NCBI GenBank assembly: GCA_021776915.1
Contig: JAIQZU010000074.1
Coordinates: forward strand, 40,268 to 104,267
Source: Candidatus Scalindua sp.
GTDB lineage: Bacteria; Planctomycetota; Brocadiia; Brocadiales; Scalinduaceae
DNA: 64,000 nt
Direction: 5' to 3'
Shown here: piece by piece, positions 1 through 64,000 of the stretch
How the letters are laid out: every line of letters begins with the position of its first letter
How positions within the stretch are numbered: position 1 is the first letter of the stretch
The notes under the pieces: model-generated
Seen by the model: only the letters and a program-made list of their open reading frames with translations
The model's database searches: none
Told to the model about the DNA's origin: nothing
Translations under genes and position numbers: made by a program

Positions 1-1149
1 GAATTACATGCAAAAATCGAACGTATCAGAAGAGAGCAAGGCCAGATTCGGGAACTGTCAAAGAAAAATCACGAGTTGGAGAGAGTCAAGAAGGAAACGG
101 AACACGTCCTTACAGGCATGAAGGATATGCTACAGAAACAGGATAGGTTTACCGTAAAGAAACGTACAACAAAACGGAGTGATTTCCCTGAAATCATCGG
201 CAATTCAAAAAATATTGAGGATGTCCTGAATCTTGTGCGCCTGGTGTCGAAAACAAATTCCTCTGTTCTCGTTACCGGAGAGAGTGGAACCGGAAAAGAA
301 CTCATAGCAAACCCAATTCATACCATGAGCGACAGGAGCAAACACCCATTTATACCTGTAAACTGCGGTGCCCTTACAGAAACGCTTCTTGAAAGTGAAC
401 TCTTCGGCCATGAACGAGGAGCCTTCACCGGCGCCTCAGCGCAGAGGCACGGATTGATAGAAGAAGCCGAGGGCGGCACGCTCTTTCTGGATGAAATAGG
501 TGAAACGTCACCACAATTTCAGGTAAAACTACTCCGCGTCCTGCAGGAAGGAGAATTCAAGCGGGTAGGGTCATCAAAATGCAAACATGCAGATATTCGA
601 GTAATTGCCGCCACCAATGTTTCCCTGGAAGAAAGTGTACGTAAAGGGGAATTTCGAGAAGACCTCTACTATCGTCTCAATCAGTTCCGCATTACGCTTC
701 CTCCCCTTAGAGACCGGATAGAAGATCTTCTCCTGCTCAGTCAATATTTTCTTGAGAGGGCGTGTATGGAATTTTCCAGGCAATTAGTGGGTTTCTCTTC
801 TGATGTAATAGAAAAGTTTTTACGCTACTCCTGGCCCGGCAACGTTAGAGAATTGGAAAACATGGTAACACAGGCCGTCATCCTGGCTAACCCGCCAATG
901 ATTGAACTCAATGACGTACCATCTCTCATCCAGAAACTGCATAAGAACCCTCGCAAGACACGACTTTCTGATATACCATTCGCCGAGGCAAAGAAGAAAT
1001 TTGAAAGAAAGTATTTCCAGACTATCCTCGACAGGGCAAATGGAAATATTTCTGCTGCCTCAAGGCTTTCCAGGATTGACAGGAAACAATTCCGTGAAAA
1101 GGCACGAAAACTCGGAATACAAAGCATGTCATACAACCAACAAGCCTGA
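1..1149 (+). CDS. sigma-54-dependent transcriptional activator (NtrC family), 5' end cut by window edge
   Basis: The frame is open from base 1, so the N-terminus (probably a sensory or receiver domain) lies outside the window. About 25 visible residues of charged, coiled-coil-like sequence lead into an AAA+ domain with Walker A GESGTGKE (near visible residue 95), the sigma-54-contact loop GAFTGA (near 140), Walker B GGTLFLDE (near 160) and the RELENM region. A Fis-type helix-turn-helix ([19 protein letters not shown]) closes the protein. By family, it hydrolyses ATP to open sigma-54 RNA polymerase complexes at enhancer-controlled promoters. An in-frame TTG at 76 could be an internal start but has no convincing ribosome site. 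The target genes cannot be told from the sequence. The family call is very secure; the regulon is unknown. Confidence 0.93.
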
Positions 1150-1203
1150 AACACGGTTTTCAAGAGAACGTCTTTTACTGTGTTGAATAACATTTAAATA
1201 GTA

Positions 1204-1233
1204 ATGCCTCTCCCTACATTCAGGGAGAGGCAT
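1204..1233 (+). terminator. perfect 12-bp hairpin downstream of the NtrC-type gene
   Basis: The arms ATGCCTCTCCCT and AGGGAGAGGCAT pair perfectly around a 6-nt loop, 55 bases after the regulator's stop codon. No T-run follows, so intrinsic termination is plausible but not classical. Confidence 0.5.
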
Positions 1234-1312
1234 ATATACTCCTGTCTGCAGACTCTCATGACTGCAAACCATAAAAGGCGGAGGGGGGAGCCCCACCTTG
1301 AAATTAATAACG

Positions 1313-1444
1313 CTAATTGCCTTCGATCTTACTCACTCTCATCATCTCATCTGCTCCAGGCTTGCCGTAATGAGCCTGATTTTTGGGTGGATGGCTGTGT
1401 TTGTGTCTTGTACCATCTACATGCGTATGATAGTATGAATGCAT
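1313..1444 (-). CDS. small histidine-rich ORF (43 aa), unrecognised
   Basis: An ATG at 1444 is preceded by AGGAGATATTCCA, a good ribosome site at normal spacing. The product has a His-rich stretch (MHSYYHTHVDGTRHKHSHPP) and a charged C-terminus ending in SKIEGN. The same frame is open upstream to about 1570 and reads as ordinary protein (for example SGIVVVKDCETGKATTLKSG), so the real gene may be longer, may use an unusual start inside the end of the HD-GYP gene, or may be a remnant split by a frameshift. The histidines suggest metal binding, but this is speculation. It lies just downstream of the HD-GYP gene in the same direction. Confidence 0.35.
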   Translation of the reverse strand: MHSYYHTHVDGTRHKHSHPPKNQAHYGKPGADEMMRVSKIEGN

Positions 1445-1545
1445 TGGAATATCTCCTGTGGTTGTAGATGTTGTACCGCCGCTCTTCAATGTAGTTGCTT
1501 TACCTGTTTCACAATCCTTTACAACTACAATCCCTGAAGTGAGGT

Positions 1546-2562
1546 TTACATCTGTCTGGTAACAGACGGAACGCTATATAATGTGTTTTCTGGTCCAGGT
1601 TTCTTACGTAAATCCTTCGGTCCTAGGAAGCAAATAAACTCCCTCAGCAGTTCCGGATCAAAGCAATTTGACATTTCATTCTTCATTTCTGCCAGTACAG
1701 GAAAAGGTTTCTTTGCAAAGGCATAAGGCCTGTCAGACGTCATTGCATCATATACATCAATTATTCTGGATATATGCGCTAATAAATGGATATCACTACC
1801 TCCAATTCCATAAGGGTATCCTGTACCATCATTGTTTTCATGATGTTGTATAATTATTTCCAAAGACTGGATGTCAATGCTGCTTATGTGATCTAAAAAA
1901 TCAAGCCCTGCTTTAGGGTGCTTTTTCATTTCATTAAACTCATCCACTGTAAGTCTACCGCGTTTGTTGATGACTGTTGACGGGACTGTTATCTTGCCTA
2001 TATCATGCAGTAACAGACCTGTTCCAAGGCAATTTAACTCTTGTGGTTTTAGAGAAAGAAAACTGCCAAATAGTAACCCAATTACTGAGGTGTTAATGGA
2101 ATGGGTACATATCCGATAATCGTGGGTGATAACCTCAAACAAACTCGAAAATGTATTATCGTCTTCAAGGATGTGGTGGACGGTGTTGCCTACCCACGCA
2201 GAGATCCGTTCGGTATGTTGGCCTGACTTTGGATTAATCAGGAGTTCCTCCATTATATTCTCTGCAACATGATAAAGTACTTTTGATTTTTCCTTAGAAC
2301 TTTTAGTATCATCCTCAATTACATGCTTGAGGTTATTTTCCTGATATTTCAGGTATTTGTCGGTGTCTTTTGTAGAAATATAAAGCTTCTGTTCATTCCT
2401 GCTTATTAACTCTTCTCTTCTTTCAGGGCTGAATAGTTCATCTCCGCAGGAAAATAATATATAACTAGAGTGTCCGTTTGAACCGCTTTTTAAAAACAGA
2501 TCAAACTCTATCTTTGTGTTCTCTATTAATGCATTCTTTGTTATGGCTCTATATTCACTCAT
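1546..2562 (-). CDS. HD-GYP domain protein, probable cyclic di-GMP phosphodiesterase
   Basis: The 338-residue protein has an HD-GYP domain: HDIGK at residues 186-190, HHEN at 240-243 and DGTGYP at 245-250. These supply the metal ligands and the GYP signature of the family that degrades cyclic di-GMP. The first 120 residues form an uncharacterised region without a transmembrane segment, so the protein is probably cytoplasmic. The ATG at 2562 is preferred over the in-frame GTG at 2565; the ribosome site is weak. PilZ and MshEN-like genes lie just upstream on the same strand, supporting a cyclic di-GMP circuit. Activity is inferred from motifs only. Confidence 0.9.
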   Translation of the reverse strand: MSEYRAITKNALIENTKIEFDLFLKSGSNGHSSYILFSCGDELFSPERREELISRNEQKLYISTKDTDKYLKYQENNLKHVIEDDTKSSKEKSKVLYHVAENIMEELLINPKSGQHTERISAWVGNTVHHILEDDNTFSSLFEVITHDYRICTHSINTSVIGLLFGSFLSLKPQELNCLGTGLLLHDIGKITVPSTVINKRGRLTVDEFNEMKKHPKAGLDFLDHISSIDIQSLEIIIQHHENNDGTGYPYGIGGSDIHLLAHISRIIDVYDAMTSDRPYAFAKKPFPVLAEMKNEMSNCFDPELLREFICFLGPKDLRKKPGPENTLYSVPSVTRQM

Positions 2563-2655
2563 CACTGAAGCTGTTAATTGTATTGTTATAAAGTAAATTA
2601 AAATGTTATTGTGCTTATTTCAGGATTCAACTAAGGAATTGAAACCTGTATGGTA

Positions 2656-3015
2656 TTACAGCAATCCCTGAAATTGGTCCATCTGAATATCGAGTTTATC
2701 CTTGAATTCCAGGGCTACTCCCAATCTGTTACCGTGACCGGTTACATCCTTTATGTCATTCCTGACAACAGAGCCATTTCCCTTAAGCTTGATATCTCTT
2801 GGTTCAAAACCCGGTGTGGTTGCAGATGCGTTTATCTGAATAGGAATTGTTGTCCCCGGAGAAAATGCCTCCATATCATTTGTTATCACTTCGAAATAAA
2901 CTCCGGTCGCACTAATGTTTATTGTCTCACCTTTCTGACCGGGTAACACTATCTGTAATGCCATATCTAATCGTTCACTTGCCCTATCTTCAGAATCACC
3001 TTCACTGGTTGTCAT
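2656..3015 (-). CDS. PilZ domain protein
   Basis: This 119-residue protein carries the two PilZ signatures for cyclic di-GMP binding: paired arginines near the N-terminus (EDRASER, residues 10-16) and NISATG at 33-38, the D/NxSxxG box. It is essentially a stand-alone PilZ domain, likely a soluble effector. The start at 3015 is chosen because GGGGAGAG lies 5 bases upstream; a longer reading from 3030 has no ribosome site. It sits between the HD-GYP gene and the MshEN-like gene, all on the minus strand. Its partner is not evident. Confidence 0.85.
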   Translation of the reverse strand: MTTSEGDSEDRASERLDMALQIVLPGQKGETINISATGVYFEVITNDMEAFSPGTTIPIQINASATTPGFEPRDIKLKGNGSVVRNDIKDVTGHGNRLGVALEFKDKLDIQMDQFQGLL

Positions 3016-3086
3016 ACAATCTCTCCCCATCTATTATGTTACAATAAGCCTCCTGCTAACAGCCCGGGAGTGCCGCTTACACTGAC

Positions 3087-3560
3087 TTACCTCAAACTAT
3101 GGAATTCTTTTAATGCTTCTTCCATATCTTCCCTCGTAACAGCCCCAAACAAGACTAATACCTCTCCAATTCGTATATGTTTTCGCTCCTGCATATCAAG
3201 AAGAGTATCAACCTCATCCTTGCTTAAGAATCCCAACTCAATTGCCATTTCTCCAAAAAGCCCTTTCCCTATGAATCTCTGGTAATCCAGAACAGCACAC
3301 AATTGACTGTTATCCAGAAACTTCTCCTGTACTGCTAATACGCCAAGGACAACATGTTTTTGCTCCTGGAAGTTGAGTGCCAGTTCCAGTTCGCATTCAT
3401 CTATCTTTCCTTCATAAAGCAAATATTCTCCAAATCCTATCCCGGCTTCTTTATCGCCATTATCTTCACAAATTGCTACCTTTCTTGTAAGTACATTGAA
3501 TGTATCAATTCCGCCTCTTAATTCGTAATCTTGTTTTGTTTCACATAATGCAGTAGTCAT
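3087..3560 (-). CDS. MshEN-like (type II secretion ATPase N-domain-like) protein
   Basis: The 157-residue product contains two repeats of a helical pattern: GFGEYLLYEGKIDECELELAL and, later, RIGEVLVLFGAVTREDMEEAL. Both resemble the RxGxxLxxxGxI module at the N-terminus of GspE/MshE ATPases, which in MshE binds cyclic di-GMP. No ATPase domain follows, so it would be a free-standing sensor or adaptor. The ATG at 3560 has AAGGGG 7 bases upstream and is preferred over the TTG at 3566. The resemblance is by motif only; the family call is moderate and ligand binding is an inference helped by the neighbouring PilZ and HD-GYP genes. Confidence 0.6.
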   Translation of the reverse strand: MTTALCETKQDYELRGGIDTFNVLTRKVAICEDNGDKEAGIGFGEYLLYEGKIDECELELALNFQEQKHVVLGVLAVQEKFLDNSQLCAVLDYQRFIGKGLFGEMAIELGFLSKDEVDTLLDMQERKHIRIGEVLVLFGAVTREDMEEALKEFHSLR

Positions 3561-3629
3561 AATCAAACCCCTTTTAACTGTTTAATTGTTCCGCCTGGAA
3601 TTTATATTAAAAAAATTTAACTGTTTTTC

Positions 3630-3938
3630 TCAGCAGTAAGCGTTAGCAGGCAAAACCTCATCTCCGGCAGCCCCTTCTACAAGCTTTTGCGCAACTGCCT
3701 TAAATCGCATGGACCTCGATTTATATAGTGAAGCTAACCTTTTCAATACTTCAGCCCTGGTAACTAGTACATCCTTATGCGATTCTTCCAGGTTTTCAAC
3801 CAGGTTGCACGATTGCGTAATAGCCTCGGCAACTACCATCAAATCGTTACTGCATGCTGCAATCGTATCCACTGCTTCTGTAAGTACAGGCACAGATAAT
3901 CCATCTTCATTGTTTGTAATCTTATTCTTAAAAAACAT
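3630..3938 (-). CDS. hypothetical helical protein (102 aa)
   Basis: I do not recognise this protein. It is 102 residues, predicted mostly helical, with two Cys in the middle (AACSNDLM and TQSCNLVE) and a C-terminal Cys. There is no signal peptide or membrane segment. AGGAGATAAATC precedes the ATG, a strong ribosome site, so expression is credible. It lies in the minus-strand run with the cyclic di-GMP genes and might work with them, for example as a small adaptor. Confidence 0.7.
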   Translation of the reverse strand: MFFKNKITNNEDGLSVPVLTEAVDTIAACSNDLMVVAEAITQSCNLVENLEESHKDVLVTRAEVLKRLASLYKSRSMRFKAVAQKLVEGAAGDEVLPANAYC

Positions 3939-4089
3939 GATTTATCTCCTAATTTAGAAAACAGTCGTGTGGTACACACCCTGAATATAATAATCTTTAG
4001 TTAAATACTGCTTTAATCAGTCGTAATAACTCGAGACATCCACTGGCCTGTTCAGACCAGTGGATATCTCCATCCCAGGGGATATGGGT

Positions 4090-5466
4090 TTAAGCTATTG
4101 TGCTATTGTCTGCCTCAGATCCAGTCCTTTTTGCCATAATATCCTGCACTTCTTTATATTTGTCCAGTGCACTGTTCATTCCACCAGACAGTGATGACAT
4201 GAATCGTACGGCATTAAAGCTCGAGGAATGGTTTGTCTCAGAATCTTTTCCTATAGAGTTAATCTTTCCACTGCCATTCGTTGCACCATCACCTCCAAAC
4301 AACTGCCTAATCTCACCCTTATTTACATAAGCCATTCCCAGTTTGTTTGCGATATTTCCTCTATTTGACTGATGGGCAAATGTTTTATTTATGCCGGAAA
4401 ACATCTTATTCAGTTTGGATGCAAACTTTTTAAGACCCTGGCCGTTGTCTTCATCATCACTATCATTGCCTTCCACTTTGCCTGCAAATCCATTGACCAT
4501 CTTGTCAATATCATTGAAGAAGTTTACAATTTCGGCAAACATTTTATCCGGACTTCCATTGCCGTCTAAGCTTATAATTCCACTATCTTTGGTCTCCAAT
4601 ATTACTGTTTTAGATACTACCGTTGTTGAAGCTGCCTCCTCTTCTGTTTTTGCTACTACCTTTTCTTCTTTTAATATCAACTCCGAAGTTGTTGTCTCTG
4701 CTGTCGTTGTCACTTCCTTCTTTGCCAGGCCCGGAGGTAATTCTTCCTTCTTTGCCAGGCCAGGAGGTGTTGCCGCAGGCCCGTTGCCATTTTTCGCAGC
4801 CTTTTCTGTTTCCTTTTTATCATCATCGTCATCAAATTTAGTCACTACCTTTTCTGCATTATCTTCATTTGTCTTTACAACTGATGTAGAAGTCTCTTTG
4901 TCTTCAGACCCATTCCCTACTACCTGTTCCACTGCAGTTGTTGATTTGGTTTCAGCCTCAACAGATGCAATTTTCTGATCCCGCAAGCCTTTCAGGGCGG
5001 AAACTATACTATCCAACTTCTTGACTGCTGAACCGTACAGTTTGTTCTCAAACTCACTCCTGCTGATCTTCTTTCCACTAAAGTCCTTATATGCCTGTCC
5101 TATTTCTCTGCCGATAGTCTTATTAGCTTGCCTGTTGGCAGTCCTGACCACTTTACCTATTTCACGCCTACCTACGCCAGCTTCCTTCAGGTCCTTAACG
5201 AGACCTTTAAGTTCACGCTGACCTTTCCTCATGGCTTGAAGATTGTTCTCTCTGGCATCCTTAGACTTCTCTTTGGCAGTAACCTGCTTAGTCGCCTCTT
5301 CTGCCTTAGGCTCACTCTTTGTAGCAGTCGCTGCTGCAAGAGCTTCACTCTTCTGACTGAGCTCGACTGTATCAGTCTTGGCTACTGCTGACTGAGCTAC
5401 AGAGGCGTTACTATTTGCATTGTTATTAGCCGAGTTATTGGCCGCACCAATCTTTGCTACATTCAT
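4090..5466 (-). CDS. large low-complexity Ala/Lys/Glu/Thr-rich protein with PPGLAKK repeats
   Basis: The 458-residue product is not recognisable by family. It has an Asn/Ala-rich N-terminus, then DTVELSQKSEAL, a motif resembling short stretches in flagellum-associated proteins. A basic helical block follows at about 60-160, then a long acidic Thr/Lys/Glu-rich linker holding two copies of the heptad PPGLAKK, and a more structured C-terminal third with Gly- and Asn-rich parts. No signal peptide or membrane helix is seen. GGAGGAGCAAGTT before the ATG is a strong ribosome site. Composition suggests a scaffold, secreted or surface-associated structural protein; the function is open. Confidence 0.75.
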   Translation of the reverse strand: MNVAKIGAANNSANNNANSNASVAQSAVAKTDTVELSQKSEALAAATATKSEPKAEEATKQVTAKEKSKDARENNLQAMRKGQRELKGLVKDLKEAGVGRREIGKVVRTANRQANKTIGREIGQAYKDFSGKKISRSEFENKLYGSAVKKLDSIVSALKGLRDQKIASVEAETKSTTAVEQVVGNGSEDKETSTSVVKTNEDNAEKVVTKFDDDDDKKETEKAAKNGNGPAATPPGLAKKEELPPGLAKKEVTTTAETTTSELILKEEKVVAKTEEEAASTTVVSKTVILETKDSGIISLDGNGSPDKMFAEIVNFFNDIDKMVNGFAGKVEGNDSDDEDNGQGLKKFASKLNKMFSGINKTFAHQSNRGNIANKLGMAYVNKGEIRQLFGGDGATNGSGKINSIGKDSETNHSSSFNAVRFMSSLSGGMNSALDKYKEVQDIMAKRTGSEADNSTIA

Positions 5467-5532
5467 AACTTGCTCCTCCTTCTTCTTTAAAAAAATAAAC
5501 CATTTAATTTCGGTTATTTTTTACAACTCTAT

Positions 5533-5847
5533 TCAATTCATGCTGTGATCAAAAGTCGTTTGATTCTCTAAAACAATAAAATACTCTCCAGAATCCTGAT
5601 TTACATTTGGATCCATATCTACAAATAAAGGCATACTTCCGGATGATGCATTGTTCTCTAATTGAACCAAATCCCTTAGTATTATATTGTCAATTGTTGT
5701 GTTTTCTACAGTTGAGGTAGGCATCTGCTTTAATGCTTTCGCTACATTTGAAAGAAACCTTGCTTTTTTTACGGCTAATTCAGTTTCCATTGTTTCTTCT
5801 GTCTCCTTTCTAAACGTTTGAATAATTTGTTTTCTTTCAGTTTTCAC
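5533..5847 (-). CDS. hypothetical protein (104 aa)
   Basis: This small protein is unrecognised. The first 40 residues are charged and helical (ETELAVKKARFLSNVAKAL); the rest is acidic and polar, ending in TFDHSMN. The frame opens with GTG at 5847. An ATG about 19 codons later (METELAVKK) with GGAG about 12 bases upstream is a possible alternative start. It is the first gene of the minus-strand run that continues through the low-complexity protein to the PilZ and HD-GYP genes. Confidence 0.5.
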   Translation of the reverse strand: MKTERKQIIQTFRKETEETMETELAVKKARFLSNVAKALKQMPTSTVENTTIDNIILRDLVQLENNASSGSMPLFVDMDPNVNQDSGEYFIVLENQTTFDHSMN

Positions 5848-6668
5848 AACCCTACCTATCTCAAACTATGTGCCAAAGTTACTTTATCCGTCAAAACCGT
5901 TATAGCATTTCAGCTATAACAGGTTGATGGTGTAGAACTTATAAAAGCCAGAAATATGCATTAGGAAGGTTGTTGCTGTTCCAATTTAACGTATACATGG
6001 TGGGGGGATTTCTCCCAGGCAATTTTGAGAATTGACTCTAGGATTTACGTAATTTACAGGAATATAAACAGGTTATGAAAGACGGCAGAAAAACTCCTCA
6101 CCTGGGGTAATTCCACCCCACCTTTTACAAGAAAGGAATCCGCAGCTTTGTCGAATACAAAATGTTCTGATAATTCTCTTTTGCACTTCGTGGCTGGTTC
6201 TGGCTTGCCTGCCACGGCAAACGAATAACATCCCTCAATGGCATACACGCCCCCTATCGCCAATGGGAGTTGGCTCCTACCGGAATACTTTGAAATTCCT
6301 CATATGACACAAAATCAACACATGTTATCCATTGACTTTTGGAAGGTTTATTGATAGCATAATTATCCTTATAGTAAACATCACCTACTCTGAACGATTA
6401 CGCAGCCTCTCAGTTATACACATCTCAAAATTGTTTTCGGAAAAAATCCAAAAACAATTTTGCCCAAGTATAACAACAACCAAGATTTGGTTTTCTGAAA
6501 AGCCAAAAACCAAACCGGTTTTAGTATATCTTACATTTATCGTTTATCTAATTATCAGTTTTCTCAGATAACCCTTTCTTTTATGAATACAGCTTTTTGG
6601 TAGGTATTATAGTGCTGGTTCAGTAATAATAGGCAGCAATAAAGTATTTTAACCCGGAGGTAATAATA
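5848..6668. other. intergenic region (about 820 bp) without a convincing gene
   Basis: I find no supported gene here. The stretch includes GGTTCTGGCTTGCCTGCCAC near 6195, a phrase related to other intergenic repeats near 9370 and 36490, so part is probably decayed repeat DNA. Promoters for the divergent gene sets on either side must lie here. The amidase ribosome site (CGGAGG, 6655-6660) is at the right end. Confidence 0.5.
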
Positions 6669-7271
6669 ATGATCAAATGTAAATGGCACTGTATGAAATT
6701 CATTTTCTTAATAATACCGGTCTTATATGGCTGCAGCAGTACACATGTATCAACGCTGCCGCCGGTTTACAAACCTGCAAAACCAAAACCTGAAATAGTT
6801 ATTCCGGATTCTATTATGAGTGAACTTAATAAATTCAAGATCAGGCCGTGGAAATATATTGTCATACATCACAGCGCTTCTGACTCAGGTAATGCTGCTT
6901 CGATTGGCAAATATCACAAAAATGAGAAGGGATGGGTAAACGGCCTGGGTTATGATTTCTTAATTGGTAACGGAAAAGGTTCAAGAGATGGCCAGATAGA
7001 GGTCGGAAACAGATGGAATGACCAGATAGATGGCGCACACGCCGGTAACCCTGAATATAATAAATACGGTATCGGAATCTGCTTAATTGGTAATTTCGAG
7101 AATGATCATCCTACAGAATCTCAGGTTTCTTCTCTCTTGTATTTAATAAACTATCTTCAGGAACGCTGTAACATCCGGAAAGATAACGTCATAATGCACA
7201 AAACCTTTCGTAAAACGGTATGTCCTGGCAGGCATTTCCCTTACAACAAGGTGATGGCCAGTTTGAGATAG
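6669..7271 (+). CDS. N-acetylmuramoyl-L-alanine amidase / peptidoglycan-recognition domain lipoprotein
   Basis: The 200-residue protein begins with a lipoprotein signal (hydrophobic stretch ending LYGCSS) and continues as an Amidase_2/PGRP domain. Zn-ligand positions are visible as IVIHHSAS, HKTFRKTVCPGRHFP (His and Cys) plus the framework GLGYDFLIGNG and YGIGICLIGNFE. By family it cleaves the amide bond between N-acetylmuramic acid and L-alanine in peptidoglycan, probably from the inner or outer membrane facing the periplasm. CGGAGG sits 8 bases before the ATG. Its presence fits a cell with peptidoglycan. The rhomboid gene follows on the same strand, 69 bp downstream. Confidence 0.88.
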   Translation: MIKCKWHCMKFIFLIIPVLYGCSSTHVSTLPPVYKPAKPKPEIVIPDSIMSELNKFKIRPWKYIVIHHSASDSGNAASIGKYHKNEKGWVNGLGYDFLIGNGKGSRDGQIEVGNRWNDQIDGAHAGNPEYNKYGIGICLIGNFENDHPTESQVSSLLYLINYLQERCNIRKDNVIMHKTFRKTVCPGRHFPYNKVMASLR

Positions 7272-7340
7272 ATAGCTTAGTCTGGAGAAACGGGAAGCCG
7301 GGGATAAGTTTTTTGCCTTTTATAAATTAAGAAGACGATA

Positions 7341-8036
7341 ATGATACCCATAAGAGACAGAAACCCTTCAAGTACATTCCCCTATGTTACAATAGGGATT
7401 ATTATCGTAAACACTCTCATGTTTCTGTATGAACTTTCCCTGGGAACAGGATTAGATAAATTTGTAATGAAATTCGGAATAGTACCACTTAAAGTCAGTT
7501 ACTATTCCCAGGCTTCTGACTTAACATTTATAAATGCATTTTTTCCGTTCATTTCATCAATGTTTCTGCACGGAGGGTTTATTCACCTTATCGGTAACAT
7601 GTGGTTTCTCTGGATATTCGGTGATAATATTGAGGACAAACTGGGGCACTTTAAATACTTTCTCTTTTATATCCTCTGTGGAATTATTGCTTCATCCGTT
7701 CACGTCTTCTTCAACAGTCAATCAAACATTCCATGTATCGGAGCAAGTGGTGCAATTGCAGGTGTACTTGGGGCATATATGATAACGTTTCCCCGCGCAA
7801 GGGTTGTCACCATAGTACCTCTGTTTATTTTCATACAGGTAATGGAACTTCCGGCAATAGTCGTCCTGGGTTTCTGGTTTGTTATTCAATTCTTCAACGG
7901 TGCAGCATCTATCACGGCATCAACTTCAGGTACCGGTGTTGCATGGTGGGCACATATAGGAGGTTTTGCTGCAGGGGTAATAATACTGTACGTCATGCGC
8001 ATATTCTTTATGAGAAAACCCGTAAGACGGAGATAG
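7341..8036 (+). CDS. rhomboid family intramembrane serine protease
   Basis: This polytopic membrane protein of 231 residues has the rhomboid signatures: GNMWFLWIFGDNIED, the serine loop GASGAIAGVLGA, and WWAHIGGFAAG supplying the catalytic His. The Ser-His dyad is therefore intact. About six transmembrane helices are seen, the usual bacterial core without extra domains. By family it cleaves transmembrane segments of substrate proteins within the inner membrane; the substrate is unknown. A second, larger rhomboid lies at 15339-16226. Confidence 0.93.
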   Translation: MIPIRDRNPSSTFPYVTIGIIIVNTLMFLYELSLGTGLDKFVMKFGIVPLKVSYYSQASDLTFINAFFPFISSMFLHGGFIHLIGNMWFLWIFGDNIEDKLGHFKYFLFYILCGIIASSVHVFFNSQSNIPCIGASGAIAGVLGAYMITFPRARVVTIVPLFIFIQVMELPAIVVLGFWFVIQFFNGAASITASTSGTGVAWWAHIGGFAAGVIILYVMRIFFMRKPVRRR

Positions 8037-8046
8037 TGTGTCTCGC

Positions 8047-9195
8047 CTACATCTGCTCCGGTACTTCCTCATCATAATGTGATATCTCTCCGAGACTCAT
8101 CCCCTCTCTCCAGAGAAACAGGAGTCCTACTATCGTAATAGGTATGATACTCAGCGCCCACAGTATTATTGCAAAACTCTGCGCAGATGATAACCCGACA
8201 CCAAATATATCCAGGGTCTTTTGAATAGCAATGTGAAAAACCCCAATAAAGCCAGGCGCCTGTGGCAACGCAACTGCCAGTGCCAGACAGACCATTACGA
8301 AACATGCTCCTGCAAACGATAATTTGATATCAAACGCATAGCATAACACGTATATAGGAGAGGCGTTGAAAAACCATATAACTAGAGAAAGGACTCCTAT
8401 CCATATTAACTGTTTTTTATTATCAAAGACCTGAAGGCCTGAGATGAATGAATGAAGAAGGTTAACCAGTTTATCCTTTAGATGATGAGGGAAGAAGAAA
8501 ACCAGTTTCTCAAAAACTGCCCCCGCCTTTTTAGGGTATAATGATAATAAGAAAAGTGACGTTATCGCAAGTATCCCAAGGAATGCCATTACAATTGACC
8601 ATTTCCTCAATTGTTTAATTATATTTGAAGCCTCTGTCTTACTCCCCTGATTATTAACGGCAGACGAAGTTGCTCCAGGCTTTTCATTAACATATTTAGC
8701 TTTTACAACTTCTGTTGCCTCGGCATGGTTAATCACACTAACGCTCTTGTCCTGTAATGTCTCAGCAGGCAGGAAGAATAATAGCAGTGATGCAAATACT
8801 ATAATGCTTAACACATCAAAGATCCTCTCCATCACAACCGTAGCAAATGATGCGGTTACCTTGATCTTCTCTTTCTTTGCGATCATAACAGGCCTTATAA
8901 TCTCTCCAATCCTTGCCGGTAACACACTATTTGCCATAAAACCGATCATAGTTGCTGAGAACAGATTCAACACCGAGACTCTCTTTATGGGCGCAATTAA
9001 TGCAGACCATCTAACCGCCCTGAAATAGTGACCCACAAAAATGAGTATTATTGTAGGTATAATATATACATATTCTGCATCCTTAAGCGCCACACTCAAC
9101 TGAGACCATTCAATCTTTCTCGCAAAAAGCCAGGAGCAGATAATACTTATCAGTATCCCTGCGACAAATAATATCTTCTTCTTATCCAGTTTCAA
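8047..9195 (-). CDS. flippase-like membrane protein (LPG synthase TM / YbhN family, UPF0104)
   Basis: A 382-residue integral membrane protein with about eight hydrophobic helices. Typical family marks include RAVRWSALIAPIKR, FMANSVLPARIGEIIRP and LPQAPGFIGVFHIAIQ. Members resemble the transmembrane part of lysylphosphatidylglycerol synthases and are suspected lipid or glycolipid transporters; the exact substrate is not known for this branch. A hydrophilic Thr/Ser/Lys-rich loop of about 40 residues lies in the middle. It converges with the rhomboid gene, with only 10 bp between their ends. Confidence 0.85.
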   Translation of the reverse strand: MKLDKKKILFVAGILISIICSWLFARKIEWSQLSVALKDAEYVYIIPTIILIFVGHYFRAVRWSALIAPIKRVSVLNLFSATMIGFMANSVLPARIGEIIRPVMIAKKEKIKVTASFATVVMERIFDVLSIIVFASLLLFFLPAETLQDKSVSVINHAEATEVVKAKYVNEKPGATSSAVNNQGSKTEASNIIKQLRKWSIVMAFLGILAITSLFLLSLYPKKAGAVFEKLVFFFPHHLKDKLVNLLHSFISGLQVFDNKKQLIWIGVLSLVIWFFNASPIYVLCYAFDIKLSFAGACFVMVCLALAVALPQAPGFIGVFHIAIQKTLDIFGVGLSSAQSFAIILWALSIIPITIVGLLFLWREGMSLGEISHYDEEVPEQM

Positions 9196-9282
9196 TATGC
9201 TTGAACCTTTCCCGGTAGATTTTCAATAAGTTGAGATAAATTTCTTTATGAATGATAAATACCGGACTCCTTGCGAAAAGTC

Positions 9283-9440
9283 CTCGGCGCTTTTTGTCCG
9301 GGGAAGCAAGGTCTCCTCCATTTCATGAGGAATCCAGTTTGTCCATGCTACCCTAACCTGGCCAAGCCAGAACCAAAAAGGCCTTAGACACAAATTACAT
9401 GAATTGGTGGCGGACCTCTCTTTCGAGAGGATTCCAATCA
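9283..9440. repeat. dispersed non-coding repeat module (copy 1)
   Basis: This stretch contains GTCCTCGGCG followed by TTTTTGTCCGGGG and ends with CTCTCTTTCGAGAGGATTCC. Both ends recur, in the opposite orientation, at about 42149-42308. The CTTTCGAGAGGATTCC half-palindrome also appears as full inverted repeats at 36348-36395 and 50289-50346. No credible gene overlaps it. Confidence 0.7.
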
Positions 9441-9469
9441 AGAAAAGCAGGAAATTTTCGGCTTAGAGA

Positions 9470-12070
9470 CTAAACCGTAGTTCGATGTTCTGTTTTAAAG
9501 ATCATCGAGTCTCCCTCCGTATCAACTACTACCTCACTTCCTTCCTGGAATTTCCCCTGAAGTATTTCCAGTGAAAGTGGATTCTCGATAAGTTGCTGAA
9601 TTGTGCGTTTTAAAGGCCTTGCACCATAAGTAATATCATACCCTTCGTCAATCAAATGTTTTCTGGCAGATTCTGTCACTGACAACTTCAGATTGTGCTG
9701 ACTTAGCCTCTTCTTTAGTTCTGTAAGCTGAATTTCAACAATATATCCTATTTGCTCTTTTGACAGACTGTTGAATATTATTGTCTCATCAATACGGTTC
9801 AGAAATTCAGGCCTGAATACCTCCTTTAAGGCTTTTCTGATATTTTCGTCCAGTTCTTCCCTGTTGCCATGGCCTATGAAATCCTGGATATACTGACTTC
9901 CAATATTTGAAGTCATTGCGATAATGGTATTCCTGAAATCAACTGTCTTTCCATGACCGTCTGTCAATCTTCCGTCGTCAAAGACCTGAAGCAGAATGTT
10001 AAATACATCACGGTGAGCTTTTTCTATCTCGTCAAACAGGATTACTGAATACGGCCTTCGTCTTATGGCCTCTGTCAGCCTTCCCCCCTCTTCATAACCA
10101 ACATATCCCGGAGGAGCGCCAATAAGCCTGGCCACAGAGTGCTGTTCCATGAACTCAGACATATCAATCCTTACCATCGCATTCTCGTCATCAAAGAGGA
10201 AAGATGCCAGCGCCTTGCACAATTCTGTCTTGCCCACACCTGTCGGGCCCAGAAACAGGAATGACCCTATCGGCCGATTAGGGTCCTGAAGACCGGCACG
10301 CGCGCGCCTGACAGAGTTTGAAACGGCTTCTACTGCCTCGTCCTGACCAACTACCCTTTCTTTCAGACGCTCTTCCATCCTGATAAGTTTTTCCTTTTCA
10401 CCCTCCATCATCCTGGATACAGGTATTCCGGTCCATTTGGATACAACCTCAGCTATATCATCCGGGTCAACTTCCTCCTTGAGCAAACACCTCTCTTTTT
10501 GAATATCCAGTAAGCTCTGGTGCATTTCCTTGAGATTATTTTCATAATCCCTTAATAGACTGTATCGGATTTCCGCCACCCTTTCCAGGTCACCATTCCT
10601 TTCTGCAGTCTGTTCATCTAGCCGCGCCTGGTCAATCTTTGCATTTAAATCCTGAATCTCTTTTATAACTTTCTTCTCATTATCCCACTGCAGCCTTAAT
10701 GCACTGCAATCTTCTTTAAGCTCTGATAGATGACGCTCCAGTTTTTCAACCCTCTTTTTTGACTCCGCATCAGTTTCCTTTTTCAATGCATTTCTCTCTA
10801 TCTCCAGTTGAGTAATCTTACGCTCCACTTCATCCAGTTCCGTAGGCATACTGTCTATTTCCATTCTCAGTTTGGAAGCCGCTTCGTCTATCAGGTCAAT
10901 GGCTTTATCAGGCATGAATCTGTCGGAGATATATCTGTGTGACAGTGTGGCGGCGGCAACCAGGGCAGAATCCTTGATTCGAACGCCATGATGCAGATCG
11001 TAACGTTCTTTTAGACCACGGAGGATCGCAACAGTATCATCTACTGAAGGCTCGCCAACGTATACCGGCTGGAACCTTCTTTCCAGTGCTGCATCTTTCT
11101 CAATATATTTCCTGTATTCATCCAGGGTCGTTGCGCCTATACAGCGAAGCTCTCCTCGCGCCAGAGCAGGTTTCAGGAGATTGGACGCATCTACCGCCCC
11201 CTCTGCCGCCCCTGCGCCGACAACCGTATGCAGTTCGTCTATAAAGAGTATTGTCTGCCCCTCCGATGCGTCAATATCCTTTAAGACAGCTTTTAAACGA
11301 TCCTCGAACTCTCCCCTGAATTTCGCACCTGCAATCAAAGCTCCCATGTCAAGGGATCTTAATCTTTTGCTTCTTAAACCTTCCGGCACGTCACCGTTAA
11401 CAATCCTCAGCGCCAGTCCCTCTGCTATTGCCGTCTTGCCCACTCCAGGCTCACCAATCAATACGGGATTGTTTTTCGTCCTGCGGGATAATACCTGAAT
11501 TACGCGCCTTATCTCATCGTCACGTCCAATAACAGGATCTAATTTACCCTTAGTCGCCAATTCTACAAGATCTTTACTGTAGCGTTCCAGCGCCTGATAT
11601 TTTTCCTCAGGGTTCTGATCAGTGATTCTCTGGCTTCCTCTTATGCCCTTGAGAGCGGCAAATATATCATCTTTGTTAACACCGGACTCAGATAGTATTC
11701 TTCCGGCAGTACCCTGTTTCTTATCTGCCAGTGCAATTAAAAGATGTTCTGTACTTACGTATTCGTCCTTTAATCTCCCGGCTTCAACAATAGCTTTGTT
11801 CAAGATATCGTTGAGATCATTACTGATATATTGCCCCTGGTCTCCGCTCACCTGAGGTAATGATTTCACGGCATCTTGAGTTTTAGCAAGGATTTCATCG
11901 CTGTTTACCCCCAGTTTTTTCAGAATAGGAACTACCACTCCCTGTTGCTGCTGAAACAGGCACACGAGAAGATGTAAAGGATCCACCTGCTGATGACCCT
12001 TCGAAGCTGCAAATTGTTGAGCTTCCTGTATTGCCTCTTGTGCCTTTATTGTAAATTTATCCAATCTCAT
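9470..12070 (-). CDS. clpB: ATP-dependent chaperone ClpB
   Basis: Full-length ClpB (866 residues). It has the N-terminal Clp repeat domain, first AAA+ domain with Walker [10 protein letters not shown], the long coiled-coil middle domain, and a second AAA+ domain with GPTGVGKTE, then the C-terminal D2-small domain ([12 protein letters not shown]). By family it forms a hexamer that threads aggregated proteins, working with DnaK. The start is supported by GAGGTGATTAAAGT. It lies directly downstream of dnaK on the same strand, separated by a terminator at 12101-12129, so the two genes are partly uncoupled. Confidence 0.98.
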
Positions 12071-12100
12071 ACTTTAATCACCTCATTCTATCTATAAAAT

Positions 12101-12129
12101 GAAAAAGCCGGGTATATCCCGACTTTTTC
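12101..12129 (-). terminator. intrinsic terminator between dnaK and clpB
   Basis: On the minus strand GAAAAAGTCGGG pairs with CCCGGCTTTTTC around a 5-nt loop, followed by ATTTT. It is 53 bases after the dnaK stop codon and 31 bases before the clpB start, so it likely limits read-through from dnaK. Confidence 0.8.
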
Positions 12130-12181
12130 ATTATTAGTTCTTCAAAAGTTCCGGTAAGCAGTTGGGTAAGCCTATAACACC

Positions 12182-14113
12182 TTACTCCTTTACCTCATAA
12201 TCTGCGTCAATGACATCTCCTCCTTCTTTACCTTTCTTAGAGTCCTTTCCTTCAGATTCACTGCCTTCCGTTGCTGCACCGGCATCTGCACCCGCACCCG
12301 CAGCCTGTTGCTTCTGTGCTGCCTCATACATAGCCTGTGCCAGTTTGTGGGAAGCTGCCTGCAGATCCTCTGTTGCCTTTTTGATTTCTTCCACATCACT
12401 TCCCTCTTTCGCCTTCTTAAGCTTTTCCAGCGCCTGGTCTATGTTGGCCTTCTCTGCCTCATCAACCTTATCACCGTGTTCTTTTAAGGTGTTCTCGGTC
12501 GAATATATTGCCTGATCGGCCTGATTCAACACATCTATTAATTCTCTCTTCTTCTTATCTTCCTCAGCATGTGCTTCTGCCTCGCTCTGCATCTTTTTGA
12601 CTTCTTCTTCAGATAATCCGGAAGACGATTTTATCTGAATAGATTGTTCTTTACCCGTTCCAAGATCTTTAGCTGAAACATGAAGGATACCATTTGCATC
12701 AATATCAAAAGAGACCTCAACCTGCGGAACACCTCTTGGGGCCGGAGGAATTCCGGCTAATTGAAAACGTCCAAGTGTCCGGTTATCGGCCGCCATTGGA
12801 CGTTCGCCCTGCAAAACGTGTATGTCTACAGCAGTTTGATTATCTGCCGCAGTTGAGAATGTCTCTTTTTTGTTTGTAGGTATTGTAGTATTCTTTGGAA
12901 TAAGGACTGTACAAACACTCCCAAGGGTTTCAATTCCCAGTGAAAGCGGTGTGACATCCAACAGCAGGACATCATGAAGTTCACCTCCAAGGACGGCGCC
13001 TTGAATTGCGGCACCCAGTGCAACAACTTCATCCGGATTTACGCTTTTATTTGGCTCTTTCTTGAATAGTTCTTTTACCAGTTTCTGTACAATTGGTGAC
13101 CTTGTTGTTCCGCCTACAAGGACTACTTCTGCTATGTCCGCGGGAGTTACTTTCGCATCTTCCATGGCGACTTCACATGGTTTACGGCACTTTTCAACAA
13201 GGTCACCGATTAATTGCTCAAACTTTGCCCTTGTCAAGCTCATGGTCAGATGTTTTGGCCCCGCCTGGTCTGCTGTTATAAAAGGGAGATTAATCTCCGC
13301 TGTTGTCGAAGTTGAAAGTTCGCATTTAGCCTTTTCAGCAGCTTCTCTGAGACGCTGCAAAGCCATGTGATCCTGCCTGAGTTCAATGCCCTGCTCTTTC
13401 TTAAACTCGTCAGCAATATAGTTCAGTAGTACCTGATCAATGTCATCTCCACCAAGATGTGTGTTACCATTAGTAGAGAGAACCTCAAAAACCCCTTCGC
13501 CTACTTCCAGTATTGAAATATCAAACGTTCCTCCACCGAGGTCAAAAACGGCGATCTTCTCATTTTTCTTCTTGTCAATACCGTATGCTAAAGATGCTGC
13601 GGTTGGTTCGTTAATGATACGAACCACATCTAAACCGGCTATCGTTCCAGCATCCTTCGTTGCCTGTCTCTGACTGTCATTAAAATAAGCAGGGACAGTA
13701 ATTACGGCCTTTTTTACTTCTGTACCCAGATAATCTTCAGCCGTTTTCTTAAGGTCTTGAAGTACCATTGCAGAGATTTCCGGAGGGGTAAAACTCTTTC
13801 CCCTTGCTTCTACCTTTACTAATTCGTCAGGATTGCCAACGATTGCATATGGTACCAGTTTTTCTTCCTGTGCAACTTCGTTATGTCTCCTACCCATAAA
13901 ACGTTTAATAGAAAATACTGTATTTTTCGGGTTAATAACCGCCTGTCGTTTGGCAAGTTGTCCAACCAGACGCTCATCTTTATCAGTAAAAGCCACTACA
14001 GAAGGAGTAATCCTGTTTCCTTCAGCATTTGTTATAACTTTTGGCTGATCACCTTCCATTACAGCTACTACAGAGTTAGTAGTTCCCAGATCGATACCTA
14101 TGATTTTTTCCAT
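12182..14113 (-). CDS. dnaK: molecular chaperone DnaK (Hsp70)
   Basis: A complete 643-residue Hsp70. It begins [20 protein letters not shown], and carries the phosphate loops [11 protein letters not shown] and [12 protein letters not shown], then the peptide-binding domain and a helical lid with a Gly/Ala-rich, acidic tail. The C-terminus [13 protein letters not shown] is typical. GGAGGAATTTG precedes the ATG at 14113; a TTG one codon upstream is disregarded. It refolds proteins in an ATP cycle with DnaJ and GrpE, neither of which is in this window. A 17-nt palindrome at 14200-14216 may be an operator. Confidence 0.99.
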
Positions 14114-14199
14114 CAAATTCCTCCTTAAATAATAAATTCAGCGCTTCAGTATTCTCTGATAGTTAATTCTGTTATACACTTTATATAAATGTGAAATAG

Positions 14200-14216
14200 G
14201 CATTGTCTGACAATGC
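14200..14216. promoter_or_regulatory. 17-nt palindrome upstream of dnaK, possible operator
   Basis: GCATTGTC and GACAATGC are exact reverse complements about a single central base. The site lies about 87 bases upstream of the dnaK start. On the minus strand it contains TTGTCA, which sits 18 bases from a TTTATA element and could be a -35 box overlapped by the operator. It is not the CIRCE sequence (TTAGCACTC-N9-GAGTGCTAA). Confidence 0.45.
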
Positions 14217-14381
14217 AAGACAGAAATAACAAATTTCACCTAATCACGAAAACTCTCTGTTTTGAAATACGCAAACTATATACCATATAACTTCTAAATA
14301 TCATATGTAACTATTGATATATGACTTATGGTAATTTACTTTTATCTAACTGTGGAGTTTATGCCGTTTCCACAAGCATGT

Positions 14382-14398
14382 TATGCCATTATGGCATA
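14382..14398. repeat. 17-nt palindrome just after dapB
   Basis: TATGCCAT and ATGGCATA are exact reverse complements about one base, 10 bases after the dapB stop codon. As RNA it could fold into a short hairpin, but no T-run follows. It may be a weak terminator or a protein site. Confidence 0.35.
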
Positions 14399-14407
14399 GC
14401 ACATTTT

Positions 14408-15205
14408 TCAGCATTTATCTCTCAAGGCATCTTCCATGCTATAGAAACCCGGTGGTTTTCCAGACAAGAATTTTGCTGCACGAATGGCACCTATAGCAAA
14501 AGAATCCCTCGTTTGTGCTTTATGAACCAGTTCGAGCCGTTCGCCGCCACTGCAGAAAGTTATGGTATGTTCCCCTACGATGTCTCCGGATCGTATGGAA
14601 TGTATACAGATTTGATCTTGTGGCCTTTCACCGGTAAGGCCTTTACGCCCATAGATTACTACATCATCCATTTTCCGATTTGTTGCAGAGCATATTTTCT
14701 CTGCAAGTTTTAAAGCTGTCCCACTCGGCGCATCTTTCTTAAGACGATGATGCGATTCAATTATTTCAATATCAGACTCATTGCCAAGTATCTTTGAGAC
14801 TGTCTCGGCAAGGTTAAAGAGCAAATTTACGCCAATACTCATGTTGGGAGAAAAAAGGCACGCTATCTTTTCAGATGCTTTGCTTATCTCCCCTTTTTGT
14901 TCACTGTCCAGACCGGTAGTACCTATTACTGCTGCAACTCCATTATCAACACAATACTTCAGCCTGGCCATGGTGGAAGCAGGAGCGGTAAAATCTATCA
15001 ATACATCCGGTGAACCGCTAATCTCATGTGAAATTACAACACCATCGTGCCCCTGACCGGTAACGGAACTTAAATCTTTCCCCATGTCAGGATGGCCTTC
15101 CATTTCAAGCGCTGTCACTAATTTCAGGCTTTCGTCTTTTTCAACAAGCCCTGCAATCCTCAATCCCATACGGCCACAGACACCATTTATTCCGATATTT
15201 ATCAT
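14408..15205 (-). CDS. dapB: 4-hydroxy-tetrahydrodipicolinate reductase
   Basis: The 265-residue protein matches DapB throughout. It has the NAD(P)H-binding start IGINGVCGRMGLRIAGLV, the catalytic region ESHHRLKKDAPSGTALKLAE with the conserved His and Lys, and the C-terminal HKAQTRDSFAIGAIRAAKFL. It makes tetrahydrodipicolinate in the lysine and diaminopimelate pathway in the cytoplasm. It stands alone here; no other dap gene is adjacent. Diaminopimelate supply fits the peptidoglycan amidase upstream. Confidence 0.97.
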   Translation of the reverse strand: MINIGINGVCGRMGLRIAGLVEKDESLKLVTALEMEGHPDMGKDLSSVTGQGHDGVVISHEISGSPDVLIDFTAPASTMARLKYCVDNGVAAVIGTTGLDSEQKGEISKASEKIACLFSPNMSIGVNLLFNLAETVSKILGNESDIEIIESHHRLKKDAPSGTALKLAEKICSATNRKMDDVVIYGRKGLTGERPQDQICIHSIRSGDIVGEHTITFCSGGERLELVHKAQTRDSFAIGAIRAAKFLSGKPPGFYSMEDALRDKC

Positions 15206-15338
15206 ATAATTATTAACCTTCTATTTCTAAAAAATTTAATATTTGAATAAAGATATATACCGTATCCCATTTGACAGAAACCCGTATAATCAAAAACTCT
15301 TAATAAAAAATGCACATTTAATCGTGGGCATAGATGTA

Positions 15339-16226
15339 CTATTTACCACGCATTTTTCTATACCTTTTGCTTGCATTCTTAAGATAACCTCTCTCCTTCC
15401 TCGTCAAACTCTTCATACCTGTACGGTTGACCTTATCCAGCAAAGCATCAACTCCATTTTTAACTTCTTCCTCTTTTTCATATTCCTTCTCCTTCTGTTG
15501 ATTCTGCCACGATATGAGAAAGTTACTAAATCTGGGCTCATAACGAATAAACAGGAAACCATAAAGTAGTCCTCCGAGATGAGCGAAATGTGCAACATTA
15601 CCACCAGTTGGGATAAGGCAGTTAACTACCGTTATGCCGGCAAAAATCATTACAAGATACTTTGCTTTTATCGGGAATATATAGAAGATTACGGTAGTGT
15701 TCGGGAATAACATTGCAAATGCAATTTCAACGGCAAAAATTGCACCAGAAGCGCCAAGGATCGGACTATCAGGCGTGAACAAACATCCAAATATGCCGGC
15801 AAAAATACCTGCCGTAAAGTACATGGTCAAGAATCTCCTTGTACCCATAGCCCTTTCAACTTCACTGCCGAACATCCATAAAACAAGCATGTTGAATATT
15901 ATGTGCCAGGGATCGGAAACACTATGCAGAAACATGTATGTTACGAACTGCCATAGCCAGAGTTTTCCTATAGCAAGCGGTTGGTAGAGCCAGAAAAGAG
16001 TTGTAAATCGGTCAGGTCCCAACCGTACATGATGAACAACTCCATCGGTTTCTGGAGATATACCCATGACCGGCATCCCCCACTGAGAACTAATAGTGGA
16101 AAATAGAAGCTGAATTATAAAAACAGTGACATTTGCAACTATCAGTATCATTATAACCCTGGTCCATTTACTTCCTATTGATACACCAAACCCGGGCTTG
16201 TAGTAACTATCATTATAGTTTGCCAT
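15339..16226 (-). CDS. rhomboid family intramembrane serine protease with charged C-terminal tail
   Basis: A 295-residue membrane protein with the rhomboid signatures LVLWMFGSEVERAMG, serine loop GASGAIFAVEIAF and histidine motif FAHLGGLLYGF, so the dyad is present. About six helices are followed by a charged C-terminal tail of about 70 residues (KEKEYEKEEEV, then basic) that the first rhomboid lacks. The tail may mediate cytosolic interactions. The start has only a weak ribosome site. The substrate is unknown. Confidence 0.92.
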   Translation of the reverse strand: MANYNDSYYKPGFGVSIGSKWTRVIMILIVANVTVFIIQLLFSTISSQWGMPVMGISPETDGVVHHVRLGPDRFTTLFWLYQPLAIGKLWLWQFVTYMFLHSVSDPWHIIFNMLVLWMFGSEVERAMGTRRFLTMYFTAGIFAGIFGCLFTPDSPILGASGAIFAVEIAFAMLFPNTTVIFYIFPIKAKYLVMIFAGITVVNCLIPTGGNVAHFAHLGGLLYGFLFIRYEPRFSNFLISWQNQQKEKEYEKEEEVKNGVDALLDKVNRTGMKSLTRKERGYLKNASKRYRKMRGK

Positions 16227-16571
16227 TTCTATCAGGGATTAATATTTTGAAAATTCATAACTTGCTAATTTCAGGACCTTTAGTGTGGAACAAGGTTGAA
16301 CTTTCAATATAACTAATTCAATAAAAAAGTCAAGGTTGTTATATAGGTTTCAATTGGCTCCAATCCTCATAGAGGCAATCTATCTTTTTCTGCTGAATAG
16401 AAACACTTTTAAAGAAACATGTTCACCTATTTGATATGAAAAGCACATTATAGTTTATCTGTCATCTCTGAAAGCGAAGGATCCCTGCCATGTATTTATA
16501 TAAGGATTACAGAGACGTGAAATTCTGCGTCGTTTCCATAATAAGGACAAAGCTTTGCGGCATTACAGATA
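16227..16571. other. intergenic region (345 bp)
   Basis: Nothing recognisable lies in this AT-rich stretch between two minus-strand genes. Any promoter for the rhomboid gene should be here, but none stands out. Confidence 0.4.
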
Positions 16572-18185
16572 TTATTCATTAAGTATTTTTCTAAACAGAA
16601 AAACACTGACAATGATATTAACAGCATTTGCCGCCCAAACGGAAGGAATAATTGGAAAACTCATACTATCTGCTAAAACTAATCCAGTCGCAACCAACGG
16701 GTAGTAAACAAAAAGTATTAATATAAAACTAATCCCTAAACTAACAAGCATATTACTGCTTCTTGTCATTATACCTAATGGAATACCTATCAATATAAAC
16801 GTAAGATTGGCAAGAGAAGGTGAAAGTCTCTTGTGAATGTTTATTGACAGTTCACGACTCATTTTTTGCTTTTCTGCAATCTCAACGTGTTCAGAAAGTA
16901 CCAGGCGTTCTTTTTCCATATCTTCTTTGATACGGAGAAAACCTTCTACATCTAACCCTATCTCATCAATCTTCTTATTCTCATCTTCTATCACTCTTTC
17001 AGATATCGACACCCTTCTCTTCGCTTTCTTGATCCTGCGTTTCTCTTTCTCTATTATCTTCTCAATCAACAAAACATTTTTCTCAAATTCCTCATCACTC
17101 TTTCGATTAAACCCCATAATTTCCATGTTTTTTTCAATCTCTTTCTCTTGTGTCAACCTACTTATATTATCCCGCGCCACATTTATGTAGTTTTCAAAGA
17201 TACTGATATCAAACTTTGCACGTTTTATCGTCCCTTCCTGCTTTGATATATTCGCTTTTAACTTCTTTATTTCCACTTCAGCTTTTTGCAGACGCCCTTG
17301 AACTCTTTCCTTTTTCTCATTTATAGTCGAAATTTCTCTCATGGTAATCTTGATAGTTTCTTCCGGATCTACAACCAGCTTCTCTGAACCACTTAATTCC
17401 TCGTTAATTTCTCCCCTTTGTGCAATAAGACTTGTCAGCGTTGCATATTTAAGCGCTGTATGTCTCACGCTCTGCCTTAATGGAATTTCAAACACAGCTT
17501 CCTCAAAACTCCCCATTTTAGGAGTATCTATACTGCTCTTAATATCAGGCTTAATAAATTCACCACGCCTTAATGTCAGCAAAACCCTATTACCAGAATC
17601 ACCTACTTCTATTTCACCTTCCTCTGCCAACAATATATTAACTATATAGTCATCAGCATACTCAAAAACTGCAATGTCTTTATAAATACCGTCTTCCAGA
17701 CTACCTATGTAAATTTGATATGGATAGAAATCAACCTTTTTTTTGGCTCTTATAAAGTGTGTCGCAAGTACTCGTTTGACTGCTTTTTCCTGAAGTTGTC
17801 TTACTTTAAAATATGACCTGGGTAATACTTCTGCATTTAGATATAAAGTTAATATACTGAAGATTACTCCGGTAACGACTATCGGAGTCACTATGTTATG
17901 AAGATGCATGCCAGCTATTCTGATTGCCGTGATTTCATTATCAGCACTCAGCCTTCCATAAGTCATAACCGTAGCGGTAAGTAATGCAGAAGGTAAAGCA
18001 TGCGGGAAGGTATATAAGGCCATGTAAGGAAGAACTGAAACAAGACTTGGCACATCAAGCCCTTTATGAAGCAGTTGAATTGAAAACCCAAGTAACAACA
18101 AAAATTCGAGACATAACAGTGCCGGCACAAATGTCCTGAATAACTCTTTTACTAAGTATTTATGTAAGATATTGATATTAATCAT
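16572..18185 (-). CDS. LptF/LptG-type permease (YjgP/YjgQ family) with a large coiled-coil insertion
   Basis: The N-terminal 140 residues match LptF/G: a start helix (LHKYLVKELFRTFVPALL), paired membrane helices and NEITAIRIAGMHLHNIVTP. A periplasmic beta domain follows (about 140-250), and three C-terminal helices (about 458-535) complete the permease. In the family the protein moves lipopolysaccharide from the inner membrane with LptB and LptC. The protein is 537 residues, well above the usual 350-390, because residues about 276-445 form a highly charged coiled coil between the beta domain and the last helices. It is divergent from the MsbA-type gene at 18403, supporting an envelope-lipid export role. 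Whether it is LptF or LptG cannot be decided. Confidence 0.85.
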   Translation of the reverse strand: MININILHKYLVKELFRTFVPALLCLEFLLLLGFSIQLLHKGLDVPSLVSVLPYMALYTFPHALPSALLTATVMTYGRLSADNEITAIRIAGMHLHNIVTPIVVTGVIFSILTLYLNAEVLPRSYFKVRQLQEKAVKRVLATHFIRAKKKVDFYPYQIYIGSLEDGIYKDIAVFEYADDYIVNILLAEEGEIEVGDSGNRVLLTLRRGEFIKPDIKSSIDTPKMGSFEEAVFEIPLRQSVRHTALKYATLTSLIAQRGEINEELSGSEKLVVDPEETIKITMREISTINEKKERVQGRLQKAEVEIKKLKANISKQEGTIKRAKFDISIFENYINVARDNISRLTQEKEIEKNMEIMGFNRKSDEEFEKNVLLIEKIIEKEKRRIKKAKRRVSISERVIEDENKKIDEIGLDVEGFLRIKEDMEKERLVLSEHVEIAEKQKMSRELSINIHKRLSPSLANLTFILIGIPLGIMTRSSNMLVSLGISFILILFVYYPLVATGLVLADSMSFPIIPSVWAANAVNIIVSVFLFRKILNE

Positions 18186-18402
18186 ATTTGTAGATAGTGT
18201 TATGTTGTGAAAGATATCAGATTTATAATCTCAAAATCGATTATATCTATATGACTTTGAATCGGCCAATAATAAATATCTAATCGGACAACTACTGTAG
18301 GAAGCACAATCTTTTTATTGACAAAAACCTTTTGTGTGATAACATCATTTTGGAAATCCTACAGGTGTTTTATATACATAACAAGTCAAACTGAAGAGTC
18401 AT

Positions 18403-20286
18403 ATGTCCAGAAACAACAATACTATAAGAGAATGTGCCAGACTGTTTTCATACGCAAAACCACATTGGAAGATATTTGTGTTAACCCTGATCTGCATGGG
18501 GCTTTTCACACTGTTCATTGGCGCTCAATTAGCATTAATCAAACCCGTAATAGATCGTTTGATAAGTGAAGAAGCAATCAGTTCTTCACAAGCGACACAC
18601 AACCTGCAAAACAAAAAAGATTCAGGGGACGTATTAAGCAGTTTAAGCCGAAAAGCTGTCATTAGAATAAAAGAGACAACATTCATATCAAAATTTGAAG
18701 AATTGTTGAAGAAATTAACAAGCTCTTTTACTTTCATAGGCATCCTTGTTGCGATTATGGCTCCATTTATTTTTGCTTTCAGTTACCTGCAAACATACCT
18801 GAAAAACCATGTCATGTGGAGAGTACTCATGGATATACGAAATCATCTATGTGAACATTTACTCCCACAATCACTGAGTTATTTTGAAAATAGAAAGAGT
18901 GGAGAACTGATCTCCAGACTTACCAATGATATTACAGCAACACAATACGGACTTTCGATACTGTTTGACAGCGTTCTCCTTCAACCCATGCGTCTGTTAT
19001 GCGGATTGGGACTGGCCTTTTATTTTACCTGGAAGCTGTCTCTGTTTACATTTATACTGTTCCCGATTGTCATTATTCCTGTATTGGTTTTTGGACGCAA
19101 GATAAAAAAATATGGAAGTAAAAGTTTAATGCATTTAGGAGAACTGACCGATGCCATGCGAGAAATGTTTTCAGGAATCAGGATTGTAAAAGCCTTTAAG
19201 ATGGAAGACGAAGAAATCGTAGAATTCAAATATTTAAATTCAAGGTTATTTAAAAGAATGATGCAGACAGTCAAGGCAAAGGCCCTGAATACAAGTACTA
19301 CCGAGTTTATCTATTCATTAGGATTAGCCTCAATCATAATCGTTGGCGGTTATGTTATTACAACCAATAAAATCACTCCGGGTTCACTCGGTGGATTTGT
19401 TACCGTAACTGCATTCTTGATACTTCCATCAGTAAAGAAATTGGCTAAAAGCTATGGACAACTACAGGAATCCTTGGCTGGTGCAAGCCGGGTATTCGAG
19501 TTGCTCGACCAGCGTCCATCAATCACAGATAACCCTGATGCCATAGAGTTGAAAAAAATAGAGAAAAACGTCTCGTTTAAAAACGTAAACTTCGCATACG
19601 ACAGCATACCGGTACTCAAGAGCATCAACCTTACGGTTGAAAAGGGACAGATAATTGCAATAGTGGGAGAAAGCGGTGCAGGCAAATCTACAATGCTCGA
19701 CCTTGTCCCGCGTTTTTATGACCCTCTCAGTGGAGCTATCGAGATCGACGGCACAGATATCCGTTTAATAAAGCGTGATTCACTCCTGGAGAATATTGCA
19801 ATTGTCAGCCAGCAGACATTTCTGTTCAATAGAAGCTTTAAAGACAACATCCTGTGTGGGCGTAGAGACGCAAGTTTAGAAGAGATAGAAGATGCGGCAA
19901 AGGCAGCGAACATACATGATTTCATCAAAGGTCTTCCCAAGGGCTATGATACCGCAGTGGGAGAGCAGGGAGTGAAACTATCAGGGGGACAAAGGCAGAG
20001 GGTGACTATAGCAAGGGCAATTCTCAAGAACGCGCCTATATTGATCCTGGACGAAGCCACATCATCTTTAGATTCTGAATCTGAAAAGCTTGTCCAGGAA
20101 GCATTGGATAATCTAATGAAAGGCAAGACAACTTTCGTTATCGCACATCGCTTATCAACCATACGTCATGCGGACAGAATCGTAGTCTTAAAAAACGGTT
20201 GTATTGTTGAAACCGGCACACATGATGAACTGATAGAAAAAGAGGGAGAATATAAAAAGCTGTATAGAATACAGTTTGAGACCTGA
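18403..20286 (+). CDS. ABC exporter, MsbA-like (lipid A / lipid exporter type)
   Basis: A 627-residue half-transporter with a six-helix membrane domain then an ATPase domain: Walker A GESGAGKSTM, Q-loop IVSQQTFLFN, signature LSGGQRQRVTIARAI and Walker B ILILDEATSSLD, with an H-loop (IAHRLSTIRHADR). The membrane domain has ENRKSGELISRLTNDI, typical of MsbA-like exporters. In the membrane domain, about residues 60-105 form a longer hydrophilic loop between the first two helices. It faces the LptF/G-type gene divergently, which fits flipping of lipid A-core across the inner membrane. The exact lipid substrate is inferred. Confidence 0.88.
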   Translation: MSRNNNTIRECARLFSYAKPHWKIFVLTLICMGLFTLFIGAQLALIKPVIDRLISEEAISSSQATHNLQNKKDSGDVLSSLSRKAVIRIKETTFISKFEELLKKLTSSFTFIGILVAIMAPFIFAFSYLQTYLKNHVMWRVLMDIRNHLCEHLLPQSLSYFENRKSGELISRLTNDITATQYGLSILFDSVLLQPMRLLCGLGLAFYFTWKLSLFTFILFPIVIIPVLVFGRKIKKYGSKSLMHLGELTDAMREMFSGIRIVKAFKMEDEEIVEFKYLNSRLFKRMMQTVKAKALNTSTTEFIYSLGLASIIIVGGYVITTNKITPGSLGGFVTVTAFLILPSVKKLAKSYGQLQESLAGASRVFELLDQRPSITDNPDAIELKKIEKNVSFKNVNFAYDSIPVLKSINLTVEKGQIIAIVGESGAGKSTMLDLVPRFYDPLSGAIEIDGTDIRLIKRDSLLENIAIVSQQTFLFNRSFKDNILCGRRDASLEEIEDAAKAANIHDFIKGLPKGYDTAVGEQGVKLSGGQRQRVTIARAILKNAPILILDEATSSLDSESEKLVQEALDNLMKGKTTFVIAHRLSTIRHADRIVVLKNGCIVETGTHDELIEKEGEYKKLYRIQFET

Positions 20287-20346
20287 GACAGACAATTCAC
20301 AACTCTCCATATACAGCCCCCATAAAACACACATTCAAAACAGATT

Positions 20347-21210
20347 ATGAAAATATTAATTACCGGATCACACGGCATGCTGGGAACAGATATAGTAAAC
20401 CTGCTTCAAGAAAAGATGTCTTCGCCCATCCACAATGAAGACCTGGAAGTTATAGTGGCCCCACACGAAAAACTTGATATTACACTTGAAGATGAAGTAT
20501 CAAAATTTATTTCCAGTCATGCGCCGGATATTATTCTTAATTGTGCCGCATTTACAAACGTTGACAAGTGTGAGACTGAAAGAGAAATGGCATTCAAGGT
20601 TAATGCATCAGGCCCAAAATATATCGCCTCTGCTGCAAAAGAATGTGGCGCCAGGGTTATTCACATCAGTACTGATTTCGTTTTTGACGGTAGTAATGAC
20701 AGTCCATACAATGAGGACAACCGGACCAATCCATTGTCAGAATATGGCAGGACAAAACTTGAAGGTGAAAGGAATATACAGGATTACTGCAATTCATTTC
20801 TTATAGTAAGAACTTCATGGTTGTTCGGACATCATGGGGTCAACTTCGTGGAAAAGATGCTTGAACTGGCAGGACACAAAAAAGAACTCTCCATTGTTAC
20901 TGATGAAACTGGATCTCCCACATATACTGCAGACCTGGCCGAAGCTCTGTGGGTCTTAATAAAGAAGGGATGTGAAGGTATTTTCCATGTAGCTAATGAA
21001 GGAAGTTGTTCACGCTATGAATGGGCAAAGTATATCTTTGAAACGCTGAGTTACAATATTAAAGTTAACCCGATAAAATCATCTCAATACAAACGCCCTG
21101 CAAAAGTCCCTCTTAATTCAACTCTGAACTGTCAAAAGCTCACCACAATTACCGGTACACAAATGAGACCCTGGCAAGAAGCATTAAGTGCATATCTGAA
21201 TAAACAATAA
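20347..21210 (+). CDS. rfbD: dTDP-4-dehydrorhamnose reductase (RmlD-like)
   Basis: The 287-residue protein opens with the Rossmann motif ILITGSHGMLGTDIV and carries the short-chain reductase core HISTDFVFDG, YGRTKLEGER with the catalytic Tyr and Lys, and RTSWLFG. RmlD uses NADPH to make dTDP-L-rhamnose, a sugar for O-antigen and other surface polysaccharide. No rmlABC lies in the window. It follows the MsbA-like gene by 60 bp on the same strand and precedes uvrA by 6 bp. The family is secure, the exact sugar slightly less. Confidence 0.88.
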   Translation: MKILITGSHGMLGTDIVNLLQEKMSSPIHNEDLEVIVAPHEKLDITLEDEVSKFISSHAPDIILNCAAFTNVDKCETEREMAFKVNASGPKYIASAAKECGARVIHISTDFVFDGSNDSPYNEDNRTNPLSEYGRTKLEGERNIQDYCNSFLIVRTSWLFGHHGVNFVEKMLELAGHKKELSIVTDETGSPTYTADLAEALWVLIKKGCEGIFHVANEGSCSRYEWAKYIFETLSYNIKVNPIKSSQYKRPAKVPLNSTLNCQKLTTITGTQMRPWQEALSAYLNKQ

Positions 21211-21216
21211 ACACAC

Positions 21217-24129
21217 ATGAAGAAATCAATAATCGCCCGTGGCATCAGGGTACACAATCTGAAGAATATTAATATAGATATTCCATTACGTAAACTGATA
21301 GTGATAACCGGCGTCAGCGGTTCCGGCAAATCAAGCCTGGCCTTTGATACACTGTATGCTGAAGGCCAGAGGAGATATGTAGAATCTTTTTCCGCTTATG
21401 CCCGTCAGTTTCTGGAAAGGATGGACAAGCCGGATGTAGACCATATAGAGGGAATACCTCCCGCAATTGCAATCGAGCAAAAGAATCCCGTAAAGAACCG
21501 TCGATCCACTGTCGGCACTGCAACCGAGATAAATGATTATCTCAGGCTCCTCTTTGCACGCATAGGCAAGACGTACTGCACAAAGTGCGGAGAAATAGTT
21601 CAAAACGATACAATATTCCAAATCTCAGATTGTATACTGTCACTACCGGAAAGCACCAGATTCCTTGTTACATTTCCAATTACAATCAGTAAAAAGATAA
21701 CCAGCGACATGCAGGTTTCCGCCTTGAAGGAACGAGGTATAATAAGAGTTCTTGCAGATAATAATATCATAGACATCTCACTTCTACCGAAAGAGTTTGA
21801 TATACGCAAGTATAAGTCAGTTGCCGGAATAGTAGACAGATTAGTAGTGGGTAAAAAGATTAAGGGCCGCCTTATAGATAGCCTTGAGACAGCTTACAGG
21901 CTGGGTTTTGGATATCTCAGGATCATCTTCTTATCTGATGAAATTAAGAGAGATATAAAAGATAATATCGTTGAGCCAAATTCTTTTACAAAGAAACTTG
22001 CAGGGAAAAAGCTTAAGGCAGTCTTAATAAAAGATTCAGAATGGTGTGAAGTATCGTATAGCGGTCACTTCTGTTGCAATAATTGTAATATAGAGTATAA
22101 AACACCCACCCACCATTTGTTTTCCTTTAATAATCCCCTGGGGGCATGTCAGAAATGTCAGGGCTTTGGCCACACTATTGAAATCGATATGAACCTCGTC
22201 GTGCCTGACAAGTCAAAAACCATTAATGAGGGCGCAATAGCCCCCTGGAATTCACCGGCCTATTATAACCTGCTCGAAGAATTGCAGGCAGCAGCGCCAG
22301 ATTACAATATCCCACTTGACATACCATTCAATAAATTAACAAAAGACCAGTTAAGATTAATTGATGAGGGAACAGACAGTTTCACAGGTATTGGTGAATT
22401 CTTTGGCTGGTTAGAGGAAAAGAAATATAAGATGCACGTCAGGGTATTGCTCAGCAAATACAGATGCTATACCGTATGCTCAGAATGTAGCGGTACCAGG
22501 CTTAATCCATCTGCTCATAATGTAAGGATAAATCAACTTAATATATCAGACACATGCAGCATGTCTATTGACGAAGCATACAGTTTCTTTGAAGGAATAA
22601 AGCTCTTAAAATATGAGGAGGAAGTAGCAAGACTCCTGCTACTGGAAATAAAGAAAAGACTTGGCTACATGGTTAAAGTCGGATTGGGGTATTTGACACT
22701 GGACAGAATGACAAGGACTTTGTCTGGTGGAGAGGCGCAGAGAGTAAATCTGACCACTTCACTCGGCTCCTCGCTCGTTAATACATTATATATTCTTGAT
22801 GAACCAAGCATCGGGCTGCATCCAAGAGATACTAAACGCCTGATCGATATACTGGTGCGGCTTAGAGACATCGGAAACACCGTCATAGTAGTCGAGCATG
22901 ACAGAGACATGATTAAGTCCGCAGATTACCTCATAGACCTTGGGCCTGAAGCAGGAGAGAATGGCGGTAATATTGTTTATGCCGGAGATGCAAAGAAAAT
23001 ACCCTCTAAAAACGGCTCATTAACAGGACAATATTTGAAAGGCAAGAAGCAGATAGAATTGCCTTTGGCCAGAAGGAAACCAACTCATAACCATATTGAA
23101 ATTACCGGCGCGACTGAAAACAACCTGAAAGATATTACCGTGCAATTTCCCCTCAAGGTATTTACCTGTGTAACCGGTGTATCAGGCTCCGGCAAAAGCA
23201 CACTTATCCAGGATACCCTGTACGGCGCCCTTAAAAGAAGAATGGGAATCTATAATGGCCTTATAGGAAAACACAATGACCTGAACATCAATGGACACAT
23301 AGACGACGTAATCATGGTTGACCAATCACCTATTGGCAGGACGCCCAGGTCAAATCCGGTTACCTATGTAAAGGTATTCGATTTTATAAGAAAGATATTT
23401 GCTTCCACCAGGGAGGCAAGATTACACAATTACACTCAAAGCTCTTTCTCTTTTAATGTCAAAGGCGGCAGGTGTGATCATTGTGAGGGTTGTGGTTATA
23501 TAAAGGTGGATATGCAGTTTCTTGCCGATGTATACGTAACCTGTGATCAATGCCACGGCAAGCGTTTCAGGAAAGATATTCTGGAAGTTTGCTTCAAAGA
23601 TAAGAACATTCACGAAGTTCTGGAAATGACAGTAAGCGAAGCAATGAAGTTCTTTTCTACACATAACAAGCATGCGCCGACATCAGACATGCACAGCAGT
23701 TTTTCTAAAGCTGCATCTCATATTAAAAAGGGACTGAAGTATCTTGAAGATACAGGTTTGGGATACCTTAGATTGGGGCAACCGGCAACAACACTCTCTG
23801 GCGGAGAGGCTCAGCGATTGAAACTGGCAACTTACATGGCAAAAGGAAGACACGAAGAAATACTTTTCATATTTGACGAACCTACAACTGGCCTACATTT
23901 TGATGATATAAGAAAGCTGCTTGACTGTTTCCAGAGGTTAATAGATAACGGACATTCAGTGATTGTCATTGAACACAATCTTGAAGTCTTAAAATGCGCA
24001 GACCATATAATTGATCTCGGGCCGGAAGGCGGCAAAGGAGGCGGATATGTATTAGGACACGGCACACCGGAAAAGATTTCTAAATTAAGGAAATCCTATA
24101 CAGGAAAATATCTTAAAGAATATGTGTGA
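21217..24129 (+). CDS. uvrA: excinuclease ABC subunit A
   Basis: A 970-residue UvrA with two ABC ATPase halves: GVSGSGKSSLAFDTLYAEGQ at the N-terminus and GVSGSGKSTLIQDTLYGAL in the second half. It also has Zn-finger cysteines (CTKCGE; CNNCNIEY and CQKCQGFGH; CDHCEGCGY and CDQCHG) and two signature LSGGEAQR motifs. It recognises bulky DNA damage and loads UvrB in nucleotide excision repair. It starts 6 bp after rfbD, probably in one transcript. Nothing unusual is seen. Confidence 0.98.
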   Translation: MKKSIIARGIRVHNLKNINIDIPLRKLIVITGVSGSGKSSLAFDTLYAEGQRRYVESFSAYARQFLERMDKPDVDHIEGIPPAIAIEQKNPVKNRRSTVGTATEINDYLRLLFARIGKTYCTKCGEIVQNDTIFQISDCILSLPESTRFLVTFPITISKKITSDMQVSALKERGIIRVLADNNIIDISLLPKEFDIRKYKSVAGIVDRLVVGKKIKGRLIDSLETAYRLGFGYLRIIFLSDEIKRDIKDNIVEPNSFTKKLAGKKLKAVLIKDSEWCEVSYSGHFCCNNCNIEYKTPTHHLFSFNNPLGACQKCQGFGHTIEIDMNLVVPDKSKTINEGAIAPWNSPAYYNLLEELQAAAPDYNIPLDIPFNKLTKDQLRLIDEGTDSFTGIGEFFGWLEEKKYKMHVRVLLSKYRCYTVCSECSGTRLNPSAHNVRINQLNISDTCSMSIDEAYSFFEGIKLLKYEEEVARLLLLEIKKRLGYMVKVGLGYLTLDRMTRTLSGGEAQRVNLTTSLGSSLVNTLYILDEPSIGLHPRDTKRLIDILVRLRDIGNTVIVVEHDRDMIKSADYLIDLGPEAGENGGNIVYAGDAKKIPSKNGSLTGQYLKGKKQIELPLARRKPTHNHIEITGATENNLKDITVQFPLKVFTCVTGVSGSGKSTLIQDTLYGALKRRMGIYNGLIGKHNDLNINGHIDDVIMVDQSPIGRTPRSNPVTYVKVFDFIRKIFASTREARLHNYTQSSFSFNVKGGRCDHCEGCGYIKVDMQFLADVYVTCDQCHGKRFRKDILEVCFKDKNIHEVLEMTVSEAMKFFSTHNKHAPTSDMHSSFSKAASHIKKGLKYLEDTGLGYLRLGQPATTLSGGEAQRLKLATYMAKGRHEEILFIFDEPTTGLHFDDIRKLLDCFQRLIDNGHSVIVIEHNLEVLKCADHIIDLGPEGGKGGGYVLGHGTPEKISKLRKSYTGKYLKEYV

Positions 24130-24214
24130 GGAAGAGTCAACCATGGAAATTTATGATTTATTAATTATAATCAATCCTTAAATTCTTGAATTCCTAAATT
24201 CGTCATATCTTCGT

Positions 24215-25129
24215 TCATGACAAATCCAGCATCCTCTGAATAGCCGATAAGGCCTTTTTCGCTATCTCATCCGGCACTGTAACAACATACTGAACATCCT
24301 CAAGTGACCACAATAGTTTTTCCAATGTATTTAATTTCATATTGGGGCAATCCGATAGAGGTGTAACCGGCATAAATATCTTATCAGGATTTTCCTTCCT
24401 CAACCTGTGCAAAATCCCTATTTCAGTCCCGATGATGAATTCCTTTGCATTACTGCTGTTTGCATATTTTAAAATACCGGTTGTGCTTGCTACGTTGTCT
24501 GCCAGCGCAATCACATCAGGTGTACACTCAGGATGCACGACTACCTCTGCCTCCGGGTGCTCTGATTTCATCTTAACTATCTGATCAGCAAGTATCCTGT
24601 GATGAGTTGGACAATAACCTTCCCAATAAATCATCTCTCTATTCAGGCACGATGAAACATATGCACCGAGGCTCTTATCAGGGATAAATAATATCTCTTC
24701 ATCTTCAGGGATGGATGACACGATTTTTACAGCGTTCGATGAAGTACAGCATATATCGCTTTCAGCCTTAACGTCTGCAGTGGTATTAACGTAACACACG
24801 ACCCTGATATTTGGATAAAGTTCCTTTTTCTTCCTTAATTCCCTCGCCGTGATCATATTCGCCATTGGGCACCCTGCATGCTCATCCGGCATAATAACAG
24901 TCTTATTCGGAGACAATATTGCAGCGGTCTCCGCCATGAAATGAACACCGCAAAATACAATCAAATCCGCATCCGTCTTTGCAGCCTGCTGAGACAAACC
25001 CAGAGAATCTCCAACATAATCTGCAACATCCTGAACCTCGCCACGCTGATAATTATGTGCCAGGATAATGGCATTATGCTTCTTCTTCAGCTCAGAAATC
25101 TTTTCTACTATCGGATCGGACACCACCAT
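24215..25129 (-). CDS. nadA: quinolinate synthase
   Basis: A 304-residue NadA of the shorter type. It has AHNYQRGEVQDVADYVGDSL, FCGVHFMAETAAIL, MPDEHAGCPMANMI and EGYCPTHHRI, which carry the conserved Cys ligands for the [4Fe-4S] cluster with a third Cys near CPNMKLN. It condenses iminoaspartate with dihydroxyacetone phosphate to quinolinate for NAD synthesis. AAAGGAG lies only 3 bases before the ATG at 25129; GTG codons 2 and 3 have better spacing, so the start could be there. No nadB or nadC is adjacent. Confidence 0.96.
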   Translation of the reverse strand: MVVSDPIVEKISELKKKHNAIILAHNYQRGEVQDVADYVGDSLGLSQQAAKTDADLIVFCGVHFMAETAAILSPNKTVIMPDEHAGCPMANMITARELRKKKELYPNIRVVCYVNTTADVKAESDICCTSSNAVKIVSSIPEDEEILFIPDKSLGAYVSSCLNREMIYWEGYCPTHHRILADQIVKMKSEHPEAEVVVHPECTPDVIALADNVASTTGILKYANSSNAKEFIIGTEIGILHRLRKENPDKIFMPVTPLSDCPNMKLNTLEKLLWSLEDVQYVVTVPDEIAKKALSAIQRMLDLS

Positions 25130-25270
25130 ACACTCCTTTTCTAAAAGATATGAAATATTTATGAACTATTATCATTTAAAAATCTTATTTTACAACAATT
25201 ATTTGTTAATGTAGCCCCAGGACTACTGTCATAACAAATGATAGAAGAGAACAATCAACTTTGAATTTCC

Positions 25271-25299
25271 TTGACACTATTTTGATTTTGATATTTAAT
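25271..25299 (+). promoter_or_regulatory. probable sigma-70 promoter of tRNA-Val
   Basis: TTGACA (25271-25276) is followed after 17 bases by TTTAAT (25294-25299), ending 14 bases before the tRNA. A related TTGACACTATTT lies upstream of the inverted tRNA copy (minus strand, about 27640). Confidence 0.55.
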
Positions 25300-25313
25300 T
25301 ATTCATATTACAT

Positions 25314-25387
25314 GGGCGATTAGCTCAGTTGGCTAGAGCACTTGCTCGACAAGCAAGGGGTCACTGGTTCGAATCCAGTATCGCCCA
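25314..25387 (+). tRNA. tRNA-Val (anticodon GAC), copy 1
   Basis: The 74-nt gene folds as a standard cloverleaf: acceptor GGGCGAT paired with ATCGCCC, D arm GCTC/GAGC, anticodon arm CTTGC TCGACAA GCAAG with anticodon GAC, T arm ACTGG TTCGAAT CCAGT. Discriminator A; CCA is not encoded. A near-identical copy lies inverted at 27516-27589, differing in the T loop (TTCGAAT versus TTCGAGT). Confidence 0.96.
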
Positions 25388-26395
25388 TATTGTCAGACAA
25401 GGACTTAGGAGAAATGGTTGAAGGCATAATCCTGTCGGTTGTGACCATTTTGTGACCAAAATATTTGAGGGAGTATGGTGAGCAAATTGCCATGCCCCTT
25501 TTTTATTCTTTTTTCATTCTTCATTTCTAAAATTCACCATTCACATATCAAGCGTAATCAGGTAGTGAAGCTGAGTTGTCGTATCCTCCCTCAGCACCAT
25601 AATCATTCCACTTTAACAAATTTCTTAATATCATCTCTTTGTTACTGAACTCATTATCGTTCAACAAAAACCGTAAGCATTTTTTAAGTTTTGATGAAGA
25701 AGATTCAATAACTATTGCAGAAAAATGCTTCTTTATGAAAGCGATGTATATACACCAATTGTTTATTGTATCAGCACGCTAGTTTAAAACTATGCACTTT
25801 CAGTGCAAGGCTTTCAGCTGCTTTTTAAAAAAATTTGTTGACAATATGCTGATTAAGAACGGATACGGAAACTATACTGTTTTTAGTTTTACAGTAGATT
25901 TTCCACCGGAATAAAAAGGACTTTCAGTCCAGAGTGGTTCAGTATTGCTTAAGTTAAATGCCATTCCGTAGAAATTACAAATATTTATTTGTTAGGTTAT
26001 TATGATATATAATACCTAGGGTACATGAAATCTGAAAACACTTATAATATGGTTGATATAAGATATTTTAGCAATCCGGTTATTTTATATAATAATCATT
26101 ACTGATTGAGTTTACGTGATTTTTCTTGTTGACAGAGGGTAATAATCTTTCTATTCTTTTGGTTCTTTCCTACTAGTTCTTTAGTGTGAAGAAGTGGCAA
26201 GGATGTCATAAGATAAAGTTTCAATGTTGTATTATTGATTGAAGTATATCATTTACACGAACCATACCAACTAACATTTTGTTCTATATGCACAGTAAGT
26301 TTCACCTTAATTCCTTGAGAGGAGGTCGTTGGAAGTGGTAAGGAAAATGTAATTCCAAAATTCTAATCGAGGGGAAACTGGAGAAAGGAGACTAT
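25388..26395. other. AT-rich accessory intergenic region (about 1 kb)
   Basis: No credible gene is seen. The first about 125 bp, containing TGTGACCATTTTGTGACCA and GCCATGCCCCTTTTTT, is an imperfect inverted copy of 27395-27515. Two small hairpins, GCACTTTCAGTGC (25794-25806) and GGACTTTCAGTCC (25918-25930), share a loop but differ at one paired position on both sides. The last bases hold the ribosome site for the following gene. Confidence 0.6.
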
Positions 26396-27016
26396 ATGGA
26401 AACAATGACGATAAACAAGAAACAGTACAAATTAGCCTTTATCTCAGGGAGGGTAGCTAGCATCTCAAAGAGGTCAGAAACACATGTTTCTGGTTCAGGT
26501 GGTGGTGGTCGCGGCCATACCATTCATGGGACTGGCGGTTCATCAACTTCACCAATTACTATAAGTTCTACGACTACGGTGCATGATGATTTATTCCTTA
26601 TTGAGAAGGATGGGAAGGAACATTCATTTCACTTGCGCAATTTTGATTTAGCGTGCATGGAAGGAAATACTGTTACCATTGCGTTTGCAATTATGGAGGA
26701 CAAAGATAGTAGCCCCCCTATAGCTGCCTACAACAATAGTACAAGAAGGGCTTTTTATAATAATCGGGTGATTAATGAAATGCATACACCTCATTATATG
26801 TATGGGGTTCTCAGTTTTTTTGTGGCACTTTCTCTGTCGGTGGTCTTCTTGTATACTAAACATTTCATTTTGTTCTTGATAGGAGCTCTTTCTATTATTC
26901 CGGCGGGTGTTGCCCGTAAAGATATAGGGAGGCGTAGAGCAAATAAATTTAAAAAAAGCTATGAGTTTGAAGGATTTACTAATTATTTGAGTTCTTTCCC
27001 GTTGATAGAAGGCTGA
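26396..27016 (+). CDS. hypothetical membrane protein with Gly-rich N-terminal region (accessory gene)
   Basis: The 206-residue product starts with a soluble part of about 130 residues containing RSETHVSGSGGGGRGHTIHG, then HDDLFLIEKDGKEHSFHL and FDLACMEGNTVTI. Two adjacent transmembrane helices follow (about 135-170) and a basic C-terminus (KDIGRRRANKFKK). This layout resembles a small family of uncharacterised bacterial membrane proteins with an SxSETHVxGSGGGG motif, but no function is known to me. AGGAGACTAT precedes the ATG. It is the only intact gene between the two inverted tRNA-Val copies, which suggests acquired DNA. Confidence 0.7.
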   Translation: METMTINKKQYKLAFISGRVASISKRSETHVSGSGGGGRGHTIHGTGGSSTSPITISSTTTVHDDLFLIEKDGKEHSFHLRNFDLACMEGNTVTIAFAIMEDKDSSPPIAAYNNSTRRAFYNNRVINEMHTPHYMYGVLSFFVALSLSVVFLYTKHFILFLIGALSIIPAGVARKDIGRRRANKFKKSYEFEGFTNYLSSFPLIEG

Positions 27017-27515
27017 ATGTATCTAATCAGGATAGGGAGCCGCTTTAGCGGCCCCCTCCCACAGCACCATGTCTATATCCCCTATTAGTTTATAATCCCA
27101 CCATGAAGAAACCATATCTATTAAGAGACTTTAGCAGACTTTAGAGACTTTAGAGACTTTAGAGACTTTGGGGTCAGACCTTGAAAGCAGAATGTACGAT
27201 CTTCTCTAATTTTTCTCTGTTTCCTCTTAAAGCTTCTTTATACGGTATCCGAGTGTATTAGTATGACATGTCGTAATCCTTTATTTGTACAGACGGAGAA
27301 ATAAGGAGTTCCGAAGAAAGAAAATAGGTGAGTGTCATCTTTTAAAGGGGGGGGGGGAGACGACAAACAAAATTTATGCAGTTTAAGTGAAGAAGAGAGT
27401 AAAAAAGGGGCATGGCAATTTACTTACCATACCCCTGATAAATTTTGGTCACAAAATGGTCACACCTTTCAGGATTTTACCACCTTATCTTACCATAAGT
27501 CCTTATCTGACAATA
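27017..27515. repeat. repeat-rich accessory DNA: tandem ACTTTAG units, RAYT-end copy, G11 tract, inverted flank
   Basis: From about 27125 to 27170 the unit AGACTTTAG is repeated in tandem about four or five times. It is followed at 27171-27215 by GGGTCAGACCTTGAAAGCAG and about 25 further bases that duplicate the left end of the transposase element at 27770-27815. A run of 11 G occurs at 27347-27357. From about 27395 to 27515 the sequence is the imperfect reverse complement of the flank of the first tRNA-Val. No supported coding sequence. Confidence 0.65.
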
Positions 27516-27589
27516 TGGGCGATACTGGACTCGAACCAGTGACCCCTTGCTTGTCGAGCAAGTGCTCTAGCCAACTGAGCTAATCGCCC
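27516..27589 (-). tRNA. tRNA-Val (anticodon GAC), copy 2, inverted
   Basis: On the minus strand the 74-nt sequence folds as the first copy does: GGGCGAT/ATCGCCC acceptor, anticodon arm with TCGACAA loop, T loop TTCGAGT. One T-loop base differs from copy 1. Downstream and upstream flanks are also related to copy 1, making a long imperfect inverted repeat about 2.3 kb across. Confidence 0.95.
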
Positions 27590-27666
27590 ATGATTTCCTT
27601 CCTGAATCTCCTACCGGCTGCAGACTATAAACTGAAATAGTGTCAAAGTAAACCCTCTTTCTGTTT

Positions 27667-27735
27667 TCAGGCCACTTCCAAGCGAAGATTCTTTCCAAGT
27701 GCGTGTGCAAACTTTTCGAGAGTAGAGAGCTTGAG
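27667..27735 (-). pseudogene. C-terminal remnant of an XRE/HigA-type antitoxin
   Basis: The minus-strand frame reads LKLSTLEKFAHALGKNLRL then EVA and stop. This is the usual C-terminal helix of small helix-turn-helix antitoxins (LSTLEKxAxALG). The reading loses sense upstream, where ACTTTAG repeats and the transposase element end begin, so the gene seems cut by that insertion. No toxin partner is visible. Confidence 0.55.
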
Positions 27736-27768
27736 AGGACTTTAGGGTCGGGACTTTAGCGGGACTTT

Positions 27769-28812
27769 AGGGTCAGACCTTGAAAGCAGAATGTACGATC
27801 TTCTCTAATTTTCTTCTGAAATCTTTACTTGTTTTACTTTGCGTATTTATCCGTATTGCAGCTTTATTTACAGCACTTATACTTATTCCAAACATCTCCC
27901 CTACTGCTTTATTTTTTATCCCTGTATACGTTTTCAATATATACATACTTACATCTCTAGCTTCAAACGGTATATGCCTTTTCCTTTGTAGTAGCGTTGC
28001 CTTGTCTATTTTATAATTATGTATTACCTCTTTTATTACCCTTTCAATCACACCATCATCACTTATTCTCTTTTTTTGTGGTAAGTCTGCATCTTCTTTC
28101 TTCGTACGATCTATAAACTTCCTTTGCACCCACTCCACAAACTTGTCACTTCCCAAGATTATTCCATACTTTATTTCTTCAAGAAAGTCACTTTCCCTGC
28201 CGGATATTTCACGAACCAATTTTCTATATTCCTTCCTTGAATCTTTATTGTTACTACACAGCCCATCTAAAACAGCTTCACTGTTTACCCATGTATTTCT
28301 TTTACTGACGTTAACAAAATCATGATAGCTACTCCACTTATACTCACTCAGCTTATTAACCATACCGGCTCGGATAGGGTTTAAATGTATATATAGACTT
28401 AAAATATGCCAGTAAGATTCATTTTCAACCAGAACACTCTTATATCTGCCCTGAAAAAGATGTCCACTACGTTTATGGTTGCGATTGTAATAAACACTAT
28501 AAGCTGTCTGTATCCATTGCATGACCCTTGAGAGATTTGCTTCATGTGTTCTTAAAAGAACATGATAATGATTACTCATCAAGACAAACGAAAATATATC
28601 TAGATTAAACTTCTCTCTGGCGCTTGCCACGTACTCCAAAAATCTGGAATAATCGCCATTGGCAAGAAATATCTTCCCTCTGCCTATACCTCTTGACATA
28701 ACGTGATAGATTGCGCCTTCATATTGTATTCTCCAAGGCCGTGCCATAGTGGAATATTATCAACCTAATACTCCGGCCTGTCAAGCATATTCTATATTCA
28801 AGGTCTGACCCT
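27769..28812 (-). mobile_element. RAYT-type insertion element with 16-bp perfect inverted ends
   Basis: AGGGTCAGACCTTGAA at 27769-27784 and its exact reverse complement at 28797-28812 bracket the transposase gene. The left end overlaps the last codons and stop of the gene. A third copy of the left end (about 45 bp, same orientation) sits at 27171-27215. GACTTTAG repeats precede both left-end copies. A second related motif (GACCCTGAATTCTCTG) is repeated just outside the right end. This looks like a RAYT gene with its cognate REP-like ends. Confidence 0.7.
27773..28747 (-). CDS. REP-associated tyrosine (RAYT/Y1, HUH) transposase with DnaA-like C-terminal domain
   Basis: The 324-residue protein begins ARPWRIQYEGAIYHVMSRG, carries the HUH pair in NHYHVLLR (His60, His62), and has the Tyr-containing helix before NRNHKRSGHLFQGRYKS. 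These are the hallmarks of TnpA_REP, a single-strand DNA nickase acting on REP hairpins. After about residue 230 a helical domain (RDVSMYILKTYTGIKNKAVG then FGISISAVNKA) resembles the DnaA C-terminal helix-turn-helix, a known fusion. The gene is full length and not interrupted. Its stop codon lies within the inverted end of the element. Its target palindromes may include hairpins elsewhere in this window, which is untested. Confidence 0.92.
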   Translation of the reverse strand: MARPWRIQYEGAIYHVMSRGIGRGKIFLANGDYSRFLEYVASAREKFNLDIFSFVLMSNHYHVLLRTHEANLSRVMQWIQTAYSVYYNRNHKRSGHLFQGRYKSVLVENESYWHILSLYIHLNPIRAGMVNKLSEYKWSSYHDFVNVSKRNTWVNSEAVLDGLCSNNKDSRKEYRKLVREISGRESDFLEEIKYGIILGSDKFVEWVQRKFIDRTKKEDADLPQKKRISDDGVIERVIKEVIHNYKIDKATLLQRKRHIPFEARDVSMYILKTYTGIKNKAVGEMFGISISAVNKAAIRINTQSKTSKDFRRKLEKIVHSAFKV

Positions 28813-29252
28813 GAATTCTCTGCATGACCCTGAATTCTCTGATTCGTCTCATTTGGATTACTATTTGGACGAATTTGTGTTTCGATTTAATCGTAGAACC
28901 TCCCGGTCGAGAGGAATGTTGTTTTATCGCCTTATCCAACAGGCGGTGAATATCGGACCCGTTAAAAGACAAAATATTCGTGGCGGTCAACATTAAGTCG
29001 CGCCTACATAATATAGTTGTAGTGGCAGTCAAGCGTATAACCCTATAAAATTATAAATCATTGTCAGTTAGTGTGATAGCGACGTAAACGATACTAAATC
29101 AGGCAGTAATGAAATATGTAAAAAATGCCTTGCCATCGTTCGGCAAGCGAGGGGTCACTGGTTCGAGTCCCGTATCGCCCATATTGTCAAACAAAGTTTT
29201 ATGATAGATGGCAGGACTTTCGGGTTGAACCTTTTTCCCGCTCCGTCTATCT
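28813..29252. other. intergenic accessory DNA with repeat and tRNA fragment
   Basis: Just outside the transposase element GACCCTGAATTCTCTG occurs twice in tandem. A minus-strand frame of 83 codons at 28781-29032 exists but has no ribosome site and overlaps the element end, so I do not call it. A tRNA-Val 3' fragment lies at 29143-29196. Confidence 0.5.
29143..29196 (+). repeat. 3' fragment of tRNA-Val plus flank, possible attachment-site remnant
   Basis: The sequence GAGGGGTCACTGGTTCGAG and then TCCCGTATCGCCCA copies the variable loop, T arm and acceptor strand of the two tRNA-Val genes with few changes. It continues with TATTGTCAAACAAAG as in their flanks. No 5' half is present, so it is not a tRNA. 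Such 3' ends are typical attachment duplications of tRNA-integrating elements. Confidence 0.7.
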
Positions 29253-29519
29253 TTATTTGGATTGATTCATTATGTCAATAATATTTGCATATTCTTCTCC
29301 TGCTTCCATCACCTTTTTCTTTAAAATTTTTTTGTCACTCTTCAGCTTACTTATTTCTTCTGCATCCAGTTGCAGGGCCTGGTAATACCCATTCATGTAC
29401 GCAACCATCAACTCCCTGCGTTTCGTTGGTGATAGTTGTGAGTATGTATAATTTACACACAAAGAAAAGAAAATTATTACCATGAAAGCAATGGAAATTA
29501 ACCATTTTTTTAAATGCAT
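29253..29519 (-). CDS. small exported or membrane-anchored helical protein (88 aa)
   Basis: Unrecognised. An N-terminal hydrophobic segment (KKWLISIAFMVIIFFSLCV) is a signal peptide or anchor. The rest is a helical, Lys/Glu-rich domain (EEISKLKSDKKILKKKVMEA) that would lie outside the inner membrane. GGAGGCTTAATAA before the ATG is a strong ribosome site. It lies 35 bp downstream of the HAMP-like gene on the same strand and is probably co-transcribed. Confidence 0.72.
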   Translation of the reverse strand: MHLKKWLISIAFMVIIFFSLCVNYTYSQLSPTKRRELMVAYMNGYYQALQLDAEEISKLKSDKKILKKKVMEAGEEYANIIDIMNQSK

Positions 29520-29554
29520 TTATTAAGCCTCCAAATCAAAACATGGCACGTTTT

Positions 29555-30151
29555 CTAATTTTTATTGCCTGAACTGCTCTCATTTGTCTTAAACGAAGAG
29601 ATAATTTCGTTTAAACGTTTTAAATATTTTTCCTGATTTCCATCTTCACCAAGTTTCCGGCAAATATACTGGAGTTCTTCAATCTGTAATCTCCATTGCT
29701 CCTTTACATTACTGATGTCTGAGAATAAATGCTTGAATTCATCTTTTCTTCTCAAACGACCAGATGGACAACTCAAATCTCCCCGCGCCATCTCTCCTAA
29801 AACCATTCGCATCCGGTAGACAGGCCCTGCCATTCTATGTGAAATAAGCAGGCTGTAAATAAAGGTAAATGTTATCGTACCAAAAAGACAAATTGACAGT
29901 ACCGGCCATAAAACATCAAAAAGAGTATACGTCCTTGTCGTCTCATTATTTCCGAAATTATCTGATGAATCAAAATGGACAGGCTGAACAATATTTACCT
30001 GCACATCTCCATATTTATAATAGACCAGAACCAGAAAAGAGAGAGAGCCGATAACAATAAAGGCTGCTACGATTGCAAATTTACTGATCAGTCCGTATTG
30101 AAAACTACTATCTACAATGTATTGCCGTCTTTTATATTTTCTCTGACTCAT
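29555..30151 (-). CDS. two-helix membrane protein with HAMP-like segment
   Basis: The 198-residue protein has a basic N-terminus (RKYKRRQYIVDSSFQYGLI), a first helix, a periplasmic stretch of about 35 residues, a second helix, and then a HAMP-like linker HRMAGPVYRMRMVLGEMARG. The remaining 80 residues are a helical cytoplasmic tail. No kinase, cyclase or methyl-accepting domain follows, so it may be a stand-alone signal relay or membrane organiser. GGGGAGAACGA before the ATG is a good ribosome site. The small exported protein follows it. The function is unknown. Confidence 0.7.
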   Translation of the reverse strand: MSQRKYKRRQYIVDSSFQYGLISKFAIVAAFIVIGSLSFLVLVYYKYGDVQVNIVQPVHFDSSDNFGNNETTRTYTLFDVLWPVLSICLFGTITFTFIYSLLISHRMAGPVYRMRMVLGEMARGDLSCPSGRLRRKDEFKHLFSDISNVKEQWRLQIEELQYICRKLGEDGNQEKYLKRLNEIISSFKTNESSSGNKN

Positions 30152-30604
30152 TCGTTCTCCCCTATCAAACTCTCAAAACATCTATGGCTGAAAGGAAAGT
30201 GCTGTTCCAGTCCAGACCCTTTAATCATTATTAAAATTATCTCGCATAATGAGAGAATAAAGTCAATTTTCTATAAAAAATATCGCAACTACAATACCAT
30301 TTATAGTTTTCCGTTGTATGTCTCTCTAAGACAATTACTTAAATCAACAATAAGTATCTAATGATCTTCAACGTTTACTTTAACTGTGTACTGTTATGAA
30401 CCAGCAATCCTGCCTTTAAGCCAGGATTGCCTCATTATAAATCAGGGAATGATGATAGTCAGCCTAAACTGGATAAAATATATGTTTTCCCGATTGTAAC
30501 ACAGCCTGTTAGTCTTTCAGTGTGGCAAGATTGAACCGGTTTGGTGGGATTAAGGGTTTGTTTAGCAAAATTACTAAGCAATTTGATCTTTGATCAATAT
30601 TGCC
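30152..30604. other. intergenic region (453 bp) with one hairpin
   Basis: No gene is supported. At 30404-30430 GCAATCCTG and CAGGATTGC form a 9-bp hairpin with a 9-nt loop, about 175 bases after the pckG stop; it could terminate pckG transcripts on the minus strand. Confidence 0.45.
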
Positions 30605-32413
30605 CTAAGTTGCTTCCAGGCGTCTTTCCAGGTCGTCTATCTCATCTTTAAGCCCTGCGGGCAGTCTGTCACCAAATTTTGCAAGGTGTTCCCTTATTAA
30701 TGGTATCTGCTTCTTCCACTCTTCTGGATCAACTTTTAAGAGTTCTTCTAAATCTTCAGTAGAAATATCCAGACCATCAATATCCAGGGCATCTTTTGTT
30801 GGAACCCAGCCAATGGGTGTTTTTTCAGCATTTCCTTCACCACAGACCCTCTCAATTATCCATTTCAAGACACGGCTGTTTTCACCAAAACCAGGCCAGA
30901 GAAACTTGCCGTTATTGTTCTTACGGAACCAGTTCACATAGAATATCTTAGGCAATTTGTCGGCGTCTGCTTTTGCACCGATGTCGAGCCAATGTTTAAA
31001 GTAATCTCCCATATGGTAGCCGCAGAAAGGCAGCATTGCAAATGGATCGTAACGTAATTCTCCAACTTTACCGGCAGCAGCAGCCGTCTTCTCTGAGGAA
31101 ACAATAGAACCCAGGAATGTTCCATGCTGCCAGTTGAATGATTGGTGTATCAGAGGTACAACGCTTGGGCGGCGCCCGCCAAACAGGAATGCCGATATAG
31201 GAACTCCCTTTGGATTTTCCCATGCAGGATCAATTACAGGATTTTGACTTGCAGGTGCTGTGAAACGTGCATTTGGATGGGCTGCCTTGGTACCTGAATC
31301 GGGTGTCCACTCATTACCTTTCCAGTCTGTTAATTTAGCAGGTGGTTCGTCCGTCATCGCTTCCCACCACACATCACCATCTTCCGTAAGGGCTACATTT
31401 GTAAAAATGCAGTTTTTCTCCATGGTAAGCATACAATTTGGATTAGTTTTCATGGAAGTTCCAGGCGCAACCCCAAAATAGCCGGCTTCAGGGTTTATCG
31501 CATACAAACGGCCATCATCTCCAAATTTCATCCAGGCAATATCATCACCTACACACTCTACCTTCCACCCGGGAATGGTTGGGACCAGCATTGCCAGATT
31601 GGTTTTACCGCACGCGCTGGGAAATGCTGCCGTAACATACTTCTTTTCACCATTAGGAGGCGTAATACCCAGAATAAGCATATGTTCGGCTAGCCACCCT
31701 TCTTCCCTTGCCATCGAAGAGGCAATACGCAGGGCAAAACACTTTTTCCCTAATAAGGCGTTTCCTCCGTAACCTGACCCATAGGACCATATAATTCTTT
31801 CTTCGGGAAAGTGAGTAATGTACTTGTTATCTGCATTACATGGCCAGGGAACGTCCTTTTGCCCTTCTTCCAACGGACTGCCAACAGAATGAAGACAGGG
31901 GATAAAATCGCCATCTTCACCCAAAACATCTAAAACAGTCTTTCCCATACGTGTCATAATTTTTAAATTATTTGCAACATAAGGAGAATCTGTTAATTCT
32001 ATACCAATGTGAGCAATATTTGAACCTAAAGGCCCCATACTGAAAGGAACAACATACATGATGCGCCCCTTCATAGAACCGGTATAAAGCCCGGTCATCT
32101 CAGCCTTCATCTCATCAGGGTCACACCAATTGTTGTTGGGGCCGGCATCTTCCTTGTTTTTTGTGCAGACAAAAGTTCTATCTTCTACACGGGCAACATC
32201 TGCAGGGTCAGATATTGCCCAATAACTATTTGGTCTTTTCTCTTCATTTAATCTTACATACGTACCGCTTTTGACCAGCATATCGGCCATTTCATCATAC
32301 TCTTCCCGGCTGCCATCACACCAGACAACCTGGTCAGGCTGACACATTCTTGCCACTTCATCAACCCAGGCCAGAAGTTTTTTATTTTTAGTCAGTGGAA
32401 TTGTGCTACCCAT
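30605..32413 (-). CDS. pckG: phosphoenolpyruvate carboxykinase (GTP)
   Basis: A full-length 602-residue GTP-type PEP carboxykinase. The kinase P-loop [15 protein letters not shown] contains the reactive Cys, and further family marks are [29 protein letters not shown] and the guanine-site region near [16 protein letters not shown]. It interconverts oxaloacetate and PEP in the cytoplasm, linking C4 acids with gluconeogenesis. AGGAGATTCT precedes the ATG. It is monocistronic here. Confidence 0.98.
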
Positions 32414-32625
32414 AGAATCTCCTGTTAATTCTAAAATTTAGTATATATGGTAAGAAATGTTTTTTATATAAAAAGTTATTTTAAAACAAAATACTATAAA
32501 ATTCCAACCATTTTTCCAGCTTCACCAAAACTCAAATTCTATTTTTCCCTGATAAACATACATTTTCCAGATGAAAAATACGCTGATTAATATATAATTA
32601 TTATTCTCAAGAAATCTATTCAAAT

Positions 32626-32753
32626 CTAAATTGAGCGATTTCGTAGCCGCAACCTTAAGGTTGCGTAACTTACACAAACCCATCAGGTGATGTAAAACGC
32701 AGGCTAAAGCCAGCGGCTACAACGGCATGTAAAATAAAATCGCTCAATTCAGG
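32626..32753. mobile_element. MITE-like element, copy 1 (about 128 bp)
   Basis: The ends TCTAAATTGAGCGATTT and AAATCGCTCAATTCAGG are inverted repeats. Inside, GTAGCCGC pairs with GCGGCTAC, and CGCAACC-TTAA-GGTTGCG forms a hairpin, so nearly the whole element can fold. A left end recurs at 39139-39159 and a full relative lies at 54113-54246. It carries no gene and ends 20 bp before the next start codon. Confidence 0.7.
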
Positions 32754-32773
32754 TCAAATTATTCCTGATTAAG

Positions 32774-33364
32774 ATGTCTAAGATGAAAAAGTTATGTGTA
32801 TATTGCGGATCAAGCGCAGGTGGCCAGCCTGATTACGCACTAGCCGCCAGACAACTGGCACGTGCCATGGTGAGACAAAACATTGATCTGGTCTATGGTG
32901 GAGCGAGCGTAGGTATAATGGGTGAAATTGCTGACAATGTCCTTGAAGAGGGCGGAAATGTAATCGGTATAATTCCAAAAGATCTCTTTGTAAAAGAAGT
33001 TGCTCACACAGGACTTACAGAATTACGGGAAGTTGCTTCAATGCACGAACGGAAATTATTGATGGCTGAATTATCTGATGGCTTTATCGCTTTGCCGGGA
33101 GGCTTTGGTACGATTGAAGAAATACTTGAAATTATAACATGGTCACAGTTGGGGATACACCAGAAGCCATGTGGTCTGCTGAACGTATGCCACTATTACG
33201 ACAAGCTGATTAACTTTCTTGATCATGCTGTTTCTGAACATTTCATAAAGAAAATTCATCGCTCCATCGTGCTTGTAGAGGAATGTCCGGAAATATTGCT
33301 GGAGAAGTTCGAGGCATACAACACACCTGAAGCGGTGAAATGGCTCGGTCGAAACAGTATTTAA
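32774..33364 (+). CDS. LOG family protein (nucleoside-5'-monophosphate phosphoribohydrolase type)
   Basis: The 196-residue product has a Rossmann-like lysine decarboxylase-type fold. It carries VYCGSSAGGQPDY, YGGASVGIMGEIAD and the signature LPGGFGTIEEILEIITWSQLG, with MHERK upstream supplying the catalytic Arg and Glu context. Family members split nucleoside monophosphates to base and ribose 5-phosphate, as in cytokinin activation in plants; bacterial roles are often housekeeping. The start could be ATG 32774 or 32783; neither has a clear ribosome site. A MITE-like element lies just upstream. Confidence 0.9.
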   Translation: MSKMKKLCVYCGSSAGGQPDYALAARQLARAMVRQNIDLVYGGASVGIMGEIADNVLEEGGNVIGIIPKDLFVKEVAHTGLTELREVASMHERKLLMAELSDGFIALPGGFGTIEEILEIITWSQLGIHQKPCGLLNVCHYYDKLINFLDHAVSEHFIKKIHRSIVLVEECPEILLEKFEAYNTPEAVKWLGRNSI

Positions 33365-33401
33365 ATAGATAGAACAGGTATTTGTTTGAAAAATCACAAA
33401 T

Positions 33402-33806
33402 ATGAAGATATCCATACTTATATTTCTCATGTTAGTTGTTTCGATTATTGTGATATTAAAATTGGTTACTTCGCCAGAACCCATAGCATATACTGATATT
33501 TCCGCATTAAATTCGGAAGAATACAATACGGGAAAGCAGATATATCAGGATAATAACGAAATATCTTATAGGCAGGGCAATAAACCGGAGATTAATAATC
33601 TAAAACTAATGGCTTTTGCAAGGGCATTCGTAGAAGTCCAATCATACATGGACAAAGCCGGCAGCAAGGTCAATTATAGGGAAACGAGTAAGATTGTACA
33701 AGGCAACGGCTTAAGTGTAGAAGATTATACAATGATAGCAACACTGATAAATGAGAACTCCGATTATCGAAAGAAGTTTCAAAAATTGATAAATGAGGCA
33801 AAGTAG
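33402..33806 (+). CDS. exported DUF4168-like protein
   Basis: A 134-residue protein with an N-terminal hydrophobic anchor or signal (ILIFLMLVVSIIVILKLV) then a helical domain. The pattern LKLMAFARAFVEVQSYMDK, GLSVEDYTMIATLIN and a closing RKKFQKLI resembles the DUF4168 family, exported helical proteins of unknown role. It starts 38 bp after the LOG gene. The family assignment is by pattern only and moderate. Confidence 0.65.
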   Translation: MKISILIFLMLVVSIIVILKLVTSPEPIAYTDISALNSEEYNTGKQIYQDNNEISYRQGNKPEINNLKLMAFARAFVEVQSYMDKAGSKVNYRETSKIVQGNGLSVEDYTMIATLINENSDYRKKFQKLINEAK

Positions 33807-33807
33807 A

Positions 33808-33825
33808 GGCGAACGGCCGTTCGCC
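33808..33825. repeat. 18-bp perfect palindrome (REP-like) at gene end
   Basis: GGCGAACG and CGTTCGCC are complementary around GC, right after the stop of the preceding gene, followed by CCCTACC. It may act as a terminator and belongs to a common intergenic palindrome type. Confidence 0.5.
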
Positions 33826-33864
33826 CCTACCTTTCATCGCAATTTTCTTTAAAGAGACCGAAAT

Positions 33865-34383
33865 ATGAGTTATATAAAATATCTGTTCATAGTAATTATA
33901 GTTATTTTATCAGTAAACAAAACAAGTTTTGCTCTGGGCAGGATTGTAGATTATTTTCTAAACAACCAGAATGCGTGGAATACTACAAAGCGGATTACTG
34001 ATATTACACCGGCTACGATTGTAGTTGAAGATGGGCTTGAGGGATTGGAGTTTGAGCTTACGGACTTGACAAGCGGGGATGAAGTGGCATTGGTTTTTCT
34101 GGAAACCAAAAAGGTAGAGAAAATGAAACGTGAGGGGTTTTGTAATCTAAAGGGCAAACTAATACGGGGCAAAAACAGGATTGTGTCTGTTATCACAAGG
34201 AATCACGGTAACCGTAAAAAATTTCACTATAAATTCACACTTCAGAAAAATGTCAGTAATGCACCTGTCATAATATATAATGATGGCGATGCTGTTCTTG
34301 AATGTGAGTACGATGGTACGCTACCTGTTGAAGACGATTCAAACCTATCAGGGATTAACCTTCTTGAAATTGATGTACGTTAG
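33865..34383 (+). CDS. exported protein of unknown function (172 aa)
   Basis: Unrecognised. A signal peptide (YIKYLFIVIIVILSVNKTSFA) with likely cleavage after Ala leads a mature domain of about 145 residues. This is rich in beta-type segments (ATIVVEDGLEGLEFELTDL; KLIRGKNRIVSVITRNHG) and has two Cys. No known motif is visible. It lies between the DUF4168-like gene and the hemerythrin gene, all on the plus strand but with gaps of 58 and 101 bp. Confidence 0.65.
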   Translation: MSYIKYLFIVIIVILSVNKTSFALGRIVDYFLNNQNAWNTTKRITDITPATIVVEDGLEGLEFELTDLTSGDEVALVFLETKKVEKMKREGFCNLKGKLIRGKNRIVSVITRNHGNRKKFHYKFTLQKNVSNAPVIIYNDGDAVLECEYDGTLPVEDDSNLSGINLLEIDVR

Positions 34384-34484
34384 TTGTTTAATCAGACGCA
34401 ACTACAGAAAGTACATAAGTATATAGAGTTCCAGATTCGCGTAACAAACATAATGGATAACCTTGAATTCATTAATACAAAATA

Positions 34485-34886
34485 ATGATTGAATGGTCAA
34501 ACAAATACAGTGTAGGTGTATCAGTAATTGACGAGGAGCATAAGGGTTTCATTGATATCATCAATAAGGTTATTACTGCCAGGCAGCGTAACTACAGCCA
34601 GGGAGAAGTAGAGGAAGTTTTAAGTGAGTTGGTTAAATTTGCAAGGGAACATTTTAAGACTGAAGAGGATTACATGTCAAAGTTTCAATACCCTGATTAT
34701 CTGTTACATTATAATGAACACCTGAACTTCTCTCTCCATATGATTATTTATAATAATCAAGTAATTAACGGTGAATATAAGATTATGGATGAATTGTATA
34801 GTTATTTACAGGAGTGGCTTATTCACCACATACAGAAAACGGATAAAAAATATACTAAATGTTTCAATAAAAATGGCCTTAGATAA
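34485..34886 (+). CDS. bacteriohemerythrin
   Basis: A single-domain hemerythrin of 133 residues. The di-iron ligands are in place: WSNKYSVGVSVIDEEHKGF (first His), EHFKTEE, HYNEHLNF and HHIQKTDKKY. It binds O2 reversibly through a non-heme di-iron site. In an anaerobe it would be an O2 scavenger or carrier, which fits the respiratory setting but is an inference. It appears monocistronic. Confidence 0.95.
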   Translation: MIEWSNKYSVGVSVIDEEHKGFIDIINKVITARQRNYSQGEVEEVLSELVKFAREHFKTEEDYMSKFQYPDYLLHYNEHLNFSLHMIIYNNQVINGEYKIMDELYSYLQEWLIHHIQKTDKKYTKCFNKNGLR

Positions 34887-34950
34887 CTATTAGAGATAAA
34901 TTACCGTCTGCAAAGATAGTTTTTCGAAAGTCATACCAGACAGTATTTGG

Positions 34951-35064
34951 TCAAGCCATTTTTTCATCTTGCGTCTTTCGCATTATTTTACTATCATCTA
35001 TAAGCGTTTCCAGCAACAAAACCATACTCGCAACACCTATAACAGAAACAGTCGTAACAGACAT
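34951..35064 (-). CDS. very small membrane protein (37 aa)
   Basis: GGAGG lies 7 bases before the ATG at 35064, an ideal ribosome site. The product begins with a hydrophobic helix (TTVSVIGVASMVLLLETLI) followed by a charged tail (DDSKIMRKTQDEKMA). It reads like a bona fide single-pass small protein. It is not related to any family I recognise. It lies antisense between the hemerythrin and radical SAM genes. Confidence 0.55.
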   Translation of the reverse strand: MSVTTVSVIGVASMVLLLETLIDDSKIMRKTQDEKMA

Positions 35065-35113
35065 TCGGAAACCTCCACTTATATACAATATTTTTTAGTA
35101 AGATTTTAATACT

Positions 35114-36334
35114 ATGGGCACTATATCAAATATCATTAAGATGTCACGAAGTAGCTCATTTTCAGACATAAGAATGATGAAGTGGGTTACGAGGCTGCTC
35201 TCTTTTCAAATAGACGGCAGGCTTAATAATGGCTTCAGTTTCCCACCCTATCTTATACATATTACTCCGACTAACCTATGCAACCTGCGCTGTAAAATGT
35301 GCGGGCAATGGGGCGAAACAGGTAACTATAATAATAAAGATACCAGCCTTTTAAGAGAGACCATAAATATTGAGGAATTTGAGAAACTTATTGATGATGT
35401 TGCAGAATTTTCACCAACAATCTTTCTGACAGGCGGTGAACCATTTTATTACAAAGATATCGTCAGGTTGATAAAATATATAAAACAGAAAAACCTGATA
35501 TGCTGGGTAATCACAAACGGCACTCTCCTTGAAAATTATGCGGATGACATTGTCAAGCTTGGAGTGGATGTATTATACGTCTCCATCGATGGGCCTGAAC
35601 ATGCTCACAATGAGATCAGGGGCATCCACAACGGCTACCAGAGAATTTCCGCTGGAATTAAGAAGATAATTACTGCAAAGGAGAAATTAAATACACAAAG
35701 ACCTCTATTGTGCCAGGTATTCACTATAACTGATCATTCATCTCCATACCTGAAAAATATTACTGAAACAACTGAAGAACTTGGCTTTGAAATGCTGCTC
35801 ATTAAACATCCGTATTTTAATAATACAAAAACAGGCAAAGATTACGAAACTATGATGAAGAGTGTATTCCAATGTCATGCGCCTTCATGGCAGGGATGGA
35901 CCAATGACGAGACAAAAATAGACACTCGTGCCCTGCAGATGGATGTTTTACGTTTACTCACAAAGAAACATAAATTCAAACTTGCATTCTTTCCTGCTAT
36001 TAAAGTCTCAGACATACCACAATATTATTCTACCACACAGGATATCTTCTATAATGGAAGCAAATCAAAAAAGAAGGTAAAACGCTGCATTGCACCCTGG
36101 ACGCAAACAATGATATATCCTAATGGCGAAATGGTGTTTTGCAATGACAACCCTGACTACATTTTAGGAAACATAAAATCTGAAAACTTCTCTGAGATAT
36201 GGAATAACAGCAAATCCAGAAAGTTTAGAAAGTTTATCAAAAGCAATGTTCTGCCAATTTGCTCAAGATGCTGCGGATTATATTACCACCCCTTCTACCG
36301 CTCTAGCTCAAGTTTAAAGGCATTGACAAAATAA
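35114..36334 (+). CDS. radical SAM/SPASM-type protein
   Basis: The 406-residue enzyme has the radical SAM cluster motif CNLRCKMCGQW (CxxxCxxC) near residue 55, the glycine-rich FLTGGEPFYYKDI, and a Cys-rich C-terminal part. That part, RCIAPWTQTMIYPNGEMVFC, GNIKSENFSEIW and CSRCCGL, resembles a SPASM or twitch domain for auxiliary Fe-S clusters. Reaction and substrate are unknown; family members modify peptides or cofactors. It is distinct from the nirJ-like trio at 50.5-54.1 kb. It stands alone on the plus strand. Confidence 0.85.
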   Translation: MGTISNIIKMSRSSSFSDIRMMKWVTRLLSFQIDGRLNNGFSFPPYLIHITPTNLCNLRCKMCGQWGETGNYNNKDTSLLRETINIEEFEKLIDDVAEFSPTIFLTGGEPFYYKDIVRLIKYIKQKNLICWVITNGTLLENYADDIVKLGVDVLYVSIDGPEHAHNEIRGIHNGYQRISAGIKKIITAKEKLNTQRPLLCQVFTITDHSSPYLKNITETTEELGFEMLLIKHPYFNNTKTGKDYETMMKSVFQCHAPSWQGWTNDETKIDTRALQMDVLRLLTKKHKFKLAFFPAIKVSDIPQYYSTTQDIFYNGSKSKKKVKRCIAPWTQTMIYPNGEMVFCNDNPDYILGNIKSENFSEIWNNSKSRKFRKFIKSNVLPICSRCCGLYYHPFYRSSSSLKALTK

Positions 36335-36347
36335 CTCGCATGATCAA

Positions 36348-36395
36348 CCTCTATTTCGAGAGGATTCCAGTATTGGAATCCTCTCGAAATAGAGG
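36348..36395. repeat. 22-bp inverted repeat of the CTCTxTTTCGAGAGG family
   Basis: The arms CCTCTATTTCGAGAGGATTC (plus CA) and their exact reverse complement flank a 4-nt loop. The same design, with one paired base change and longer arms, occurs at 50289-50346; half copies occur at about 9415 and 42149. Sequence after it (to about 36560) contains GGCTTGCCGCCTGAGCC-type repeat DNA and no gene. Confidence 0.8.
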
Positions 36396-36669
36396 CCTGT
36401 CGTCAGGCCAGTTCGAACGCCCGCCTGCAAATATGTCCGGCAGACTACGATTGCCAAGCGAAGGCACTGGAACGATTCCAATTGTCACAGATGGTTCAGG
36501 CTTGCCGCCTGAGCCAATACTATAGTGCGGCATGGCCATTTGCCTGAATACAGGCAACATAATCTGGAATGACTAATATTGAGAAAAAATAAAATTTTAA
36601 ACGGCTTTAATCGCTCCGGTTTCTTAGCTTTAGACACTTTACACTTTAGTTCACTTTAGACACTTCCTT

Positions 36670-38025
36670 ATGAAATGGTATAAAATATTTACGCCTGAAT
36701 TAAAAGAACTTATAGACAGTAAAAATCTAAAAGGGCTAAGCCTTATCTTAAGAGAGCTCCACCCTGCAGATATTGCGGACATAATACGAGAACTTGAACC
36801 CACGGAAAGGGTAATAACACTCCGTGTACTGAATAAAACAACGATTGCAGAAGTATTCTCCCTTCTTGACCCGGACGAGGAAGAAGAGATGCTCGGATAC
36901 TTTACCGAACGCAGGGCAAAGGCAATCCTGCAGGAAATGAGCCCTGATGACAGGACACAACTCCTTGATGAACTCCCCGCTTCAGTAGTAAAAAGACTAC
37001 TTAATCTATTTCCTGTTGAGGAGAGAGAGGAGGCAAATATACTACTGAACTATCCGCCCGATTCAGCAGGGAGGGTAATGACAACAGAATATGTAGATCT
37101 GAAAACTGAAATTACCGTCTCAGAGGCATTAGAGCATATAAGAAAGACTGGTCCGGATAGAGAAACAATCTATACATGCTACGCAATTAACGAGAAGAGA
37201 GTGCTGTGTGGAGTAGTTTCGCTTAGAGATATTATTTTAGCTGAACCTGACCAGAAAATCAGCCAGATAATGAACGAGAACGTATATAAGGTAAATACAA
37301 CTGATGACCAGGAAGAGGCTGCCAAAGCTATCCAGAAATACGATTTCCTCTCTTTACCAGTTGTGGATAGTGAAAATCGCCTGGTCGGCATTATTACGGT
37401 TGATGACATTCTCGATATAGTAGAAGAAGAAGCTACGGAAGATTTCCACAAAATGGCTGCGATTCAATTACCGGAAGAAAGATATTTTCGTGCAGGATAC
37501 TTTAAACAATTGTCCGGAAGAGTAGTCTGGTTATTTGTCCTGGTTCTGGCGGCCACTATCTCAGGCAAGGTTCTACAAAAATATTCATTGGCTCTCAGTT
37601 CGATAATCGCACTCGCATATTTTATACCCATGCTGATGGGAGCCGGGGGTAATATAGGTTCGCAATCATCCACACTCGTAATAAGAGCGCTGGCAACGGG
37701 AGAGTTGGCATTAAAGCAGTGGTGGCAAGTGCTCGTAAGAGAAGCCGTAGCTGGTGTCGTCATAGGCGCCGCCCTTGGAACCACGGCATTTTTTATAGCA
37801 ATATTTTTGCTCCAGAATACAATGCTGGGAATTACTGTAGGTATCTCTGTAGCAACCGTAGTTACAGTGGGAAACCTTGCCGGGGCGGCTACGCCACTTA
37901 TATTCAGCTATTTCAGGCTTGATCCAGCCATCGTGTCAGCCCCTCTCATCACCACCATAATTGACGTAACAGGAATCATTATTTACTTTGAGATTGCAAG
38001 AAGAATACTTAGCGTACCCGGCTGA
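36670..38025 (+). CDS. mgtE: magnesium transporter MgtE
   Basis: The 451-residue protein has the full MgtE layout: N-terminal helical domain (about 1-130, with LLDELPASVVKRLLNLFP), a pair of CBS domains (about 135-255; AGRVMTTEYVDLKTE, and LPVVDSENRLVGIITVDD), and five C-terminal transmembrane helices. The pore region includes GAGGNIGSQSSTLVIRALA. By family the cytosolic domains sense Mg2+ and gate the channel. No usual ribosome site is visible before the ATG. Upstream are degenerate CACTTTAG repeats. Confidence 0.96.
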   Translation: MKWYKIFTPELKELIDSKNLKGLSLILRELHPADIADIIRELEPTERVITLRVLNKTTIAEVFSLLDPDEEEEMLGYFTERRAKAILQEMSPDDRTQLLDELPASVVKRLLNLFPVEEREEANILLNYPPDSAGRVMTTEYVDLKTEITVSEALEHIRKTGPDRETIYTCYAINEKRVLCGVVSLRDIILAEPDQKISQIMNENVYKVNTTDDQEEAAKAIQKYDFLSLPVVDSENRLVGIITVDDILDIVEEEATEDFHKMAAIQLPEERYFRAGYFKQLSGRVVWLFVLVLAATISGKVLQKYSLALSSIIALAYFIPMLMGAGGNIGSQSSTLVIRALATGELALKQWWQVLVREAVAGVVIGAALGTTAFFIAIFLLQNTMLGITVGISVATVVTVGNLAGAATPLIFSYFRLDPAIVSAPLITTIIDVTGIIIYFEIARRILSVPG

Positions 38026-38051
38026 ATGATGGCCTGTTAAAGGATATTGTC

Positions 38052-38072
38052 ACCCTGAACTTGTTTCAGGGT
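38052..38072. terminator. hairpin after mgtE
   Basis: ACCCTGA and TCAGGGT pair around a 7-nt loop 26 bases after the mgtE stop. No T-run follows. It is a common intergenic palindrome and may terminate or stabilise the transcript. Confidence 0.4.
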
Positions 38073-38099
38073 CAAGAACTTATTAAGAATATTTAAACC

Positions 38100-39101
38100 A
38101 TGAAAGCTCTAAAATTATTTTCCATCTCAAACCTCAGGGTAATCCTTTTCAACTTAGTGGTTATAACCTTAATTCTGGTAGTTTTTGAAGTCGTAATGCG
38201 CAAGCTTGATTTACCAGGCTTTGACGCATGCAAGATGAGCCACGATTATGGTACTGCTGATCCTGAGCTTGGGTTTGCACCTGTACCAGGTAGTGAAGTT
38301 GCAGGATCCAGGCTTAACGAGCTTGGTCTAAGGGGGCCGGCATTACTTACAGAAAAGGCTTCCAGGCATTTTCGTATCCTCTTCATGGGAGACTCTACCT
38401 GCTGGGGTCTAGGTGTAAAGATCGAGGATACATTTGCTGCTATAGCCACACGTTTAATTGCTGAAGATAACCCCGACCTTAAAGTCGAATACATCCTGGG
38501 AGCATTTCCGGGATACAGTTCTTATCAATCCAAAGTCATGCAAAGAAAACTATTACCTTTGGATCCGGATTTAGTAATCTTCTACGTTGGGGCTCATAAT
38601 GATCATGTCCGTGCCCGTTATTTCAAAGACTCTGAGATTCCTTTAAGATCCGCAAGACTCAACGCATCCTGGCACAAAATACACCTGTTCAGGGCTATAG
38701 AGGGGTTTACAGGCACGGTCTGTCACAGTCTCTTTCGGCATCTGAGATCCAGAGACGCAAGGTCACGCGTTCCTGTAAAAGAGTTTCATGAAAATGTGTT
38801 AGAGATGGTAGGAAGCGTCATTAAACAAAAAAAGAAAGCTATAATCTTGATACCTCCATATTCTAACCATAGTTTAAGACGACATCACACAATTCCCAAA
38901 TACCAGAAAAGCCTGGAAACTATTTCACGAGAATTGCACATTCCTTTTATTAAGTTACAGAATATCTTTGAATCACAGGATGATAACCTTGTCTACTTCA
39001 CAGATCTCTTCCATTTCAGAGAGCTTGGACACAAACTTACAGCTCGTGAAATCAGGCGTATTGTAGCAAAAGATATTATTGTGGAACAATCAGGAATTTG
39101 A
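38100..39101 (+). CDS. SGNH/GDSL hydrolase-like protein, membrane anchored
   Basis: The 333-residue product has one N-terminal transmembrane helix (FNLVVITLILVVFEVVM) and an SGNH-hydrolase domain. The catalytic Ser is in MGDSTCWGLG, the Asn block in YVGAHNDH and the Asp-His block in DLFHFRELGH. Such proteins remove or add acyl groups on sugars or lipids. The domain probably lies in the periplasm. The exact substrate is unknown. It follows mgtE by 74 bp but with a hairpin between them. Confidence 0.85.
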   Translation: MKALKLFSISNLRVILFNLVVITLILVVFEVVMRKLDLPGFDACKMSHDYGTADPELGFAPVPGSEVAGSRLNELGLRGPALLTEKASRHFRILFMGDSTCWGLGVKIEDTFAAIATRLIAEDNPDLKVEYILGAFPGYSSYQSKVMQRKLLPLDPDLVIFYVGAHNDHVRARYFKDSEIPLRSARLNASWHKIHLFRAIEGFTGTVCHSLFRHLRSRDARSRVPVKEFHENVLEMVGSVIKQKKKAIILIPPYSNHSLRRHHTIPKYQKSLETISRELHIPFIKLQNIFESQDDNLVYFTDLFHFRELGHKLTAREIRRIVAKDIIVEQSGI

Positions 39102-39138
39102 GTCGATTTAATGCAATAATGCAAAGGCTAACTAAAAC

Positions 39139-39159
39139 CTAAATTGAGCGATTTCGTAG
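39139..39159. repeat. left end of the MITE-like element, truncated copy
   Basis: CCTAAATTGAGCGATTTCG plus two bases matches the left end of the element at 32626. No right end is found downstream, so this is a solo or truncated copy. Confidence 0.55.
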
Positions 39160-39210
39160 AAAAGAACCTTTCCTGACACCTCGTAGGTGTAGGTGGCGGA
39201 GAATCAATGA

Positions 39211-39246
39211 AAAAAGGGTAAGAATCGTAATGACTCTTACCCTTTT
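39211..39246. terminator. bidirectional hairpin terminator, copy 1
   Basis: AAAAGGGTAAGA and TCTTACCCTTTT pair around an 11-nt loop. It lies between the convergent SGNH and coiled-coil genes and has A and T flanks, so it can end both. The same hairpin, loop included, is at 39776-39814. Confidence 0.8.
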
Positions 39247-39285
39247 GTTCAATCTTGCTGAATATTTAGGTATAACCCTTAATAA

Positions 39286-39657
39286 TCATTTCAATAGTGT
39301 AGCTATGATAGAGAGGAATATAGTTACCTGTATGCCTATGATCCAGAGAAAGTACTTTGAAATCTTCTGATCAAGGCGGTTTACCCTCTGATCCAGGGAA
39401 TCGCCTCTGCTATCTATCTTCTGGCCGAGAACATCAATCCTGTTGTCGAACTTCAGGTCGAGAGCATCTGTTCTGCCATCGAACTTCTGCTCGAGAGCGC
39501 CTATTCTGCTATCTAACTTTTGGTCGAGGGCATCCATCCTTCTGTCCAATTTCTGATCAAGACCAATTACAAGGTCTTTAATATCCTCTAAACCTTTAGA
39601 ATGTTCCTCTACTTTTCCCTCTAGATAAGCAACTCTTTCTTCCAATGTCGTTGGCAT
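39286..39657 (-). CDS. coiled-coil protein with C-terminal membrane anchor
   Basis: The 123-residue protein is built of about six imperfect 11-residue repeats (LDQKLDRRMDA, LDQKLDSRIGA, LEQKFDGRTDA and others), giving a long parallel-type coiled coil. It ends in one transmembrane helix (FLWIIGIQVTIFLSIIATLL). This matches the general DUF1640-like or mobile-element-associated coiled-coil families only loosely. Function unknown; it probably forms an oligomeric stalk at the inner membrane. It is enclosed by the two identical hairpins at 39211 and 39776. Confidence 0.72.
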   Translation of the reverse strand: MPTTLEERVAYLEGKVEEHSKGLEDIKDLVIGLDQKLDRRMDALDQKLDSRIGALEQKFDGRTDALDLKFDNRIDVLGQKIDSRGDSLDQRVNRLDQKISKYFLWIIGIQVTIFLSIIATLLK

Positions 39658-39775
39658 TTAAAATCTCCACGCTTTTGTCGATAAAAGAAATAATTTACAC
39701 ATAATACTATTATTTGTCAAATGAAAAACGGTTTCTACAAAAACGACACCTACGAGGTGTGGGAAGGGTTTAAAT

Positions 39776-39814
39776 AAAAAAAGGGTAAGAATCGTAATGA
39801 CTCTTACCCTTTTT
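39776..39814 (-). terminator. hairpin terminator, copy 2, downstream of the porin
   Basis: The same stem (AAGGGTAAGA/TCTTACCCTT) and loop as at 39211, 59 bases after the porin stop codon. A-rich and T-rich flanks suit termination of the minus-strand porin transcript. A second shared palindrome, ACACCTACGAGGTGT, lies just upstream at 39746-39760. Confidence 0.8.
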
Positions 39815-39872
39815 CTTACAAAATCAATCTTATACACGGACAAATAAGTTCATCCATGTCACAAAAAACACC

Positions 39873-41558
39873 TTAGAACTTCATTGTTGTCTGCAACCAT
39901 ATCCAGTCCATACCTCTGTCTCCTGGTCCTACGCCACCTGATGTATCCTCAAGAAAGTCACCGGCGAAAAAGTGTCCGTAACCTGCAACAACACCAAAGT
40001 TCTCAAATAATTTATACTTAAGCGTAATATCAATTTCCTGGCCTAATTCATCATCCACACTCTGCAAGTTACCATTTCTATCAGTATACAGATCGGCACC
40101 CGCGCGATTTACACCCATACCACCACCAAAACCAGTACCACCTGCAATACTATACAAATTATCTGCCTCCTCATCCATTTCAAAGAAGTGAACCTTTGTG
40201 TCTATCAATAGTTTCTTGGTTGGCTTGACGCTAAAGTGTATCTGATGGTCTCTGATATTCTGCCATGAAGTCTGGTCCATGTATCCATTGTGCGCATGCG
40301 CTGTTGGATATAGGTGATCGAATGTAGTAGTATCTCCGGTAAGCGGATTATCATCACCTGATGCAAACGAATAAGCATAACCTATCCTTGGTGTCCATGG
40401 AACAGAACTGAAGGTGTATCCAGCCTCCGCATGAATCGCCCATGCTGAAATACCGTTAGTTACACTTCTGTTTGCGTTAATTGCACCGCCTACATCACTA
40501 CTAACATCCGCTGCTGAATTACCGCCTAAAGAAGCAGCCCTCAGTCCGGTTACAGTTCCCGACTGCCATGCCGGCTCTATTGTAAAATCTACTCCGGGAA
40601 GACTTGCCATCTTTTTTCCTTCAAGCCTGAACCCGTAGGTGTACCTATCCTCACCTGTTTGCCCTGCAGTAGCATGAGGGTTTGATGTTCTGGACCTTCC
40701 GATGAAGTAAGGTTCTATCAGAGCACCCGCTAAAGCACCACCAAACTTATACTGGGAATATACACCATATAAGACCTCGTCTCTGGCACTTGTCACACCG
40801 GCACCAGTAGTACCCCCAACCTCGTCCTCCTGTATCATAAACGAAAATGTGTCCACCCAGAGATTCTTTCCATTCGCATATCTCAATCTTGCACCGTCAT
40901 AAGATCTTCCCTGATTCGTCCAGTTCAAATGTCCTAATAACCTGTCATTACCATAATTCATCTGCCATCGCCCAACTCTAAGCTCTACATTGCCAAGCAT
41001 TGAGCTTAAATCGCCAAGATTTCTAAGTTCAACATAACCTTCCAGCATATCAACCCTTGCAAGGTTGGTGGTTGTAGCGGCGGCTTCACCAAAGACACGC
41101 GTGTCCTGCAATTTAACGTAACCACGTACGTTTTTATTTACATCTGCATCGAGATAGATCCTGGTCCTCTGCAATACAAAGTCTTCATCATCCATTCGAC
41201 CTATTCCAGCTTCTAAGTTTGCCTGCGTCTGTGCTGATGCTGATACCAGCGGAAGAACAATCCGATTAGCGCCTGCAGTACCGGCAGCTCCAACAGTCGG
41301 AACCCCAATACCTCCAGAATTTACCCACTGCACCTGCTCCTCAAAACGATGTCTTATTTCAAAGCCCATCTTCAGGCCCCTGATTTTTGGCGCAGTAACG
41401 TTACCGCCACCATTTGATTCCAACGCCTCTATCCTCTTGATGAGGTCTGTGTACGCAGCCTCCTGCGCCTTTGCATCCTGTACCCCTATCAACGCATACG
41501 CTGATGAGATTGCAAAAACAACTGCAAACGCAATAAAATAATTTCTAATTCTCAACAT
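39873..41558 (-). CDS. outer-membrane beta-barrel porin, alginate-export family
   Basis: The 561-residue protein starts with a signal peptide (YFIAFAVVFAISSAYALIG, then QDAKA), followed by a short coiled-coil (LIKRIEALESNGG). The remaining sequence is alternating beta strands. Family marks are NQGRSYDGARLRYANG, FDHLYPTAHAHNGYMDQTSW and DIDLTLKY-like strands, ending with aromatic WLQTTMKF. It would form a large channel in the outer membrane. The ribosome site GGGAGGTTAGGT is strong. Two identical hairpins and the coiled-coil gene follow it. Transport specificity is unknown. Confidence 0.88.
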   Translation of the reverse strand: MLRIRNYFIAFAVVFAISSAYALIGVQDAKAQEAAYTDLIKRIEALESNGGGNVTAPKIRGLKMGFEIRHRFEEQVQWVNSGGIGVPTVGAAGTAGANRIVLPLVSASAQTQANLEAGIGRMDDEDFVLQRTRIYLDADVNKNVRGYVKLQDTRVFGEAAATTTNLARVDMLEGYVELRNLGDLSSMLGNVELRVGRWQMNYGNDRLLGHLNWTNQGRSYDGARLRYANGKNLWVDTFSFMIQEDEVGGTTGAGVTSARDEVLYGVYSQYKFGGALAGALIEPYFIGRSRTSNPHATAGQTGEDRYTYGFRLEGKKMASLPGVDFTIEPAWQSGTVTGLRAASLGGNSAADVSSDVGGAINANRSVTNGISAWAIHAEAGYTFSSVPWTPRIGYAYSFASGDDNPLTGDTTTFDHLYPTAHAHNGYMDQTSWQNIRDHQIHFSVKPTKKLLIDTKVHFFEMDEEADNLYSIAGGTGFGGGMGVNRAGADLYTDRNGNLQSVDDELGQEIDITLKYKLFENFGVVAGYGHFFAGDFLEDTSGGVGPGDRGMDWIWLQTTMKF

Positions 41559-42148
41559 ACCTAACCTCCCCCAAAAAAAATGAAAAAAATGTATGAAAAA
41601 TTAACAGATTCTGATCATTACTTCCATATTACCAATATTACATATATTGCTGTAAACAGCATCTACAGAGAACCTTAAAACTAATGACAAGCAAAAAAAT
41701 AACCTTGTACGGGCATATATTCTACGCCCCTACTGATTGTGCAATTGCGATGCCATAAAGTCGGTACAGGGTGAATGAAATTATGCTACAGCGTAAGGGC
41801 ATATATTCTACGCCCCCCTACATTCTCATTCTGTTCTAATGCTATTACATGCTAAAGTACAATTTTCTACAGAAAGATGACGGCATTTTACAACTTTTCA
41901 TTAATTTGTCAATATATAAATAGTAATTTTTAAAATAATTTATTACTGTTTATAACTACAACACTTACAGCGTACAATATATTGCACCCTGCTTTAATTT
42001 ATAGACTCTCTATAGCTGGCACTAACTTACAAGCACCGTATTATGTTCGCATTCTCATGTATACCTGATACATCCAACGCTAAAGCTAGTGAGGAAAAGT
42101 GGCGCTACTGACTTTTAATTAATCAGGCCTACGGCAGCTTTTGACACG

Positions 42149-42308
42149 GCTGGAATCCTCTCGAAAGAGAGGAACAAATCCTTGCTTCCGCAAGGAATCC
42201 AGAAGGATGTGGATTAAGGACGAAGGCCAAATCCACCAATAATAGATCACAATTAAAGGTGGTTTCGCTATCGCTTAATCCCCGGACAAAAGACGCCGAG
42301 GACTTTCC
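42149..42308. repeat. dispersed non-coding repeat module (copy 2, inverted)
   Basis: GGAATCCTCTCGAAAGAGAGG-type sequence at the left and CCCCGGACAAAAGACGCCGAG with GACTTTCC at the right match, in reverse orientation, the module at 9283-9440. The middle is less similar. Confidence 0.65.
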
Positions 42309-42380
42309 ACCCACAGTAACAAAACCTTTGAAATTCCTCAAATACATCAAGTCAGGTCGCTATCGCGACAAAAGACTATC

Positions 42381-42424
42381 CTTCGACTCCGCTCAGGATG
42401 ACGTCACACTGAGCGGAGTCGAAG
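42381..42424. repeat. 15-bp inverted repeat (hairpin)
   Basis: CTTCGACTCCGCTCA at 42381-42395 and TGAGCGGAGTCGAAG at 42410-42424 are exact complements separated by 14 bases. It is a palindrome type common in intergenic DNA of many bacteria. Confidence 0.75.
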
Positions 42425-42485
42425 TGTTATCAACATTGAAATTCCCATGCATCAAGTCAGGCCTTCGGCAACTTTTTGTCGTTGC

Positions 42486-42513
42486 GTAGGGGCGTATAAT
42501 TATACGCCCCTAC
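42486..42513. repeat. 28-bp perfect palindrome
   Basis: GTAGGGGCGTATAA is followed directly by its reverse complement. Shorter relatives occur at about 41709 and 41790 in the same region. Confidence 0.75.
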
Positions 42514-42603
42514 ATTTTGTTACAACATTGAAATTCCTATGCATTAAATTAGGCCTTTGGTGACTTTGTAAAAAGGGCAAGCCGGAGATATTAGAAATGA
42601 TGG

Positions 42604-43536
42604 TTATTTCTTTTGTGCCTGCTTTTCAAAATACGCTTTACGCATTTCGTGCCTTTTTGGGATATGGCAGTCGCCGCATATACTAAAGTCAAAGGAAGCC
42701 TTGGCCAGTTTTTGCCCCTGTGCAATATCGTATTCTTCATCTCGAAAGCCCTGCATCAGGTAAGAGTACACCTCTCCAGGACCATGACATGCTTCACAGC
42801 CTACGCCTTCCGATGCGTAGATCCCCTTATCTTCCCGGTAACCGGTGGTGTGGCATTTATAACACTGCTTCTTATAATTCTCATCACCTGCTTGATAATC
42901 CGGTTCTTTCTGTATTCTCTCAAAAGTCTTAAATTTTGTATTGCTCCATCTTTTGACGTGATCCGGATGCATGTCGTTTTCCTTGTGGCATCCAACACAT
43001 TCATCGTTTCCTACATAAAGTTGATACTGCCCTGTAGGGCCAAGGAAACTCTCCCTTCGCAACCTTATTTCCTCTTCCGGATTCAAATCCCGTAGCCGCT
43101 TCCACATCTTTATAAACTCATCGGCAGAATAACGGCCCTCCTCCATCGCCTCCCTATCCGCATACATATGCTCATGCGCAGGCTCCGACTCAAGAGCCCT
43201 GCCATTTCCACCATGACATACTGTACATCCATATACGTCAAAAGGGATAGGAAGGTCTTTCGGATGCAATTTTACCAACTTATCTTCATCAATATGACAC
43301 GTCATACACCTGTCTACACGCTGGCCACTCTCCTGATGACTCCAAAGGCCCTCGCCCTTTAGCAATATCTGCTTTATCTCCAGCTTCTTACCCTTTAAGG
43401 ATTCATTATCCTCTATTTCGGCCCTCTGACACTGTTTCCACTCTGGATTAAACTCTTTACAGAACCATACCAGAGAAACACCCAGGAGCAGGACAGATAT
43501 CGTAAGCAGCCAGATTAATTTTACGTAAGGACCCAT
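42604..43536 (-). CDS. membrane-anchored hexaheme cytochrome c of the bc complex operon
   Basis: The 310-residue protein has an N-terminal membrane helix (LIWLLTISVLLLGVSLVWF) and six CxxCH heme-binding sites: CMTCH, CTVCH, CVGCH, CYKCH, CEACH and CGDCH. Extra His residues spaced along the chain can serve as sixth ligands. The VGCEACHGPG context resembles the cytochrome c-554 and related multiheme class. It is the last of four minus-strand genes (Rieske, cytochrome b N-part, cytochrome b C-part, this). It probably takes the role of cytochrome c1/f and passes electrons to soluble carriers. The role is inferred from gene order. Confidence 0.92.
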   Translation of the reverse strand: MGPYVKLIWLLTISVLLLGVSLVWFCKEFNPEWKQCQRAEIEDNESLKGKKLEIKQILLKGEGLWSHQESGQRVDRCMTCHIDEDKLVKLHPKDLPIPFDVYGCTVCHGGNGRALESEPAHEHMYADREAMEEGRYSADEFIKMWKRLRDLNPEEEIRLRRESFLGPTGQYQLYVGNDECVGCHKENDMHPDHVKRWSNTKFKTFERIQKEPDYQAGDENYKKQCYKCHTTGYREDKGIYASEGVGCEACHGPGEVYSYLMQGFRDEEYDIAQGQKLAKASFDFSICGDCHIPKRHEMRKAYFEKQAQKK

Positions 43537-43542
43537 ATTATT

Positions 43543-44382
43543 TTAAAAGTTTAAGATTGTGTTAAAAATTTGAAGAGACAGTATATATTTAACATCAAAT
43601 ACATATCTCAAGAAAATTTTAATAGGTATTAATAACATAATTGCACATAAGCTCATAAAGATATAATACCTTATGATTCCCAGGGTTTTATAGAAATTTT
43701 CAAAAATATACTTCGGCAGGATTACACAAACACCAAAATATATAATAAAAAACGCAATCCCAACGGCAATAGGAAAAGTCACCATTTCTACTACAGGCAG
43801 CTCCTTCAAAACAGCCTTATCTTCCCATGGCCAGTAAAACATCCTGGCCGGGCCCCTGAAAAACTGTCCGATAATAATAAGTATATACCACATGGCAAAA
43901 CCAAAACCAAAAGCCGACACCGCTACCGGCCTGTCCCGAAAGGTATATCTGCCAATACCGGTTTCTTTATGTGGATCGATAAAAGGAAGTATTAGTAAAC
44001 CTACAAGCAATATACTGGGAAGGACAACACCTGCCAGCCATGGATCAAAAAATATAAGCAGTTCCTGCAGCCCTATGAAGTACCATGGCGCTCTCTCATC
44101 AATGGGTGTGTCAGCAGGATTTGCCAGTTCTTTTAATGGCGCATTCATAAAAAGAGACCACACCATTATTATGAAAGTAAATATCAGTCCGGCAAGAAAT
44201 TCTATTCCAACAGAATCACGGAGATGTTTAACGGTATAGTCCTGCTCTTTAGGAGTCAGAGTCTCGAAGCCTTCCTTGTAGTCGCTTTTTACGTTAATAT
44301 TCTTAACGTTTTCCCACTCCTTTTCTGACATGCGAACTATAACTTCGCCATTTCCTTTTGATTCTTTTTCTAATTCAGCCAT
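43543..44382 (-). CDS. cytochrome b C-terminal part (subunit IV-like) with non-canonical Qo motif
   Basis: The 279-residue protein has a soluble charged N-terminus and about six membrane helices, more than the three of plant subunit IV. The quinol-site motif reads ERAPWYFIGLQELLIFFDPW, so PEWY is replaced by a PWY form without its Glu. GPARMFYWPWEDKA follows in a loop. The start ATG at 44382 has AGGA 7 bases upstream and is preferred over a longer reading. It sits between cytochrome b N-part and the hexaheme protein. It provides the quinol oxidation site with Rieske and cytochrome b. Confidence 0.88.
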   Translation of the reverse strand: MAELEKESKGNGEVIVRMSEKEWENVKNINVKSDYKEGFETLTPKEQDYTVKHLRDSVGIEFLAGLIFTFIIMVWSLFMNAPLKELANPADTPIDERAPWYFIGLQELLIFFDPWLAGVVLPSILLVGLLILPFIDPHKETGIGRYTFRDRPVAVSAFGFGFAMWYILIIIGQFFRGPARMFYWPWEDKAVLKELPVVEMVTFPIAVGIAFFIIYFGVCVILPKYIFENFYKTLGIIRYYIFMSLCAIMLLIPIKIFLRYVFDVKYILSLQIFNTILNF

Positions 44383-44435
44383 TCTTTTTTCCTGTAAGAA
44401 AGTATATATAATGTACAAGTCTCATACTGTGTAAT

Positions 44436-45221
44436 TTAAAGCGGCCCTGAAACCCCTCCAGCCCTTCTTATGCGCCAGAAATGGAATCCCATTAACCCGG
44501 CAATTCCAAGAGGTATTGCTATTGCATGCAAAAGATAAAACCTTAACAAAGTAGGCTGTCCAACCGACGTACCGCCCACCAGAATAGAATTTACATCTTT
44601 TCCATGCTCTAATATTGCAAATGGCCCCTTTGCCCCTAATAAAGGCGCATTTTCTCCCATACTGGTCCCTATAGTAACACCCCAGTAGGCCAACTGATCC
44701 CAAGGAAGCAGATACCCTGTGAAACTTGCAAGCAAAGTCATCACCAGGAGAATCACCCCTACAATCCAGTTCAACTCCCTCGGGGGTTTATATGCGGCTG
44801 TCAAGAATACACGCAACATGTGAAGGGCAACAAACAACACCATCAGGTGGGCCGTCCACCTATGCATATTTCTTATCAGAACGCCAAACGGCACAATGTA
44901 TCGCATGTCTTCGATATTTGCATAAGCCGAATTTACATCGGGGTTATAATAAATCATTAGAAACGCACCTGTACATGCAAGCAATGTGAAGAAGAATACA
45001 CTTAAACCTCCAAGGCAAAATGTATACAATATAATCCTCTTGCCGCCCACACTCATGTTATATGGGTGCAACTGCATGATCTTCGCAATTCCACGCATGA
45101 GGCTGTTAAATGGAGACAAAGGTTTGAATTCACCAAATAAGAGGTCCCCGAATACAGCCTTCCAAGCCTGAGTTTCCTTTATATCAAATTTCTTGTCTTC
45201 TTCTTTGTTCTGTCTTTCCAT
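44436..45221 (-). CDS. cytochrome b6-type subunit of the bc complex
   Basis: The 261-residue protein has four core membrane helices and b6-type marks: NMHRWTAHLMVLFVALHMLR with His ligands of the two b hemes, YKPPRELNWIVGV, GYLLPWDQLAYWGVTIGT and VGQPTLLRFYLLHAIAIPLG, ending in GVSGPL. It binds hemes bL and bH and moves electrons across the membrane in a Q-cycle. The preceding Rieske gene and following C-part are on the same strand with short gaps. The membrane could be that of the anammoxosome if the host is anammox, which is an inference. Confidence 0.96.
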   Translation of the reverse strand: MERQNKEEDKKFDIKETQAWKAVFGDLLFGEFKPLSPFNSLMRGIAKIMQLHPYNMSVGGKRIILYTFCLGGLSVFFFTLLACTGAFLMIYYNPDVNSAYANIEDMRYIVPFGVLIRNMHRWTAHLMVLFVALHMLRVFLTAAYKPPRELNWIVGVILLVMTLLASFTGYLLPWDQLAYWGVTIGTSMGENAPLLGAKGPFAILEHGKDVNSILVGGTSVGQPTLLRFYLLHAIAIPLGIAGLMGFHFWRIRRAGGVSGPL

Positions 45222-45325
45222 AATAAGCCCTATTTACGCCTCATATCGATTAAACTTCTATTTTACCCCGCCCATCAAAACAAACAACGTAGATTACATA
45301 ACTACATGCCATTTTTTTGTTTATG

Positions 45326-45838
45326 TCAAACCTGCAAAACAAAATCAATGCCGACTTTATTGTCTTTATCTACAATCAAGCGTCCGTCATCACTCATTGA
45401 GATATGAACGCGATCCAAAGGCCTGGGCGGAGGTCCTGCAAAATTAACCCCATTTTTATAAAACTGCCCTCCGTGACAAGCGCATTTAAATATTTGTTGC
45501 TCCTCAAGCCATCTAGGCTGACACGACAAATGTGTACATGCTGCTATGAGCGCGTAAATACCCTCTTTTTCTCTAATAATCCATACCTTGCGTGAACTTA
45601 TAAGTGTTACAGAACCCATAGGATAGTCTTCAGGCCTGCCTGCTTTGAATATATTTGAAGGTTCATAGGAAACTCTGGGGATTAAATACCGGACAGTTGC
45701 GAATGCCCACATGGAAACCATCCCCCAGAAAATTAACCAGGCTGACCAGAAAAGAGCTCTTCTGGTTGCTGTCTTTGGATGTGTCAGAAGCGATTCGGGT
45801 TCGTAATTTTCGTCACTGGATAAATCAACGTGTGCCAT
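45326..45838 (-). CDS. Rieske iron-sulfur subunit of the bc complex
   Basis: This 170-residue protein has one membrane anchor (LFWSAWLIFWGMVSMWAFAT) and the Rieske [2Fe-2S] motifs CTHLSCQP and CACHGGQF, with PPPRPLDRV closing the cluster domain. It is the first gene of the bc operon. The ATG at 45838 is preferred over an upstream TTG; its ribosome site is weak. The region upstream is duplicated before nirS and carries a strong promoter at 46101-46128. It carries electrons from quinol to the cytochrome subunit. Confidence 0.96.
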   Translation of the reverse strand: MAHVDLSSDENYEPESLLTHPKTATRRALFWSAWLIFWGMVSMWAFATVRYLIPRVSYEPSNIFKAGRPEDYPMGSVTLISSRKVWIIREKEGIYALIAACTHLSCQPRWLEEQQIFKCACHGGQFYKNGVNFAGPPPRPLDRVHISMSDDGRLIVDKDNKVGIDFVLQV

Positions 45839-46338
45839 AATCAAAACTCGACTTTAAATTCAAAATTTAAATAAGGCAAACACCCTGTGTTCACAAAGAG
45901 TGTCAAAGATACTCAACTCTTCAGTAAGCCACGGCTTTCAATCTAATCGCTGACAAATGAATTTGATATGAAAAAGTTTTGGAGAGGATTTATACTCTTA
46001 CTTATCTACTGAAAAGCAAATAGATAAAATAACCTGATTTCCTCCCCTCCCACCACATAGTAAAGAAAATCAGACAAAGACTTACGCTCAACTTGCAGAC
46101 ACTATATAAATTATTGCTCTAATGTCAAGTATTTTTTTAATTTTATTTTATATTATATTTAAAACACTTGAAATCAAAACAAAGAAATTATAGACTCTAT
46201 AAATCAACCTCTAAACAAAAGCCATAGGTTCGATCCCTAATATCGCCAGTTATTATTTTAATGACGTGCTTAGGTTCAGAATGTATAAACTCTGAATCTT
46301 ACTTTAATTGTTAGAATACTAAAATTAAGGAGGATATG
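45839..46338. repeat. upstream region of Rieske operon, duplicated before nirS
   Basis: Between about 45829 and 46150 the sequence matches 56239-56560 with many identical blocks, such as CGTGTGCCATAAT at the gene end, AAGACTTACG, and AATGTCAAGTATTTTTT at the promoter. A fragment AGGTTCGATCCCTA with ATATCGCCA near 46228-46249 looks like a tRNA 3' end. An ATG-proximal AGGAGG for the cupredoxin gene is at the right edge. Confidence 0.75.
46101..46128 (-). promoter_or_regulatory. sigma-70-like promoter of the Rieske-cytochrome b operon
   Basis: On the minus strand TTGACA (46128-46123) and TATAGT (46106-46101) are 16 bases apart. Transcription would start near 46094, giving a leader of about 250 nt. 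A paralogous promoter with the same spacing is at 56511-56538. Confidence 0.75.
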
Positions 46339-46761
46339 ATGAAAAAGATCGTGACTGTATTTAATATAGTTGTTTTAACAATAATATTCTCTTTTTATGG
46401 GTGTAGTATTGCAGATCAAGCGAATAGTGATTCCTCAATAGCCCCATCATCCGGGGCAACAACACACATTGTTAAGATGACGGGTGATTATGAGTTTGAT
46501 CCCTCTTCGTTAACGATTAAGCAAGGTGACAGTGTGAAATGGATTTTGATCGCAAGGGATCACGAAGTAGCAAGTGGGACAGTAATTGAAACGAAAGACG
46601 GAAGGGAGGGAGTACCTGATGGCCTATGGGACTCAGGCACTCTAACAAAGGGAGTAGCGAAGCAGAGCTTTACCTATACTTTTAACTCAACCGGCACGTT
46701 TCCTTATTACTGTGAGTCTCATGTTGATCTGGGGATGATAGGGACGATTACGGTTGAATAA
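46339..46761 (+). CDS. cupredoxin (type 1 copper) lipoprotein
   Basis: The 140-residue protein begins with a lipoprotein signal (VVLTIIFSFYGCS), then a plastocyanin-like domain. Ligand positions are visible: His in ARDHEV and the loop YYCESHVDLGM, with Cys, His and Met. It would carry single electrons at the outer face of a membrane. AGGAGG sits before the paired ATGs; the second gives the better spacing. It is the first of three plus-strand genes next to the bc operon and may be one of its electron acceptors. Confidence 0.9.
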   Translation: MKKIVTVFNIVVLTIIFSFYGCSIADQANSDSSIAPSSGATTHIVKMTGDYEFDPSSLTIKQGDSVKWILIARDHEVASGTVIETKDGREGVPDGLWDSGTLTKGVAKQSFTYTFNSTGTFPYYCESHVDLGMIGTITVE

Positions 46762-46768
46762 TTTCCTC

Positions 46769-47653
46769 ATGAAGAATATCAATACTGCTGCATTAAACCT
46801 TGTTAAGGCCGCGATGACTGCGCTGCTCATTCTTTCTTGTATATCTTTCTCCGGATGTGGCAAAACAAATGAAACGGATGACGTGGACACGGATAAAGTT
46901 GGCACGTTAATCCAATGGCTTAAGGATGAAGACAGTAGTGTACGGCAGATGGCGGTAGAGCAGATGGGGGAGATAAAGGATGCCCGCACAGTTGAACCCC
47001 TGATTGCCGCATTGCTGGATAATGACAGAAGTGTACGGTCGAGCGCAGCTGAGGCGCTGGGAGAGATAAAGGATGCCAGCGCAGCGAAACCTTTGATTGC
47101 TGCACTGAAGGATAATAACAGTACTGTCCGGGGGAGTGCGGCAGGGGCACTGGGGGAAATAGGCGCACCTGCAGTTGATCCCTTGATTGCTGCACTGAAG
47201 GACAATGACAGTAGAGTCCGGCGGTATGCTGCTGCAGCGCTGGGAAAGATAAGGGATGCCCGCGCAGTTGGACCCTTGATTACCACACTGAAGGATGTTG
47301 ACAGCAGCGCGCGTAATGCCGCTGCAAGGGCGCTGGGGAAGTTAAATGATACCCGCGCTGTTGAACCATTGATTGCAGCACTGAAGGATGATGATGACGC
47401 TGTCCGGCGGGATACAGCAGGGGCGCTGGGAGAAATAAAGGACGCCCGCGCTGTTGAACACTTGATTGCAGCGCTGAAGGATAATAACAGTACTGTCCGG
47501 TGGTGTGCAGCATGGGCGTTGGGAGAGATAAAAGATACCCGTGCAATTGGACCCTTAATTGAGGCGCTGGAGGATGATGACAACGGTGTCCGGCGTGAGG
47601 CAATGGAAGCGATGGAGAAGATAGAGGAGGCGGATGGAAATCAACGATGGTAA
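46769..47653 (+). CDS. HEAT/PBS-lyase repeat lipoprotein
   Basis: The 294-residue product has a lipoprotein signal (LLILSCISFSGCGK) and eight tandem HEAT-like repeats of about 31 residues, with the pattern PLIAALKDNDxxVRxxAAxAL and GEIKDARAV. Such repeats form a curved helical scaffold for protein binding. The start at ATG 46769 is 8 bp after the cupredoxin stop, so it is probably translated with it. Repeats are very similar, so copy number may vary between strains. The partner is unknown; the setting suggests redox protein assembly. Confidence 0.9.
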   Translation: MKNINTAALNLVKAAMTALLILSCISFSGCGKTNETDDVDTDKVGTLIQWLKDEDSSVRQMAVEQMGEIKDARTVEPLIAALLDNDRSVRSSAAEALGEIKDASAAKPLIAALKDNNSTVRGSAAGALGEIGAPAVDPLIAALKDNDSRVRRYAAAALGKIRDARAVGPLITTLKDVDSSARNAAARALGKLNDTRAVEPLIAALKDDDDAVRRDTAGALGEIKDARAVEHLIAALKDNNSTVRWCAAWALGEIKDTRAIGPLIEALEDDDNGVRREAMEAMEKIEEADGNQRW

Positions 47654-47662
47654 ACATCGTTG
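47642..47662 (+). terminator. hairpin at the end of the HEAT-repeat gene
   Basis: CAACGATG and CATCGTTG pair around a 5-nt loop overlapping the stop codon. It may stabilise the message or attenuate transcription into the next gene; no T-run follows. Confidence 0.4.
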
Positions 47663-47705
47663 CCTGGTATAGGGCTAAATAACAATGTGGAAAAAAAGGC
47701 TGAAA

Positions 47706-48200
47706 ATGAAATATTCACTTATAATTTTTATCATAATCACCGGGATATCCATAGTCACTGCTTCCTGTAATAAGTCTGAGGAGGTAAATATTGAAAGTGT
47801 TGAAGCGGTACAGACAAACGCACCCAGGCAGGGAGGTTTGGCAGGGGCCATGAAGAAGGCATCTATAATGATGAGGAGGCTGGCAAGGGCGGTGGAAAAA
47901 AATGACTGGGTTCAAATGGATATGTGGGCAGAAGAACTCAAAGAAGGTATCGGCTTTAATTGTGTAGAACTATATATGATTGAAAATAATGATGTTTCAT
48001 ATGAGTTTACGGTATTAAGTAACAAATTTAACAGCGCCATAAATAAATTAATTTTGTGCAGTAAAAAACAAGACACTGATAATTCGAATCTGGAATTTAA
48101 TAATCTGGTAAAATCGTGTGACGCATGCCATGAAAGTTTTAACAAAAAAGCAAAAGCAAAATTAGACTTTACAGATTCAGGACAAAGGTCGATATACTAA
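47706..48200 (+). CDS. cytochrome c'-like monoheme lipoprotein
   Basis: The 164-residue protein has a lipoprotein signal (GISIVTASCNKS) and a helical domain with a single heme site near the C-terminus, SCDACHESFNKK. The C-terminal position after a four-helix region matches cytochrome c', a family that binds NO. AAAGG lies 7 bases before the chosen ATG; an upstream ATG at 47685 is possible. It follows the HEAT-repeat gene. Handling of NO beside a nitrite reductase gene cluster would be sensible, but is an inference. Confidence 0.75.
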   Translation: MKYSLIIFIIITGISIVTASCNKSEEVNIESVEAVQTNAPRQGGLAGAMKKASIMMRRLARAVEKNDWVQMDMWAEELKEGIGFNCVELYMIENNDVSYEFTVLSNKFNSAINKLILCSKKQDTDNSNLEFNNLVKSCDACHESFNKKAKAKLDFTDSGQRSIY

Positions 48201-48246
48201 AACCGTTTTGAGTTATCATCAGGCTACGCAATAGCATGTTTGTCTT

Positions 48247-50253
48247 TTATGACCATTTGGTGTGCTGTGTCGAATCATTCAAATCAATAATTTGTTCTTG
48301 CGTAACAGATGCTTCTGTCTTTTCAATCTCCGTTCCAGGAATTTCCGGTTTCGTCTTTTCCTGAGTACTGAACTGCATCTCAAATAGTTTTTTATACAGT
48401 CCTCCATTTGCAAGAAGTTCATGGTGGAGCCCTGTTTCAGCGATTCGCCCCTTATCGAGCACTACGATTAAATCCGCGTGCAATATGGTTGACAACCGAT
48501 GCGCAATAACGAATGTGGTGCGGTTTTCCACAAGCCTGTAGATGGCCTTCTGAATGAGTTGTTCTGTCTCTGTATCCACAGATGAGGTAGCTTCATCCAG
48601 GATGAGGATGCGTGGATTGGCAAGAATGGCACGGGCAATAGCAATACGTTGTTTCTGGCCTCCGGAGAGTTTTACACCGCGTTCTCCTATCATAGAGTCA
48701 TATCCATTCGGCAGCGTTGCGATAAAATCATGCGCATTTGCAGCAATGGCGGCGCTTTTAATTTCTTTATCAGGCGCATCAGATCGGGCATAAGCAATGT
48801 TTGACTTTATGGTGTCATTGAAAAGAAAGGTATCCTGGAGCACCATGGCCATTTGCTTGCGGAGGGAATGGAGTTTGACATGCTTGATATCATAACCGTC
48901 AATGTAGATATCCCCTTTTGTGGGGTCGTAAAATCTGGGGATCAGTTTTGTGAGGGTGGTCTTACCACTACCACTGGGACCAACCAGCGCAATCATCTGA
49001 CCAGGTCTGGCAGTTATGTTGATATCGGTCAGGACTTCAGTGCCCTGGTTATACATGAAGTTGACATGCCTGAATTCCACGACTCCATTTACTAGTGGCA
49101 AATCAACGGCGTCAGGTCTATCTTTTATATCGCTTGGTGTGTCAAGCACCTCAAAGACTCGTTCGGTTGAAACAATGGCGCGTTGTACCTGGTTGTAAAA
49201 ACGGGTTAAACCTGTAATAGGGCCGTACATCATCTGGAGATAAGGGAAGAATATCACAAAGGTGCCAACGGAAAGCTGTCCCTGCATAACCTTATATCCG
49301 CCTAAGCAGATTACGACCACCGCCCCAATTTCAGTGATAAAGTCGATAACGGGCCGTAAGGTAGAAGCCAGCCGTAATATCCGGATGTTCAGATTGTAGT
49401 TTTCGTAGTTCCTCTTCTTAAAACGTTCCAATTCTTCAGTTTCTTTTGCAAATCCCGCAATAACTTTAATACCTGAGATATTATCCTGAATCAGGGAATT
49501 AAGTTCTGCTGTCTTATCCCTCAAAGAGCGAAAGTTTCTTCTGATCCTTTTGCCAAAGTTATAAGTGCAAATGGAGATAAAGGGACAGACAATCAGCGCT
49601 ATACCGGTAAGCTGCCAGTCGAGCCTTACGCAAAAATAGATTATCCAGCCAAATTTGAACATGTCGGTAATAAATGTAATAATTGGGCCAACAATTGCCT
49701 GCTCGAGCGAATTAACGTCATTCATGAGACGGCTCATAATATTGCCGGTTTTATTATTTTCAAAGTAGGCAAGAGGGAGTTGCTGAATATGGCCATAAAG
49801 TTGATTTCGCAGATCATAAGTGAGCCTTTGACCCAGTTCTGAGGAAATAAAACCATGAACCACCATAATACTACCGCTTGTGGCATTCATAAAAATAAAA
49901 CTCACTGCAAGAAAGAGCAGCGTAATGATGGTAGCGTTATAACTCTTAAACCAATGGGTATGGATATACTGAGAGGCTGTTAATAAAGGTTTTGAAAGCG
50001 GAATAGCGCTCTTTTGCTCATAAGCATCCGTTTTGTCCGGCAGTATATCATCCCGGTCAGTCTGGGTATTTTTCAAATATTTATCGGCGATCTTGATTTC
50101 ATCCACCGCAATGCCTAATATTTGTATTGGTAAAACTGCTATATATGTACTGAGCGCCGCTAGTATGAGAATAATTACAGACTTATACCAGTACGGTTTT
50201 AAATAACCCAGCAGCCTGATATACGTGTTTTTTGAAGAGATGACTTTTTCCAT
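48247..50253 (-). CDS. ABC exporter, MsbA/LmrA type, full half-transporter
   Basis: A 668-residue half-transporter. It has a membrane domain with the characteristic ENNKTGNIMSRLMNDVNSLE and ATPase domain motifs: Walker A GPSGSGKTTLTK, signature LSGGQKQRIAIARAI, Walker B ILILDEATSSVD and H-loop IAHRLSTILHADL. A hydrophilic segment of about 50 residues lies between the first two helices, and a charged C-terminal tail. It exports lipid or drugs; the substrate is unknown. It is the second such exporter here; the first is at 18403. Confidence 0.88.
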   Translation of the reverse strand: MEKVISSKNTYIRLLGYLKPYWYKSVIILILAALSTYIAVLPIQILGIAVDEIKIADKYLKNTQTDRDDILPDKTDAYEQKSAIPLSKPLLTASQYIHTHWFKSYNATIITLLFLAVSFIFMNATSGSIMVVHGFISSELGQRLTYDLRNQLYGHIQQLPLAYFENNKTGNIMSRLMNDVNSLEQAIVGPIITFITDMFKFGWIIYFCVRLDWQLTGIALIVCPFISICTYNFGKRIRRNFRSLRDKTAELNSLIQDNISGIKVIAGFAKETEELERFKKRNYENYNLNIRILRLASTLRPVIDFITEIGAVVVICLGGYKVMQGQLSVGTFVIFFPYLQMMYGPITGLTRFYNQVQRAIVSTERVFEVLDTPSDIKDRPDAVDLPLVNGVVEFRHVNFMYNQGTEVLTDINITARPGQMIALVGPSGSGKTTLTKLIPRFYDPTKGDIYIDGYDIKHVKLHSLRKQMAMVLQDTFLFNDTIKSNIAYARSDAPDKEIKSAAIAANAHDFIATLPNGYDSMIGERGVKLSGGQKQRIAIARAILANPRILILDEATSSVDTETEQLIQKAIYRLVENRTTFVIAHRLSTILHADLIVVLDKGRIAETGLHHELLANGGLYKKLFEMQFSTQEKTKPEIPGTEIEKTEASVTQEQIIDLNDSTQHTKWS

Positions 50254-50557
50254 TTTATCATTCAGCTATCATGCTTTACATAAACATGACCTGCCTCTCT
50301 TTCGAGAGGATTCCAATTCTGGAATCCTCTCGAAAGAGAGGCAGGTATTCTGATCCTTATACTAATAATGGCAATACAGCCTATAACACCTCAGATTTAT
50401 AATCTAATTTACGCTTGATACGTGAAGGAAACCTGAAAAATAGTAAGTGGGGACTCTGGATGTGAACTAATCGTGAACTCTTTTTTCGGATTGTTTATTT
50501 CTCATTAACTGAAGGAATGAAGCGTATTGCGCTTATCCATATTTCAGCGCCTGCCTA
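50254..50557. other. intergenic region with long inverted repeat
   Basis: It contains the 27-bp inverted repeat at 50289-50346 and no gene. No terminator after the radical SAM operon is visible besides this palindrome. Confidence 0.6.
50289..50346. repeat. 27-bp inverted repeat of the CTCTxTTTCGAGAGG family
   Basis: ACCTGCCTCTCTTTCGAGAG plus GATTCCA and its exact reverse complement flank a 4-nt loop. It is the longer sister of 36348-36395; where one has A-T the other has C-G in both arms. Confidence 0.85.
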
Positions 50558-51730
50558 TCATGTATTGCTTGTGATTGGAACAGCCTCTGTAATTTCCTCC
50601 TCGGTCAGGTAGCACGCAGGATCCGCCCCGAATGGGTCGCCGCACATTTCCTCTGCCCTGGCTCCGCATCCCCTGCAAAGGTGATTATACCTACATCTCC
50701 CACACCTGCCTTTGAGATATTGAGTTTTATCACTCATCCTGGCGAGAACCTCGTTTTCCTTGTCAAAACATATGTCGCCAAACCTCTGCTCCCGTATATT
50801 GCCTATTGTCCGGCTCTTCCAGTAGGGACATAGGTGTACATTGCCACGGTAGTCCACGTTAACAATCCTGTCCCCTGCCGGACATCCTCCCTGCCTTTCA
50901 AGAAGTTTTTTCATCTCAGCAGCAAGCTCCGGTTCACGCTCTGCAAAACGTTGCAACAGGTAAACGCCGTCGTCATATAATTGTTCGGTAACAACCTCCA
51001 TCTCCGGATTCTTCATCGCATAATCAATTAGAAAGTCAATGATTCCCCGCCTTTCTTCCTTCACAACCTTCCAGTCTCTGCCATCAAAGTGCTGGCAAAC
51101 CGCAAATCTCTTGAGTTCTGCGTTTTCTATAGCCTTAATTATGGACGGCATTTCAGTCAGGTTGAAACTTCCAATAGTAATCCTCACACCACACCCCACC
51201 CCTGCGTCTCTGAGGCGCTCCATAGCAGGCAAAGCCATTTCTAATCCTGCAATAACGTCCATGGCGCCGCCAATCTGAGAAAATCCGTCCATATCAATAC
51301 CCACATATGAGATACCAGACTCCGCAATTTCTCTGGCGGTTTTCTCTGTTACAAGGGCGGCATTACTGGATAAGATAACCCTCAGTCCCTTCTTATGGGC
51401 GTGGCCTGCAAGTATGAAAAAATCATCCCTGGTTAAGGGCTCTCCCCCATAGACAGAAATCATAGGCACCTTCATTGACGCCATCTGGTCAATAAACTCT
51501 AAAGCCTCCTGCGTAGTCAACTCGTCACTCTCTGCCTCAAGAGCAGAGTCGAGGTGGCATATATCGCAGGAGAAGTTGCACTTCCTGGTAATATTCCAAC
51601 TCACCATGGGAGCTTTGACATTTGAGTATCTGATAAGGTGCTTTGGCACCTCATCAGCCCTTTTATTGTGGTGTTTTTCAACATCAAGGGCTGTCTCCCT
51701 TACCTTGAGCAACCGGCTGAAGTTAATCAT
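50558..51730 (-). CDS. radical SAM protein, NirJ/AhbC-AhbD type (paralogue A)
   Basis: The 390-residue enzyme has CNFSCDICH (CxxxCxxC), the SAM motif VYGGEPLTRDDF, and a C-terminal Cys-rich region. This reads GGCPAGDRIVNVDYRGNVHL, CPYWKS, KGRCGRCRYNHLCRGCGARA and ends DPACYLTEEEI, the signature of heme d1/alternative heme enzymes. Unlike paralogue C, the DGSEEAHDKFRG stretch is changed to MDGFSQIGG. Its ATG at 51730 lies within the stop of paralogue B (8-bp overlap), preceded by GGAGG. It is the last gene of the trio. The reaction is unknown; a side-chain removal on a tetrapyrrole is the family role. Confidence 0.85.
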   Translation of the reverse strand: MINFSRLLKVRETALDVEKHHNKRADEVPKHLIRYSNVKAPMVSWNITRKCNFSCDICHLDSALEAESDELTTQEALEFIDQMASMKVPMISVYGGEPLTRDDFFILAGHAHKKGLRVILSSNAALVTEKTAREIAESGISYVGIDMDGFSQIGGAMDVIAGLEMALPAMERLRDAGVGCGVRITIGSFNLTEMPSIIKAIENAELKRFAVCQHFDGRDWKVVKEERRGIIDFLIDYAMKNPEMEVVTEQLYDDGVYLLQRFAEREPELAAEMKKLLERQGGCPAGDRIVNVDYRGNVHLCPYWKSRTIGNIREQRFGDICFDKENEVLARMSDKTQYLKGRCGRCRYNHLCRGCGARAEEMCGDPFGADPACYLTEEEITEAVPITSNT

Positions 51731-52886
51731 GCAACGCCTCCTCATGCACCGGTTTAAGGATTTCTTCTTCGGTCAAGTAGCAGCTCGGATCAGTGGCGCC
51801 GAAATCATCATAAACAGCTAGAGCCCTGGCCCTTGAGCCGCCCCTGCAGATTTCCAGAAACCTGCATTCTGCACACTTGCCGTGGAGCAGACTTTCCCTG
51901 TGCCTGAGCTTCCACAGGAACTCGTTATCACTGCTCCAGATATCTTTAAGGGTCCTCTCCCTGATGTTCCCCAGTTCGGTCTTCATGTGCTGACTGGCGA
52001 ACACATTACCCTTTTCGTCTATGTAGGCGAGCTTTTCACCGCAACCTTCACCGCCGTTGCGGAGAAAGTGCTCGTATGCTGCCCTGGCTTTTTGCGGGTC
52101 TTCCTTCAAAACTTTCATGTATATGTAGGCGGCGTCAGCGTAGTTTCCGACTGTGAGGACCTCGAGATCGTGGTTGTGGCGATTTATCTCAACGGTTTTC
52201 CTGAAGAGGCTATCCACGGCTCTCCGCCGTTCATCAGGCGACAAGTCATTATTCATGAGTTCCCGCCCGCGACCGGCATACTCAAGATGATAAACGCAGA
52301 GACGGTGAAAACCCTCCTCTACCAGGAGATCCATAATCCGCGGGAGTTCATGGCAGTTGAGCCGGGTTATGGTGAACCTCAACCCTGTCTTTATCCCGGT
52401 GTCGCGGAGGTTCCGCATTCCCTGAAGGGCATTGCTGTAAGCATCTCCACTACCCCTGAAGGAGTTGTTCGTCTCGGCTAAGCCATCCAGGCTGATGCCA
52501 ACGTATCCGAAGCCGGCATCTGCCGCCTTTGCCGCTATCTCCCGGGTAACTACAGTACCGTTGGAGGACACTATGACCGGCAAACCTATCTCCCTGGCAT
52601 AGCTCCCCAGTTCGAAAACATCCGCCCGTAAAAAAGGCTCACCACCAGAGAGTATCATGAATGGGGAGCCACAATCTGCTAATTCATCTAGCATTTTTTT
52701 TGCTTCATCGGTCGAGAGTTCGCCATCAGTGGCTGCATTACCGCCAGAATAGCAGTGCATGCAGTTTAGATTGCATTTCCTCGTCGTACACCATACCACA
52801 ACCGGAGCTGAGCCTTCACGGCGCCTGTGGCGAAGATCCTTGTTTTCAAGCTTCTCCGACACCAGCAACCTGCTAACTTCTATCAT
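51723..52886 (-). CDS. nirJ: radical SAM protein, closest to NirJ (paralogue B)
   Basis: The 387-residue enzyme has CNLNCMHCY, the SAM motif ILSGGEPFLRADVF, and a C-terminal region GEKLAYIDEKGNVFASQHM, KCAECRFLEICRGGSRARAL and DPSCYLTEEEI. The GGSRARAL form and the non-Cys residues after GNVFASQ match NirJ, which removes two propionates to form oxo groups in heme d1 synthesis. It overlaps paralogue C by 14 bp at its start and paralogue A by 8 bp at its end, so the three are one operon. Assignment as NirJ is by motif and context. Confidence 0.82.
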   Translation of the reverse strand: MIEVSRLLVSEKLENKDLRHRRREGSAPVVVWCTTRKCNLNCMHCYSGGNAATDGELSTDEAKKMLDELADCGSPFMILSGGEPFLRADVFELGSYAREIGLPVIVSSNGTVVTREIAAKAADAGFGYVGISLDGLAETNNSFRGSGDAYSNALQGMRNLRDTGIKTGLRFTITRLNCHELPRIMDLLVEEGFHRLCVYHLEYAGRGRELMNNDLSPDERRRAVDSLFRKTVEINRHNHDLEVLTVGNYADAAYIYMKVLKEDPQKARAAYEHFLRNGGEGCGEKLAYIDEKGNVFASQHMKTELGNIRERTLKDIWSSDNEFLWKLRHRESLLHGKCAECRFLEICRGGSRARALAVYDDFGATDPSCYLTEEEILKPVHEEALHD

Positions 52887-54075
52887 GTAACCCAACCTTT
52901 GCTCCGGAAATTTCCTCCTCCGTCAGGTAGCACGCAGGGTCTTCCCCGAAAGGATCGCCATTGGCAACCTCTGCCCTGACCCTGCATCCCATGCAAAGGT
53001 GATTAAGTTTACACCTCCCGCACTTATCCTTGATATAGCGCGTTTTGTCCCTCATCTTGGCGAGAAACTCGTTTTCCTCGTCAAACCAGATTTCACTGAA
53101 CTTCTTCTCCCGAATATTGCCCATTGTCCGGCTCTGCCAGTAAGGGCAGAGGTGCACGTCCCCCCGATTGTCAATGTTCGCAAGTCCGTCCCCTGCCGGA
53201 CAGCCGCTCTGCATAGCAAGGAGTCTTTCCACCTCAGCAGCGCGTTCCGGCTCGTGCTCTGCAACATTTTGAAGCAGATAAATGCCGTCGGCATAATTAT
53301 CGGCTGTAACAATGTTCATGCCGTTACTCACCCTTGCTTCCTTTATTACATAGTCCATCACATCTCTTCGCTGCTCGTTGAAGATGTCCCAGTCGATAAT
53401 CTCCTTCCCTCTGCCGCCGTACACGAGCTGGAAGAGTGAGAATCTTGGTATTTTTTCGCGCTTGGTTATCTCCAGGACCTTGGACAGCTCGTCGTAGTTC
53501 TGATTGGTAATGGCAAACCTCACGCCTGTCCTGACCCCTTCCTCCATGAGATACCTCAGCCCCTGAAGCGACTTCTCAAAGGCCCCCTTGGCCCCACGAA
53601 ATTTATCGTGGGCTTCTTCGCTGCCATCCAGGCTGACTCCGACATAAGCGAAGCCGGCTTTCTTAATTTTCTTCGCTACTTCCCTGGTTATAAGGGTGCT
53701 GTTGGTCGATAGAATGGTCCTGAGTCCAAGCTTCATGGCGTACACGTTAAGCTCATATATATCGTCTCGAAGCAACGGTTCGCCGCCTGAGAAAGCGAGC
53801 ATGGGAGATTTTATAGACACTAAGTCCTCAATCATGTCCATCGCCTCTCTGGTTGTGAGCTCTCCCATATCTTCCTCTGAATCTTCCCCAACTGCGTTAA
53901 TATAGCAGTGGGCGCAACTCAGATTACACTTCCTGGTTACATTCCAGACCACTATAGGGGAGGATGTCTTAGAGAAGCGAAGCATCCATTTTGGAGCTTC
54001 CTCCTTGACTGCTGAGTACCTTTTTATCTCTTTCAGTGTTTGTGTGCTTTGTAAAAGCTTCGAACAATTTATCAT
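52873..54075 (-). CDS. radical SAM protein, NirJ/AhbC-AhbD type (paralogue C)
   Basis: The 400-residue enzyme starts MINCSKLLQS, like the other two (MINFSRLL, MIEVSRLL). It has CNLSCAHCY, AFSGGEPLLRDDIY and DGSEEAHDKFRG, and a C-terminal Cys cluster CPAGDGLANIDNRGDVHLC, CGRCKLNHLCMGCRVRA and DPACYLTEEEI. It resembles AhbC/AhbD-type enzymes of the alternative heme and heme d1 pathways. It is the first gene of the trio; a MITE-like element lies just upstream. The ribosome site is weak. Substrate assignment is open. Confidence 0.85.
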   Translation of the reverse strand: MINCSKLLQSTQTLKEIKRYSAVKEEAPKWMLRFSKTSSPIVVWNVTRKCNLSCAHCYINAVGEDSEEDMGELTTREAMDMIEDLVSIKSPMLAFSGGEPLLRDDIYELNVYAMKLGLRTILSTNSTLITREVAKKIKKAGFAYVGVSLDGSEEAHDKFRGAKGAFEKSLQGLRYLMEEGVRTGVRFAITNQNYDELSKVLEITKREKIPRFSLFQLVYGGRGKEIIDWDIFNEQRRDVMDYVIKEARVSNGMNIVTADNYADGIYLLQNVAEHEPERAAEVERLLAMQSGCPAGDGLANIDNRGDVHLCPYWQSRTMGNIREKKFSEIWFDEENEFLAKMRDKTRYIKDKCGRCKLNHLCMGCRVRAEVANGDPFGEDPACYLTEEEISGAKVGLHDRS

Positions 54076-54112
54076 CCGATACCGCGCCTTTCACAACGAT
54101 GAGTAACAAGAA

Positions 54113-54246
54113 CCTAAATTGAATAATTCTAAATCGTCACCAATACCACTAAATATAGCATTTATAATAACAGGGTTTAGTAAAAGTATTATACCACCTA
54201 TCACTACAAAAATGAACAGCTTTAATTAAGAATTGCTCAATTCAGG
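54113..54246. mobile_element. MITE-like element, copy 2 (about 134 bp)
   Basis: The left end CCTAAATTGAATAATTCT and right end AGAATTGCTCAATTCAGG are inverted repeats, relatives of the element at 32626-32753. The centre is AT-rich without a gene. It separates nirS from the radical SAM trio and may hold the trio's promoter. Confidence 0.65.
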
Positions 54247-54259
54247 AAGAAATAAAACA

Positions 54260-54288
54260 GGCACGGACAAACTTTGTTTGTCCGTGCC
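54260..54288 (-). terminator. strong intrinsic terminator of nirS
   Basis: GGCACGGACAAA and TTTGTCCGTGCC form a perfect 12-bp stem with a 5-nt loop. On the minus strand TGTTTTATTT follows, a T-rich tail. It lies 36 bases after the nirS stop codon, so nirS is probably transcribed alone. Confidence 0.9.
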
Positions 54289-54323
54289 TTCCTGTAACCT
54301 ACTTAAATAATCCGAAAAACCTA

Positions 54324-55955
54324 CTAATATATGTCATGCACTGTGTTGTACACATTAAACTTACCAGTTGGCGTGAGAAGGTTCGGGATCCTTGTCTTTA
54401 TTGTCATAGTAGCGTCGTCTATCACCACTATCTCACCTGCCTTGCCTTTATCAGCATCGCCTAAATTACCCCAGATGCTTACCCAAATCTCGTCTCCTGC
54501 TTTATTGTACTCCATGTGTACAGCCTTACCATAGTCTGCAACTTTCAAGGTCTTGAATATCCCGGCTTTAATATTTGCCTTGTCAAAGATACCAAGAGTT
54601 GTCCTGTTTTTCTCTTTCTTACTAACGGGATGGTCAACCCAAACCCACTTGCTTTTCGGATGGGTCTTAATGAACAAGTTACCAGAACTGAGCGCTTGTA
54701 CTTTCGCGACCATCTTAAAGGCATGCTCCGGATGACCCACCGGATCCGTACCTATAATTGAAATCACATCATCGCCGATGTGCCCCGTTGCCCAGACCGG
54801 ACCGAACTCTGGATCAATCCAGTTTGCACCTCTTCCGGGATGCGGTTTAGTGCCGCCTGTGTCAACATTTGCAACGAGCTTCCTTTCCTTAGTATCTATT
54901 ATGGATATCTTGTTCCTGGCGTTCGCTGCCACGAGGAAGTAGCGCTTGGATGAATCCCAGCCTCCGTCATGCAGGAAGCGTTCGGCCTCAATCATTGTAA
55001 TGGTAGGGTTGTTTACGTCTTCATAATTAACGAGCCATACCAGTCCTGTTTCTTTAATGTTCAAGACCCATTCAGGTGCGATATGCGACGATACAATGCT
55101 GGCTACGCGCGGCTCAGGGTGAAACTCTTCTGTGTCGTAAGTGTAGCCCAGTGTGCTCACGATTTTAAGTGGCTCAAGAGTCATGCCGTCCAGTATCACA
55201 AACTGAGGTGGCCAGTAACCGCCGACTACGGCATACTTGTCTTCGTAGCCTTTAAACTTGCTCGTATCAATGGATCGCGCGTCAAGTGAGCATCGGATCT
55301 CTGCTACGGTCGCAGGAATCTTCATAAAGAGGTCTATCATAGTAGCCTTGCCATCCCTGCCTATAGAATACACGTATCTTCCTGATGCTGACATTCTGGT
55401 GATGTGTACCGCATAGCCTGAATCAACTGTGCTTATTACTTCTTTGGTGTCACCGTCAATAATCGCTATCTTGCCGGCATCTCGCAGAACCACGGAGAAC
55501 ATATTATCTATGTCACGATTGTGCTCCGGCTTTGTAGGACGTTTATCCGGTGGGATTATCAATTTCCAACTACCTTTAATGGATGTCATATCCCATTGTG
55601 GTGGAATAGGAGGTTCGACCTGAATGTACGCCACCATGAGATCTGTCTCTTCTTCGCTCATAACACCCATTTGTCCCCAGCCAGGCATACCTTTGGCGGT
55701 TCCATACCATAACATATCTCTGAGCTTCTTGTGTCCCTTGGGTATCATCTTAGCCGGAGTCAGATTTGGCCCAGTGGCCCCTTTTCTCAAAACTCCATGG
55801 CAACCTGCACAGCGGTCGAAGTATACCTGCCTCATATTTTCGAACTGTTCAGGGGTAAGAGTCGCCTCTGGGTGATCTCCAGCTATCGCCTGTGTACCAC
55901 CTGCCACAAAAGCAACAACTAACATTAACATTAATCCAATTAAAAACGCTCGCAT
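54324..55955 (-). CDS. nirS: cytochrome cd1 nitrite reductase NirS
   Basis: The 543-residue protein has a signal peptide (AFLIGLMLMLVVAFVAGG), a cytochrome c domain with CAGCHG at residues 49-54, and the d1 beta-propeller. Catalytic His residues are in place: SSHIAPEW and ERFLHDGGWD. Closing motifs TPHPGRG or similar (GGTKPHPGRGANW), VWATGHIGDD and LTPTGKFNVYNTVHDIY match denitrifier NirS. It reduces nitrite to NO in the periplasm or equivalent compartment. The start at 55955 is chosen because GGAGGTGAAAGAT precedes it; longer readings lack a signal peptide. A terminator follows. This is true NirS rather than NirF or NirN, as both active-site His are present. Confidence 0.95.
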   Translation of the reverse strand: MRAFLIGLMLMLVVAFVAGGTQAIAGDHPEATLTPEQFENMRQVYFDRCAGCHGVLRKGATGPNLTPAKMIPKGHKKLRDMLWYGTAKGMPGWGQMGVMSEEETDLMVAYIQVEPPIPPQWDMTSIKGSWKLIIPPDKRPTKPEHNRDIDNMFSVVLRDAGKIAIIDGDTKEVISTVDSGYAVHITRMSASGRYVYSIGRDGKATMIDLFMKIPATVAEIRCSLDARSIDTSKFKGYEDKYAVVGGYWPPQFVILDGMTLEPLKIVSTLGYTYDTEEFHPEPRVASIVSSHIAPEWVLNIKETGLVWLVNYEDVNNPTITMIEAERFLHDGGWDSSKRYFLVAANARNKISIIDTKERKLVANVDTGGTKPHPGRGANWIDPEFGPVWATGHIGDDVISIIGTDPVGHPEHAFKMVAKVQALSSGNLFIKTHPKSKWVWVDHPVSKKEKNRTTLGIFDKANIKAGIFKTLKVADYGKAVHMEYNKAGDEIWVSIWGNLGDADKGKAGEIVVIDDATMTIKTRIPNLLTPTGKFNVYNTVHDIY

Positions 55956-56238
55956 ATCTTTCACCTCCATGAAATTGATTTTAATAAAGAACATCTCCTT
56001 TTCACTAGAGCTTGTGCGTTTCCTCTCGTCTTTGTTCTTCTTCAGCATAAGCAAAATTGCACGCACACATCATTTTAGACCAACAGAACTAACTACAGAA
56101 ACAACTATACTGAAAATCCCTTATTCAACATACTCACTGAAACATCTACTTTTCACTACAGTTTGTACGTTCTTCCCCCCTCCTTTCGTGGCAATGGTAT
56201 AAAAGTTTCCAAAAGATATTATTTGAAATGCGAAATGT

Positions 56239-56560
56239 ACGTGTGCCATAATTAAAACTCGACTATTAATTCAAAATTTAATAAGGCAATTGCCCTTTCT
56301 TCTTAAAGAAAAACATATTACATATTTATCTCTAAAAAGCCAAGGCTTTACATTTTATAAGCTGGCAATTGAACTTTGATATGAAGAAAACTACATAATT
56401 TTGGAGGGAATTAACATCTCAATTGAAAAACAAAATATGTACTACCTAATCCGCCCCCCACCACCACCTTACTTGAGAATCAGGACAAGACTTACGAATG
56501 TCTTGTCGCCAATATATAAATTACAGCACTAATGTCAAGTATTTTTTAATTTTGCAGAAT
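56239..56560 (-). repeat. copy of the Rieske operon upstream region before nirS
   Basis: This segment matches 45829-46150 in the same strand orientation, including CGTGTGCCATAAT with the first codons of a Rieske-like frame, an AATTCAAAATTTAA block and the promoter block AATGTCAAGTATTTTTT. The segment suggests duplication of the bc promoter, bringing nirS under similar control. Confidence 0.8.
56511..56538 (-). promoter_or_regulatory. sigma-70-like promoter upstream of nirS
   Basis: On the minus strand TTGACA (56538-56533) and TATATT (56516-56511) are 16 bases apart, as in the bc operon promoter. Transcription would start near 56504, giving a leader of about 550 nt before the nirS ATG. Confidence 0.7.
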
Positions 56561-56851
56561 ATAATTTAATTAAACATTTTATAAACTACATTTCTTTAAG
56601 TCAATCCATCAATTTTACTCTGAATCCAGGCTGGTATGATCCCAGCCGAAAAGGTATTTTACGTACTCTTCGGCATACTAGTTATTGTAGCTGATATAAC
56701 ACATGATGCAATATGTAGATCTGTGGCTAAGTTTTGCATACTTGTCGGTCAAAACCTGGTTGGCCTCCAAAACCACACCCCGTGAGCAACTGAAAATCGG
56801 ACAGTAACAAGAAAGTTCTGTAAAATATTACAAAAAATATTTACCAATGAC

Positions 56852-58903
56852 CTAATCCACAGCTTCAGCTTCCTTCTTCGCTTGCGCTATTATTGCCTGA
56901 GTAAGATGTGAAGGAACTACATCGTAATGTGAAAGCTCCATCGTATACGAACCCCTGCCGCCTGTCATTGATTTTAGCTCTGTCTCATAGTTTTTAACCT
57001 CATCCATGGGAATACTGGCCTTTAAAACCTGAAGATCTCCAAATGAATCCATACCATGCACCCGGCCTCTTCTGGAAGAAAGATTACCTGTTATTTCACC
57101 CATAAACTCAGAAGGGATTGTTACCTCTATGTTAACCACCGGCTCCAGCAAGACAGGTTTTGCATCGTTAAATGCCAGATGAAATGCCTTTGATGCCGCT
57201 ATCTTAAACGCAGCTTCCGAAGAATCAACATTATGAAAAGTACCGTCGTATAGCTCTACTTTCACGTCCACTATCGGATTATTACTCAGGATCCCCTTTG
57301 CTATTGTTTCTCTTAAACCCTTTTCCACAGCCGGAATATACTGAGATGGAATTGCTCCGCCAACAATCTTACTAACGTATTCAAAACCGCCACCCCTCTC
57401 TAACGGCTCTATACGCAAATAAACCTCACCATACTGCCCTTTGCCTCCAGTCTGCTTTTTATGTTTATATTGCGCGTTCGCTTTCGTTGTAATCGTTTCT
57501 TTGTGGGGAATCTTTGGTTGTCGCGACTCTACCTCAATGTCATAACGACTCTTTAATCTACTCAAGATTACATCCAGGTGCAGATTACTCATACCCGTGA
57601 CAACTAATTCATGCGTTTGAACGTCTCTTGAAACCTTAAATGTACTGTCTTCAACTACCAGCCTGTGTAGCGTTTCACTTATCTTTTGTTCCGCCCCTCG
57701 GCTTTTAGGTTCAATAGCCAGAGAAGCCATAGGTTTTGGAAATTTAATACCCTTAAACTTAACTTTCACGTGAGGATCACATAATGTATCTGAGACCGAT
57801 ATATCATCGATTTTTGATATCGTAACAATGTCACCAGGTATGGCCCCATCTATTTCCTGCTGTTCTTTTCCGAAAGTCTTAAACATGTGCCCGATCTTTT
57901 CATTCTTTTCCGTACGTACGTTATAAACTTCCGGATGACCTTTCAGCTCCCCTGAATAGATTCTAAAGAAACTCAGTTTACCAACAAAGGGATCCGTTAT
58001 TGATTTGAACACCTGCGCACTGAAAGGAGCGCTCTTTGAGACCTCTATCTCTTTTTCTTCCCCTTCCCCTTCTATACTGACGCACGTCCGTGTCAAACCT
58101 TTTTCAGGTGAGGGAGTAGACTTTGCAATTACATCCACAATCTCTTCGACACCCAAACCCTTCTTATTGTCGCAACATAAGACTGGTACAACACTACCCG
58201 AAGCAACTGCCGTAGTAAAGCATCCCTGAAGTTTTCCAACCTCTATCTCCTGTCCATCCAAATACTTTTCCATTGTCTCATCACATACACAAACAATCCC
58301 TTCAAGAAACTTCTCACGGCACTCATTAACATCACCAATCACTTCACCTGGCACCACATCCGGCAGGTTAAACAGATCGACCACTCCTTTAAATTCGGAG
58401 CCATGACCTACAGGCAACATTAAGGGTAGACACTCTTCACCAAATGCGTCTTGAATAGAATCCAGAAGTGCAGGAAAGTCAATATTCTCACCATCCATCT
58501 TTGTGATTACAACCACTCGAGCCAACCCTGCATCACTTGCAATATCCCACATCTTTTGAGTGTTGACCTGAATCCCACTTGTCGCAGCAATTACTATTAC
58601 TGCAGTTTCCACGGCATTTAACGCACCTATTGCACCGCTTATAAAGTCGGGATATCCGGGAGTATCAATTATGTTAATCTCCCTGTCTTGCCAGCTGCAA
58701 TGCAGAATTGAAGAATCGATGGTAGTTTTTCTCTCTTTTTCTTCCGCATCAAAATCTGAAATGGAAGTGCCATCATCAACACTACCTAAACGCTTTGTAG
58801 CTCCAGCCTTAAAAAGTATACCTTCAACCAGCGAAGTCTTTCCTGACGCACCATGTCCAACAAATGCCACGTTCCTGATATCTTTCGTTTCATATTGTCC
58901 CAT
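56852..58903 (-). CDS. fusA: elongation factor G-like GTPase (EF-G2 type)
   Basis: The 683-residue protein has the five EF-G domains. The P-loop reads GHGASGKTSL where usual EF-G has GHIDAGKTT, and the guanine motif is TKMDGE instead of NKMD, both as seen in EF-G2-type paralogues. The switch DTPGYPDF is intact, and the domain IV region TGGKGQYGEV is canonical. ATG 58903 with GGAGG upstream is chosen. The gene starts 1 base after the hisA stop, so translation may be coupled. It is probably a secondary EF-G with a role in translation or its regulation rather than the main elongation factor. Confidence 0.88.
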   Translation of the reverse strand: MGQYETKDIRNVAFVGHGASGKTSLVEGILFKAGATKRLGSVDDGTSISDFDAEEKERKTTIDSSILHCSWQDREINIIDTPGYPDFISGAIGALNAVETAVIVIAATSGIQVNTQKMWDIASDAGLARVVVITKMDGENIDFPALLDSIQDAFGEECLPLMLPVGHGSEFKGVVDLFNLPDVVPGEVIGDVNECREKFLEGIVCVCDETMEKYLDGQEIEVGKLQGCFTTAVASGSVVPVLCCDNKKGLGVEEIVDVIAKSTPSPEKGLTRTCVSIEGEGEEKEIEVSKSAPFSAQVFKSITDPFVGKLSFFRIYSGELKGHPEVYNVRTEKNEKIGHMFKTFGKEQQEIDGAIPGDIVTISKIDDISVSDTLCDPHVKVKFKGIKFPKPMASLAIEPKSRGAEQKISETLHRLVVEDSTFKVSRDVQTHELVVTGMSNLHLDVILSRLKSRYDIEVESRQPKIPHKETITTKANAQYKHKKQTGGKGQYGEVYLRIEPLERGGGFEYVSKIVGGAIPSQYIPAVEKGLRETIAKGILSNNPIVDVKVELYDGTFHNVDSSEAAFKIAASKAFHLAFNDAKPVLLEPVVNIEVTIPSEFMGEITGNLSSRRGRVHGMDSFGDLQVLKASIPMDEVKNYETELKSMTGGRGSYTMELSHYDVVPSHLTQAIIAQAKKEAEAVD

Positions 58904-58904
58904 T

Positions 58905-59639
58905 CTATGCCTCCATAGAGAGTCCACTCTTGCTTATTTTTATTGCCTCTGATAACGAAATATTACCCGTATAGAGCGCTTTACCGATAATCATCCCCTC
59001 AAGAGGAAAAAGAGATAGTTTTTTTACGTCTTCAATAGAAGACACTCCCCCTGAAGCGATAACCGGTATGTTAACACTCTTTGTAAATTCTAAAATACTT
59101 GAAAAGCTTGGCCCCTGCAGCATCCCATCTTTTGAAATATCTGTAAAAATAACGGCGGCAGGATTTGCCTTCTCTATTTCTCGTGCAAAATCAATGGCCG
59201 TACTGTCTGAAACGGACGTCCATCCTTTAACAGCAACCATACCATTCTCTGCATCAATCCCGACAGCTATTTTCCCAGGAAATTCAGAACACAGTTCAAA
59301 GAGCCACTCTGGTGAGTCAAGCGCCCTCGTCCCTATAATAAGCCTGTCAATCCCCATACCAATTAATTCCTCTACGACCTGCTTATGTCTGATACCCCCT
59401 CCGACCTGTATACATACGTCAACATTCTCCTTAATCTGCTTTATAATATGCATATTCCTGGGCTCACCCTCAAATGCCCCGTCAAGATCAACAACATGAA
59501 TATATTCTGCCCCCTGCGACTTCCAATCTTCAGCAACTTGCACAGGATTATCCGAGAAGACCGTCTCATGCTCCTTCTTCCCCATAGACAGCCTGACACA
59601 TTTTCCGTCTTTTAAATCTATAGCAGGTATTATTAACAT
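58905..59639 (-). CDS. hisA: ProFAR isomerase of histidine synthesis
   Basis: The 244-residue TIM barrel opens IPAIDLKDGKCVRLSMGK and has the half-barrel phosphate motifs QVGGGIR and VIASGGVSS. The catalytic Asp residues are in AIDLKDG and IFTDISKDGML. It isomerises ProFAR to PRFAR. It lies between hisH (2 bp upstream) and the EF-G-like gene (adjacent). Confidence 0.97.
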   Translation of the reverse strand: MLIIPAIDLKDGKCVRLSMGKKEHETVFSDNPVQVAEDWKSQGAEYIHVVDLDGAFEGEPRNMHIIKQIKENVDVCIQVGGGIRHKQVVEELIGMGIDRLIIGTRALDSPEWLFELCSEFPGKIAVGIDAENGMVAVKGWTSVSDSTAIDFAREIEKANPAAVIFTDISKDGMLQGPSFSSILEFTKSVNIPVIASGGVSSIEDVKKLSLFPLEGMIIGKALYTGNISLSEAIKISKSGLSMEA

Positions 59640-59641
59640 AT

Positions 59642-60268
59642 CTATAATTCACCAAAGTTCTTGAGAATCATCAAACCATAATGTTGACTCTTCTCGGGAT
59701 GAAACTGCATTGCAAAGACATTATCGATTGATATCATTGATACAAATGCAGCACCGTACTCAGTTTCAGTAGCCACAACATCATCTCGGTCAGGAATTAC
59801 ATAATAAGAGTGTACGAAGTACATATATGAATTATCCGGTAAGCCTTTTAAGATAGGCACCTCTTTCTTCGCTCCTATCGTATTCCACCCCATATGAGGT
59901 ATTTTTAATTTCTGGTTGTCTCCACCGGACAACCTCTCAGGTATAAACCTTACTACCTCACCAGGCACTATGTTCAGGCCTTCGTGTATACCGTCCTCAT
60001 TACTTCTGGTAAAAAGCAATTGGAAACCAAGGCAAATTCCCAAAAACAACTTGCGTTTCTTGATGTGATTTATTATTGGTTCTACTAAATTTCTTTCCTG
60101 CAGACCCTCTTTAGCATCCTTAAACGCTCCAACACCCGGCAACACAATCTTATCAGCTTTTTCTATTGTTTCAGATTTATCCGTTACCACCGATTCAAAG
60201 CCAACTTTTTCGAATGCCTTTTCTACACTCCTTAAGTTGCCCATTCCATAATCAATAATCGCAATCAT
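59642..60268 (-). CDS. hisH: imidazole glycerol phosphate synthase, glutaminase subunit
   Basis: The 208-residue class I glutamine amidotransferase has the nucleophile Cys in FLGICLGFQLL, and the His-Glu pair in FHPEKSQ near the end. It supplies ammonia to HisF for ring closure; hisF is not in this window. Its start overlaps the stop of the OmpA-type gene by 4 bases (ATGA). It is followed by hisA. Confidence 0.97.
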   Translation of the reverse strand: MIAIIDYGMGNLRSVEKAFEKVGFESVVTDKSETIEKADKIVLPGVGAFKDAKEGLQERNLVEPIINHIKKRKLFLGICLGFQLLFTRSNEDGIHEGLNIVPGEVVRFIPERLSGGDNQKLKIPHMGWNTIGAKKEVPILKGLPDNSYMYFVHSYYVIPDRDDVVATETEYGAAFVSMISIDNVFAMQFHPEKSQHYGLMILKNFGEL

Positions 60269-60918
60269 CTGTCTGTCAGAATAACAATCTCTACGCGTCG
60301 ATTTTTCTTCTTACCTTCCTTGCTTTTGTTGCTTGCAACAGGCTGATGTTTTCCAAAACCGGCAATATATAACTTTTTAGGGTCTAAACGGCAACTGTCT
60401 ACCAGATGATGAAGTACATTTGATGCCCTCAAAGCAGAAAGTTCCCAATTGGAATTATAAACCTTTTTTGTACGCTTAAGTGGATCACTATCAGTATGCC
60501 CCTCAATTCTAATAGTGGCATTGGGGAAATCTTTTTTGAGTTCATTACATACTTTCGTCAGGCTGCTTTTTGCTGCCTTCTTCAGTTTGGTCTGGCCAGA
60601 ATTAAATAAGATAGACGAGGGAAGCATAACTGAAAGCTTACCTTCCTTGATCCTGACAGATGCACCAGAACCCTTCAGCCGCTCCTCCATACTACGCCTT
60701 GCATTCTCTAACCTGTCCCGCTCTTCAATCAATCCTGCCTTTTCCTGTTCGCTTAAATTATATCTACTATTCAAATCATCTCTTTCCTGTTGCAACTCTC
60801 CTATTCTTTGAGTCATTACTATTCTTTCTTCACGAAGACTTTTCAGTTCTGCACATCCAACGAAAAGAACCATCAATGACAAAAAGAGACACCTTACAAA
60901 ACCAGATTTAAACCCCAT
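60265..60918 (-). CDS. OmpA-family peptidoglycan-binding lipoprotein
   Basis: A 217-residue lipoprotein: signal ending LFVGCAEL, a coiled-coil of about 70 residues (ELQQERDDLNSRYNLSEQEK), then an OmpA C-terminal domain. The domain shows IRIEGHTDSDPLKR, ELSALRASNVLHHLV and GFGKHQPVASN-type motifs, the peptidoglycan-binding signature. It probably ties an outer membrane to the cell wall. GGAGGTGTTT lies before ATG 60918. It overlaps hisH by 4 bases, although the products are unrelated in function. Confidence 0.93.
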   Translation of the reverse strand: MGFKSGFVRCLFLSLMVLFVGCAELKSLREERIVMTQRIGELQQERDDLNSRYNLSEQEKAGLIEERDRLENARRSMEERLKGSGASVRIKEGKLSVMLPSSILFNSGQTKLKKAAKSSLTKVCNELKKDFPNATIRIEGHTDSDPLKRTKKVYNSNWELSALRASNVLHHLVDSCRLDPKKLYIAGFGKHQPVASNKSKEGKKKNRRVEIVILTDR

Positions 60919-60947
60919 AAACACCTCCATTCTCTATAAGATTGAAA

Positions 60948-61820
60948 CTATAAAAGTTGAAAAAGAGTTAAATAAATATCTAAATAGTTATCAATAAGCC
61001 CGACAAAATAATCTTTAAATAATAAACATATAAAAGCGGCCAGTGACAAAAACGGACCGTAAGGAATCACATTGCCTCTTTTTAAAATAAGCTTGGGCAG
61101 GCCAAACAATAACCCAAAAAAAGGGGCTAGAAAAAAAGTTGCGATACCAAGCTTCCATCCCAGAAACCCACCTATCATACCCATGAGCTTCACATCACCA
61201 AATCCCATTGCATCTTTTCTAAATACTAACTTACCAAAAACACCACATAGAAATATCAACCCCCCGGAAACAAATATCCCTATCAATGATGCCAGAAAAG
61301 AATCTATCCATTGGTTAGTACTATTATTAAAATAGCCTAATGCACTGTTCAAATTATGAAACCCCGTACACAAAAGACTGGCGATAGGAGCCAAAATCAA
61401 TCCCGTATACGTGATTTCATTTGGTATGATGTGAAGTCTTAAATCTACGAAAGAACCAACAATAAGAAGACAGCAAAATATTATGAAGAAGATATAAGCA
61501 CAAATAAGACCACCACTTACTATTAACACACTACGAAATACAAGCAGAAAAACAATACCTGTGAGGAACTCTACTATTGGATATTGAGCAGATATCTTAT
61601 GTTGACAATGCCGGCATTTACCCCTTAGAAAGAAATAGCTTAAAACCGGGATATTATCATACCATACTATACGTTTACTGCAATAAACACATTTAGAGGC
61701 CGGCCATACTATTGAGATTCCCTCCGGTATCCTATGAATACAAACATTTAAGAAGCTTCCGACAACGAGTCCCAGACCAAAAATCCATAGTTGTATTAAT
61801 ACAATGCCTTGTATGCTCAA
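60948..61820 (-). CDS. pilD: prepilin peptidase (type IV leader peptidase, A24)
   Basis: The 290-residue membrane protein begins GSFLNVCIHRIPEG and has the two Cys pairs CVYCSKR and CRHCQHK of the N-methylation domain. The catalytic Asp residues are in GSFVDLRLHIIPN and GFGDVKLMGMIGG. It cuts the leader from type IV prepilins or pseudopilins at the inner membrane and N-methylates the new N-terminus. The gene symbol is by family similarity; no pilin gene is in the window. Confidence 0.93.
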   Translation of the reverse strand: MSIQGIVLIQLWIFGLGLVVGSFLNVCIHRIPEGISIVWPASKCVYCSKRIVWYDNIPVLSYFFLRGKCRHCQHKISAQYPIVEFLTGIVFLLVFRSVLIVSGGLICAYIFFIIFCCLLIVGSFVDLRLHIIPNEITYTGLILAPIASLLCTGFHNLNSALGYFNNSTNQWIDSFLASLIGIFVSGGLIFLCGVFGKLVFRKDAMGFGDVKLMGMIGGFLGWKLGIATFFLAPFFGLLFGLPKLILKRGNVIPYGPFLSLAAFICLLFKDYFVGLIDNYLDIYLTLFQLL

Positions 61821-61872
61821 GTTTTCCTCTTTTTGGATTAGTGTGATATGTTAATAGAACGTTATTTCGTTT

Positions 61873-63765
61873 TCAAGTAGAAATATCCTTTACCTCAATC
61901 TCTACATCTTCTTTATACATCCCATTATTATAGTTAGACAAATTATCTGCTTCTTTCCGGAATGGAGACCTTAGTATATAAGATATAGAACAATTTCCAT
62001 TATTTTCCTTAAGGACATCAATCTTATCTCCCATCCCAAATGCAACTGCCTTGAACGAAACGTCTCCCTGGCGCGCATAGAAACCCAGGTGCTTACCATT
62101 AACCCCAAAACGACGTATCTGGCCAACAATACTTACATCTCTGGTGGCAAAGACAGGAACAGGGTTGCCTTCTCCGTGAGGTAATAAACATTTTAATTCT
62201 TCTAATAAAGATCTTGAAATTGATGACAACTTAACTTCAATATCTATATTTAACACTGGAATTAAATCTTCATCTTCCAGCTGTCCATTTGAGATAGTAT
62301 TAAATATCTTCTTAAACTCCGGAATATCTTCTTTTAATATTCTTAACCCGGCGGCTTGAGCATGGCCACCGAATGAAATAAGCAACTTCCTGTCTGTGGA
62401 ATACTCCTGACATTTTAGCAACGCATTGTGTAAATGAAAACCAGGAATGGATCGCGCAGAGCCATGCCCTACTTCGCCATCAATCGCAACTACAATGACC
62501 GGCCTGTGGAATTCAGATGCCAACCTTGAAGCTACAACCCCTATCACCCCTTGATGCCAGTTGTCATCGGATATTATAATTGCCATATCAGAGTTGAAAT
62601 CTACATCATTTAATACTTTCTTTCTTGCCGATTTCAGTATATCGCTTTGTATTTTCTGCCTTCTCTTGTTTTCACTTTCTAAATATAATGCAATCTCCTT
62701 TGCTGTATCCTCACACTTTGCAGTCAACATCTCAACTCCCTTTTTCGCGTTCCCCACTCTGCCCGCAGCATTGATTCTAGGCCCTAAAGAGAATCCGACA
62801 TGATAAGAATAAATCTTTTTACCATTAAGCCCTGCAACTTCTTTTAATGCATTAATTCCCGGATTCTCAGAATGCTGTAGAGAACTAAGTCCATATTTTG
62901 CCAATATCCTGTTTTCCTGCTTTAATGGAACTACATCAGCAATTGTACCTAATGCTGCCAATCCCATAGCACTCATAAGAAAATCTTTAAACTCATTTGC
63001 AACTTTCTTGTTACCTTTCCGACTAACACGCGCAGACAAATGATCAGTACTGGTTGAAGCGTTTTGCCCCAGTGCCCAGGCAAGCATAAAAGCAACTCCA
63101 ACACCGGAAAGCTCCCTGAATGGATAATTTGAAGTAGCCAGTTTCGGATTAATCAATCCAAAAGCACTATCGCAACCACCAGAACCCTCTGCCCGTCCGG
63201 CCTCCGGTAGTTTGCCACATGGTTCGTGATGATCAGTAATTATGAGATCAATACCTTTTTCCCTGGCAAATTCAGCCTCCTCAAACGCATTGACACCACA
63301 ATCAACGGTAATAATAACCTTTGTGCCAGTTTTGCTTATCGTCTCGATTGCCCCTGTGCTTAAGCCATAGCCTTCTTCTAATCTGTCCGGTATGTAATAA
63401 TCGATTATAGACTTCTGGCCCCAATACAATCTGGAAAGAGTCTCGAGACACTGCACCATCAATGCAGTTGCAGAGATACCATCTACATCATAATCACCAT
63501 ATACCGTAACTTTTTCACCTTTACTTAGCGCATCAATAATCCTCTTGCTCGATTTTTCCATATCAGGCAACAACATTGGATCACTAAGTGAAGACAGGCT
63601 TGATTGTATAAAAGTCCTGGCGGATTCCACATCGGCAAGCCCTCTATTGATTAACAGTTGTGATAATACTGGAGAGATACGAAGTGAATTAGAAATCTCC
63701 TTCTGAAGTTCTATATTCAAAGGTGGGATAATCCATTTCTTTTGGGACAATTCCTGGATGGCCAT
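61873..63765 (-). CDS. recJ: single-strand DNA exonuclease RecJ
   Basis: The 630-residue DHH/DHHA1 protein has VTVYGDYDVDGISATALM (motif I), the DHH motif in ITDHHEP and the DHHA1-domain SFGGHAQAAGL. The C-terminal OB-type part is present. It removes single-strand DNA 5' to 3' in recombination and repair. It heads the minus-strand block after a short partial gene. Confidence 0.97.
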   Translation of the reverse strand: MAIQELSQKKWIIPPLNIELQKEISNSLRISPVLSQLLINRGLADVESARTFIQSSLSSLSDPMLLPDMEKSSKRIIDALSKGEKVTVYGDYDVDGISATALMVQCLETLSRLYWGQKSIIDYYIPDRLEEGYGLSTGAIETISKTGTKVIITVDCGVNAFEEAEFAREKGIDLIITDHHEPCGKLPEAGRAEGSGGCDSAFGLINPKLATSNYPFRELSGVGVAFMLAWALGQNASTSTDHLSARVSRKGNKKVANEFKDFLMSAMGLAALGTIADVVPLKQENRILAKYGLSSLQHSENPGINALKEVAGLNGKKIYSYHVGFSLGPRINAAGRVGNAKKGVEMLTAKCEDTAKEIALYLESENKRRQKIQSDILKSARKKVLNDVDFNSDMAIIISDDNWHQGVIGVVASRLASEFHRPVIVVAIDGEVGHGSARSIPGFHLHNALLKCQEYSTDRKLLISFGGHAQAAGLRILKEDIPEFKKIFNTISNGQLEDEDLIPVLNIDIEVKLSSISRSLLEELKCLLPHGEGNPVPVFATRDVSIVGQIRRFGVNGKHLGFYARQGDVSFKAVAFGMGDKIDVLKENNGNCSISYILRSPFRKEADNLSNYNNGMYKEDVEIEVKDIST

Positions 63766-63790
63766 TCAATTTTAATCAGCAATTACCAAT

Positions 63791-64000
63791 TTATGTTTTA
63801 AACAGAATATCCTGAATTCTGTCAATAAATGCTTGATTGAAATATTCATCTTCCGAATAAGGGTTGATTACAAAAAAGGGTACATCGTATCCAAGGGCAA
63901 GCATTTTCTCTTTGCACTTCTCAATCTCTTTTATTGTATGACGTTTATGCACATTAATAACAACAAAGTCTATTTTATTGAGCAATATTTTTGCAGACCT
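63791..64000 (-). CDS. unrecognised protein, cut by the right window edge
   Basis: On the minus strand the frame is open from the window edge to the stop at 63791, so the N-terminus is missing. The visible 69 residues read KILLNKIDFVVINVHKRHTI and then a helical segment KEKMLALGYDVPFF ending DRIQDILFKT. The context NKID resembles a GTPase guanine motif, but too little is visible for a family. Confidence 0.5.
   Translation of the reverse strand, partial: RSAKILLNKIDFVVINVHKRHTIKEIEKCKEKMLALGYDVPFFVINPYSEDEYFNQAFIDRIQDILFKT

Follow-up and report, generated by a model that had tools for sequence, protein, structure and literature searches.

The nirS upstream region of a Candidatus Scalindua genome is homologous to the control region of its bc operon and was most likely copied from it

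The region upstream of nirS in Candidatus Scalindua sp. is homologous to the bc operon's upstream region, up to and including the first four Rieske codons, and we consider it quite probable that it was copied from the bc operon, which would give both operons one shared control. The window analysed here is a stretch of 64,000 nucleotides of contig JAIQZU010000074.1; all coordinates are based on it, and its own bin is genome G000. It contains nirS, the gene for cytochrome cd1 nitrite reductase, at 54324..55955 (-) (PF02239, Cytochrom_D1, E 5.7e-130), followed by three radical SAM genes at 50558..54075 (-), the first of which (52873-54075) was tested with Pfam. The bc operon starts with the Rieske gene at 45326..45838 (-) (PF00355, E 3.2e-08) and continues at 42604..45221 (-) with genes for two cytochrome b subunits (N- and C-terminal) and for a multihaem cytochrome c; Pfam backs the bc gene names (Rieske, Cytochrome_B and Cytochrom_B_C). 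In S. profunda, three nirJ-like genes are described beside nirS, which is highly expressed (accessible text of PMC3655542). The bc genes of G006 and G014 are followed by a 545-aa multihaem cytochrome (L038:1081-2718, L040:6827-8464), and none was seen at 41558 to 42604, the corresponding part of the window. Near the window start, ~45 kb from the bc operon, positions 193-693 (+) encode a sigma-54 activator domain (PF00158).

Homology, predicted promoters and the junction before nirS

We aligned the bc control region at 45822..46144 (-), which comprises the promoter, the leader and the first Rieske codons and is the likely donor type, with its nirS copy at 56233..56553 (-). Identity was 72% over 340 columns with a local score of 160, whereas 200 composition-preserving shuffles reached at most 45, and a BLASTN search of the window's own bin, with the bc region as query, returned the nirS copy at E 1.9e-30 and 71% identity. 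The shared blocks are collinear, the aligned stretch begins 306 nt ahead of the Rieske start codon and extends 17 nt beyond it, and the two regions lie in direct orientation ~10 kb apart, so that homologous control regions precede non-homologous genes (nirS and Rieske). Convergence alone is ruled out for this pair by the shared Rieske codons and the alignment score. An earlier note on this DNA had proposed that 45829-46150 and 56239-56560 share blocks in the same order, including the codons for MAHV and the promoters, and had suggested comparing their alignment with background; the collinear alignment and its shuffles bear this out.

A hexamer scan, with letters checked, predicted sigma-70-type promoters for the bc operon (TTGACA-N16-TATAGT, 46101..46128 (-)) and for nirS (TTGACA-N16-TATATT, 56511..56538 (-)). 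Each site has 11 of 12 consensus letters, and the weaker sites of the same scan occur in about the number expected by chance; both would function as promoters. The distance from the end of the -10 hexamer to the start codon is ~263 nt for the bc operon and ~556 nt for nirS. Both promoters and the leader lengths of about 250 and 550 nt had been named in the earlier note, and they agree with these measurements.

The Rieske gene begins with ATGGCACACGT (Met-Ala-His-Val) at 45838..45828. Alignment blocks, with letters checked, place the same ATGGCACACGT in the nirS leader at 56239..56249 (-), 294 nt ahead of the nirS start; there it constitutes a fossil Rieske start (MAHV). Directly after it comes the nirS 5' region at 55956..56238 (-), as expected from the earlier claim that the nirS copy keeps a Rieske-like start and then diverges. 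We examined this junction in an alignment of 17 nirS 5' regions, among them L090 (VRUK01000110.1, isolate MohnsGC08_bin89; NirS 84% identical), L091 and L092, the three used among the matches listed by a scan of named genomes (80 of 585 loci, mostly from distant groups). After the fossil codons, the window sequence is that of L090, L091 and L092, and these three have a promoter-like TTGACA-N17 stretch just before the common nirS 5' region. The 17-sequence alignment therefore indicates that the bc region and four Rieske codons were joined near the relatives' own promoter-like site. The Rieske codons, fused here to nirS 5' sequence that relatives share, suggest that copying most likely ran from bc to nirS, and the incoming bc control region probably replaced a native nirS promoter that the relatives seem to keep. 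Of the proposal that a duplication put nirS under the bc promoter, the duplication itself thus stands, with bc most likely as its source.

The copy in G006 is without the fossil start codon. We rejected the idea of a small coding sequence starting from the fossil MAHV, since its start is lost in G006 and its frames differ between G000 and G000b. Past the junction, a 30-nt direct repeat (ACGyACAArCTvTAGTGAAAAGkAGATGTT) occurs twice, at 56141-56170 and 55990-56019 (-), and its first copy is absent from L091, L092 and G006 in the 17-sequence alignment. Within the nirS 5' region, 55990-56070 (-) resembles a signal peptide remnant (..CNFAYAEEEQ..) that is conserved in L090, L091 and L092.

The leader in relatives and a second, separate copy

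BLASTN with either copy against 17 family genomes found a nearly full-length leader in G000 (three places, one of them on contig C23), G003, G006 (two), G010 and G014 (two), all of one genus; G013 had short leader matches at the 3' end only, and the remaining matches were short and weak. A covariance model of the leader core recovered these nine places, with no others at E 0.01, from 150 candidates scored per genome out of 551-2109. The same pairing, which the earlier note had proposed to look for in other genomes, is therefore found in them. Two copies per genome might be expected of a dispersed repeat or mobile element that landed at both places; we consider this highly improbable, since neither BLASTN nor the covariance model (at that sampling of candidates) found a third site of that length in the 17 genomes. 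Contig C23 of G000 (L007; G000b) carries a second nirS, radical SAM, EF-G and HisA segment in the same order. The NirS identity is 88-90%, and the segment is probably a co-binned second strain.

In L090, the bc upstream region at 12680-13160 has a copy before nirS at 967-1287. The two share blocks of 208 columns at 91% and 117 columns at 92%, the latter taking in the Rieske start codon plus 13 more codons, and beyond these the sequences diverge; in the bc region the blocks are separated by ~160 nt that are absent from the nirS copy. In the window, and again in L090, the control region has moved independently of genes, onto nirS's own 5' region. The bc-only ~160 nt of L090 (L090:12885-13045) hold a further TTGACA-like promoter site, and a proximal TTGACA-like site is kept before L090 nirS at about 1613, as it is in L091 and L092. 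The Rieske start of L090, MVDEIDVRYLKKIR (M-DEIDVRYLKK-R), differs from that of the window (MAHVDLSS), and the two fossils therefore record different events. Read from these codons, bc-to-nirS copying appears to have occurred at least twice, in the window lineage and in L090.

The two fossils also bear on an alternative history with a single duplication, in which insertion of a nirS island between EF-G and the bc operon doubled the junction (EF-G end, bc leader and Rieske start), later likeness being due to inheritance and occasional conversion. The gene order is compatible with it: HisA, a C-terminal fragment of EF-G and the bc operon stand side by side in G002, which yielded no nirS; an intact EF-G precedes nirS in 11 of 15 nirS loci (none lies within ~5 kb in G004 and G016, and the contig ends in G013 and L090); and in L090 the bc leader is immediately preceded by a C-terminal piece of EF-G. 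Each fossil, however, matches its own lineage's Rieske start (MAHV or M-DEIDVRYLKK-R), which demands at least one later copying or conversion, and clade B keeps no long likeness between its two regions. We regard a single duplication as unlikely, although such an entry with a doubled junction could have supplied the direct repeats.

Promoter propagation, also termed horizontal regulatory transfer or regulatory switching, has been described (Matus-Garcia 2012 and Oren 2014, via the accessible text of PMC9944727). As in the present case, intergenic control regions move apart from genes there and an unrelated region replaces one in place. Unlike in that account, one genome here holds both donor and receiver, each a named respiratory operon, the codons carried along give the direction, copying seems to have happened at least twice, and the same promoter class stands at both operons. 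The case would thus be a readable example of two respiratory units that stay co-regulated by copying the control region of one onto the other, with codons marking the direction.

Sigma-54-like control in relatives

Sigma-54 promoters have a TGGCAC-N5-TTGC-like consensus, with activator sites upstream. We detected a sigma-54-like element (7-10 of 10 letters) in 16 upstream regions from G004, G005, G007, G008, G009, G011, G012, G013 and L090, so that 8 of the 13 genomes of the genus, plus L090, are sigma-54-like in those upstream regions that could be seen, and palindromes lie farther upstream. The nine sigma-70-type regions score at most 6/10 or not at all, which is within chance. The palindrome TTGACANNNTGTCAA, or one close to it, stands 116-132 nt (start to start) before the element in 13 of the 16 regions; before the bc operons of G007, G012 and G013 the palindrome is present beyond the stretch first scanned. 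A second palindrome, GACA(T/G)AATGTC, lies exactly 38 nt before the TTGACANNNTGTCAA-like one in nine of these 13. The palindrome pair of the sigma-54-type regions (GACATAATGTC/TTGACANNNTGTCAA) is a candidate activator target, and one common activator is likely to bind it. Our search for an activator singled out no regulator among the matches listed.

The combined pattern of palindrome and element had 15 matches in 62 genomes of the order and none in a reversed control. Because nirS and bc sites were used to build the pattern, finding it there follows from its design, and the result is its absence elsewhere. According to tblastn, 14 of the matches precede nirS or a Rieske gene, and the fifteenth, at a contig end of G013, shares with the G013 bc leader a 168-nt overlap in which 3 positions differ. 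The search missed G005 nirS, where the element is weak (7/10, reached by 18 of 200 shuffles) and the palindrome has a changed base; G016 nirS and G002 bc belong to neither promoter class. The elements of the relatives are predicted, and in following a palindrome (13 regions) they resemble sigma-54 promoters elsewhere; unlike the general class, in the 62 genomes searched the pattern is found only before nirS and Rieske genes.

Two of the 15 matches (G015:C67:22083-22229 and G016:C1:43305-43448) come from other genera and stand before a Rieske gene that is a distinct paralogue (41% and 37% identity). Their regions are homologous to that of L090, with scores of 178 and 166 compared with a shuffle maximum of 36. 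Since the pattern and a homologous region stand before other Rieske genes, bc operons look like the older owners of the sigma-54-like control. Sigma-54 machinery has not been lost from the sigma-70-type genomes, because all five have rpoN, which is present in 16 of the 17 family genomes; the one without a match, G007, is 77% complete.

The relatives have a sigma-54-like promoter and palindromes at both operons, and the shared control of nirS and bc therefore probably predates the window's leader. This modifies the earlier suggestion that shared regulation arose by the window's duplication: the leader probably did not create it. For the relatives we predict a small sigma-54 regulon of nitrite reductase and bc complex, which would connect electron transport with the step by which anammox begins. 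The terms anammox, nirS and Rieske do not occur in the accessible text of a sigma-54 regulon survey (PMC12316311), nor do 'promoter' and 'sigma' in that of PMC3655542, and among the papers listed by a literature search, judged by title and the start of the abstract, none dealt with nirS or bc promoters in anammox bacteria. Marine nirS transcript levels are reported to correlate with anammox rates (accessible text of PMC3655542). Since the promoter differs between species, our results bear on how such data are read.

Matching promoter classes and exchanged leaders

The same promoter class is found at both loci in 10 of the 10 genomes that show both, a raw count over related genomes that is uncorrected for ancestry. 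Both loci are sigma-70-like in G000, G006 and G014 and sigma-54-like in G004, G005, G008, G009, G012, G013 and L090. This comparison covers genomes with both loci, and so omits G003, G010, G011 and G016 (orthologous Rieske gene not found), G007 (nirS not found) and G000b (nirS contig only). L090 has sigma-70-like sites at both loci as well, and the classes are therefore not strictly exclusive.

Within clade B genomes, the nirS and bc regions share short elements only; the scores of G004, G008 and G012 are in the shuffle range and those of G005 and G009 just above it. Copying is therefore not supported there, and convergence on one activator suffices. Whether selection alone, with the same regulators acting on control regions that converged or were separately conserved, could account for the other genomes too is a different matter. 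It leaves unexplained both the Rieske codons before nirS and a likeness of 72-91% over 160-340 columns in G000, G006, G014, G013 and L090. Selection alone is contradicted for these five and stands for clade B; as a general explanation we judge it very unlikely.

Sigma-54-type leaders are more alike within a genome than between genomes, as seen in the single pair of L090 and G013: the two loci are 91% alike within L090 and 90% within G013, whereas between the two genomes bc matches bc at 77% and nirS matches nirS at 73%, over shorter stretches. Sigma-70-type leaders are only 61-65% alike within one genome, not more than between genomes, and so were exchanged rather than kept identical. They fall into two variants (split support 100). 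G000 has one variant at bc and the other at nirS; in G006 and its sister G014 the arrangement is reversed, with the flanking genes in place. Among informative sites, 31 support exchange, 4 orthology and 3 within-genome likeness in G006, and 30, 7 and 4, respectively, in G014. The sites supporting orthology are mostly at the leader ends, and G014 bc holds a short tract of the other variant.

Binning or chimeric contigs could in principle have produced a duplicate or an exchange: in G013, both ends of contig C63 fall at the repeat and C161 starts within it, and C23 of the window's bin repeats the nirS region, perhaps from a second strain. Both copies lie on one contig in the window and in L090, however, and separate genomes, G006 and G014, show the same exchange with flanking genes in place, which makes an assembly artefact barely credible.

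A tree of nine linked genes rejected the grouping of all six sigma-70 loci together (p-AU 0.003). A position of G013 outside G000, G003, G000b, G006 and G014 was compatible with the tree (p-AU 0.08), in which several nodes are weak, and the constraint G000+G003+G000b without G013 was rejected (p-AU 0.038). For this tree, rSAM1 and rSAM3 of G006 and G007 were blanked and G007 was dropped, because in another tree the rSAM rows of these two genomes were partial or paralogous. The two trees disagree on the placement of G006/G014 and of G016, and any number of class changes read from them depends on linked genes and weak nodes.

Recombination between the two direct-orientation upstream regions is likely to re-copy or exchange them occasionally, and would explain why the same class stands at both operons although the class varies by species. 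We give roughly even weight for and against the fuller proposal that nirS and the bc operon form a two-member regulon whose control regions are one interchangeable part, with recombination at direct repeats flanking the nirS island repeatedly re-imposing the bc region, changing the class at both and leaving Rieske codons as fossils. Gene conversion between bacterial repeats is known, for example, from ribosomal operons (PMC8022953). There, as here, two similar stretches recombine, and the L090 and G013 pairs are closer within than between genomes; unlike ribosomal operons, the stretches here are non-coding leaders ~10 kb apart, and the sigma-70-type variants were exchanged, not equalised. Judged from these control regions, the copied region is likely to make the cell switch nirS and bc on together, and such co-expression would tie nitrite reduction to the bc complex.

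The earlier note had also raised the possibility that the leaders are regulatory RNAs. We predicted a G-rich/C-rich hairpin in the bc leader at 45981..46047 (-) (fold z -2.23) and a corresponding weaker one in the nirS leader at 56403..56459 (-), whose single fold (z 0.44) is no better than shuffles. The helix is common to the nine leaders and shows some covariation (10 both-side cells compared with 4.0 in shuffles, 1 of 500 of which was as high, and 0-2 when slid), but the changes mostly separate the two variants. In single folds, the bc leader alone was clearly better than shuffles and the other four of five were not, and a known RNA family was rejected, as only two tRNAs in the window reached the Rfam gathering score. 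A regulatory RNA is thus possible, with the helix covariation giving the suggestion slight support. Elsewhere in the window, two long near-perfect palindromes of similar sequence lie at 36339-36401 and 50285-50346, and 25311-27592 contains two inverted tRNA genes in 97-nt arms that are 98% complementary and ~2 kb apart.
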